Source of the DNA: a virus
DNA: 32,721 bases
Strand: one strand, 5' to 3'
IMG/VR virus record: IMGVR_UViG_3300034198_022597
Location: 1-32,721 of that record
The number at the start of each line of letters is the position of its first letter. The stretch's first letter is position 1. The notes beneath the pieces were generated by a model. That model did not search any database. It saw nothing but the letters and a program-made list of their open reading frames with translations, and was not told the origin of the DNA. Below are positions 1 to 32,721 of the stretch, one piece after another. The position numbers were made by a program, and so were the translations under genes.

Positions 1-78
1 AGTATATTCACAGGAGTGTGGCTAGGTTTAACTTTTCATCTTCTTATAGAGAAGCTAATTAGAAAGAATTTTTCCTAA
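1..78 (+). CDS. 3' end of a possible membrane protein gene (partial)
   Basis: Frame 1 is open from the window edge to a TAA at 76-78 and encodes 25 residues. A hydrophobic stretch (IFTGVWLGLTFHLL) is followed by a basic tail, as at the C-terminus of a membrane protein. The stop lies 10 bases before the next ATG, which fits the dense packing of this genome. Codon choice (ATA, TTA, AGA, GGA) agrees with neighbouring genes. Frame 3 is also open to a TAG at 60-62, so the frame is not certain. The 5' part is outside the window and no function can be given. Confidence 0.4.
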   Translation, partial: SIFTGVWLGLTFHLLIEKLIRKNFS

Positions 79-88
79 GGTAGGTACT

Positions 89-289
89 ATGAATAAATTA
101 CAAAAAGATATTTTAGAAAGAGCTATTTGGACAGCAGTACAAGCGTTCATTGCTGTATACACAGTGGGTGGCGTTGATGAGGTTAAATCAGCAGCTACAG
201 CCGCAATTGCAGCAGCAATAAGTGTCGTTAAGGGTTTAATTGCAACAAAAATTGGTGACCCCGAAAGCGCAGCAACAATAAAGAGTTAA
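89..289 (+). CDS. Putative holin, r1t-like
   Basis: The 66-residue product has an N-terminal segment (ERAIWTAVQAFIAVYTVGG), a charged turn (DEVKSA), a second Ala/Ile/Val-rich segment and a short tail with GDPESAAT. This architecture, ER-W near the N-terminus, two weakly hydrophobic helices and a GxPxxA tail, resembles the r1t-type phage holins common in phages of Gram-positive bacteria. Such proteins assemble in the inner membrane and trigger lysis. The start is preceded by a good Shine-Dalgarno sequence (AAGGTAGG, 78-85) at close spacing. It follows the partial gene at 1-78 and is the last gene before the terminator at 353-390. Assignment is by pattern, not database search; another small membrane protein is possible. 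Confidence 0.6.
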   Translation: MNKLQKDILERAIWTAVQAFIAVYTVGGVDEVKSAATAAIAAAISVVKGLIATKIGDPESAATIKS

Positions 290-317
290 GTTAGTCAAGC
301 ACGTTTTAGTGATCTCA

Positions 318-326
318 TGCTATAAT
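318..326 (+). promoter_or_regulatory. Extended -10 promoter element TGCTATAAT
   Basis: TGC followed by a perfect TATAAT (321-326) lies in a non-coding gap. There is no convincing -35 box at the usual distance, which is normal for extended -10 promoters. Transcription would begin near 332-334 and meet the terminator at 353-390 almost at once. A second TGnTATAAT occurs in the non-coding gap at 28617-28625. The match is seen in the sequence; promoter activity is inferred. Confidence 0.5.
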
Positions 327-352
327 GTAGAAATGAGAGAACTACGAGTACA

Positions 353-390
353 ACAACCCCGTCCTATTTGGACGGGGTTGTCTGTTTTCT
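353..390 (+). terminator. Rho-independent terminator
   Basis: A perfect 12-bp stem (353-364 with 370-381; ACAACCCCGTCC and its complement) has a 5-base loop TATTT and is followed by CTGTTTTCTT. It is the strongest GC-rich hairpin in this part of the window. It separates the holin-like gene from the nucleotide-metabolism operon. Confidence 0.88.
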
Positions 391-418
391 TGAGCAAGTA
401 TATAGGTTTACATAATTT
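390..418 (+). promoter_or_regulatory. Possible sigma-70-type promoter for the nucleotide operon
   Basis: TTGAGC (390-395) and TAATTT (413-418) are separated by 17 bases, between the terminator hairpin and the first gene of the next operon. The -35 box matches four of six consensus bases and the -10 box only three. Its position after a terminator is its best support. Confidence 0.3.
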
Positions 419-443
419 TATCTGGACTTATTAAGGATTGATG

Positions 444-1178
444 ATGTCTATACAAGAAGTTCAACAAGCAATTGAGAGCAATTCCCTTCCTATCAACGTT
501 GCTGAAAAATACTTAAAATTATACGTTGCAGATATTCCTTGGCAAGAATCAATAGCAACCCTATGGAAGAACTCATTGAACAAAATGCAGAATCAGGAGG
601 CAGCAAAAGATCATGTAAAGAAGGCAATCAGTTGCGCTACTATACTTCCTCTGATGGAAAAAACAGCTATTCCCGATCCCGCTACAAATTTACTATTTTG
701 GTGCACAGGATGGGCACAATTTAACAAAAGTGATTGGTTTACCCTTTATCTGGACATTTTAAAAGAAGACATAAAAATTAATGAGATAAGAAATGAAGTT
801 ATAAGACTTGGCATAATAGATCCGATAGATATATCTCCAATTACCAGACAGGCCTATAATTGGTTATATCAAAAGGCCGAGGAACTTGAAGATATGTCCA
901 AGATAGATACAAATATCTTAAAAGGAAAACTAATTAACTTAGTCAAAGCTTATGGCGGAGCAGTCATATGTAACATATTCGTTAACCATAAATCTCATAT
1001 TGATAAGGTTTTCAATTGGAGAAGTGGTTACTTTTTTGAAAAACAGATACATAACGTTTATTCCGTTGATCAAATTAAGAAAATAAAGTTAGCCGAACTA
1101 ACTAAAACTAATAATAAATATATAAAAACAATAGACATTAACACAGGAGAAAAAAATGGAAAACAGTATTCTTTCTAA
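444..1178 (+). CDS. Hypothetical protein, first gene of the nucleotide operon
   Basis: The product is a 244-residue soluble protein that I do not recognise. It is mostly helical in appearance, with Trp-containing segments in the first half (PWQESIATLW, LLFWCTGWAQF), and ends in a basic, Asn-rich tail. No signal peptide, membrane segment or catalytic motif is evident. Three starts are adjacent (TTG 438, ATG 441, ATG 444); I chose 444 because AAGGA at 433-437 then has a 6-base spacer. It overlaps the ribonucleotide reductase start by 23 bases, so the two are probably translated together. Its position might suggest a link to nucleotide metabolism, but nothing in the sequence shows one. Confidence 0.75.
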   Translation: MSIQEVQQAIESNSLPINVAEKYLKLYVADIPWQESIATLWKNSLNKMQNQEAAKDHVKKAISCATILPLMEKTAIPDPATNLLFWCTGWAQFNKSDWFTLYLDILKEDIKINEIRNEVIRLGIIDPIDISPITRQAYNWLYQKAEELEDMSKIDTNILKGKLINLVKAYGGAVICNIFVNHKSHIDKVFNWRSGYFFEKQIHNVYSVDQIKKIKLAELTKTNNKYIKTIDINTGEKNGKQYSF

Positions 1179-3090
1179 AGACTTTATAAATTCATATGCG
1201 GATAAGGTAGCTCCTTGGGGATTTAATGGTCTAGGTGAGATAGTGTATCGTAGAACTTATTCTAGAGATATAGAGTCTTTGGGCAGAAAAGAATACTGGC
1301 ACGAAACAATAGCCCGCTGCATCGACGGCGCCCAAAAAATAGGCGCAGGATACACAGAAGAGGAAGCGGAAAGATTATTTGATTATATCTTTAATCTTAA
1401 GGGCATATTTGCCGGACGCTGCCTATGGCAACTCGGTACTCCTTTAGTGGAAAAAATGAGTGGCGTTTCCCTGGTAAATTGCTGGATGACAACAATTTCC
1501 AAGGTAGAAGATTTTCAATTCTTAATGGACCACTTGATGGTAGGTGGTGGCGTTGGATTTACTGTAGAACGAGCAAATGTACATGATTTCCCTAAAGTAC
1601 AAAATGTCCAATTTATTCGGCATGAAAAAACAAATGATGCAGATTTTATTGTTGGCGATTCCAGAAAAGGTTGGTCTGCACTACTCGGTAAAGTTTTGAA
1701 AAGTTATTTTGAGACTGGCGAGTCATTTACTTATAGTACCATTCTAGTAAGAGGGTATGGTGCACCTCTAAAAACATTTGGTGGAACAGCATCGGGTCCC
1801 GAAGTTCTTATTGAGGGTATTAAAAATATTTGCGATATTTTGAATCTTCGTATTGGCAAAAAGATTCGCTCGATTGATGCGTTAGATATAGCTAATATTA
1901 TCGGAAAGATAGTTGTAGCCGGTTCTGCTCGTCGATCCGCCCAAATAGCCATTGGAGATCCTGATGACTTCCTTTTCCTTAAGGCTAAGAATTGGGGCAA
2001 AGGTGATATTCCAGCTTGGCGAGGAAATTCAAATAACTCAATCTATGCAGACGCTTATGAAGAGATTATTGATGAATTCTGGAAAGGGTATGATGGATCT
2101 GGCGAACCTTATGGTTTAATTAATAGAAATCTTATTCGTAAAAATGGCAGATTGGGCGAGAAAGCTAATGATAATCGCGTAATTGGCACTAATCCATGCG
2201 GAGAAATTGGACTAGAAGATGGAGAGCCATGTAATCTAGCTGAAATCTTCCTTCCCAATATTACATCAAAAGAAGAATTACTCGACGTCAGCACCCTGCT
2301 TTATAAAACTCAAAAAGCAATTACGACACTATCCTACCCCTACAAGAAGAGTCAAGATGTCATTGAAAGAAATCGAAGATTAGGCCAAGGCATTACGGGA
2401 TGGTTACAGGCAACAGAAGAACAATTGTCTTGGATTGATGAAGCTTATAAAAATCTTAAGCAAATTGACGAAAAATGGTCCGCTACATTAGGAATAAATA
2501 AATCAATTAAATTAACAACTGTTAAACCCAGTGGAACTTTAAGCTTGCTTGCGGGAGTAACTCCTGGTATTCATCCCGCTTATGCACAGTATTATATTCG
2601 TCGTGTACGCATGGGCAGTAATGATCCACTTGTGAATTACTGTAGAGATAAAGGATATAAAGTTCAATATGATATAGGTTTGGATGGCAAGGAGAATCAT
2701 ACCATTTGCGTTGTTGAATTCCCGTGTAAAACTCCCGAACACGCCACGCTTGCAGGCGAGATAACGGCCATCAATCAACTTGAGTGGGTAGTGAAGGCCC
2801 AGTCCACGTGGGCAGATAATAACGTAAGTGTTACCGTTTATTATAAGAAAGAAGAATTACCAGAGATTCAAGAGTGGATGAAAAAGAATTATAAAAACAA
2901 AGTAAAATCAGTATCTTTCTTATTGCACAGTGAGCATGGTTTCGTACTCGCTCCGTACGAAGAAATATCTGAAGATACATATAATAAGTTAAAGTCAAAA
3001 ATTAAATATGGAATTAATTTTACCGACTCTAGCAATATAGATTTATTGGATAGTCTTGAGTGCGAAGGCGGAGCTTGCCCGATTAAGTGA
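1156..3090 (+). CDS. nrdJ: Class II (adenosylcobalamin-dependent) ribonucleotide reductase
   Basis: This 644-residue protein would reduce ribonucleotides to deoxyribonucleotides using adenosylcobalamin and no oxygen. It carries the catalytic elements of the monomeric Lactobacillus leichmannii type: Cys109 in LVNCW, C348-G-E350 in NPCGE, Cys359 eleven residues later, and a C-terminal redox pair, Cys636 and Cys641, in CEGGACPIK. The 11-residue and 5-residue cysteine spacings match that family, and TVKPSGTLSLLAG is the usual family signature. At 644 residues it is shorter than the bacterial enzyme of roughly 740. The start has a strong AGGAG site within the preceding gene. No separate beta subunit or thioredoxin is seen in the window. 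With ThyX, dCMP deaminase and the dNMP kinase at 22030 it forms a dNTP supply set. Confidence 0.93.
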   Translation: MENSILSKDFINSYADKVAPWGFNGLGEIVYRRTYSRDIESLGRKEYWHETIARCIDGAQKIGAGYTEEEAERLFDYIFNLKGIFAGRCLWQLGTPLVEKMSGVSLVNCWMTTISKVEDFQFLMDHLMVGGGVGFTVERANVHDFPKVQNVQFIRHEKTNDADFIVGDSRKGWSALLGKVLKSYFETGESFTYSTILVRGYGAPLKTFGGTASGPEVLIEGIKNICDILNLRIGKKIRSIDALDIANIIGKIVVAGSARRSAQIAIGDPDDFLFLKAKNWGKGDIPAWRGNSNNSIYADAYEEIIDEFWKGYDGSGEPYGLINRNLIRKNGRLGEKANDNRVIGTNPCGEIGLEDGEPCNLAEIFLPNITSKEELLDVSTLLYKTQKAITTLSYPYKKSQDVIERNRRLGQGITGWLQATEEQLSWIDEAYKNLKQIDEKWSATLGINKSIKLTTVKPSGTLSLLAGVTPGIHPAYAQYYIRRVRMGSNDPLVNYCRDKGYKVQYDIGLDGKENHTICVVEFPCKTPEHATLAGEITAINQLEWVVKAQSTWADNNVSVTVYYKKEELPEIQEWMKKNYKNKVKSVSFLLHSEHGFVLAPYEEISEDTYNKLKSKIKYGINFTDSSNIDLLDSLECEGGACPIK

Positions 3091-3094
3091 TACT

Positions 3095-3451
3095 ATGTCT
3101 GAAAAAAATGAATTTGAAAATGAAGACTTTGAAAAGAAATTTTCTGAAATAGTTAATTCCAATGAACTAAAAGAGATATCAGATTCTTTTGCTACCGAGG
3201 TAAAGCTCGGGGCAAAAGAACTGTTATTAATTCAACAAGCGCTAGCTGATAATATTTCCAATATCACAGAAGTAATCATAGCTTCTCTGGACGGAGAAAA
3301 TATGCTCGGAGAGCCAGATAGTGAAATATCTGATATACTTGGTTCGTTATATAAAATATCAGAAGATTTTAATGATTGCATGACAGATAACTTTATATCT
3401 TTTACAATGATTGATGATGAAGATGAGGATTTTGAAGATGGAACAGAATGA
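3095..3451 (+). CDS. Hypothetical acidic protein
   Basis: The product is a 118-residue, strongly acidic protein with a Glu/Asp-rich N-terminus and an almost wholly acidic C-terminus (DDEDEDFEDGTE). The middle looks helical. No known domain, membrane segment or cysteine motif is visible. The frame also opens upstream at a TTG at 3056 inside the reductase gene; I prefer the ATG at 3095, five bases after the reductase stop, although its ribosome-binding site is weak and it may depend on coupling. It overlaps the thyX-like gene by 14 bases. The acidic tail could make it a protein-binding partner or DNA mimic, but that is only a possibility. Confidence 0.7.
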   Translation: MSEKNEFENEDFEKKFSEIVNSNELKEISDSFATEVKLGAKELLLIQQALADNISNITEVIIASLDGENMLGEPDSEISDILGSLYKISEDFNDCMTDNFISFTMIDDEDEDFEDGTE

Positions 3452-4148
3452 GAATAAATTAATTACAGTATTAAATAATGGATACGTTAGATTAGTCGAC
3501 ATTATGGGTTCTGATCTATCCGTCGTAAATGCCGCCAGAGCGTCATTTGCTAAAGAGTCCAAAGAAATGACAGTTAATGATGGAAGATTATTGGATTTTT
3601 TAGTAAGAGAAAATCATATGTCTCCATTTCGTCATGCATTTATGACATTTGAGATTAAAGCTCCTTTAATGGTCGCTCGCCAACACTGGAAGTATGTAAT
3701 AGGCTCTGATCATACAATGGATTCATGGAACGAATCTAGCAGACGATATATTACTATGGAGCCAGAATTTTATATTCCCACTAATGAACAATGGCGTTTA
3801 GCGCCGGATAATAAAAAGCAAGGGTCTGGTGGCCCCATAGATCCATGGACTGGATCTTTATTGAGTCAACAATTGAAAGACTACATTGCCCAAGGTGAAG
3901 CGCTTTATTCAATGGCAATGCAAAATGGCGTCGCCGCAGAACAGGCAAGATTATTTTTACCCGCCTACGGTATGCATGTAATATATCGATGGTCCGCTAG
4001 TCTGCAATCTGTGGCACTCTTCCTGAATCAAAGATTAGCAGAGGATTCACAAAAAGAAATACAAGAATACGCAAAAGCTGTACATACTCTTATCATGGAT
4101 AAATTTCCAGTTTGTGTAGAACTTTTAACCAAAGGCCGACATGCCTAA
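3438..4148 (+). CDS. thyX: Flavin-dependent thymidylate synthase-like protein (ThyX family, divergent motif)
   Basis: ThyX methylates dUMP to dTMP using FAD, NADPH and methylenetetrahydrofolate. This 236-residue protein has the family layout: SPFRHAFMTFEIKAPLMVARQ (61-82, read as two blocks), NESSRRY (98-104), EFYIP and the later helix with LNQRLAEDSQKEIQ. The hallmark RHRx7S motif is not present in its usual form: after R81-Q82 the residues are HWKY, and about six extra residues precede NESSRRY. The position where many ThyX have N-x-R-S reads SLQS. The enzyme is therefore either a divergent ThyX or a relative with altered chemistry. The start ATG is chosen because GAGGA (3425-3429) lies eight bases upstream; it overlaps the previous gene by 14 bases. 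Confidence 0.85.
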   Translation: MEQNENKLITVLNNGYVRLVDIMGSDLSVVNAARASFAKESKEMTVNDGRLLDFLVRENHMSPFRHAFMTFEIKAPLMVARQHWKYVIGSDHTMDSWNESSRRYITMEPEFYIPTNEQWRLAPDNKKQGSGGPIDPWTGSLLSQQLKDYIAQGEALYSMAMQNGVAAEQARLFLPAYGMHVIYRWSASLQSVALFLNQRLAEDSQKEIQEYAKAVHTLIMDKFPVCVELLTKGRHA

Positions 4149-4299
4149 TATACTAAAGCTTTTAGCATTTACTCTAATCATAAATTGGTGCATTTCGCTA
4201 CAGATGCTAAATCAATCTCTTGTAAAAGGGAAGCAAAAAATAATTGCAATCTCACTTTGTTTAACCTTGGGCATTATAGCTGCGCTAATGGTAATATAA
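4141..4299 (+). CDS. Small two-helix membrane protein
   Basis: This 52-residue open frame begins with ATG at 4141, overlapping the thyX-like stop, and ends with a TAA that overlaps the ATG of the dCMP deaminase (TAATG). AAAGG at 4131-4135 gives a well-placed ribosome-binding site. The product has two hydrophobic stretches, ILKLLAFTLIINWCISLQML and IIAISLCLTLGIIAALMVI, joined by a short basic loop (LVKGKQK), so an inner-membrane hairpin is likely. It fills the space between two clear genes, and the coupled start of the deaminase, which lacks its own Shine-Dalgarno, argues that it is translated. The function is unknown. Confidence 0.72.
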   Translation: MPNILKLLAFTLIINWCISLQMLNQSLVKGKQKIIAISLCLTLGIIAALMVI

Positions 4300-4763
4300 T
4301 GACATCAGTTAGCAGAAAAGATAGGCAATATATGGAACTATGCCAATCGACAGCAAGCATATTTTCAACTTGCGCAAAAAGAAAATATGCAGCTATATTA
4401 GTAGACGACTATGGGCATATAGTCGGAGTTGGGTATAACGGTGGTCCAAGCGGCGTGCTGCACTGTGAAGATGGTGGGTGCCCTAGGCTAATGCAAAACG
4501 CTGCTAACGGCTCCATTTATGATAATTGTATAGCTATTCACGCCGAAGCTAATGCCCTACTGCATTCCGATTATTCTTCAAGGGCAAAAAAAATATACAT
4601 TAATGGCCCACCCTGTTTCTCATGTGCTAAACTAATTGCTAATTCAACGATAGATACGATATACTGCTTATCTGATGAGTCCTATAAGGAATGGTTTAAG
4701 GTGAAAACTTTTTTATCCCAGTGTTCAATAGATGTTTTAGAGGTAAATAATGCCAGCAGCTAA
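4299..4763 (+). CDS. Deoxycytidylate (dCMP) deaminase
   Basis: The 154-residue protein should convert dCMP to dUMP, the substrate for thymidylate synthesis. It has the zinc-dependent deaminase signature: H81-A-E83 and P105-C106-F-S-C109. Additional cysteines at 56, 61 and 77 (CEDGGC, DNC) match the second zinc site typical of phage and eukaryotic dCMP deaminases. GVGYNGGPSG is the usual substrate-site segment. The frame is open further upstream (a TTG at 4185), but I start at the ATG overlapping the stop of the small membrane protein, because the conserved domain begins there and the TAATG arrangement implies coupling. Its place after the ThyX-like gene fits the pathway. Confidence 0.92.
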   Translation: MTSVSRKDRQYMELCQSTASIFSTCAKRKYAAILVDDYGHIVGVGYNGGPSGVLHCEDGGCPRLMQNAANGSIYDNCIAIHAEANALLHSDYSSRAKKIYINGPPCFSCAKLIANSTIDTIYCLSDESYKEWFKVKTFLSQCSIDVLEVNNASS

Positions 4764-4968
4764 GTTAAATTATTTAGTAGTATACAAAAACCATAGCCAA
4801 GTATATGGTTGCTCTTCTAAGAAAATAGCTTTAGATAGTCCCCCCCCAGAAGGATATACTGTAAGCGATAAGAATATTTTTTTCGTAACGTTTGAACCAG
4901 ATACTGAGAATCTTGCAATACACAAAATAAATAATAAGGAAGAAAGCAATGTCAAAGAAACAGAATAA
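4750..4968 (+). CDS. Hypothetical protein
   Basis: A 72-residue protein with no recognisable domain. The first half is beta-rich (LNYLVVYKNHSQVYGCSS) and the tail is charged. AGAGG at 4739-4743 with a 6-base spacer supports the ATG at 4750. It overlaps the deaminase by 14 bases and the next gene by 20 bases, so it is part of the same tightly coupled operon. Confidence 0.72.
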   Translation: MPAAKLNYLVVYKNHSQVYGCSSKKIALDSPPPEGYTVSDKNIFFVTFEPDTENLAIHKINNKEESNVKETE

Positions 4969-5182
4969 TAAAAAGAAATTAAGCGTAAAACTTTCCATTG
5001 GCGATACAGCAGTGGTTATAGATTATGAGACCGCTATGCACATAGCGGAAACATATGATTATTTGGCTAATGAGAATCAAAACGAATACGCTGATTCATT
5101 TAGAAGAGTAGCCGACACGGTTAGAATGCAGGCTGTAGAAAATTATTTTGATTCAATGGACGACGACTATGAAGAATGGTAA
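4949..5182 (+). CDS. Hypothetical protein
   Basis: A 77-residue protein with a Lys-rich N-terminus (KKQNNKKKLSVKL), a predicted helix in the middle and an acidic C-terminus (DSMDDDYEEW). The AAGGAAG before the ATG is a clear ribosome-binding site. No domain is recognised. It overlaps both neighbours. Confidence 0.75.
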   Translation: MSKKQNNKKKLSVKLSIGDTAVVIDYETAMHIAETYDYLANENQNEYADSFRRVADTVRMQAVENYFDSMDDDYEEW

Positions 5183-5426
5183 CAAACTTTTTTTTGTTAT
5201 TAATTTATTTGTAATCGGATATACATTAGGTCAGAATAGGTCAAAAAAAATGTCAGAAGAACATAGAAAAAATCCAACACTACATCAATACTTGAATAGA
5301 TTCAAAGAATTCTTTGATGAAAATAAGATAGAAAGTATTGAACAAGAATTTTTTAATTTAATTGATTTTGGAATGAGTCCAGAAATGGCTTTTGAATCTA
5401 TTACCTTTAATGGAGAACTAAATTGA
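5169..5426 (+). CDS. Hypothetical small protein with N-terminal membrane anchor
   Basis: Starting at the ATG at 5169, the 85-residue product has a hydrophobic N-terminal segment (LFFVINLFVIGYTLG) followed by basic residues (QNRSKK), which is the pattern of an N-terminal anchor, and then a helical acidic cytoplasmic part. It overlaps the previous gene by 14 bases. The ribosome-binding site is weak. A second in-frame ATG at 5250, with AGG upstream, would give a soluble 58-residue form; I cannot exclude it. No family is recognised. Confidence 0.6.
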   Translation: MKNGNKLFFVINLFVIGYTLGQNRSKKMSEEHRKNPTLHQYLNRFKEFFDENKIESIEQEFFNLIDFGMSPEMAFESITFNGELN

Positions 5427-6214
5427 TAGATCTATGTGTTGTCAACTATAATACAAGACCTTTATTAAATAGATTCCTCGACTGCCTGCACAACGATCTG
5501 CACGCAAATGAAAAAGTTTGGAAGCTATACATAGCAGACAATGGCTCAAAAGACGACAGCGCCGAGTGGGTAAAATATAATTTTGAAAGATATAAAATTA
5601 ATAAATTTTACATAAATGAAAATGTAGGGTATTCGTCTGCCTGTAATCAATTAGCCAGTGTTGGTACGTCAGATATTATTTGCCTCCTAAACGCAGACGT
5701 ATGGATAACGAGTGAAAGTTTATCTATGGTGCAAAAAATATTTAATGAAAATCCAGATATACATATCATGGGGCCCAAGCAAAGAGATGAAAATGGGCTA
5801 ATTACACACGCTGGCATTATGGGGACCAACACAAGTCCTGCTCATCGTGGCTGGAGACAGAGTGATTTTAACGATGAGCTATATAGAGATAGGGTCTCTT
5901 GTGTTACCGTTTCCGGTTCTGCATATTTTATTCGCAGAGAAGTTTGGAATGCATTAACAAACCATCCTGCATACCAAGAAATGTATCCTGGAGCTATTGG
6001 GGCCTTTCTTCCAACTCCCCATTATTATGAGGAAACATGGTGCTCATACTTTGCAAGACATTTGGGGTATAATGTAGTTTATGATGGAAGTGTTTCCATT
6101 GGCCATAGTTGGCATAAGTCTTCGACAGTTGGCGGAGAAGCTGATTCTAAATTTAAAGTAAGTCAAGCAATATTTCGCAAAGCATGCGACTACATCGGAA
6201 TAGAAAGAGATTAA
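5423..6214 (+). CDS. Family 2 glycosyltransferase
   Basis: A 263-residue GT-A-fold glycosyltransferase. The nucleotide-sugar binding segments are visible: VVNYN at the N-terminus, DNGSKD (39-44), and LLNADVW (88-94), which holds the metal-binding Asp region. The later SGSAYFIRREVW and HYYEETWCSYF segments resemble the acceptor side of rhamnosyltransferase-like GT2 proteins. Donor and acceptor cannot be deduced. Translation starts at a TTG (5423) that overlaps the preceding TGA; GGAG at 5412-5415 with a 7-base spacer supports that start and no in-frame ATG is near. It is odd in a nucleotide-metabolism operon, and further glycosyltransferases occur at 7717 and 29557-31839. Confidence 0.85.
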   Translation: MIDLCVVNYNTRPLLNRFLDCLHNDLHANEKVWKLYIADNGSKDDSAEWVKYNFERYKINKFYINENVGYSSACNQLASVGTSDIICLLNADVWITSESLSMVQKIFNENPDIHIMGPKQRDENGLITHAGIMGTNTSPAHRGWRQSDFNDELYRDRVSCVTVSGSAYFIRREVWNALTNHPAYQEMYPGAIGAFLPTPHYYEETWCSYFARHLGYNVVYDGSVSIGHSWHKSSTVGGEADSKFKVSQAIFRKACDYIGIERD

Positions 6215-6215
6215 C

Positions 6216-6614
6216 ATGACAGATAAATTAAACCCTTGGATCTACAACGCAGAGGTTAAGAAAACAATTGATGGTGATACATTTGATATCATTATTGACT
6301 TGGGATTTGATATCTTGAAAAAAGGCAGAGTTCGTCTTTACGGTGTTAATACACCAGAGAGCCGCACAACTAATCTTGAAGAAAAGAAAATGGGCCTGGC
6401 CGCTAAGGAATTTACTGATCAGTGGTTAACTGCAGCAAATCATAAAGTAAAGATAGAAACAATAATTGATAAAAATGAAAAGTATGGAAGAATTCTAGCG
6501 CGAGTATGGAATGAAACCGCAGAGTGTCTAAATGATGCTATAGTAGCATCAGGTCTTGCTAGAGAATATTTTGGCGTAGGCGACAAAACTTTTACTGAAT
6601 TCAAAAAGGACTAA
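6216..6614 (+). CDS. Staphylococcal nuclease-like (thermonuclease) protein
   Basis: The 132-residue protein has the SNase OB-fold signature: IDGDTF (18-23), RVRLYGVNTPE (38-48) and YGRILARVW (90-98). The three catalytic residues are present as R40, E48 and R92, with the same 8 and 44 residue spacing as R35, E43 and R87 of staphylococcal nuclease, so catalytic activity is likely. There is no signal peptide, so it would act inside the cell, perhaps in host DNA breakdown and nucleotide recycling. The ATG lies two bases after the glycosyltransferase stop. Confidence 0.92.
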   Translation: MTDKLNPWIYNAEVKKTIDGDTFDIIIDLGFDILKKGRVRLYGVNTPESRTTNLEEKKMGLAAKEFTDQWLTAANHKVKIETIIDKNEKYGRILARVWNETAECLNDAIVASGLAREYFGVGDKTFTEFKKD

Positions 6615-6615
6615 A

Positions 6616-7035
6616 GTGCAAACATTTTTACCATATGCAGACTTTCAAAAATCTGTAGAAGTATTAGATTATCGTCGTCTTGGTAAACAGCGTGTTGAAA
6701 CATTTCAAGTTCTCAACATACTTTTAGAAAGAACGCCTACAAAAGGTTGGAGAAATCATCCAGTAACATTAATGTGGACTGGCTATGAATCTGCCCTAAA
6801 ATTGTATCAGAATACGACTATTCGCGAATGGGTCAATAGAGGATACAAGAATAATATGCAATATGAAGAAATAGATCCGGGCAGTTTGAAGATGCCAACT
6901 TGGTTTGGAAGTGAAAAATTTCACAGATCACATAGATCAAATCTTCTTCGCAAAGACTTTGGATATTATTCACAATATTTTGACGAACCAAATGATTTAG
7001 AGTATTATTGGCCAGGAGTAGAGTATGCCGCTTAA
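6616..7035 (+). CDS. Pyrimidine dimer DNA glycosylase-like protein
   Basis: The 139-residue protein begins MQTFLPYADFQKSVEVLD and continues YRRLGKQRVE, GWRNHPVTLMW and GYE-AL, the conserved pattern of the short bacterial and phage proteins related to T4 endonuclease V (pyrimidine dimer DNA glycosylase family). T4 endonuclease V removes UV-induced pyrimidine dimers; this subgroup is usually annotated by homology only. Translation starts at GTG (6616) with AAGGA five bases upstream. The gene follows the SNase homologue directly and may serve repair of phage DNA damaged by sunlight. Confidence 0.82.
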   Translation: MQTFLPYADFQKSVEVLDYRRLGKQRVETFQVLNILLERTPTKGWRNHPVTLMWTGYESALKLYQNTTIREWVNRGYKNNMQYEEIDPGSLKMPTWFGSEKFHRSHRSNLLRKDFGYYSQYFDEPNDLEYYWPGVEYAA

Positions 7036-7429
7036 AGTATTTCTTTCAGGAGCAATTGAGGGAGTAGAAGAATATGGTCGTTTTTGGCGTAAATCAGCGA
7101 CCAAGGGTTTACACCTCGCAGGATATGACGTACTAGATCCAACTAGTATTATAGATGAAGGATATCAAGAGCCAGAAGAAATTGTTGAAAAAAATTTGTT
7201 CATGCAACGCAGAGCAGATATTATTCTGGTAGAATACATGTTACAAGATCGTGCATATATAGGAACTGATTTTGAACTAGCTTGGGCTAAATTCAATAAT
7301 CAACCAGCAGTAGTATTCTGTTGTGACTCTAATAGAAATAGAGTTTATCTAAAATATATGGCAACAAAACTTGCACCAACAATGCAAGATGCGATAGAAT
7401 ATATCGCAAGCAATTATCCATCAAATTAA
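7025..7429 (+). CDS. Nucleoside 2-deoxyribosyltransferase-like protein
   Basis: The 134-residue protein has the Rossmann-like pattern of the nucleoside deoxyribosyltransferase family: KVFLSGAIEG at the N-terminus, AGYDVLDP, ADIILVEY and GTDFELAWA. In characterised members the Glu in the G-T-x-x-E segment is the nucleophile; here it is E84. The family exchanges bases on deoxyribonucleosides, and relatives hydrolyse modified nucleotides. AGGAG at 7014-7018 with a 6-base spacer supports the ATG; the gene overlaps its predecessor by 11 bases. The substrate is unknown: base salvage and clean-up or production of a modified nucleotide are both possible. Confidence 0.8.
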   Translation: MPLKVFLSGAIEGVEEYGRFWRKSATKGLHLAGYDVLDPTSIIDEGYQEPEEIVEKNLFMQRRADIILVEYMLQDRAYIGTDFELAWAKFNNQPAVVFCCDSNRNRVYLKYMATKLAPTMQDAIEYIASNYPSN

Positions 7430-7443
7430 CGAAAGGCATTAAA

Positions 7444-7632
7444 ATGTCAGACAATAAATTAAAGTATTTCACTGTAACGTCAACTTCAATTGTCAAGGCC
7501 AACAACAAGGCAGAAGCAGAAAAGATTGCGCTAAGCAATCGCAAGCCCGCTGGTGTAGAGGGCGAGTTAATCTTCAAGGATATGGAGATCGAACGAATCT
7601 CTGCTGCCGAAGCTCGTGAATTTGCTCTCTGA
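7444..7632 (+). CDS. Small hypothetical protein at operon end
   Basis: A 62-residue charged protein with a beta-strand start (LKYFTVTSTSIVKA) and an Ala/Glu-rich helix pattern (NNKAEAEKIAL). AAAGG upstream of the ATG is a good ribosome-binding site. Codon choice (CGC, AAG, GCC) is more GC-rich than in its neighbours, as in highly expressed phage genes. It is the last gene before the terminator at 7665-7700. No function is recognised. Confidence 0.75.
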   Translation: MSDNKLKYFTVTSTSIVKANNKAEAEKIALSNRKPAGVEGELIFKDMEIERISAAEAREFAL

Positions 7633-7664
7633 GCATCAATAGAGCCTTCTTATTGTCATTGACG

Positions 7665-7700
7665 AAAAGAGGGGAGGGCATCCTCCCCTCTTTTCCTTTT
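7665..7700 (+). terminator. Rho-independent terminator
   Basis: A perfect 13-bp stem (7665-7677 with 82-94 of the same hundred, AAAAGAGGGGAGG and its complement) with loop GCAT ends in TTTTCCTTTT. It closes the operon that begins at 444. Confidence 0.92.
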
Positions 7701-7716
7701 AGAAAGAAATATATAT

Positions 7717-8409
7717 ATGATATATGCCCAAATGATAGGCAGAAATGAATCTTCTAGATTTCTTGAAGATGTTCTTGTTAAATTGTCAACACAGGTTGAC
7801 AAAATCATCTTTACAGACGATTGCTCAACTGATAATACTCCCGAAATTGCTGCGCAATATGCAGAGGTATTTCAATCTCCAGAACCACTTTTCACTGTAC
7901 ACGAAGCTAAGCTAAGAGCTTTTGCTTGGGGTAACATGGAAAAATTTGCAAAAAAAGGTGATTGGATCATAGCCATAGATTGTGATGAAAAGTTATTTCA
8001 TTTAGACAATCTAGATATTGAGTCCGTTCTTGCAAAATCTCCACATGATGTAGTAAATGTCAGATTCTATCACATGTGGAATGATACTCAATATAGAGTA
8101 GATAAATTGTGGGCACCAAATAATAGTTCTAGAATATTTAGATATGTTGAAGGCGGCGGTTTTGCTAATAGAAAATTAGCTTGCGGTTCCGAACCTACAT
8201 ATGTTGTTGATTGGATTCAGCAAAGAAACTGGTGGATCGACTCAGGACTTGTTATGCAGCATCTGGGTTATGTATTTGATGATGATAAACAAGCAAAATA
8301 TAAAAGATATGCAGAATTAGATGGCGGAGCATTCCATAATCTAAATCACATTAATTCAATATTAGACAATGATCCAGTTTTAATTAACTGGGGAACTTTT
8401 GGAATTTAA
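7717..8409 (+). CDS. Family 2 glycosyltransferase
   Basis: A 230-residue GT-A glycosyltransferase. MIYAQMIGRNESSRFLEDVL, DDCSTDNT (34-41) and AIDCDE (86-91) are the donor-binding and metal-binding elements; the DxDE variant is common in phage GT2-like proteins. A Trp-rich C-terminal half (RNWWIDSGLVMQHLGY) may form the acceptor side. It is preceded by AGAAAGA and starts 17 bases after a terminator, so its promoter must lie upstream and read through, or be very compact. The acceptor is unknown. It overlaps the next frame slightly. Confidence 0.82.
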   Translation: MIYAQMIGRNESSRFLEDVLVKLSTQVDKIIFTDDCSTDNTPEIAAQYAEVFQSPEPLFTVHEAKLRAFAWGNMEKFAKKGDWIIAIDCDEKLFHLDNLDIESVLAKSPHDVVNVRFYHMWNDTQYRVDKLWAPNNSSRIFRYVEGGGFANRKLACGSEPTYVVDWIQQRNWWIDSGLVMQHLGYVFDDDKQAKYKRYAELDGGAFHNLNHINSILDNDPVLINWGTFGI

Positions 8410-8419
8410 TCGGAGAATC

Positions 8420-9061
8420 ATGACTTTTTTAAATCAAGCTCAATCCATAACCAATCTAACTTTAGCTTTAGAAAAAAAGAAAAAGTTTGCCTACATCAAT
8501 GTTCCAAAATCTGCAATAATAGCATTAAGTAAAAACGCAGACAATTCTTTTCCTAGCCACTTTGCTAAAAGTGTAATAGGTTCCTTAAAAAATACCGATC
8601 CAAATGTAATGAAAGCAATATCCCACTCTTTAGTATCAGATATTGAAGATGGCAAGCACTACAAAATTGGTCTACACAAAAACGCAGAGTACTACTACTC
8701 GAATATATTTGAATATTATTACATGAATAATAAAGATATTTATACTTCTACTGTTAATTATTATGTTAAAAATACCCCAAGCGTTGTTGTTACATTCCAC
8801 GATAAAAAGATGATTCAAAAACATTTTGGAAATAGCGCACACATAATCAACATAGCCTATACAAATTATTACGAGAAGCTAGACACTATATATTCACAAG
8901 TCGCTGAGTTCGAAGGTGGAGTTGACCACTGTATAATGGATTGCGGAGTGCTGGGTCTTGCCCTTACTTCAAAAATTTGGGAGAATCTAAATATGTCAAT
9001 TATAGATTTTGGTAAAACGTTAAGCCTCAGCAAAGTAGTGCACAGTCAACAACAGCCATGA
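8420..9061 (+). CDS. Hypothetical protein, possible GT-D-type glycosyltransferase
   Basis: The product has 213 residues. Its C-terminal part (DHCIMDCGVLGLALTSKIWE, then NMSIIDFGKTL) resembles the end of GT-D-fold glycosyltransferases, in which an alpha/beta unit with GxLGxxLAxxL and an IDxG strand binds the donor. The N-terminal half lacks the clear F-G-D-G-E motif of that family, so the assignment is weak. CGGAG just before the ATG at 8420 decides the start over an in-frame codon at 8399. Its position after a glycosyltransferase gives some support. The stop overlaps the next ATG (ATGA). Confidence 0.55.
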   Translation: MTFLNQAQSITNLTLALEKKKKFAYINVPKSAIIALSKNADNSFPSHFAKSVIGSLKNTDPNVMKAISHSLVSDIEDGKHYKIGLHKNAEYYYSNIFEYYYMNNKDIYTSTVNYYVKNTPSVVVTFHDKKMIQKHFGNSAHIINIAYTNYYEKLDTIYSQVAEFEGGVDHCIMDCGVLGLALTSKIWENLNMSIIDFGKTLSLSKVVHSQQQP

Positions 9062-9714
9062 AAGACGGAAAGCATAAGCTGGAAGAAGACGATATAGAGT
9101 TTCTGACGGATCTTCTTTTAGAAACAACTTTATCCATAAGCGGAATTGCTAAGGAATTAAACGTACCTATTAATGAAGTAAATAAAAAGATAAATCAACT
9201 AGGTTTATCTTGGATAAAAGAATCTAGAAAAAAAATGTCTAGAGGTCAAACAGCTCTAACGCAAATAATGCAAAAGCTACTGCCCGGTGAAGAAATCATT
9301 AATGAATATCATATTGGTGATAGATTAAAGATAGACGTTTACTGTCCTTCCTACAAAATTGCAGCAGAATACCATGGTCGTCAGCATTTTTATTACACTA
9401 GTAGATTTTTTGAATCTAAATATGAATTTGAAGAAGCTCAAAAAAGAGATATTAAAAAAGTTCAATATTGCAAAGATAATGGAATTGCCCTGATAGTATT
9501 TAGATATAACGATTCACTAACTGAAGACAGCGTTTATGATAGAATGCTAGAGGCGATTAGATCTAGCGAATTTATATCAAATAAAAAAGATAAAAAATCC
9601 TTAACCAATAATCCTTACTACCAAGAAGCTAAAAAGAAAAACTCAGAGTATAGCAAAAAACTATACAGAAAAATGAAGGATTCAAGAATTGATGACAATA
9701 GAAGAAATCTCTGA
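9058..9714 (+). CDS. HTH plus Vsr/DUF559-like PD-(D/E)XK nuclease
   Basis: The 218-residue protein starts with a helix-turn-helix-like segment (LSISGIAKELNVPINEVNKK, about 25-44) and continues with a nuclease-like core: E83, D93 in KIDVYCP, E104 in AAEYHGRQH and a later IALIVFRYND strand. This order resembles the Vsr/DUF559/DUF2726 group of small PD-(D/E)XK endonucleases, in which the third acidic residue is followed by an x-G-x-x-H rather than a Lys. A basic C-terminal tail follows. It is the first gene of the replication block and overlaps the helicase gene, so roles in nicking, recombination or repair of phage DNA are plausible. Its target is unknown. Confidence 0.7.
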   Translation: MKDGKHKLEEDDIEFLTDLLLETTLSISGIAKELNVPINEVNKKINQLGLSWIKESRKKMSRGQTALTQIMQKLLPGEEIINEYHIGDRLKIDVYCPSYKIAAEYHGRQHFYYTSRFFESKYEFEEAQKRDIKKVQYCKDNGIALIVFRYNDSLTEDSVYDRMLEAIRSSEFISNKKDKKSLTNNPYYQEAKKKNSEYSKKLYRKMKDSRIDDNRRNL

Positions 9715-11152
9715 GTCAGAACAGTCACCGCTGGAGTATCACGCTTTCGCCCTGTGCCTAAAAGAACATGGGGCAATATCTTTTTTTAATGATAATCTTC
9801 CAGCAGATATAGTTGGATTAATACACGGAGAAAAGGGAACCCATGAATTTTATGAGTCCCTACTCGCATTTTATAGGGCTACTAATCTAGACATTGTAGA
9901 TCCGATAGCCTTTAAGTCATGGCTTGAGACGGAAACAGACATTTATTCTGCCCTTGGTGGTTCTACTGGTATTTCAATAATGATTGATTATGTACTGAGC
10001 GTAGATACTCCTAGTAAAGAATCTGTATTAGAACTTTTAAAGTACAAGGCTAATAAACGTAAGCAAATAAACCATTTACACGAGCTGCAGATCCTTTTAA
10101 ATAAAAAAGGATTAAAATCAGTAGACGATATTTCTAGAATTTCTGAACTTACATCCGAAATCAAAGAGTTAGAAAATTCTATAAAATATAACCCCCTAGA
10201 TAAACTCACCACTGCGAATGACATTCTCGCTAGAGTGGACGGATTATTAGATATTCCAAACTTTATGTCTACTCAATTTAAATCATTAAATAGAGCAATG
10301 GGCTACACAGACGATGGCGGTTTCTTCAAGGGCGCTGTACACGCTATAATAGCCGCCTCCGGCAAAGGTAAAAGTACTTTTGCCAAATGTTTAGCTAATC
10401 ACTGGCTAGATACTGGGCATAGAGTTCTTTATGTTAATTTTGAAGAGGCAGTTGGCCATTGGGAGAGAATCTTAATGACTCAAATCATTGGCAAGAATGT
10501 TTATTCTGAATCCGATAAATGGACAGAAACCGAAAAACAAGGGTATTTAAATCAGTTTAAAGCTAAGCTTGAGGAGTGGGGGGATCGTCTTATGGTTCGC
10601 CATGATCCAGATACTCCTTATTTTGAAGATCTTGAATTTTGGTTAAGAGATCTAATAGGTCATGGTGATAAAATTCCGGACGTTTTAATTATCGATACTA
10701 TCCAATCTATGTTCACTCGTGGGGCCGGAAAAGGTAAACCACGTTGGGGTGAATTTGAAGAAATGATGGTTAGACTTGAAAAATTGGCAAGAGATATGAA
10801 CTGCGCCCTAATCATAACTGCGCAGGAAAACTCTAATAGAATGAAAGAAAAAAGAGAAGTTGTTCAGCAATCTGATACTGGTGGATCTCTTGCTATTCAG
10901 CAAAAATGTGCCGTAACAATATTCATTACCGAAAAACGTTTAGCTACACAGGACGAAACAGAGGATGAGCACGTCATGCAGCTACAAATACCTAAGAATA
11001 GAATTACTGGTTCCGCATTCATGTATGACCCCCCGCTCGTTCGTTATAATGATGCAAAAAAAATATATGAGGACTATGAACACGTTAGCGCAGAGTCTTA
11101 CAATGGTGACACAGATTTACAGAATATGTTAAATGGTGAAGGATTCGATTGA
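9692..11152 (+). CDS. dnaB: DnaB-like replicative DNA helicase
   Basis: A 486-residue protein with an N-terminal helical domain like DnaB-N, a linker helix (about 110-170) and a RecA-like core. The Walker A segment is AASGKGKST (221-229, with Ala in place of the usual first Gly) and Walker B is DVLIIDT. A later ALIITAQE segment and a QSDTGGS-LAIQQK motif match the H3 and arginine-finger region of the DnaB family. It would unwind DNA ahead of the polymerase III encoded at 14157. The ATG at 9692 is adjacent to an in-frame TTG at 9689; AAGGA (9676-9680) is 11 or 8 bases away, so either may be used. The stop overlaps the next ATG (TGATG). Confidence 0.9.
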   Translation: MTIEEISESEQSPLEYHAFALCLKEHGAISFFNDNLPADIVGLIHGEKGTHEFYESLLAFYRATNLDIVDPIAFKSWLETETDIYSALGGSTGISIMIDYVLSVDTPSKESVLELLKYKANKRKQINHLHELQILLNKKGLKSVDDISRISELTSEIKELENSIKYNPLDKLTTANDILARVDGLLDIPNFMSTQFKSLNRAMGYTDDGGFFKGAVHAIIAASGKGKSTFAKCLANHWLDTGHRVLYVNFEEAVGHWERILMTQIIGKNVYSESDKWTETEKQGYLNQFKAKLEEWGDRLMVRHDPDTPYFEDLEFWLRDLIGHGDKIPDVLIIDTIQSMFTRGAGKGKPRWGEFEEMMVRLEKLARDMNCALIITAQENSNRMKEKREVVQQSDTGGSLAIQQKCAVTIFITEKRLATQDETEDEHVMQLQIPKNRITGSAFMYDPPLVRYNDAKKIYEDYEHVSAESYNGDTDLQNMLNGEGFD

Positions 11153-11928
11153 TGTTAAATTTAAACGTAAATGCAATTAAAGATTTTCAAATATGCGAAA
11201 GACTATATGACTATAGACATGGAGAAAAAGTTCCAGAAACTGTTTACTCTAGAGATTTATATTCTATAAAATTTGAAAATACAATAAAAAATATTATACA
11301 TTTTTTTTGGTTTAAAAAACAAGCTGGCATAACCCCATCTTACGCATCTCTATTAAATCGATGGGAAAAAATATGGTTCCCAAAAGAAACTAGCCATTAC
11401 GATATAATGACAGAAAAACACGAAAGTGCATACGGCAATGTAGCTAGTCTAACTACTCAGGCAGCAGCTGTTCTTTTAAAATTTCATGAAACATATAGCC
11501 AAATGGACCTTATACCTATCTCCATATTTGACGATTATGTTATTTCTATCGATAGCGCAGTAAGAATTGAAGATAAGTTTGATGTCATATATAAGAAAGA
11601 TAACGAAAACTATGTAGTAAAATTAATGTTTAACTATAAAAATAGCAATCATTATATGTATCAGATCGACTTTGCGGCAATGTATTTGGCATTTAAAAAT
11701 ATGCATCCAGCTAGAATGAATCAAACAAAATTTGGATATATAGATTTACTTTCTAATAATCTTTCCTTTAATGAATACGTAATCAATCAGCAGGATGTAG
11801 ACTCAATTGAGTACTGGTGTGATACAATAGATTCAAAAGAGGTCTTTGTGCCCCGAAGAGGTTTAACGCAATACTGCAAAAAATGCCCCTTTGACGCACC
11901 CTGCTCTAAATGGAATGGATGGAAATAA
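11152..11928 (+). CDS. Degenerate Cas4/RecB-like PD-(D/E)XK protein with Fe-S cysteines
   Basis: The 258-residue protein has the layout of single-domain RecB/Cas4-type nucleases: C15 near the N-terminus, H50, D144 and a Q171-x-x-x-x-x-Y helix, then C242, C245 and C251 at the C-terminus (CKKC, CSKW). These four cysteines match the iron-sulfur cluster layout of AddB/Cas4 proteins. At the active-site strand, where the relative at 18246 has T-D-Y-K, this protein has F-N-Y-K (N161), so the catalytic Asp seems to be Asn. It may bind DNA or ends without cutting. The ATG at 11152 overlaps the helicase stop and AAGGA is eight bases upstream. Confidence 0.72.
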   Translation: MLNLNVNAIKDFQICERLYDYRHGEKVPETVYSRDLYSIKFENTIKNIIHFFWFKKQAGITPSYASLLNRWEKIWFPKETSHYDIMTEKHESAYGNVASLTTQAAAVLLKFHETYSQMDLIPISIFDDYVISIDSAVRIEDKFDVIYKKDNENYVVKLMFNYKNSNHYMYQIDFAAMYLAFKNMHPARMNQTKFGYIDLLSNNLSFNEYVINQQDVDSIEYWCDTIDSKEVFVPRRGLTQYCKKCPFDAPCSKWNGWK

Positions 11929-12602
11929 TGGCTAAGAACATTTTAGACGAAATATTAAAAGAAGATAAAAGCGATACTATTTCTAACGAGAATGAAGTAT
12001 TAGCTAGTCTATTGGATGAAATTAATTTAATAAATGACGATTCCCTGGCCTCTTTTGTTCGTTCAATCTTGTTAAAAGCAGAGTCTTTTTGGAGTATTCC
12101 ATCCAGTTTTTCTGGTAGATACCACCCAGCAGATGAGCATAATGCTGGAGGAAATGTCTTACATACGAAAAGAGTAGTAAGAGTGGCTATGGTACTTGTC
12201 GAATCCTACGCTCTTTCAACAGACGAAAAAGATATAATCATAGCTGCCTGCCTTTTGCACGATGTAACTAAGGGTATTATGTCAAAAGATGATTCCAGTT
12301 TCGAATATGACCCCATGCACCCATACACTGTCGGCAAGTTTGTATCAAAATGCCAACTGCATGACAAGGAATATGGAAATGATTCACAGTCAACAAGTCT
12401 ATTTGTAACTGACGAGATGGCGCAAACCGTACTCAGATTGATAAGATGCCACCTCGGTCCCTGGTCTCCAGTTCCGGAAACGTATCCAATCACCTACATG
12501 GATTATATAGTCCACATTGCAGACAACGTTGCTAGTAAATTACATACAATCATTGAGGATAGCGAGTTAATTAATGATAAATGGAGAAAAGAATCTCATT
12601 AA
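11928..12602 (+). CDS. HD-domain phosphohydrolase
   Basis: A 224-residue protein whose central part carries an HD-superfamily metal site: H near HPADEHNAGGNVLHTKRV, then ACLLHDVTKG with the paired His-Asp, and a later Asp in YIVHIADNVAS. HD proteins hydrolyse phosphate esters such as dNTPs, cyclic nucleotides or nucleic acid ends; the substrate here is not apparent. The N-terminal 50 residues are acidic and helical and match nothing I know. The ATG overlaps the stop of the previous gene (TAATG). Encoded between helicase and primase, it may act on nucleotides or signal molecules during replication. Confidence 0.8.
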   Translation: MAKNILDEILKEDKSDTISNENEVLASLLDEINLINDDSLASFVRSILLKAESFWSIPSSFSGRYHPADEHNAGGNVLHTKRVVRVAMVLVESYALSTDEKDIIIAACLLHDVTKGIMSKDDSSFEYDPMHPYTVGKFVSKCQLHDKEYGNDSQSTSLFVTDEMAQTVLRLIRCHLGPWSPVPETYPITYMDYIVHIADNVASKLHTIIEDSELINDKWRKESH

Positions 12603-12759
12603 AGAATCTAGAATAATTAACAGAATATTTATTCTGTCTAATCTAGAAGATATAATTAAAGAATCAGTTTACTATAGAACTCATTCTGGCAATTTTACTG
12701 AAGAAAAGATCGCTATCTTAAGTATCAACTATCCAGAGAATAAGGTTAAAATATTTTGA
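12574..12759 (+). CDS. Small hypothetical protein
   Basis: A 61-residue frame that overlaps the HD gene by 29 bases and whose TGA overlaps the TTG start of the primase. The sequence after residue 18 (FILSNLEDIIKESVYYR) looks like a real helix. The ribosome-binding site before the ATG at 12574 is weak. It fills an otherwise empty 150-base gap, which is the main support. Nothing is known of its function. Confidence 0.5.
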   Translation: MINGEKNLIKESRIINRIFILSNLEDIIKESVYYRTHSGNFTEEKIAILSINYPENKVKIF

Positions 12760-13958
12760 GACTGCCAAACGATAATTCAAAATTTCTATCTTCATGGAAG
12801 TATGTTGAAACAGCAAAATATGTTTCATCACTGTCAAGAATAATTAGACAAAAAGATGGAGATAAACCAGTTCTAATTGACGTCGCTAACATAGAGTCAT
12901 TCCGTTCTGAAAATAAAAATGTAGGATTGTACACTTCTATTTGGTCCTATAACTCGCAAGATCTAGAGGATGCGATCAGATTGGGTTCCCTATACTTTGA
13001 TATAGATAATAGTGATCAAAGTATTTCTCACACAGAATGCCTTAAAATATATCAGTATCTGTTGAAATTTATTCCCGAATCAGCAATATTAGTTTATTTT
13101 ACTGGGAAAAAGGGATTCCATATAGAATGTGAAGCTATAGCCTTAGGCATTAGTCCTTCCAATAATCTTCCAAATATTTTTAGATTTATAGCTACATCTT
13201 TAAAAAGTGAATTAAATTTAACCTCCTTAGATTTTAGCGTTTATGACGCTAGAAGAATGTGGAGACTTCAGGGAAGTCAGCATCAGGAGACCGGTTTATA
13301 TAAAAATCTTATTCCTTCAGAAATATTATTTAAGGAAATTAATGATATAATTACCTTTTGTAAAGAACGTGCAATTAATGTTGTTCCGGAACAGGAATTC
13401 AATGCAAAAGCAAATGAGTGGTTTAGAAATTTTACATATGATTTAGAAATAGAAAAAGAAAGATCTAAAGATTTTATTGGCTACTTCAATAGGCATGGGT
13501 CCTCTGCGTTCAAGAGTATAGAAGAAAAAGAAAAAGAATTCACACCAAAAAGATTACTAGAAAACTGCTCTGCCGTAAAAAGATTATGGCAGCAGGCAAT
13601 AGATAAGAAATATTTAGAACACGAGGCTAGACTTTTTCTTTGTTCAATACTCACTTATGATAAAGAATCTATTGAATTTCTTCATGGAATATTAAGTAAC
13701 TGTGAAGATTATAATGTTGAAAAAACAAATAGCCATGTTAATGACTGGATGAGAAGAAGACAGTTAGGTATAGGTGGCAGACCATATACATGTGAAAGAG
13801 CTAACTCCGCTGGAGTCGGATGCGGCGAATGTTCTTTGGAAAAAAGAAATAAGTGGATAAAAATTGGAGACAAGTTTGTGGAAACTCAAGAGCAATCTTC
13901 ACCTTCCCCAGTTCGTTTTGCGTATACAACTATAGATAAAGGAGGTGAACATGAATGA
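12756..13958 (+). CDS. Archaeal/eukaryotic-type DNA primase (AEP superfamily)
   Basis: The 400-residue protein has the AEP primase motifs: SLYFDIDN with D82 and D84 (catalytic DxD), FTGKKGFHIE with H122, and a third Asp-Arg region in LDFSVYDARRMWRLQG (159-172), followed by HQETGLYK. It would make primers for the polymerase at 14157. A C-terminal region contains YTCERANSAGVGCGECSLEK; with further upstream cysteines this resembles the PriL-like or PriCT-type C-terminal module fused to the catalytic part, possibly an Fe-S or zinc site. Translation starts at a TTG overlapping the previous TGA, with AAGG ten bases upstream; no other start is near. It lies in a block otherwise of bacterial-type replication genes. 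Confidence 0.85.
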   Translation: MRLPNDNSKFLSSWKYVETAKYVSSLSRIIRQKDGDKPVLIDVANIESFRSENKNVGLYTSIWSYNSQDLEDAIRLGSLYFDIDNSDQSISHTECLKIYQYLLKFIPESAILVYFTGKKGFHIECEAIALGISPSNNLPNIFRFIATSLKSELNLTSLDFSVYDARRMWRLQGSQHQETGLYKNLIPSEILFKEINDIITFCKERAINVVPEQEFNAKANEWFRNFTYDLEIEKERSKDFIGYFNRHGSSAFKSIEEKEKEFTPKRLLENCSAVKRLWQQAIDKKYLEHEARLFLCSILTYDKESIEFLHGILSNCEDYNVEKTNSHVNDWMRRRQLGIGGRPYTCERANSAGVGCGECSLEKRNKWIKIGDKFVETQEQSSPSPVRFAYTTIDKGGEHE

Positions 13959-14157
13959 AATTGAAGATAATGATGATGTTATAGGAGTTTGTTCCGAATG
14001 TAAATCAGATCAACCCGAAAGATATATGTACAATAGCCCCTTTGCTCAAGAAGGAAAGCCAGTTCCCTGTAAATATTGTGGCGGAGTTGTGATCATTACA
14101 TACAGACAAACAAGAGATCAATCCCTTAAAGGCTCAGATAAAGGCAGAGGTATTTGA
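13951..14157 (+). CDS. Small zinc-ribbon protein
   Basis: A 68-residue protein with two CxxC knuckles, CSEC near residue 14 and CKYC near residue 40, separated by about 25 residues and followed by a beta-strand (GVVIITYRQ). This is a zinc ribbon. An almost perfect Shine-Dalgarno (AAAGGAGGTG) at 13938-13946 makes it the best ribosome-binding site in the block and decides for the ATG at 13951 over the GTG at 13945. It lies between primase and polymerase genes and may be a replisome accessory or transcription factor-like protein. Confidence 0.8.
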   Translation: MNEIEDNDDVIGVCSECKSDQPERYMYNSPFAQEGKPVPCKYCGGVVIITYRQTRDQSLKGSDKGRGI

Positions 14158-17100
14158 TGAAAAATTGGACCAACTTACATAATCATACTATTTACTCAAT
14201 GCTAGATGGCCATGGTCGAGTGGAAGAATATTTAGAAAGAGCTAAATCCCTTGGGATGAAAGGCTTGGCCACCACCGACCATGGTAACATCCACTCATGG
14301 TTAGACTTCTATGATGCTGGCGTAGCTACTGGGGTTAAGCCTATTCTTGGATCTGAATTTTATCAAGCAAGAAAAACAAGATACGATAAAGATCCGGAAG
14401 AGAGATCAGGTCCAGCCAAGAATGAGTGGGAGCAAAGAGGGCCGTATCATATAACCATTCTTGCAAAGAATAATGTAGGTTACAACAACATAATTAAAAT
14501 GTCTTCTAGATCTTTTCTAGAAGGTTATTACGTTAAGCCCAGAGTAGATCATAACCTCATATCAGAGCACTCTGAGGGAATCATTGTTCTATCCGGATGC
14601 CTAAACGGCGAAGTGTCCCAAGCGCTCTTGAGAGGAGACTTCGACTTTGCCCTCAGTTCAGCAAAAAAAATGCAGGAGATAGTTGGAAAAGAGAACTATT
14701 TTATTGAGGTTCAAGATCATGGTCTCTCGGAGCAGCGTAGGGTATTTAATCAGTTAGTGGAGATAGCTTCCATTATTGGCGCTAAAGTAGTTCCTAGTGG
14801 AGATTGCCATTATGTACACCAACATGATGCACGCGCCCATGACATAATGCTTTGCGTTGCAACTAACGCAAATGTTAATACTCCAAATAGATTTTCATTT
14901 AGTGGCGATGAATTCTATCTGCAATCGTATGACGAGATGGAAAAAAGATTTAACCCAGATTGGCTCAAAAATACTATGGACGTTTGTGACATGGTAGACC
15001 TTAATCTTAATTTTGGAAATATATATTTTCCAAATTTTCCAATACCAACAAATGAATCTTCAATTGAATATTTTGAAAGACGCGCCTGGGACGGCCTAAA
15101 GGAAAGATATGGGGACCCTTTACCTCAGGCAATAATTGATAGAGCCGAGTATGAAATACGCGTTGTCAAAGACATGGGTTTCCCAGAGTACTTCTTAGTT
15201 GTTTCTGACCTAGTTAATTGGGCGAAGAATAATGGCATTATGGTTGGCTGGGGCAGAGGATCTGCAGCGGGCAGTATTCTGTCTTACGCATTTAAGATTA
15301 CCAATTTAGATCCAATTAAATTTGGATTGATGTTTGAGCGATTTCTTGTTGAGGGTCGAAAATCCATGCCCGACATCGATCTAGACTTTGATGATAGATA
15401 TCGTGACGAGGTTATCAACTACGCTAAGACAAAGTATGGATCTGACCATGTTGCACATATATGCACATTCAATAGAACAGGCGCCAGACAGTCAATTAGA
15501 GACGCTGCACGCGCCCTAGGGTATGATTTTGCCTCAGGCGATGCCGTTGCAAAGTTAGTTCCACCTCCAGTCCTTGGGGTTTCTAAAAACTTATCCGAAT
15601 GTATGGAAGTTCAAGATTTTAAAAATTTATACGAAAAAGACTCCGATGCAAAGAGTATAGTTGATGCGGCCCTTGGACTAGAGGGGTTAGTTCGACAAAC
15701 CGGAATGCACGCAGCCGGTATCGTTATTTCTCGGGATGCGCTAATTGAATATCTGCCCGTTATGCAAAAAGGGGTAGACAACCCCTTGGTCACTCAGTGG
15801 GATATGGGGAGAGTCGAACAATGCGGTCTTCTGAAAATTGACTTTTTGGGTTTGAGAAATCTTGGAATTATAGATTCATGCGTAAGATTAATTAAAAAAC
15901 ATAGAGACATTGATATAGACATAGATCAAATATCATTAGATGATAATAAAACATATGATGAGCTATGTAAGGGTAATTGCGCTGGAGTCTTTCAGTTAGA
16001 ATCATCGGGAATGAGACAGCTCATGATGCAAATGCAGCCAAGAAATATACGGGATATCATGGCTTTAATTTCCCTCTACCGACCAGGGCCTATGGGTTCA
16101 GGGATGGATAAAGAATATATAGATCGCAAACATGGTCGAAGTAAAGTAAAATATGAGCACGAGAAACTTGAAAAAGTTTTAGCGCCGTCTTTAGGCATCA
16201 TGTTGTACCAAGAAGATGTACTTGGCGTATCTAGAGAGCTTGCCGGCTTTACATCGGCAGAAGCTGACGATTTAAGAAAAGTCATTGGCAAAAAATTAAT
16301 GGACAAGATTGCCAAGATAAGAGAAAAGTTTGTTAATGGATGTATTAAAACTTCTGGGATAGACGAAAAATTAGCTAACAAAATATTTTCTGACATTGAA
16401 TATTTTGGAGGATATGGATTTAATAGAGCTCACGCAGCTAGTTATGCAATGATTAGTTATGTAACTGCCTATCTAAAATCTAATTACACCATTGAATATA
16501 TGGCTGCACTTATGTCATCAGTAGTTGGAAATAAAGAAAAGCAATCTTTTTATTTGGCTGATTGTCGCAAACTTGGTATTAATGTTTTATCCCCATCAAT
16601 AAATAGATCAGGAATTGATTTTGAAGTTTATGATGAAAGTGCAATTGTATTCGGACTTTCAGCCATAAATGGTATAGGAGTTTCGATTGCGGAATCAATA
16701 GTAAATGGAAGAGATACAGAAAAGCCATACACAAGCCTTTACGACTTCTTGAGAAGATGCGATCCATCAACACTAAAGAAAACAACTATTGAGCATCTGG
16801 CAAACGCTGGGGCCTTTGACGAACTTTTTAATTATTCGGACAATCGAGAAATAAATAGAATTCAAGAAATTGAACTTCTTGAGAAAGAAAAAGAAGAACT
16901 TGGAATATACGTTACTGATCATCCGGTCAATGGAATTTGGGATATTCTTTCTAAAAAAATAGATTATGAAATAATAGATTTATCTGAATGCACTAATGGT
17001 AAATTAGTTAAAATTGGTGGCATCCTGACTGACGTTAAAACTATTGTTACTAAAAAGGGAATGAAGATGTACAAGCTGGTCATTGAGGATATATCTTCAG

Positions 17101-17492
17101 ATCTAGAAGTTATTGTATTTCCCAACTCCGCCAAACAACTTGGTGACAACGCCTTTACTAAGGGTGATATATTAATCATATCTGGATCCATAAATCGAGA
17201 AAGCGATGAAGAGGGATCTGTAGTGAAGTTATATTACAATAATTCTGAAAAAATAGATTCACATATATTTTCTAGTGGCAAAGCTTTAGTTTTTGACGTA
17301 GATAAAAACATATCTCCCAGCACAATGCAAAAGATATATGATATAATTGAATCATCAAAAGGTGATAAGCCAGTTTATTTACAAATAAAAGATGGTTTAC
17401 ACAAGTATATTTATAAATTTAAAATTAATACATCACAAAAAGTTGAAAAGATTATTACAGAAATAATTAGAATGGAGAAGGAAAATGTCTAG
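14157..17492 (+). CDS. dnaE: DNA polymerase III alpha subunit
   Basis: A 1111-residue C-family polymerase, close in length to bacterial DnaE (about 1160). The N-terminal PHP domain keeps a full set of candidate metal ligands: H8, H10, D17, H42, E67, H98, C148, D216 and H218. The polymerase core shows GWGRGSAAGS, the catalytic MPDIDLDFDD (D406 and D408) and KIDFLGL with the third Asp. A tandem helix-hairpin-helix region follows (AINGIGVSIAESIV), and the C-terminus has an OB fold (VKIGGILTDVKTIV). The ATG overlaps the preceding TGA and GAGG at 14147-14150 is six bases away. No beta clamp, clamp loader or SSB is in the window, so it may use host factors or ones encoded elsewhere. Confidence 0.95.
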   Translation: MKNWTNLHNHTIYSMLDGHGRVEEYLERAKSLGMKGLATTDHGNIHSWLDFYDAGVATGVKPILGSEFYQARKTRYDKDPEERSGPAKNEWEQRGPYHITILAKNNVGYNNIIKMSSRSFLEGYYVKPRVDHNLISEHSEGIIVLSGCLNGEVSQALLRGDFDFALSSAKKMQEIVGKENYFIEVQDHGLSEQRRVFNQLVEIASIIGAKVVPSGDCHYVHQHDARAHDIMLCVATNANVNTPNRFSFSGDEFYLQSYDEMEKRFNPDWLKNTMDVCDMVDLNLNFGNIYFPNFPIPTNESSIEYFERRAWDGLKERYGDPLPQAIIDRAEYEIRVVKDMGFPEYFLVVSDLVNWAKNNGIMVGWGRGSAAGSILSYAFKITNLDPIKFGLMFERFLVEGRKSMPDIDLDFDDRYRDEVINYAKTKYGSDHVAHICTFNRTGARQSIRDAARALGYDFASGDAVAKLVPPPVLGVSKNLSECMEVQDFKNLYEKDSDAKSIVDAALGLEGLVRQTGMHAAGIVISRDALIEYLPVMQKGVDNPLVTQWDMGRVEQCGLLKIDFLGLRNLGIIDSCVRLIKKHRDIDIDIDQISLDDNKTYDELCKGNCAGVFQLESSGMRQLMMQMQPRNIRDIMALISLYRPGPMGSGMDKEYIDRKHGRSKVKYEHEKLEKVLAPSLGIMLYQEDVLGVSRELAGFTSAEADDLRKVIGKKLMDKIAKIREKFVNGCIKTSGIDEKLANKIFSDIEYFGGYGFNRAHAASYAMISYVTAYLKSNYTIEYMAALMSSVVGNKEKQSFYLADCRKLGINVLSPSINRSGIDFEVYDESAIVFGLSAINGIGVSIAESIVNGRDTEKPYTSLYDFLRRCDPSTLKKTTIEHLANAGAFDELFNYSDNREINRIQEIELLEKEKEELGIYVTDHPVNGIWDILSKKIDYEIIDLSECTNGKLVKIGGILTDVKTIVTKKGMKMYKLVIEDISSDLEVIVFPNSAKQLGDNAFTKGDILIISGSINRESDEEGSVVKLYYNNSEKIDSHIFSSGKALVFDVDKNISPSTMQKIYDIIESSKGDKPVYLQIKDGLHKYIYKFKINTSQKVEKIITEIIRMEKENV

Positions 17493-17850
17493 TGCTGGCC
17501 CGTCAATAAATCCAACAGATAAATGGTGTTGGTCATTTTGCGCCTCATGTAATAGGTGTCAGGATAAGGGTAGATACACTAAATGTAACGGATGCAGTGG
17601 TCGTTATGATCCTGAATTAAGAATTCAAGCAGATAATGATGATTTTTGCGACTGTAAAAATGGAGTACTTAGATGGAAGACCCAGCAGGGTAAACTTATT
17701 ATGACCAAATTTAAGTCAAATCCATTTAAGGGTGAAGTTAAATATGAAAAGAAATCAGAAGATGAACGAGATTGGGACTCATATGTTAAAGATATGAGAG
17801 AAAAATTAAATGATCCTAAATGGGATCCCATAACTTTTTACGAGGATTAA
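17485..17850 (+). CDS. Cysteine-rich hypothetical protein
   Basis: The 121-residue protein has eight cysteines within residues 15-57 (C15, C19, C22, C25, C34, C37, C55, C57), which points to two metal-binding clusters, probably zinc. The C-terminal half is charged and helical (KSEDERDWDSYVKDMREK). GGAGAAGG precedes the ATG, which overlaps the end of the polymerase gene by eight bases. I do not recognise the family; translation next to the polymerase suggests a nucleic-acid-binding or replisome-associated role, which is inference. Confidence 0.75.
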   Translation: MSSAGPSINPTDKWCWSFCASCNRCQDKGRYTKCNGCSGRYDPELRIQADNDDFCDCKNGVLRWKTQQGKLIMTKFKSNPFKGEVKYEKKSEDERDWDSYVKDMREKLNDPKWDPITFYED

Positions 17851-17852
17851 AA

Positions 17853-18083
17853 ATGAGCGAAAACTTTCCAGCAGTTGTTGAAAAAGGTAATATTAAATTA
17901 ACCGAGTATACTGATTCAACTTATAATTATGATGACAAATTATTCTTACAGTGTACGTGTGTTGGTTTTTATCTGACACAAAAAGAACTTAAGGACCTAT
18001 ATACAGTGGTCGGTTATTACCTCCACGCAGACGATATAACAGAGGTTAAAGTATCCATAGGGGGCGAAGATGTGGCCCTATGA
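17853..18083 (+). CDS. Hypothetical protein
   Basis: A 76-residue, beta-rich protein (KGNIKLTEY, DDKLFLQCTCVGFYL, TEVKVSIGG) with no recognised family. GAGGA at 17842-17846 with a 6-base spacer fixes the ATG at 17853, although the frame is open further upstream. It overlaps the next small gene by 14 bases. Confidence 0.72.
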   Translation: MSENFPAVVEKGNIKLTEYTDSTYNYDDKLFLQCTCVGFYLTQKELKDLYTVVGYYLHADDITEVKVSIGGEDVAL

Positions 18084-18237
18084 GGAAGATGACCATATGG
18101 AAATTGGTGAAACTGGATGGGTTGCAATTGGTGATGGGGCTTATCTTAACAAGAATAATAACCATACCATAGATGAATCTGGAAGAGAATTTGATGAAAA
18201 TGGTCGGTTAATATACGATCCCAATGAAGAGGAATAA
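18070..18237 (+). CDS. Small acidic hypothetical protein
   Basis: A 55-residue open frame from ATG 18070 to TAA 18235-18237. The product begins MWPYEEDDHMEIGETG and contains two similar short elements, TIDESGREFDENGRL, before an acidic end (DPNEEE). A G-rich Shine-Dalgarno-like stretch (AGGGGGCGAAG) precedes the ATG. It fills the 160-base gap between its neighbours with sensible codons and no competing frame. The function is unknown. Confidence 0.62.
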   Translation: MWPYEEDDHMEIGETGWVAIGDGAYLNKNNNHTIDESGREFDENGRLIYDPNEEE

Positions 18238-18245
18238 AGATATTT

Positions 18246-19046
18246 TTGAGCTCTATCTTAATTAAAAGTTATAATGATTTAAGCAGTCTAGAAAAACTTG
18301 GAGTAGTAGATTTTTCATACTCAAGATTAGACACCTATAATCAATGTGCAGCAAAATATTTTTACTCCTACATATTAAAAGAACCTAGACAGTTTAATGC
18401 TCCAGCCGTATTGGGAAATATTGTGCACTCAGTTCTCGAAAATATACTTGATAATGACAAGGTTTTAGATATAGGGGAACTAAGAGATGAGTACAAAAAG
18501 AACGTCCCGATTTGGGACCCTGATAATCTCATACCTCCTGATCTTATTTCTGTTGGCTCAATTATCATAGACGAATTCTATGACCAGCATGCTGATAAAC
18601 AATTTAATATTTATGAGAAAGAAATGAGTTTTAATTTTATTCTTGGAATATATAGAATTATTGGCTTTATAGATAGAGTTGATATTGTCGGAGATCGTGT
18701 CAATATCACAGACTATAAAACTGGAAAATGGGAAGTAACCCAAAAAGACGTTCACAATAATCTGCAGCTGGGAATATATGCCTTAGCCCTTCATAATATT
18801 TTTCCAGAAAAAGAAATTTACGCAGAGCTATATTATTTAAGATCCGGTAAAAGAAAAGGTCATTTATTTTCTCCAGAAGATATAGAGAATGTAAAAGTAA
18901 AATTAATAAATAATATTCATGCTATTATGAATGATGGAAACTTCCTACCAACAAGTAATACAAGAATATGTAGCTACTGCGATCATGCCAAGTCAGAGGC
19001 GTGTGGTACTGGAGTTTTTAGAAATAAAAAGAACAACTTTAGATAA
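18246..19046 (+). CDS. Cas4/RecB-like PD-(D/E)XK exonuclease with Fe-S cysteines
   Basis: The 266-residue protein has an intact RecB-type active site: SRLDTYNQC (C34), GNIVHSVLE (H61), GFIDRVD (D143), NITDYKTGK (D156, K158) and LQLGIYALA (Q174). C242, C245 and C253 with C34 match the four iron-sulfur ligands of AddB and Cas4. It should be a single-strand or end-processing nuclease in replication or recombination. The start is a TTG at 18246; the site AAAGA five bases away and GAGGA twelve bases away are moderate. It is the last gene of the block, directly before the bidirectional terminator. It is a relative of the degenerate protein at 11152. Confidence 0.85.
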   Translation: MSSILIKSYNDLSSLEKLGVVDFSYSRLDTYNQCAAKYFYSYILKEPRQFNAPAVLGNIVHSVLENILDNDKVLDIGELRDEYKKNVPIWDPDNLIPPDLISVGSIIIDEFYDQHADKQFNIYEKEMSFNFILGIYRIIGFIDRVDIVGDRVNITDYKTGKWEVTQKDVHNNLQLGIYALALHNIFPEKEIYAELYYLRSGKRKGHLFSPEDIENVKVKLINNIHAIMNDGNFLPTSNTRICSYCDHAKSEACGTGVFRNKKNNFR

Positions 19047-19083
19047 AAGAAAAGGGGCCAGTTTCCTGGCCCCCAAATCTTTT
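19045..19083. terminator. Bidirectional terminator between convergent genes
   Basis: GGGGCCAG (19054-19061) pairs with CTGGCCCC (19066-19073) around a TTTC loop; the outer AAAAGA and TCTTTT can extend the stem and give T runs on both strands. It sits exactly between the + gene ending at 19046 and the - gene ending at 19099. Confidence 0.9.
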
Positions 19084-19098
19084 ATATGTTAATATCGA

Positions 19099-19275
19099 TC
19101 AGAAATCAAGAACAGGATTTTCCTCAGCGGAAAGCCAAAGATCAAAATCCTCAAATTCGGTGACCATCTTCACGGCAGTGCCGTGATTGACACCAATCGT
19201 TTTTGTTAAATCGTCAATGATTTCTTCGTTGATGTTCTGGTTGATACTGTTTATGATTGTTGTTAGTGTGTTCAT
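19099..19275 (-). CDS. Small hypothetical protein, only minus-strand gene
   Basis: A 58-residue product beginning MNTLTTIINS and ending EENPVLDF, with a helical acidic character (NEEIIDDLTKTIG, EFEDFDLWLSAEE). It is the one minus-strand gene in the window. It is supported by a bidirectional terminator just beyond its stop, by a divergent promoter region upstream, and by AGGAAGAG before the ATG, though that is about 14 bases away, longer than ideal. The frame is open upstream to 19503, but that part overlaps the divergent gene and its promoter and is probably not translated. No DNA-binding motif is clear. Its place opposite the sigma-factor operon suggests a regulator, by inference only. Confidence 0.65.
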   Translation of the reverse strand: MNTLTTIINSINQNINEEIIDDLTKTIGVNHGTAVKMVTEFEDFDLWLSAEENPVLDF

Positions 19276-19306
19276 GTGGATCAGTATATCTCTTCCTGTG
19301 CTCTCT

Positions 19307-19322
19307 TGCAACTTGTGTTGCA
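19307..19322. other. Inverted repeat in the leader of the minus-strand gene
   Basis: TGCAAC (19307-19312) and GTTGCA (19317-19322) are perfect complements around a 4-base loop. It lies between the divergent promoters and the start of the minus-strand gene, so it would form a hairpin in that gene's untranslated leader or act as a DNA operator. Confidence 0.5.
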
Positions 19323-19328
19323 GATATT

Positions 19329-19357
19329 TTGCTTTTTTTATTTGTATGGTGTATAAT
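19329..19357 (+). promoter_or_regulatory. Promoter for the nuclease/sigma-factor operon
   Basis: TTGCTT (19329-19334) and a perfect TATAAT (19352-19357) are separated by 17 bases, 36 bases before the ATG at 19394. The -10 box overlaps the opposite-strand promoter. Confidence 0.6.
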
Positions 19358-19366
19358 TTATATACC
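19348..19366. promoter_or_regulatory. Possible operator palindrome
   Basis: GGTGTATA (19348-19355) and TATATACC (19359-19366) form an inverted repeat with one mismatch around ATT. It covers the -10 boxes of both divergent promoters, a common position for a repressor site. The binding protein is not known. Confidence 0.4.
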
Positions 19367-19378
19367 ACTTGTTTACAA
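19350..19378 (-). promoter_or_regulatory. Divergent promoter for the minus-strand gene
   Basis: Read on the minus strand, TTGTAA (19378-19373) and TATACA (19355-19350) are 17 bases apart. Each box matches four of six consensus bases. The -10 box overlaps that of the + strand promoter, so the two probably compete. Confidence 0.45.
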
Positions 19379-19393
19379 CGTAGAGGATATCGA

Positions 19394-19960
19394 ATGAACA
19401 TAGAACCTGTCAAGTCGGAAGACTTTTTTTTGGAAAAATCTTCTCTTAAAAAACATCCAAACTTAAATAACATCAGGAACAGAGCTGTTACAGGTGAGAT
19501 CATAGAAAATGATGGAGTTATAGCAAGAAAAAAGGGTAACGCGTATCAATATACTCGTACCGGATATAGAAAAGATATAGAATTAAATGTAAGATCTAGC
19601 TGGGAAGCTAACTTTGTTAGAGTGTTAAAAATATATAAAATAGATTTTGAGTTTGAACCAACTGTATTCCCTTTTCCAATCAAAAGGGGTACCAGGGCTT
19701 ATACCCCCGATTTTCTTTTAAAAAGAGGTAATGAATGGGTAGAAATCAAAGGGTATTTAGACGATAAAAGTAAAATTAAACTTAAGAGATTTAAAAGGTA
19801 TTACCCTAAAGAATTTGAAAATTTAACATGTGTCATCAGCAAGTATTCTAATGACGCTAAAAACTTTATGGCTGAAATAGAAGTTCCCAATATAGTCTAT
19901 TATGAGGACATTAGAGATCACTACAGTCAATATATTATAAATTGGGAAGGCAAAAAATGA
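19394..19960 (+). CDS. TnsA-like PD-(D/E)XK endonuclease
   Basis: The 188-residue protein carries a nuclease core in the order E71 (RSSWEANFVRVL), P105-D106 (YTPDFLL) and E117-I-K119 (WVEIKGYLD), followed by a basic helix (KIKLKRFKRYYP). That arrangement is typical of TnsA N-terminal-type and phage Holliday-junction or nicking endonucleases. It would cut DNA during recombination, packaging preparation or host DNA attack; its substrate cannot be read from the sequence. GAGGA with a 6-base spacer fixes the ATG at 19394; the longer frame to 19187 would cross the promoter. The stop overlaps the sigma-factor ATG (ATGA). Confidence 0.8.
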   Translation: MNIEPVKSEDFFLEKSSLKKHPNLNNIRNRAVTGEIIENDGVIARKKGNAYQYTRTGYRKDIELNVRSSWEANFVRVLKIYKIDFEFEPTVFPFPIKRGTRAYTPDFLLKRGNEWVEIKGYLDDKSKIKLKRFKRYYPKEFENLTCVISKYSNDAKNFMAEIEVPNIVYYEDIRDHYSQYIINWEGKK

Positions 19961-20829
19961 GTAGTTATAAAGAGCAATATTATTCTCTCGCTGAATACGA
20001 GATACAAAACTTAATCTCCGAAACAAAGAAGGGGTCACGAAAAGCGCAGGAAGAGTTGCTGAAAGTATTTAGTAATTTTTTAACTAAGTATGTAGCCCTG
20101 TTGTATCACGCCAGGTATAACCTAAATGATTACGATATCAGAAGATTCGTATCACTATTCATTAAAGACCCCTATGCAAGATTTGCGCTAATGAAGAATA
20201 AGATTAACGGATCTACATTAAAAAATGTCAATGAAACAATGCGCGGCATACATTATATGACAAAAAGATATGGAGATGAGGAGGATATACGACAGACTGT
20301 TTATATGACCTTTTTCCAGTGTATCAGTAGATATGAAAAAAAGGACTCAGCTAAAGGTCCAATTCCATTTAGTGGATTTCTTTATAGTTACTTTTTTTAT
20401 CTGTTAAAGAAAAATGTAGACACCTTCCTAATTGATCAACTAGGAAGGAAAACCTTCCCTCTATTGGACGATGATGCAACAAGTGATGAAAGTGATGAGA
20501 ACTATGTCGTAGGTTTTAAAGCTGACCCGGTAGATATAAGCATGGAATATTTGCTTGCCACTGATAGAATAGATGAATTCTGGGTTGTTGGTGAGAGAAT
20601 TCAATCACCATTTGATAAACTGTCTATACAAGAACGGCAGTTATTAAAATGGAGATATGTTGATGGAAAAAGATCTAGTCAAATATCACTCATAATAAAT
20701 GAACACCCTAATACAATCAGGGAACACTTAAGTAAGATAAAAGAAAAAATTAGAGATATAATTGAACAAGAAAAAGATGATGAAACAATGTTGCAACTTT
20801 CTTATCTAATTAAAATGGAGAAACAGTGA
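19957..20829 (+). CDS. RNA polymerase sigma factor-like protein
   Basis: The 290-residue protein resembles a divergent sigma-70 factor. An N-terminal helical part includes GSRKAQEELLKVF. A region-2-like segment contains DEEDIRQTVYMTFFQCISRY (about 111-130) and a basic-aromatic stretch (GFLYSYFFYLLKK). After an acidic linker, a region-4 helix-turn-helix follows (LSIQERQLLKWRYVDGK, then SSQISLIINEHPNTIREHL). It would direct host RNA polymerase to phage promoters; candidates are the ATTACTAT elements before late genes. GAAGG with a 6-base spacer supports the ATG at 19957. The stop overlaps the next GTG. Confidence 0.82.
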   Translation: MSSYKEQYYSLAEYEIQNLISETKKGSRKAQEELLKVFSNFLTKYVALLYHARYNLNDYDIRRFVSLFIKDPYARFALMKNKINGSTLKNVNETMRGIHYMTKRYGDEEDIRQTVYMTFFQCISRYEKKDSAKGPIPFSGFLYSYFFYLLKKNVDTFLIDQLGRKTFPLLDDDATSDESDENYVVGFKADPVDISMEYLLATDRIDEFWVVGERIQSPFDKLSIQERQLLKWRYVDGKRSSQISLIINEHPNTIREHLSKIKEKIRDIIEQEKDDETMLQLSYLIKMEKQ

Positions 20830-21341
20830 ATTTACAATCGCTAGAAAAGCTTCAGGAACTACTGCAAGATTTTCTCGGACCACAACTAAAAGAGGTTATT
20901 GATGCATATACCAATGCAGATAATAACTATAAATACTTTATTGAAATACCCGAAACGGACATTGTGGATTTAGGTATAGAGAAAATAGCGTCTTTAGTTG
21001 CGCGAACTTCTAATGTATATGGTAGAGCTGCACGCTTTGCGGGCATGTCTAGAGCACAATACAAAATTCTAGAAGGTAGATATAAAAAAGTTTACAAATC
21101 TAATAGGGTGGGAAAAAATGAAGCTGAACGAGAAGCAACTGCAATGGACGCAGCAGAAGATGAATATTTTGCGCTAGTCACATGTGAAGCCATAGTTAGC
21201 TTGGCTGAGGCCATGGAAGCGTCAGCTAGAATAGCATCAGAATCAGCTAGAAAAATAATGGATAAAGTGCAATCAATGCAGGTCGCTGCATACAGAGAAG
21301 AAAAAGGTTCCTATCTGGAATCGGACTTCAGTACCTACTAA
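20826..21341 (+). CDS. Hypothetical helical protein
   Basis: A 171-residue, largely helical protein. After an N-terminal Leu-rich helix it has a basic middle (RAQYKILEGRYKKVYKSNR) and a long Ala/Glu-rich helix (EAIVSLAEAMEASARIASES). The arrangement, a Tyr/Lys pattern followed by a long helix, recalls UvsY-type recombination mediators of T4-like phages, but the similarity is only general and no UvsX is in the window. A GTG at 20826 overlaps the sigma-factor stop, with GGAG close upstream. No catalytic motif or membrane segment is visible. Confidence 0.7.
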   Translation: MNLQSLEKLQELLQDFLGPQLKEVIDAYTNADNNYKYFIEIPETDIVDLGIEKIASLVARTSNVYGRAARFAGMSRAQYKILEGRYKKVYKSNRVGKNEAEREATAMDAAEDEYFALVTCEAIVSLAEAMEASARIASESARKIMDKVQSMQVAAYREEKGSYLESDFSTY

Positions 21342-21353
21342 AGGATAAAAAAT

Positions 21354-21560
21354 ATGTTTATTGGTCATTACAAAAGTGTTAATACATCTGAAGAGTTTTA
21401 TTCTACAGAAAGAGAAGATCTTAACTTTCCAACACAAGTTGAATATAAAAGTAATAAATATCTATTAACAAAAACAATTCAAATATCTTCAAGTCTTAAA
21501 AAGAATTTAGCAGAGTCGGCAAAACGCTTTAACATAGATTATGATGTAAAGGTTGACTGA
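21354..21560 (+). CDS. Small hypothetical protein
   Basis: A 68-residue protein with mixed beta and helical character (QVEYKSNKYLLTKTIQISSS, then KKNLAESAKRFNIDYDV). AAGGA precedes the ATG. No family is recognised. The gene belongs to the sigma-factor operon. Confidence 0.68.
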   Translation: MFIGHYKSVNTSEEFYSTEREDLNFPTQVEYKSNKYLLTKTIQISSSLKKNLAESAKRFNIDYDVKVD

Positions 21561-21598
21561 ATAAACATGCCCAAATATTTAAGATTGTTTTTTTATTC

Positions 21599-22033
21599 AT
21601 GAATATAGAAGTGTTTTGCGATGGAGCCTCTAGGGGGCAGGGGCAGAAAAAAATAGGTGAGGCAGCGTGCTCCGCTGTCGTGTACCGCAATAGAAAAAAG
21701 ATAGCACAGTTTGCCAGAGGTCTTGGCCCAAGAACTAACAACGAAGCTGAATATGAAGCTGTAATAGCTGGACTTCTGATTTGTTCAATGGCAGATTTAA
21801 TAGATCCTATTATTTACACTGACTCAGCAGTAGTAGCTAATCAGGTTAATGGTAGATGGAAATGTAAAAGCGTAACACTCATGCCGTTACTTATGACAAT
21901 TGAAGAAATAAGAGAAGAATTTAATTTTAGAGTTATACAAGTAAAAAGATCTTTTGTTTGGGAACCAGATGCATTAGCAAATATATTTTTGGATGAATTG
22001 GAAATACGAAAAGAGAAAATAAATAAGACATGA
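21599..22033 (+). CDS. rnhA: Ribonuclease HI-like protein
   Basis: A 144-residue RNase H with the catalytic set D8 (FCDGASRG), E49 (NNEAEYEA), D75 (YTDSAVV) and D124 (WEPDALAN). It would cut RNA in RNA-DNA hybrids, such as primers made by the phage primase. A normal Shine-Dalgarno is missing before the ATG; a preceding 11-codon open frame (21567-21602) overlaps the start as ATGA and may provide coupled translation. The gene also overlaps the dNMP kinase start. Confidence 0.9.
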   Translation: MNIEVFCDGASRGQGQKKIGEAACSAVVYRNRKKIAQFARGLGPRTNNEAEYEAVIAGLLICSMADLIDPIIYTDSAVVANQVNGRWKCKSVTLMPLLMTIEEIREEFNFRVIQVKRSFVWEPDALANIFLDELEIRKEKINKT

Positions 22034-22833
22034 ATAACATTATGATAAATAAAAAAAGATTTCACAAGGACTACCCAATAGTCGTCGGACTTGCTGGAAA
22101 AGCTGCAACGGGCAAAACATCTGTTGCGGAAAAAATAGTTCCAAAGGCAGAAGTTAGCCCCGTTGCAAATCATATAAAATGGGATCATTTATTTTTTGCC
22201 CTACCCCTATATGAATTAGCCTCAGTTAAAAAGAACTCACTGGGTTTTAGGCAAAAAGATCGTCAACTATTTTCAATCCATGAAATAGTCTATGACATTT
22301 TTGGATCCAACGCCCTTGGTACAATCCCGGATTACGAATCATTTGCCCAATTAGTAAAAGATATATACAATCTTGCCATAGAGCCTGAAGGTATAAAGCC
22401 AAGATCTTTTCTGCAAAAAGCCGGAGATTTGTGCAGAGCACACGATGAAGAATGCTTTGCTAAATGGGGCGTTTTAAAGGCTAATAAATTATTTAGGTCC
22501 CATATGGGAACTACTGAATTTGAAGATTATGACATGCCGATGGCCATTATTATATCTGATGTCAGATTTGAAAATGAAGCCAAGAAGATATTGGACCAGC
22601 CTAATGGGCTAGTTATCTGCTATGAGGCATCTGACGACGTTAGAATCGAAAGAATGATGCGTCGAGATGGCTATGCTATGACTCCAGAACAGATGAATCA
22701 TAAATCGGAGCAAGAAATTGACTTGATAAAAGAAAAAGCTTCTGCTATAATTAACACCGACAACTTAAACATAGCGGAACAAGCATTAGCTACTGCAAAT
22801 TTAATTCAAACTTTTACGGACGTGTATGCCTAA
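22030..22833 (+). CDS. Deoxynucleoside monophosphate kinase-like protein
   Basis: A 267-residue P-loop kinase with Walker A GKAATGKT (23-30) near the N-terminus and, later, AIIISDVRFENEAK and DDVRIERMMRRDG, segments found in T4 gene 1-type dNMP kinases and relatives. It would phosphorylate dNMPs from dCMP/dUMP metabolism or host DNA breakdown to dNDPs. In T4 the related kinase also handles hydroxymethyl-dCMP, which matters given the odd ThyX homologue here, though that is inference. The ATG overlaps the RNase H stop (ATGA). Confidence 0.82.
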   Translation: MNNIMINKKRFHKDYPIVVGLAGKAATGKTSVAEKIVPKAEVSPVANHIKWDHLFFALPLYELASVKKNSLGFRQKDRQLFSIHEIVYDIFGSNALGTIPDYESFAQLVKDIYNLAIEPEGIKPRSFLQKAGDLCRAHDEECFAKWGVLKANKLFRSHMGTTEFEDYDMPMAIIISDVRFENEAKKILDQPNGLVICYEASDDVRIERMMRRDGYAMTPEQMNHKSEQEIDLIKEKASAIINTDNLNIAEQALATANLIQTFTDVYA

Positions 22834-23146
22834 GATAACAAAAACAGCAATGGAGCAGTCAACAGACTCTCCCCTAGACCAGGTGGTAAGTATTTTGAGT
22901 TCAGAGATTTCTATTTCGACTAATCCAGTTTTTATATGCGGAGTAAATAGGAAAATTAATATTGGCAACTTCGAGAACATAGATGTGTATGCAGGTATTA
23001 CTTTGCCATTAAATGACGTTTCTTTGGAAGATAAAGATAAGTTAACTGAAATTATCGAAGCTGCAGCTTCATATGGTTTCTCAATTGTTTCAAAAGAAAC
23101 AGGCGAAAGATATCAGTTAATTAAAGAATCACAACAAGGAAAATAA
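22826..23146 (+). CDS. Hypothetical protein
   Basis: A 106-residue protein. The centre is beta-rich (NPVFICGVNRKINIGNFE, IDVYAGITLPL) and is followed by a helix with many acidic residues. It is of unknown family. The ATG overlaps the kinase gene by eight bases. Confidence 0.7.
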   Translation: MPKITKTAMEQSTDSPLDQVVSILSSEISISTNPVFICGVNRKINIGNFENIDVYAGITLPLNDVSLEDKDKLTEIIEAAASYGFSIVSKETGERYQLIKESQQGK

Positions 23147-23188
23147 AAAAAACAATAGTTAGCTAACAAATATTGAAAAGGACAAAAA

Positions 23189-23500
23189 ATGATCAAGAAA
23201 TTAATAAATAAATTATTTAATAAAAACTCATCCACAAAAACTGGTGGACATGATTTGGATGATAAGAGTAAGGCAAAAGAGAGCAAGCCGATTGATTGGA
23301 CAACTGCTACCACCTCCGCTAATGCAGTAGCTAAAAATATAAAGATCACACCTGCTCATCCAGAAGATAAGGTTATCAAGGTAAATCCATCGACTTCCGC
23401 TAAGAAGCCGGGTAGACCAAAAAGCCAAACCCCTAAGCCCCATAGTGCTACAAAGTCTGTAAAAAAAGCAACGCCAAGCAATAATACGAATAAAAAATAA
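23189..23500 (+). CDS. Lys-rich protein with an AT-hook-like motif
   Basis: A 103-residue, low-complexity basic protein. The N-terminus is an amphipathic basic helix (MIKKLINKLFNKN), and the second half is rich in Lys, Pro, Ser and Thr. Residues 72-78 read KKPGRPK, matching the AT-hook core GRP flanked by basic residues, so it may bind the minor groove of AT-rich DNA. AAGGA precedes the ATG. It closes the sigma-factor operon before the hairpin at 23519 and introduces a series of small basic proteins. Confidence 0.75.
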   Translation: MIKKLINKLFNKNSSTKTGGHDLDDKSKAKESKPIDWTTATTSANAVAKNIKITPAHPEDKVIKVNPSTSAKKPGRPKSQTPKPHSATKSVKKATPSNNTNKK

Positions 23501-23518
23501 TACAACTAAATCAACTTT

Positions 23519-23570
23519 AATAGACTAGTTATATAGGGTTTTGATACTACTATATAGCTAGTCTATTATT
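23519..23570 (+). terminator. Long AT-rich hairpin, possible terminator
   Basis: 23519-23535 pairs with 23551-23567 over 17 positions, with one G-T pair, around a 15-base loop (GGGTTTTGATACTAC). A short T-rich tract follows (ATTTT). It lies between the Lys-rich gene and the next small gene. A TACTAT element (23548-23553) falls partly in the loop. Confidence 0.6.
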
Positions 23571-23584
23571 TTAAGGTGGTTTAT

Positions 23585-23731
23585 ATGACTGATAAAGGTT
23601 GGGGAAGCAAGACTTCTTCGCAAAACAATTATTTTAAGTTATTGAAAGATTCAGTTATCAATGTTATGGATACCCCCCGTAAGGGTGGATACTATTCAAG
23701 TCAGTGGAAAGCTTACAAAAACAAAAAGTAA
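23585..23731 (+). CDS. Lys-rich microprotein (48 aa)
   Basis: A 48-residue open frame beginning MTDKGWGSKTSSQNN and ending WKAYKNKK. AAGGTGG precedes the ATG. It is basic, with aromatic residues, no cysteine and no membrane segment. It is one of a set of short basic proteins with a Lys C-terminus in this region. The function is unknown; a virion or DNA-binding role is inferred from composition and position. Confidence 0.68.
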   Translation: MTDKGWGSKTSSQNNYFKLLKDSVINVMDTPRKGGYYSSQWKAYKNKK

Positions 23732-23815
23732 TCACTGCCATTAAATCGCAAAAATAATCTATATCAATAATTATTTTTTAGTACTAAAATTAAAAAAAAT
23801 AGAAAGAAGGAAATC

Positions 23816-23971
23816 ATGGCTAGCATGAACAAAAAGAACGATCCATTCCGTAAGCCTTTCCCCGGTACCATGGGCGACATTGGCGACAAGATTAATCCTA
23901 AGGGAACAGTAGCTCCCGCCAGTGGCGCTAAAAACTGGGCTTCAACAGTTAAGAAGACCGGCAAAAAGTAA
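23816..23971 (+). CDS. Lys-rich microprotein (51 aa)
   Basis: A 51-residue frame beginning MASMNKKNDPFRKPFPG and ending VKKTGKK. AAGGAAATC before the ATG gives a ribosome-binding site (GAAGGA). Gly, Pro and Lys dominate, suggesting a flexible, non-globular protein. Codons here (CCC, GGC, ACC) are more GC-rich than in neighbouring enzymes, as in highly expressed genes. Confidence 0.68.
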   Translation: MASMNKKNDPFRKPFPGTMGDIGDKINPKGTVAPASGAKNWASTVKKTGKK

Positions 23972-23973
23972 TT

Positions 23974-24105
23974 GTGGCAATAAGGAAGTTCATTTATATT
24001 AATGGACCTAGAATGGGAACCAACAATCAAAAGAGTGGTGGCCCCGTTATCTCTGGCATGCCAAAAAAGACTGGCTTTCCAAAGAAAAAGAAAAAAAAGA
24101 AATAA
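23974..24105 (+). CDS. Lys-tailed microprotein (43 aa)
   Basis: The frame gives MAIRKFIYINGPRMGTNN at the start and ends in seven Lys residues after GFP. The GTG at 23974 follows the previous stop by two bases and has no clear Shine-Dalgarno; an in-frame ATG at 24013 would give 30 residues. The Pro-Gly-rich middle and Lys end match its neighbours. Confidence 0.55.
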   Translation: MAIRKFIYINGPRMGTNNQKSGGPVISGMPKKTGFPKKKKKKK

Positions 24106-24132
24106 CTTTATTTTATTTACTTAGGAATAACA

Positions 24133-24372
24133 ATGGCTCAAATTAGAAAATCAAAAGATATGTTTCGCGTCGCTGTTCCAGGTGAAGCTGGTGATCATCC
24201 TCCAATTAAGAATGATCATGGTGAAAGATTCATAACTAAAAAGCGTCCTAATGAGATTGACCATATGGAAACTAAATGGAAAAATCCTCACGCTGGAAAA
24301 AATGTGAATGGTAAAAAAACACCTCAGTCTTTAGGAAAGAGTCCAACTAACGCTAAGCAAAAGATGAAGTAA
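24133..24372 (+). CDS. Small basic hypothetical protein
   Basis: A 79-residue protein rich in Lys, Pro, His and Asn, with a likely disordered C-terminal half (NVNGKKTPQSLGKSP). TAGGA before the ATG is a ribosome-binding site. The TAA overlaps the next ATG (TAATG). No domain is recognised; it belongs to the series of small basic proteins. Confidence 0.75.
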   Translation: MAQIRKSKDMFRVAVPGEAGDHPPIKNDHGERFITKKRPNEIDHMETKWKNPHAGKNVNGKKTPQSLGKSPTNAKQKMK

Positions 24373-24659
24373 TGCCTGCCAAAAAAGATTCACGCCTAAC
24401 TAATGCCGGTGTTTCTGGCTATAATAAGCCCAAGAAAACACCAAGCCACCCTACTAAGTCGCATGTTGTTGTGGCAAAGTCTGGTGATCAGGTTAAAACT
24501 ATTCGCTTTGGTCAACAAGGTGTTTCAGGCTCGCCAGCAAAAAAGGGCGAATCTGCATCAGACGCAGCAAGAAGAAAGTCTTTTAAGGCACGGCATGCAG
24601 CTAATATTGCTAAAGGCAAAATGTCAGCAGCATATTGGGCCAATAGAGTTAAATGGTGA
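24372..24659 (+). CDS. Conserved small basic protein, DUF6321-like
   Basis: The 95-residue sequence (MPAKKDSRLTNAGVSGYNKP, IRFGQQGVSGSP, RRKSFKARHAANIAKGKMSAAYW) is a pattern I recognise from uncharacterised phage proteins, probably the DUF6321 family. The Lys/Arg-rich C-terminal part with a Trp-rich end may contact DNA or the capsid, but its role is not established. Translation is coupled to the preceding gene. Confidence 0.72.
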   Translation: MPAKKDSRLTNAGVSGYNKPKKTPSHPTKSHVVVAKSGDQVKTIRFGQQGVSGSPAKKGESASDAARRKSFKARHAANIAKGKMSAAYWANRVKW

Positions 24660-24665
24660 CTAATC

Positions 24666-24929
24666 ATGGAAGCTGTTACTGTTGCCATAATTGCCGCCGT
24701 TGGGGCTATCCTCGCAGCGTTAGTTCAGAAAAGTAGATCAGAAAATAAAAGTGATCATAATACCGTCGCAGAGTTAATAGGCGACGTAAAAGATGAGATT
24801 TTACACCTGCATCACAAGGTTGATCATCTTGATCAGCAAGTTGATAAAGTCGATGACCAGATACATGACCACATGATGTGGCATTATAAAAAATCAAGTG
24901 AAAAAAAAATAAAATCAACGGAGGTATAA
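24666..24929 (+). CDS. Membrane protein with coiled coil, possible holin-like
   Basis: The 87-residue protein has one N-terminal membrane helix (VTVAIIAAVGAILAALV) followed by a long charged helix with heptad-like spacing (HHKVDHLDQQVDKVDDQ), which could form a coiled coil. One-helix-plus-coiled-coil proteins of this size are often encoded near phage lysis genes, where some act as holin or antiholin-like proteins. The neighbouring endolysin-type genes support such a role. The family is not certain. Confidence 0.62.
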   Translation: MEAVTVAIIAAVGAILAALVQKSRSENKSDHNTVAELIGDVKDEILHLHHKVDHLDQQVDKVDDQIHDHMMWHYKKSSEKKIKSTEV

Positions 24930-24931
24930 TC

Positions 24932-25063
24932 ATGGCCATGAAAAAGAAAGCAGCTGCACCTAAGAAAACAGCTTCGAAAAAGACAGCTGGTATGTCTGCA
25001 GCTCAAAAGAAACTTCCCCCCTTTATCCAGGCTGCAATAGCTAAGAAAAAGAAGAAGATGTAA
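24932..25063 (+). CDS. Lys/Ala-rich microprotein (43 aa)
   Basis: A 43-residue product, MAMKKKAAAPKKTASKKTAG followed by a short helix and a Lys-rich end (AKKKKKM). The composition is like the tail of histone H1 or HU-type basic tails. GGAGG (24920-24924) is seven bases before the ATG. It is the last gene before a terminator, and probably binds DNA or another polyanion. Confidence 0.7.
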   Translation: MAMKKKAAAPKKTASKKTAGMSAAQKKLPPFIQAAIAKKKKKM

Positions 25064-25079
25064 TTTAATCGTTTTAATT

Positions 25080-25119
25080 AAAGAGGGCTATGGCTACATG
25101 TCATGGCCCTCTTTTTTTG
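25080..25119 (+). terminator. Rho-independent terminator
   Basis: AAAGAGGGC (25080-25088) pairs with GCCCTCTTT (25106-25114); the inner bases extend the stem (25090-25094 with 25100-25104) and a run of T follows to 25118. It ends the microprotein operon. Confidence 0.9.
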
Positions 25120-25127
25120 CATATATC

Positions 25128-25135
25128 ATTACTAT
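25128..25135 (+). promoter_or_regulatory. ATTACTAT element, putative late promoter motif
   Basis: The octamer lies 41 bases before the ATG of the gene at 25177, just after the terminator. The same octamer occurs in three other intergenic gaps (26849, 28558, 32636). No good sigma-70 promoter is visible here. Confidence 0.4.
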
Positions 25136-25176
25136 AGGTATATCAATATTTATGTTTAATCGAAAGGCAAGAAAAT

Positions 25177-25386
25177 ATGGCAAAGCCAGCTGATAAAAAA
25201 TGGATTCAAAAGGCAATTAAAAGACCTGGGGCATTTACAGCTAAAGCTAAAAAAGCTGGCAAAACTCCAGCGGCTTTTGCTACAACCGTAACTAAAAGTC
25301 CAGGTAAATACAGTAAACTGACCGTTCAGCAAGCTAATTTTGCTAAGACTTTAAAAAAGATTACCAACAAAAACAAGAAAAGATAA
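25177..25386 (+). CDS. Small basic phage protein
   Basis: A 69-residue basic protein with KKWIQKAIKRPGAFTAKAKK and a C-terminal helix (KLTVQQANFAKTLKKI). I recognise the WI-KAIKRPGAF pattern from small proteins of environmental phages, where no function is known. AAAGG precedes the ATG. A virion or nucleoid role is inferred from composition. Confidence 0.75.
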   Translation: MAKPADKKWIQKAIKRPGAFTAKAKKAGKTPAAFATTVTKSPGKYSKLTVQQANFAKTLKKITNKNKKR

Positions 25387-25389
25387 ATA

Positions 25390-26085
25390 ATGCAGAGTAG
25401 GGTTTATACTGGAACTTCCGATGTAAAAGGTTTCATACACAATAAAAATGACGCTACGGAAGCCATGGTTGATTTTCTTAGTTATTGTTTTGGTATGAAA
25501 AAAGTCGGAACAATTGGAGATAGTTTAAATTCAGTTCACGCCACTGGAAGAGGATTCGACATTCGTTGTTATGATTACAATAAAAATGAGTGGTTAAATA
25601 GTGGTTTTGAAGAAAGAAATTGGAATTTAATAAACTACCTATACATGAATAGAGAATATCTTGGCGTAGAAGAAATTCATGACTATGTTGGTTTATATGT
25701 ATGGGGAACAATGACTCGATATGATGGCAGTGGTAGGGGCAGTGATGCTAATTATGGGGCAGGATATAGGTGTGATCGCGAAAATTATCAAGAAGCGTAT
25801 GCGCCCTTTGCATGGAAAAGATGGGATCTAGAAGCGCATAAGGCACACGAGGGAAAGAGCGTAGGATTAAAGCATATACACGTGGAAATGTCTCCAGCTT
25901 CAGTAAAAAATAAAGTTCAATTACTCTCTAAGTTAGATCTGTCAATAAAATCTTATTTTAGACTCTGGTGGCACACCACTGCATTTGTGGGTTCCGGACA
26001 AGGCACAAGCCTGTTGGGGACTAGACTCGTTAATCCAGTTACAATACCATCTAGGAAAATTACTGAAATACTAAAACGCATATAA
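25390..26085 (+). CDS. M15-like zinc peptidase (putative peptidoglycan hydrolase), copy 1
   Basis: The 231-residue protein contains NSVHATGRGFDIR with H50 and D57, the HxxGxxxD zinc motif of M15/VanY-type peptidases, a middle LGVEEIHDYVGLY segment, and KHIHVEMSP with H162/H164 and E166 as the distal zinc and catalytic residues. It is clearly related to the next gene. Such enzymes cut peptide cross-links in peptidoglycan; there is no signal peptide, so export would need a holin or a place in the virion. The C-terminal 50 residues are unrelated to any binding module I know. The ribosome-binding site is weak. Confidence 0.78.
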   Translation: MQSRVYTGTSDVKGFIHNKNDATEAMVDFLSYCFGMKKVGTIGDSLNSVHATGRGFDIRCYDYNKNEWLNSGFEERNWNLINYLYMNREYLGVEEIHDYVGLYVWGTMTRYDGSGRGSDANYGAGYRCDRENYQEAYAPFAWKRWDLEAHKAHEGKSVGLKHIHVEMSPASVKNKVQLLSKLDLSIKSYFRLWWHTTAFVGSGQGTSLLGTRLVNPVTIPSRKITEILKRI

Positions 26086-26097
26086 GATTAACATTTA

Positions 26098-26119
26098 ACT
26101 ACTTATTATTGAATAATAA
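26098..26119. repeat. Short palindrome in the gap before copy 2
   Basis: TTATTATT (26103-26110) and AATAATAA (26112-26119) are complementary around a central G, preceded by AACTACTTA, a weaker relative of the ATTACTAT element. The role is unknown; it is the only structure in the 70-base gap. Confidence 0.35.
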
Positions 26120-26155
26120 TAATGTCAATATTACAAAACAAAAAAGGTAAACTAT

Positions 26156-26845
26156 ATGCTTGACGCAACCGGTTCATCCCCTTTGCCGTGGACGGCTCCC
26201 AATACCAGATTATTTAACAAGTGGTACAATAGGCCATATACCGGAGCAACAGGGGGGAAGCAGGTGGGGCAACTAATGCCTGGAGTCAAATGGTTGTGCG
26301 ACAACCTTTGTTATTTTTTTGGATTTGTACAAAATGGTGGCACTGGTAACGAGTCAGTAATAACATCTGTACACTGGACTGGTAGAGCTTTTGATATCAA
26401 TTATAAAAAATCTAATGATTTAGATAAAGATTTTAGATTTCGTAATATAAATGTATTTTATTTTTTATCACTATATGCGGATATTCTTGGCGTAGAAGAA
26501 ATTCATGACTATTGTGGATTATATGTTCCGGGAACTAAAACAAAATTTGTTCCAGAGTACTCCAGGGGAATAATGGCTCCACCAGAAAAATATCCAGAAA
26601 GAAATATGTGGGGGGCTGGCTATAGATGTAACAGAGAGGGGAAATGGGAAGTGCCATATTTTTTTGGATGGAAGGTTTGGGACGAAATAGCCCATAAGGC
26701 ACATAACGGAAAAACAGTCGGAGACTCACATATCCACATAGAGGTGAGTCCATCTATGGCAGGCAATTTGTACGAAATGCAAAGAAAATTTGATTGGGCC
26801 ATTAGACATTACAGACCCATAACTACATGGGTAACTTTTGACTAA
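26156..26845 (+). CDS. M15-like zinc peptidase (putative peptidoglycan hydrolase), copy 2
   Basis: The 229-residue protein shares its core with the preceding gene: TSVHWTGRAFDIN (H73, D80), LGVEEIHDYCGLYV, GAGYRCNR, W-W-AHKAHNGKTVG and SHIHIEVSP (H192, H194, E196). It has a longer N-terminus and lacks the C-terminal extension. The order of motifs matches M15/M74-type metallopeptidases. The two copies may be a tail-associated lysin and a lysis enzyme, or have different cross-link specificities; that is inference. A Lys/Gly-poor ribosome-binding site (AAAAGG) precedes the ATG. Confidence 0.78.
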   Translation: MLDATGSSPLPWTAPNTRLFNKWYNRPYTGATGGKQVGQLMPGVKWLCDNLCYFFGFVQNGGTGNESVITSVHWTGRAFDINYKKSNDLDKDFRFRNINVFYFLSLYADILGVEEIHDYCGLYVPGTKTKFVPEYSRGIMAPPEKYPERNMWGAGYRCNREGKWEVPYFFGWKVWDEIAHKAHNGKTVGDSHIHIEVSPSMAGNLYEMQRKFDWAIRHYRPITTWVTFD

Positions 26846-26848
26846 CGC

Positions 26849-26856
26849 ATTACTAT
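26849..26856 (+). promoter_or_regulatory. ATTACTAT element, putative late promoter motif
   Basis: The octamer starts four bases after the stop of the preceding gene and ends 31 bases before the ATG of the endolysin at 26888. It is the only feature of the 42-base gap besides the AGGAGA ribosome-binding site. Confidence 0.42.
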
Positions 26857-26887
26857 TATCATGAATAACAAAATAGGAGATTAATAT

Positions 26888-27694
26888 ATGAATTTACCTT
26901 TTATCAAACTTATAGTACCTACAGCTCTTAGGCAGTATAAAAATGGTCAATTAGCTGACAGCGTTCTTGCGCCCATTAAAACTGGCGGAAAAATGTATGC
27001 CCCAGTTGCAACGGAATTTAACAAGCTGTACGACGCAGCTATTGCTGCTGGCATTAAGCTAAAGAATGTTGGCGATTACCGTTCATTTGAAGGTCAACTA
27101 TCCATGTTTATGGATCGCTATGTAACAACCGATACTGGTACTGGTGTAACCCGTCAATATGAGGGTAAGACCTGGTGGTTAAAGAAGGGCAAAGCTCCGT
27201 CGGCTGCTCCAGACCCTACTGGCGTTAAGGGTTCCAACCACGGTTGGGGCCTCGCTATTGACCTTGGCTACGATCAGGGTGGCAAGACCGCTTCCTTTGG
27301 TATAAACGTTCCTGCTTTCCAATGGATGTGCGAAAACGCTCCCAAGTATGGTTTCTATCTTCAGGGGGACAATCCGCAGTCTAAAGAGTTTGAGGCTTGG
27401 CACTGGCAGTATTGCCTAGGTGACAATGCACCCAATGGCACAACACAGACAGCTTCAGTAGCAGCACCCGCAGCTTCAGCTGGCGGTGGTATGCATTTTG
27501 ATTACCCAGGTACTCCAGTAGGTCTTGGTTCTAAAGGAGCGTCAGCTTCTTTAGTTCAGGCAATCATTGGTGCAAAAGCTGATGGTGATTTTGGCCCCAA
27601 GTCTGTTGCTTCACTCAAAGCATGGCAAACTGCTAATGGTCTAACTGCAGACGGCTCTGTCGGTCCTGTAACATGGAAGAAGATGTTCGGCTGA
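26888..27694 (+). CDS. Endolysin: M15 D-Ala-D-Ala carboxypeptidase (VanY-like) plus peptidoglycan-binding domain
   Basis: A 268-residue endolysin-type protein. The N-terminal M15 peptidase has SNHGWGLAIDLG (H118, D125) and EAWHWQY (E169, H172), the zinc and catalytic residues of VanY-type enzymes. A Thr/Ala/Pro linker (185-200) leads to a C-terminal PGB1-type peptidoglycan-binding domain (GSKGASASLVQAIIGAKADG, DFGPKSVASLKAWQ, DGSVGPVTWKKM). There is no signal peptide, so a holin is needed for release. Arg is mostly CGT/CGC and the gene is GC-richer than its neighbours, suggesting high expression or separate origin. AGGAGA precedes the ATG. The stop overlaps the lipoprotein start. Confidence 0.92.
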   Translation: MNLPFIKLIVPTALRQYKNGQLADSVLAPIKTGGKMYAPVATEFNKLYDAAIAAGIKLKNVGDYRSFEGQLSMFMDRYVTTDTGTGVTRQYEGKTWWLKKGKAPSAAPDPTGVKGSNHGWGLAIDLGYDQGGKTASFGINVPAFQWMCENAPKYGFYLQGDNPQSKEFEAWHWQYCLGDNAPNGTTQTASVAAPAASAGGGMHFDYPGTPVGLGSKGASASLVQAIIGAKADGDFGPKSVASLKAWQTANGLTADGSVGPVTWKKMFG

Positions 27695-27885
27695 TGCGTA
27701 AAGTAATTTTAGCATTAGTAGCTATGTTGGGTGCATTTTGCATGGGACTATTGAGTGGATGCAGCGATGCATACAGATACCCATGTCAGGATCCAACTAA
27801 TTGGGAGAGTGCGGATTGTAAACCACCAATTTGTACAGCTTCTGGAACGTGTCCAGAAGAGATATATGGGAGTGTTCCTCAATGA
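27694..27885 (+). CDS. Small lipoprotein
   Basis: The 63-residue product starts with a signal peptide (MRKVILALVAMLGAFCMG) and a lipobox L-L-S-G-C with the modified Cys at 23. The mature part is short, with Cys pairs (YPCQD, DCKPPICTA, TCPEE), and resembles small lipoproteins of unknown role that I know from environmental phages. It would be a lipid-anchored envelope protein. Next to an endolysin and upstream of a two-helix membrane protein it might be a spanin-like or exclusion protein. The ATG overlaps the endolysin stop (TGATG). Confidence 0.75.
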   Translation: MRKVILALVAMLGAFCMGLLSGCSDAYRYPCQDPTNWESADCKPPICTASGTCPEEIYGSVPQ

Positions 27886-28187
27886 ATGAAAAGAAAAGAT
27901 ATACAAATAGTGAAATAAAAGCTCGTATGGTTTTATTTGTCGGTGCGAGTTTAGCATTTACATTTATGGTCATTGTATGTGGAGTGATGTACGCTTTAGT
28001 GTTCGTCACTCAACCGATTAATCAGCAGAGTCCCAACGACAAAGCTTTTATTGATTCCCTGCTAGTTCCTATAGTTTTATTCTTGTCTGGTTGTTTAAGC
28101 GGAGTTCTCGCTGCAAACGGACTAAAGGATAAGGAAACAAAACCTACAGATAGTGGATATCAGATTTACGATCAAGATAAGAGTTAA
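27882..28187 (+). CDS. Two-helix membrane protein, possible holin or spanin partner
   Basis: The 101-residue protein has two membrane segments (VLFVGASLAFTFMVIVCGVM and LLVPIVLFLSGCLSGVLAA) joined by a polar loop, with a charged N-terminus (NEKKRYTNSEIKAR) and a polar, acidic C-terminus. Two-helix proteins of this size following an endolysin and a lipoprotein often are holins. The ATG at 27882 overlaps the lipoprotein stop (ATGA), which decides it over an upstream in-frame codon. The family is not known. Confidence 0.65.
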   Translation: MNEKKRYTNSEIKARMVLFVGASLAFTFMVIVCGVMYALVFVTQPINQQSPNDKAFIDSLLVPIVLFLSGCLSGVLAANGLKDKETKPTDSGYQIYDQDKS

Positions 28188-28189
28188 TC

Positions 28190-28348
28190 ATGGCTGAAAT
28201 GGTTTGGGATAATCCATCCCCTAAGAAAAAGTCTAAGAAATTAACGCCAAAATTAAAAGTGAAAGCAAAAGCTCGAGCAAAGGCAGCAGGGCGTCCTTAT
28301 CCAAATTTAATTGATAATATGGCAGTAGCTAGAAAAAAGAAAAAATAA
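28190..28348 (+). CDS. Lys-rich microprotein (52 aa)
   Basis: A 52-residue frame beginning MAEMVWDNPSPKKKSKKL, with a basic middle (KVKAKARAKAAGRPYPN) and a Lys tail (VARKKKK). The ATG is two bases after the preceding stop, and the TAA overlaps the next ATG (TAATG). It resembles the microproteins at 23585-25063 in composition and size but sits after the lysis genes. Confidence 0.68.
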   Translation: MAEMVWDNPSPKKKSKKLTPKLKVKAKARAKAAGRPYPNLIDNMAVARKKKK

Positions 28349-28557
28349 TGGATGATATGACTTTTGCCGGCTTTATGCCAGCAATGAAGAATATCGAAAT
28401 TACTCCACCAACTTCAATGATAACTACTGAAGGTGGATTAATTAGTGGTCATGTGATAAAATTAACTTTTGGAGATAATCAAGAAATGATTTTTAGCACT
28501 ACCGAAGAACAGCTACAGAAATTATTCTTTTTAATTTTAAAAACAGTTAATAAATAA
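28348..28557 (+). CDS. Small hypothetical protein
   Basis: A 69-residue protein with a beta-rich centre (GGLISGHVIKLTFGDNQEM) and a hydrophobic C-terminal helix (LQKLFFLILKTV). The family is unknown. It is coupled to the microprotein before it and is the last gene before a regulatory gap. Confidence 0.7.
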   Translation: MDDMTFAGFMPAMKNIEITPPTSMITTEGGLISGHVIKLTFGDNQEMIFSTTEEQLQKLFFLILKTVNK

Positions 28558-28565
28558 ATTACTAT
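28558..28565 (+). promoter_or_regulatory. ATTACTAT element
   Basis: The octamer begins directly after the stop codon at 28557. The next gene starts 105 bases later, so if it is a promoter the transcript has a long leader containing the hairpin at 28570. Confidence 0.35.
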
Positions 28566-28569
28566 TATA

Positions 28570-28615
28570 AAATGGTGGTGTGGTGTGACTTTAAAAGAGC
28601 ACTGCGCCACCATTT
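28570..28615 (+). other. Hairpin in the leader region
   Basis: AAATGGTGG (28570-28578) pairs with CCACCATTT (28607-28615), extended by one G-T and one G-C pair, around a 26-base loop. No T run follows, so it is not a standard terminator. It lies between the ATTACTAT element and an extended -10 promoter. Confidence 0.55.
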
Positions 28616-28616
28616 G

Positions 28617-28625
28617 TGTTATAAT
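28617..28625 (+). promoter_or_regulatory. Extended -10 promoter TGTTATAAT
   Basis: A perfect extended -10 box, TGT plus TATAAT (28620-28625), 45 bases before the ATG at 28671. There is no good -35 box. It is the likely start of the exonuclease-tRNA-glycosyltransferase transcript. Confidence 0.55.
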
Positions 28626-28670
28626 AGCTTAGAGCAATTTAATGCGTAAGCCAGACTGAAACAGGTACAT

Positions 28671-29429
28671 ATGGCAAAGATACTTTATTATGATATAGAA
28701 ACTGCACCAAACTTAAGTTATGTTTGGGGGCACTTTGAACAAAATGTTATTGAACACGAGCGTGAATGGTACTTGCTATGCATATCGTACAGATGGGAAC
28801 ATGAGGCTAAGACACAAGTGTGTGCTCTTGTGGATTTCCCTGAGACTTATGCAAAAGATCCAGAAAATGACATGCACGTTGCAAAAAAATTATGGGATCT
28901 TTTAGATGAGGCTGATATTGCAATTGCACACAATGGTGACAGATTCGATATGCGCAAAGCTAATGCAAGATTTGTGTACCATAATTTTGGGCCGGTCTCG
29001 CCAGTGAAACAAATAGATACATTAAAAACTGCTAGAAGATACTTCATGTTCAATAGCAATAAATTGGACAACCTTGGTAAGCACCTAGGCGTAGGTGCCA
29101 AGGTAGACACAGGCGGCTTTGCCACATGGGCTGGATGCATGCGTGGGGACATGAAGGCATGGAAGACTATGACAAAGTACGCCAAGCAAGACGTTGACTT
29201 GTTGCGCAATGTCTACATGAAACTGAGACCATGGATGGCTAATCATCCAAACCTTAATGTATATTCCGGAGAAAGCTGTTGTCCAACATGTGGATCAGAT
29301 GATTTGCAGCGTCGTGGACAACGATACACTCAGGTAGCTACCTATCAGCAATGGTACTGCAACTCGTGCGGAGCATGGAGCAGAACTAGAATGGTAGAGG
29401 ACGTAGAAAAGCCTGGCCTAGTTCCCTGA
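28671..29429 (+). CDS. DnaQ-like 3'-5' exonuclease with C-terminal zinc ribbon
   Basis: A 252-residue DEDD-type exonuclease: D8-I-E10 (YYDIETAP), D93 in AHNGDRFDM and Y-A-K-Q-D174 with its Tyr, the standard motif set of the RNase H-like exonucleases. The C-terminal 50 residues carry a zinc ribbon (C204, C207 and C230, C233; CPTCGS, CNSCG), which may bind DNA. Whether it proofreads the phage polymerase, whose own PHP domain looks intact, or trims ends in recombination is not known. It follows an extended -10 promoter. The stop lies nine bases before the tRNA gene. Confidence 0.88.
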   Translation: MAKILYYDIETAPNLSYVWGHFEQNVIEHEREWYLLCISYRWEHEAKTQVCALVDFPETYAKDPENDMHVAKKLWDLLDEADIAIAHNGDRFDMRKANARFVYHNFGPVSPVKQIDTLKTARRYFMFNSNKLDNLGKHLGVGAKVDTGGFATWAGCMRGDMKAWKTMTKYAKQDVDLLRNVYMKLRPWMANHPNLNVYSGESCCPTCGSDDLQRRGQRYTQVATYQQWYCNSCGAWSRTRMVEDVEKPGLVP

Positions 29430-29437
29430 CTAATTTA

Positions 29438-29528
29438 GGAGAGGTGCCAGAGTACGGTTGAATGGAACATCCTGCTAAGATGTCGATATGGTAAAATGTA
29501 TCCGTGGGTTCAAATCCCACTCTCTCCG
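29438..29528 (+). tRNA. tRNA-Ser, anticodon GCT
   Basis: A complete class II tRNA fold: acceptor GGAGAGG (29438-29444) with TCTCTCC (29521-29527), including one G-T pair; D stem CCA/TGG; anticodon stem ACATC/GATGT (29467-29471 with 29479-29483) with loop CTGCTAA, anticodon GCT at 29474-29476; a long variable arm closed by GATA/TATC; T stem GTGGG/CCCAC with loop TTCAAAT. The discriminator base is G and the CCA end is not encoded. The long variable arm fits serine, and GCT reads AGC/AGT codons, which are frequent here. It is the only tRNA found in the window. Confidence 0.93.
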
Positions 29529-29556
29529 CAAAAGTTTTTTTCACAAAAAGGAAGCA

Positions 29557-30303
29557 ATGAGAAATCAAGAAGTTTCAGTTATATTAACTAGTTATAATAA
29601 GCCAACTTATTTAAAAAAAGCTATTGACTCTGTACTGAGCCAAACATATGATGATATACACTTAATCATTGCTGAAGATAATTCTCCAGACCGACAAGTG
29701 CATAAAGTTATTAAAGACGCAATTAAGTCTAATTCGACAAAGAAAAGAATTACATTTTTTAACTCTTTCGTTAAAGATGAGGACAGATTCAAAACTGCTC
29801 GTTACGCTACACAAATTAATACGGCAGTAAGAACATATTCTAATTCTAAATATATTTGTTATTTAGCTGATGATGATTTTTATTATCCAGATATGATTCA
29901 GGAAATGATAAATAGCGCAGAAGAACACAACCATGATGCGGTATTCTGTGCTCAGCATATCCTTGATGTAGATGGAAATATTGATGGTGGCGGATTAGAT
30001 GGTAGAGGCGTTAGATGGTTCGACGATCCCCTTGAACGCGGCGCAGATAAATTAGATCACAACCAGGTAATGACAACTAGATTTTTATTTGATATAGTTA
30101 ACGGATGGGAAGATCACCCTCATACTTGGTCTGGAGCAGACGCTTATTTTTTTGATAGAATAGAAAAAAAGGGTTTTAAGTTTTATCCCATAGATTGTAA
30201 AAAGCCTCTTCAGGGAAAAGTGTATAGACAAAAATCAGTTCAATGGAATATTGTTAATGGATATCTTCCGAACGGAGATACTAAGCAAGGAGAAAATAAG
30301 TAA
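29557..30303 (+). CDS. Family 2 glycosyltransferase
   Basis: A 248-residue GT-A glycosyltransferase with SVILTSYNKP at the start, AEDNSPD (39-45), and YLADDDFYYPDM (102-113) containing the DxD metal site. The second half includes GGGLDGRG and DAYFFDRIEKKG. GGAAG just before the ATG at 29557 fixes the start; the frame opens further upstream but across the tRNA gene. It begins a run of four sugar-related genes. The stop and the next ATG overlap by one base. Confidence 0.85.
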   Translation: MRNQEVSVILTSYNKPTYLKKAIDSVLSQTYDDIHLIIAEDNSPDRQVHKVIKDAIKSNSTKKRITFFNSFVKDEDRFKTARYATQINTAVRTYSNSKYICYLADDDFYYPDMIQEMINSAEEHNHDAVFCAQHILDVDGNIDGGGLDGRGVRWFDDPLERGADKLDHNQVMTTRFLFDIVNGWEDHPHTWSGADAYFFDRIEKKGFKFYPIDCKKPLQGKVYRQKSVQWNIVNGYLPNGDTKQGENK

Positions 30304-31181
30304 TGTCAGTAAATGTCTGGGCCGTTGCAATGGCGAAAGATGAAGGCGATATAATTGATCACACGATGAATCATTTCGCTGCCAATGGTGTTGATGGAAT
30401 TATTATCGCAGACAATATGTCAAATGATAATACTCGCGAAAAAATGGAAGAAGCTAAAAATAATATTGGTTTAAAACTCCCTAATGTGCAGGTAATCTTA
30501 TTGGAAGATAATGTAATTGAATATACTCAATCGCAAAAGATGACTAGTTTAGCAGCAAAAGCGAGAGAGTACGGGGCAGAATGGGTTATTCCTTTTGATA
30601 TCGATGAAATTTGGTATTCACCAAACGCTACATTAAAAGATGCGTTTACAGATCTCAGTGCTGAAAATTTTGATGTATACAAAACTTTGTATACTAATCA
30701 TTCTATTACAGAGTTTGACCCAGAAGGAAAATCTCCATTTCATTCCATGATACATAAGTGGAATCTACCGACAAATCATAAAAGCTGCTTTAGATTTAGG
30801 TCTACAGATTCTTATGTAAGAATTTCAAACGGTAATCACTTTGTACAACATAATGGTTGGGATATAAATCAACACGTAAAAGTAGCCATAGATGACTACG
30901 GTCATGATAAAATTGTTTTTGGCCCACAGACTATTCAGATAAGACATTTCCAGTGGAGATCGTTAGATCATTTTATGAGAAAAATACTCAATGCATATCA
31001 AGCCTGTAAGGCGCTCGGTCCTGGTGCCGATCTTTACAATGGTGCTGCTTGGGCAGAGCATTTTAAGGTATACGAATCTGAAGGAATAGATGGGTTAGTA
31101 AAGTTTTTTGAGAAAAATATTTTAGTACGAAATGATCTTGGATCACTCATTTGTGATCCTGCCCCTATAAAGGAAGTGTGA
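30303..31181 (+). CDS. Glycosyltransferase, GT2/GT92-like
   Basis: A 292-residue protein that starts with VWAVAMAKDEGDII and has IIADNMSNDNT (34-44), VIPFDIDEIWY (95-105) with the DxDE metal site, and a Trp-rich middle. This is the pattern of the Glyco_tranf_2_4 and GT92-type group seen in phage and bacterial cell-surface loci. A conserved QIRHFQWRS segment follows. Donor and acceptor are unknown. It is directly coupled to its neighbours. Confidence 0.82.
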   Translation: MSVNVWAVAMAKDEGDIIDHTMNHFAANGVDGIIIADNMSNDNTREKMEEAKNNIGLKLPNVQVILLEDNVIEYTQSQKMTSLAAKAREYGAEWVIPFDIDEIWYSPNATLKDAFTDLSAENFDVYKTLYTNHSITEFDPEGKSPFHSMIHKWNLPTNHKSCFRFRSTDSYVRISNGNHFVQHNGWDINQHVKVAIDDYGHDKIVFGPQTIQIRHFQWRSLDHFMRKILNAYQACKALGPGADLYNGAAWAEHFKVYESEGIDGLVKFFEKNILVRNDLGSLICDPAPIKEV

Positions 31182-31182
31182 T

Positions 31183-31839
31183 ATGAATAAAGTTTCGCTC
31201 GTAGTAATAACTGATGGAAGACAAGATTGCATTACTCGAACAATAGAATGTTTGAATAGAGTAATTAATTATCCATTTTTTGAAAAAATTATAATAAATG
31301 ATTCTGGAGACATGAACTATCATTTGTATTTGTCTTCAGCTTTTCATGAATTTAAAGTAATATCACATGAAAATAGAAGAGGTTTAGCTGGAGCAGTTCA
31401 GTCTGCTTGGTCAAATATTTCAAATGATAGTGAATATATCTTTCATTTAGAAGACGATTTCTTATTCAATACTTATGTTAACATTGATCATATGATAGAC
31501 CTTTTGAATAAAAAGGAATCGCTAGCACAAATGGCTTTAGTTAGAGCTTCGGTTAATCCACCAGAAGAAGAGGTTGGTGGATTTGTATTCCAAAATCTAC
31601 AGGATTATCATCAAAGAGATGGGTGGTTTGACCATCAAAGATTGTTTACTTTAAATCCATCTGTTTACAAAAAACAACTAACAGAAATTGGTTGGCCAGA
31701 CCACGGTGGGGAACCCGAATTCACTAGTAAACTACACTCTATAGATAAGGAATACTGCTTTGGCTTTTGTGGTGACATCTATGACAAGCCGTATCTTACT
31801 CATATAGGAGGAAGAAGAACTGAAGGCTGGTTTTTGTGA
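31183..31839 (+). CDS. Glycosyltransferase-like protein, GT2 fold
   Basis: A 218-residue protein with VSLVVITDGRQDCITRTIE, INDSGD (38-43), and FHLEDDFLF (87-95), where the E-D-D-F stands at the usual metal site. The second half (GGRRTEGWF near the end) is less familiar. It is a plausible GT-A glycosyltransferase whose acceptor is unknown. The TGA overlaps the GTG of the next gene. Confidence 0.75.
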   Translation: MNKVSLVVITDGRQDCITRTIECLNRVINYPFFEKIIINDSGDMNYHLYLSSAFHEFKVISHENRRGLAGAVQSAWSNISNDSEYIFHLEDDFLFNTYVNIDHMIDLLNKKESLAQMALVRASVNPPEEEVGGFVFQNLQDYHQRDGWFDHQRLFTLNPSVYKKQLTEIGWPDHGGEPEFTSKLHSIDKEYCFGFCGDIYDKPYLTHIGGRRTEGWFL

Positions 31840-32549
31840 GCGTTAATCAAATAACTGTAAACAAAAATAATGTTTCATTCAAAGTAGAAGACAGTGAAGA
31901 GCTTCACCAAGATGTCGGTTATAATTTTTGGTCAGAAAAATATAGCTCTTGGGAACCAAGTACTTTCCAGGTACTTGATAAATATTTATCAAAAGATAAA
32001 GATTATTTAGACATAGGTTCATGGGTTGGGCCAACTGCAATCTACGCTTCTTTCCATTGTAGACAAGTGGTAGCCGTAGAACCTGATCCTACAGCTTATC
32101 AAATACTTCAAAAAAATATATCCTTAAATTCCATAAACAATATAACAAGTCTAAATAAGGCAGCCTCTAAACTGAAGACAGCTTTTCTGGAATGTAATAA
32201 ATTTTTTGGAGACTCAATGAGTAGAGTATCTCAACAGGTTAATTCTGGGGTTAGTGTTGAGACAATTGGCTTAGATGAATTAATTTCTTTAGGTGATTTT
32301 TCTTTAATTAAAATTGACATTGAAGGTCATGAATTTGAATTAGTTAAAGAATACATAGATATTTTGGATGAGCATAAAATACCGCTTCTTCTATCTACTC
32401 ACGCATGTTTTTTTTCTGATGGAAAATATCTAATGAAAGAACTTATGAAAAGTTTTTCTAATGTTAAAAATATTTTTAATGAATTCGACAAAGAAGTAGA
32501 TCCAGATGAAGTGCAATATAACCTTGGAAGTTACCTTTTTCTATGGTAG
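31836..32549 (+). CDS. FkbM-family methyltransferase
   Basis: A 237-residue SAM-dependent methyltransferase with YLDIGSWVGPTAIY (57-70, motif I), VAVEPDP (79-85), and LIKIDIEGHEFELV, the FkbM family signature. FkbM members methylate hydroxyl groups, often on sugars. Coupled to three glycosyltransferases, it probably caps or modifies a glycan. Start is a GTG at 31836 overlapping the previous stop. The C-terminal VQYNLGSYLFLW is typical of the family end. Confidence 0.85.
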   Translation: MSVNQITVNKNNVSFKVEDSEELHQDVGYNFWSEKYSSWEPSTFQVLDKYLSKDKDYLDIGSWVGPTAIYASFHCRQVVAVEPDPTAYQILQKNISLNSINNITSLNKAASKLKTAFLECNKFFGDSMSRVSQQVNSGVSVETIGLDELISLGDFSLIKIDIEGHEFELVKEYIDILDEHKIPLLLSTHACFFSDGKYLMKELMKSFSNVKNIFNEFDKEVDPDEVQYNLGSYLFLW

Positions 32550-32635
32550 TTAGTAATGTGCGTGATCGCACGATAGAAGTAGGTCTCCTCAGTAGGAAAA
32601 TAAGGAAGTTTGGCGAATATATTTAGATTAAACAC

Positions 32636-32643
32636 ATTACTAT
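32636..32643 (+). promoter_or_regulatory. ATTACTAT element, putative late promoter motif
   Basis: The octamer lies 34 bases before the ATG of the gene starting at 32678, in a 128-base gap that also contains a short hairpin (GTGCG/CGCAC with loop TGAT, near 32560). No other promoter-like sequence stands out. Confidence 0.42.
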
Positions 32644-32677
32644 ACTCCCAGATGTATTGAATATCTAAGGAGTCAAA

Positions 32678-32721
32678 ATGGCCGGTAAAAAGCCCGCAAA
32701 GAAAAATGTTTCGAATTCACC
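32678..32721 (+). CDS. Lys-rich protein, 5' end only (partial)
   Basis: An ATG with a good AAGGAG site upstream begins a frame that reads MAGKKPAKKNVSNS to the window edge. The Lys/Ala start is like the small basic proteins at 23189-25386. The rest of the gene is outside the window, so neither length nor function can be given. Confidence 0.55.
   Translation, partial: MAGKKPAKKNVSNS

Follow-up and report, generated by a model that had tools for sequence, protein, structure and literature searches.

Introduction

In the usual description, tailed phages pack their DNA naked, with cations to neutralise it. They are generally held to make little use of basic proteins for charge neutralisation (PMC3281028). 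Basic virion proteins and separate modules as such are known or partly known already. VP2 of the archaeal virus SSV1 is a structural virion protein for which homologs in bacterial viruses have been noted (PMC9608457); it has been reported to be dispensable. For the crAss-like phage phi-crAss001, the resolved structure shows the CARG1 domain of gp45 attached to the portal within the capsid (PMC10172136). Among the cyanomyoviruses, CsCl-purified virions of S-CREM2 yielded 7 peptides of gp160 and 4 of gp137 (PMC10665884, Table 3), and the virion proteome of S-SCSM1 was measured as well (PMC9602691). ORF29 of S-SCSM1 is labelled “virion protein” in its phage record, which we take to mean detection in the virion. 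In an earlier study T4-GC119 was called only hypothetical.

The limited literature searched by us holds no description of exchangeable microprotein arrays and of their correspondence to the modules of one virion protein, and no experimental virion detection for the nine families considered here. We report on such an array and propose, with a probability of roughly one half (0.52), that it encodes a changing set of basic microproteins which are made late, are packaged with the genome in the capsid and bind a polyanion.

Inventory and composition of the array

The whole stretch of DNA that was analyzed (the window) covers positions 1-32,721 of the IMG/VR record IMGVR_UViG_3300034198_022597 (32.7 kb, 36% GC). 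Genes for nucleotide metabolism and replication lie on its left side, and a lysis-like block followed by glycosyltransferase-like genes lies on its right side. These function names were read from the translations; PHROGs confirm the holin, the DNA polymerase, a sigma-like factor and the endolysin-like gene at 26888-27694. Eight basic, lysine-rich small genes (k1 to k8) and one membrane protein occupy positions 23189-25386, and a further basic gene (k9) is located at 28190-28348:

23189..23500, + strand: k1, 103 aa, net charge +16, C-terminal AT-hook-like core KKPGRPK, dN/dS 0.43
23519..23567, + strand: hairpin in the gap from k1 to k2, conserved in relatives, RNA folding energy −31.2 kcal/mol (z −7.2)
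23585..23731, + strand: k2, 48 aa, net charge +7, dN/dS 0.23
23816..23971, + strand: k3, 51 aa, net charge +8, 98% identical homolog at the same place in the related locus L092
23974..24105, + strand: k4, GTG start, 43 aa, net charge +13, C-terminal Lys run, dN/dS 0.51
24133..24372, + strand: k5, 79 aa, net charge +10, tblastn relatives in 10 loci, dN/dS 0.29
24372..24659, + strand: k6, 95 aa, net charge +17, PHROG 7595, dN/dS 0.07
24666..24929, + strand: membrane protein, one N-terminal hydrophobic stretch, net charge −4 (not basic), PHROG 32850 (unknown function)
24932..25063, + strand: k7, 43 aa, net charge +14, motif KKLPPFIQAAIAKKKKK, dN/dS 0.23
25080..25114, + strand: intrinsic-terminator-like site between k7 and k8, 15-bp stem, then T-run
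25177..25386, + strand: k8, 69 aa, net charge +19, PHROG 20603, dN/dS 0.12
28190..28348, + strand: k9, 52 aa, net charge +14, PHROG 34011 (E 1e-21), dN/dS 0.13

The first-pass annotation had listed at least seven consecutive small basic genes and two more of the same style outside the run. The run is present but comprises eight genes, and only k9 is of the same style. The second outlier, an ORF at 32678, is cut by the end of the window; its complete version in a relative is a 67-aa Cys-rich protein with the pattern CPTC...FCSRNC, that is, a different, Zn-ribbon-like protein.

The isoelectric points of k1 to k9 range from 9.9 to 11.4. Basic ORFs were counted by a fixed rule (K+R ≥17%, net charge ≥ +6, length ≤150 aa). 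Such ORFs make up nine out of 12 small ORFs within 23189-28348, the k4 slot being counted via an overlapping frame, compared to none out of 22 elsewhere in the window (Fisher p 4e-6). In the closest relative (126 kb) 10 out of 13 ORFs selected by the rule fall in the same array. The automatic gene caller chose the overlapping frame 24002-24124 over k4; it is the k4 frame (23974) that relatives conserve. Shine-Dalgarno sites are good for most array genes, as had been stated, but weak for k4 and k6, whose starts are closely coupled to the preceding gene. The GC-richer codons ascribed to the array as a whole were confirmed for k2, k3, k4 and k7 (GC3 0.40-0.55) but not for k1, k5, k6, k8 and k9 (0.25-0.33). 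A nucleotide search with positions 20000-32721 against phage records gave no match. Pfam yielded sub-threshold matches only for the proteins of the window, and NCBIfam none for those scanned.

Conservation and turnover

A freshwater phage clade was represented by 34 loci, with the array stretch delimited by two anchor genes; in each of them the array keeps its place and contains 5-11 basic ORFs. By tblastn the same genes were found, with their order kept, in many IMG/VR loci, the contigs reaching up to 268 kb. The array ORFs of the 34 representatives sort into about 20 sequence families, the sets of which change between phages, and most families are unrelated to each other in sequence. The array members are not duplicates; they are alike, as first described, in composition but not in sequence. 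The k7 family has 36 members and is present in 33 of the 34 array representatives. For k4, tblastn relatives occur in 41 loci, and its family of 28 extends across 27 array representatives. The membrane protein is conserved inside the array as well, with tblastn relatives in 66 loci.

Pooled dN/dS lies between 0.07 and 0.51 for every family tested; these are rough pooled values without a tree, taken from pairwise Nei-Gojobori counts of pairs whose synonymous difference was below 60%. For k3 and its sole relative pN is 0.01 and pS 0.30. We regard it as nearly certain that k1 to k9 are real genes. A lack of synteny or of synonymous bias had been named beforehand as an argument against the claim of individually encoded microproteins that are conserved together; synteny was found in the 34 loci and synonymous bias is present, so that this claim stands. 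Mosaic exchange is suggested by the comparison with L092, in which the DNA of k7 and k9 is nearly or fully identical and the other genes show synonymous-site differences of 14-60%.

The hairpin between k1 and k2, which in two relatives takes the form of a GC-rich stem with a T-run, is probably a terminator or processing site. Together with the strong terminator-like site between k7 and k8 it indicates that the array is split into more than one transcription unit.

Relatives of k6, k8 and k1

The full-length profile match of k6 to PHROG 7595 (E 9.9e-41) covers residues 2-95 and profile positions 2-96 of 96. Relatives of k6 were confirmed in at least 598 IMG/VR stretches and in 43 phage records, and an alignment of 43 sequences shows 36 invariant columns. 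In 19 of 55 IMG/VR loci the nearest downstream gene of at least 100 aa encodes the head closure protein Hc3, a raw count without background rate, and other downstream neighbours in these loci include portal, head morphogenesis and protease families. Head genes adjoin k6 relatives in many phages, P22-like genomes included. The structure model of k6 (pLDDT 79) gave weak Foldseek matches (E 0.07-0.1) to uncultured-phage proteins named ChaB and XkdF, which are matches of structure only. Relatives with solved structures were found neither for k6 nor for k8 nor for the cyanophage protein described below, weak structural matches aside. An assignment of k6 to DUF6321 was rejected (Pfam 20.8 bits compared to a cut-off of 28.5; hhalign E 0.18), as were apparent k6 fusions in three loci (L018, L034, L062), which are out-of-frame readthrough upstream of the normal start. 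Relatives of k9 occur in nine of 80 IMG/VR loci around DUF6321 genes. That annotation would partly miss such genes proved right in some cases: the annotation of phage SIO1 has no gene at the k6 relative, and that of phage DSL-LC04 has none at the relative of another array family (f4).

For k8 we observed a full-length profile match to PHROG 20603 (E 8.1e-19, profile 2-59 of 59), and its structure is modeled as four helices (pLDDT 83). The k8 profile finds a full-length relative in the Thermus phage P74-26 (gp110, E 4e-24) and further relatives in HTVC027P (gp44), S-EIVl, Rhizobium phages and crAss-like proteins. A tblastn search of phages with k8 itself gave none, possibly due to low-complexity masking; with the P74-26 version as query matches were obtained. 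Among the crAss-like matches is cargo protein 1 of cr108_1, where the k8-like module (residues 309-354, 37.6 bits) is located just behind the CARG1 domain (153-286, Pfam E 2.9e-58). The portal-binding CARG1 domain is missing from k8, which corresponds to the accessory module only, and phi-crAss001 gp45, with its corresponding CARG1 domain, has no significant match to the k8 profile.

A further hint arises from SSV1 VP2 (from NC_001338), which has the N-terminal motif KW[IV]QKAIKRPG in common with k8. The match reaches E 0.0014 among about 2,400 ORFs and 15.9 bits compared to 13.2 for the best of about 2,000 shuffles, over an alignment that spans the first 13 residues only. The Pfam family Fusello_VP2_Capsid scores below its cut-off (18.2 bits vs 27) and matches residues 7-19 only.

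The core KKPGRPK of k1 has the GRP and the basic flanks of an AT-hook. Counting the ORF at the k1 position, the first of the array, its central GRP[KR] is present in 24 of the 34 loci, compared to 0.04 expected by shuffling and to one of 391 other array ORFs. Judged from this core, k1 probably binds the minor groove of AT-rich DNA.

Array families as modules of virion proteins

The arrays of the relatives encode DUF6321 proteins (72.3 bits, cut-off 28.5), DUF6496 proteins and a family termed CWKGY; two further families show weak, sub-threshold matches to the two halves of DUF5872. Four families of these arrays recur as tandem modules in one large protein of T4-like cyanophages. The profile-profile E-values are 2.7e-14 for DUF6321, 4.4e-11 for CWKGY, 3.2e-6 for f4 and 5.4e-5 for f6; mismatched controls gave 0.18 or worse, except for k9 vs f6 with 0.012. 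In gp160 and gp137 of S-CREM2 only the f6 module scored (iE 0.0022), and the other modules were read by eye. In the pelagiphage HTVC027P, relatives of k8, f4, f6 and DUF6321 form a comparable array approximately 3-5 kb from the capsid gene, and in DSL-LC04 a small-gene array of such families directly follows the capsid and cement genes. The connection to virion and head drawn in the first-pass annotation is in agreement with this homology to virion proteins and with the head gene modules of other phages.

Proposed function

As the same kinds of protein units occur in the particles of other viruses, the array proteins are probably packed into the shell with the DNA. The presence of several members in the virion of this phage, to which homology and fusion links point, appears somewhat favored, and the binding of a polyanion is considered likely. 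Very small basic proteins, in sets that change between phages, would be produced late in infection and enter the virion, inside the capsid and alongside the genome. There they could bind DNA or another polyanion via lysine-rich tails and short helical or beta modules, neutralize or organize the packaged DNA and fill internal space. Ejection along with the DNA may apply to some of them, k8 being the first candidate. In other phages modules of these kinds are joined in one larger virion protein; here each module has a gene of its own.

The summed charge of the nine proteins is about +118, and a genome of 126 kb has about 252,000 phosphates, so that by arithmetic 100 copies of each protein would neutralize about 5% of it. 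With this share the proteins could organize or locally condense DNA or fill space; neutralization in bulk would need a very high copy number.

Genomic position and alternative explanations

The clade does not show the location near capsid genes that was anticipated at first. The array of the 126-kb relative occupies 5.8-10.2 kb, with the capsid gene found at 96.5 kb and the terminase found at 113 kb; the HK97-type capsid model worked here, and a T4-type model matched neither the big relatives nor the controls. The direct neighbours of the array are lysis-type peptidases. Since the array is found by lysis genes and far from the capsid gene, a host-targeting or a lysis role has to be weighed.

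The proteins might act late inside the cell by binding host or phage DNA, RNA or ribosomes, thereby compacting the nucleoid or shutting off host expression, and reach the virion incidentally. This distance from the capsid gene, the AT-hook core and the basic composition would fit, and there is precedent for small phage proteins that change the expression of host genes (PMC11323111). We consider this unlikely, though the strongest of the alternatives, as related modules are fused in virion-detected proteins and in a crAss-like cargo protein and relatives are located in head modules of unrelated phages.

Less probable still are cationic lysis accessories, which would bind membrane lipids, teichoic acids or peptidoglycan and aid the adjacent peptidases like antimicrobial peptides. 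The array is directly upstream of three tandem peptidase-like genes, and k6 relatives are found beside lysis genes in cobaviruses and S-EIVl. In P12053L the k6 relative adjoins the endolysin region, in S-EIVl it precedes the lysozyme by two genes, and a k8 relative lies two genes after the holin of P74-26. However, inspection of the translations by eye showed neither an obvious signal peptide nor a long hydrophobic stretch in the basic members, the same families are present in head modules of pelagiphage and P22-like genomes, and the large fused forms are virion proteins.

On a par with the latter we place a hot spot of small late genes with unrelated jobs, which share their composition only from reaching DNA or the capsid. 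The fast turnover (about 20 families, 5-11 per phage), the mostly unrelated sequences and the terminator-like sites that split the run are what such a hot spot would show; against it speak a basic bias almost confined to the array locus and the recurrence of several families together as tandem modules of one cyanophage protein. Finally, that the frames are chance products of AT-rich DNA, which at 36% GC could yield Lys-rich frames, is refuted by dN/dS well below 1 for every tested family, by conserved frames and gene order and by the high conservation of the k6 protein.

If the array proteins are virion components, as packaging with the genome would have it, dedicated proteins accompany the packaged genome of some aquatic phages. 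The analysis further offers a handle on large “unknown” families, k6 and DUF6321 with at least 600 IMG/VR stretches each, which tend to be missed by gene callers and by standard virion proteomics. Rather speculatively, tailed phages of fresh- and seawater may share a kit of interchangeable basic DNA-binding modules, separate or strung together, as a kind of “virion chromatin”, parts of which (the VP2-type motif, the weak DUF5872-like halves) reach archaeal and possibly giant eukaryotic viruses.

Comparison with known systems

The T4-GC119-type proteins of cyanomyoviruses (S-SCSM1 ORF29, S-CREM2 gp160 and gp137) carry f4, f6, CWKGY and DUF6321 tandem modules. They contain several modules per chain, whereas the window has separate genes and does not count as this type, and their modules include none of its nine families but only families of the relatives' arrays. 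Separate small basic genes, including f4-, f6- and DUF6321-type genes and in HTVC027P also a k8-type gene, are present in HTVC027P (gp44-gp52) and DSL-LC04; those arrays differ from the window in lying in or near head modules and in their other membership. Crassvirus cargo protein 1 possesses a k8-like module in cr108_1, but is a large ejected protein and k8 is small. SSV1 VP2 (Fuselloviridae) resembles k8 as a small, very basic protein with the N-terminus KWVQKAIKRPG and a basic C-terminal end, but is encoded by a single gene instead of an array and belongs to an archaeal spindle-shaped virus. The protamine-like core proteins VII of adenovirus and P6.9 of baculovirus and the basic virion proteins of chloroviruses come from eukaryotic viruses, where many basic proteins are packaged with dsDNA; they are comparable in the way they work only, and no sequence relationship with the array is claimed.

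Probable exchange of small basic genes

Two of the small Lys-rich genes, k7 in the main array (24932-25063) and k9 outside it (28190-28348), show zero synonymous difference from their counterparts in the related locus L092, while most of the neighbouring genes have diverged. Because this synonymous identity occurs amid mostly diverged neighbours, the sequence comparison points to a recent exchange of k7 and k9.

Surrounding features

The gap between the array genes k1 and k2 (23519-23567) holds a long AT-rich hairpin (z -7.2), which is retained among relatives; in L092 and L090 a GC-rich stem with a T-run stands in its place. In seven related loci (L087, L090, L094, L096, L098, L136 and L138) the basic array is split between the k7 and k8 positions by an acidic ORF of 447-471 aa with a net charge of -10 to -15. 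Locus L154 carries acidic ORFs of approximately 180-270 aa (net -9 to -18) in series downstream of the array to ~16.7 kb.

Further genes of the window are:
25390-27694, three peptidase-like genes in succession, the first two mutually related (tblastn 41%) and only the third matching endolysin PHROGs
5423-6214, 7717-8409, 29488-31839 and 31836-32549, several putative glycosyltransferase-like genes and one putative methyltransferase-like gene, as read from their translations

Small genes in other phages

Two neighbouring small genes of locus L228, neither of which passed Pfam, resemble the two halves of a 132-aa protein of pelagiphage Hodr. Conserved basic small genes, unannotated in the public records, are present in phage DSL-LC04 (OR003939.1, ~1786-2025) and in phage SIO1 (NC_002519.1, 24065-24235).
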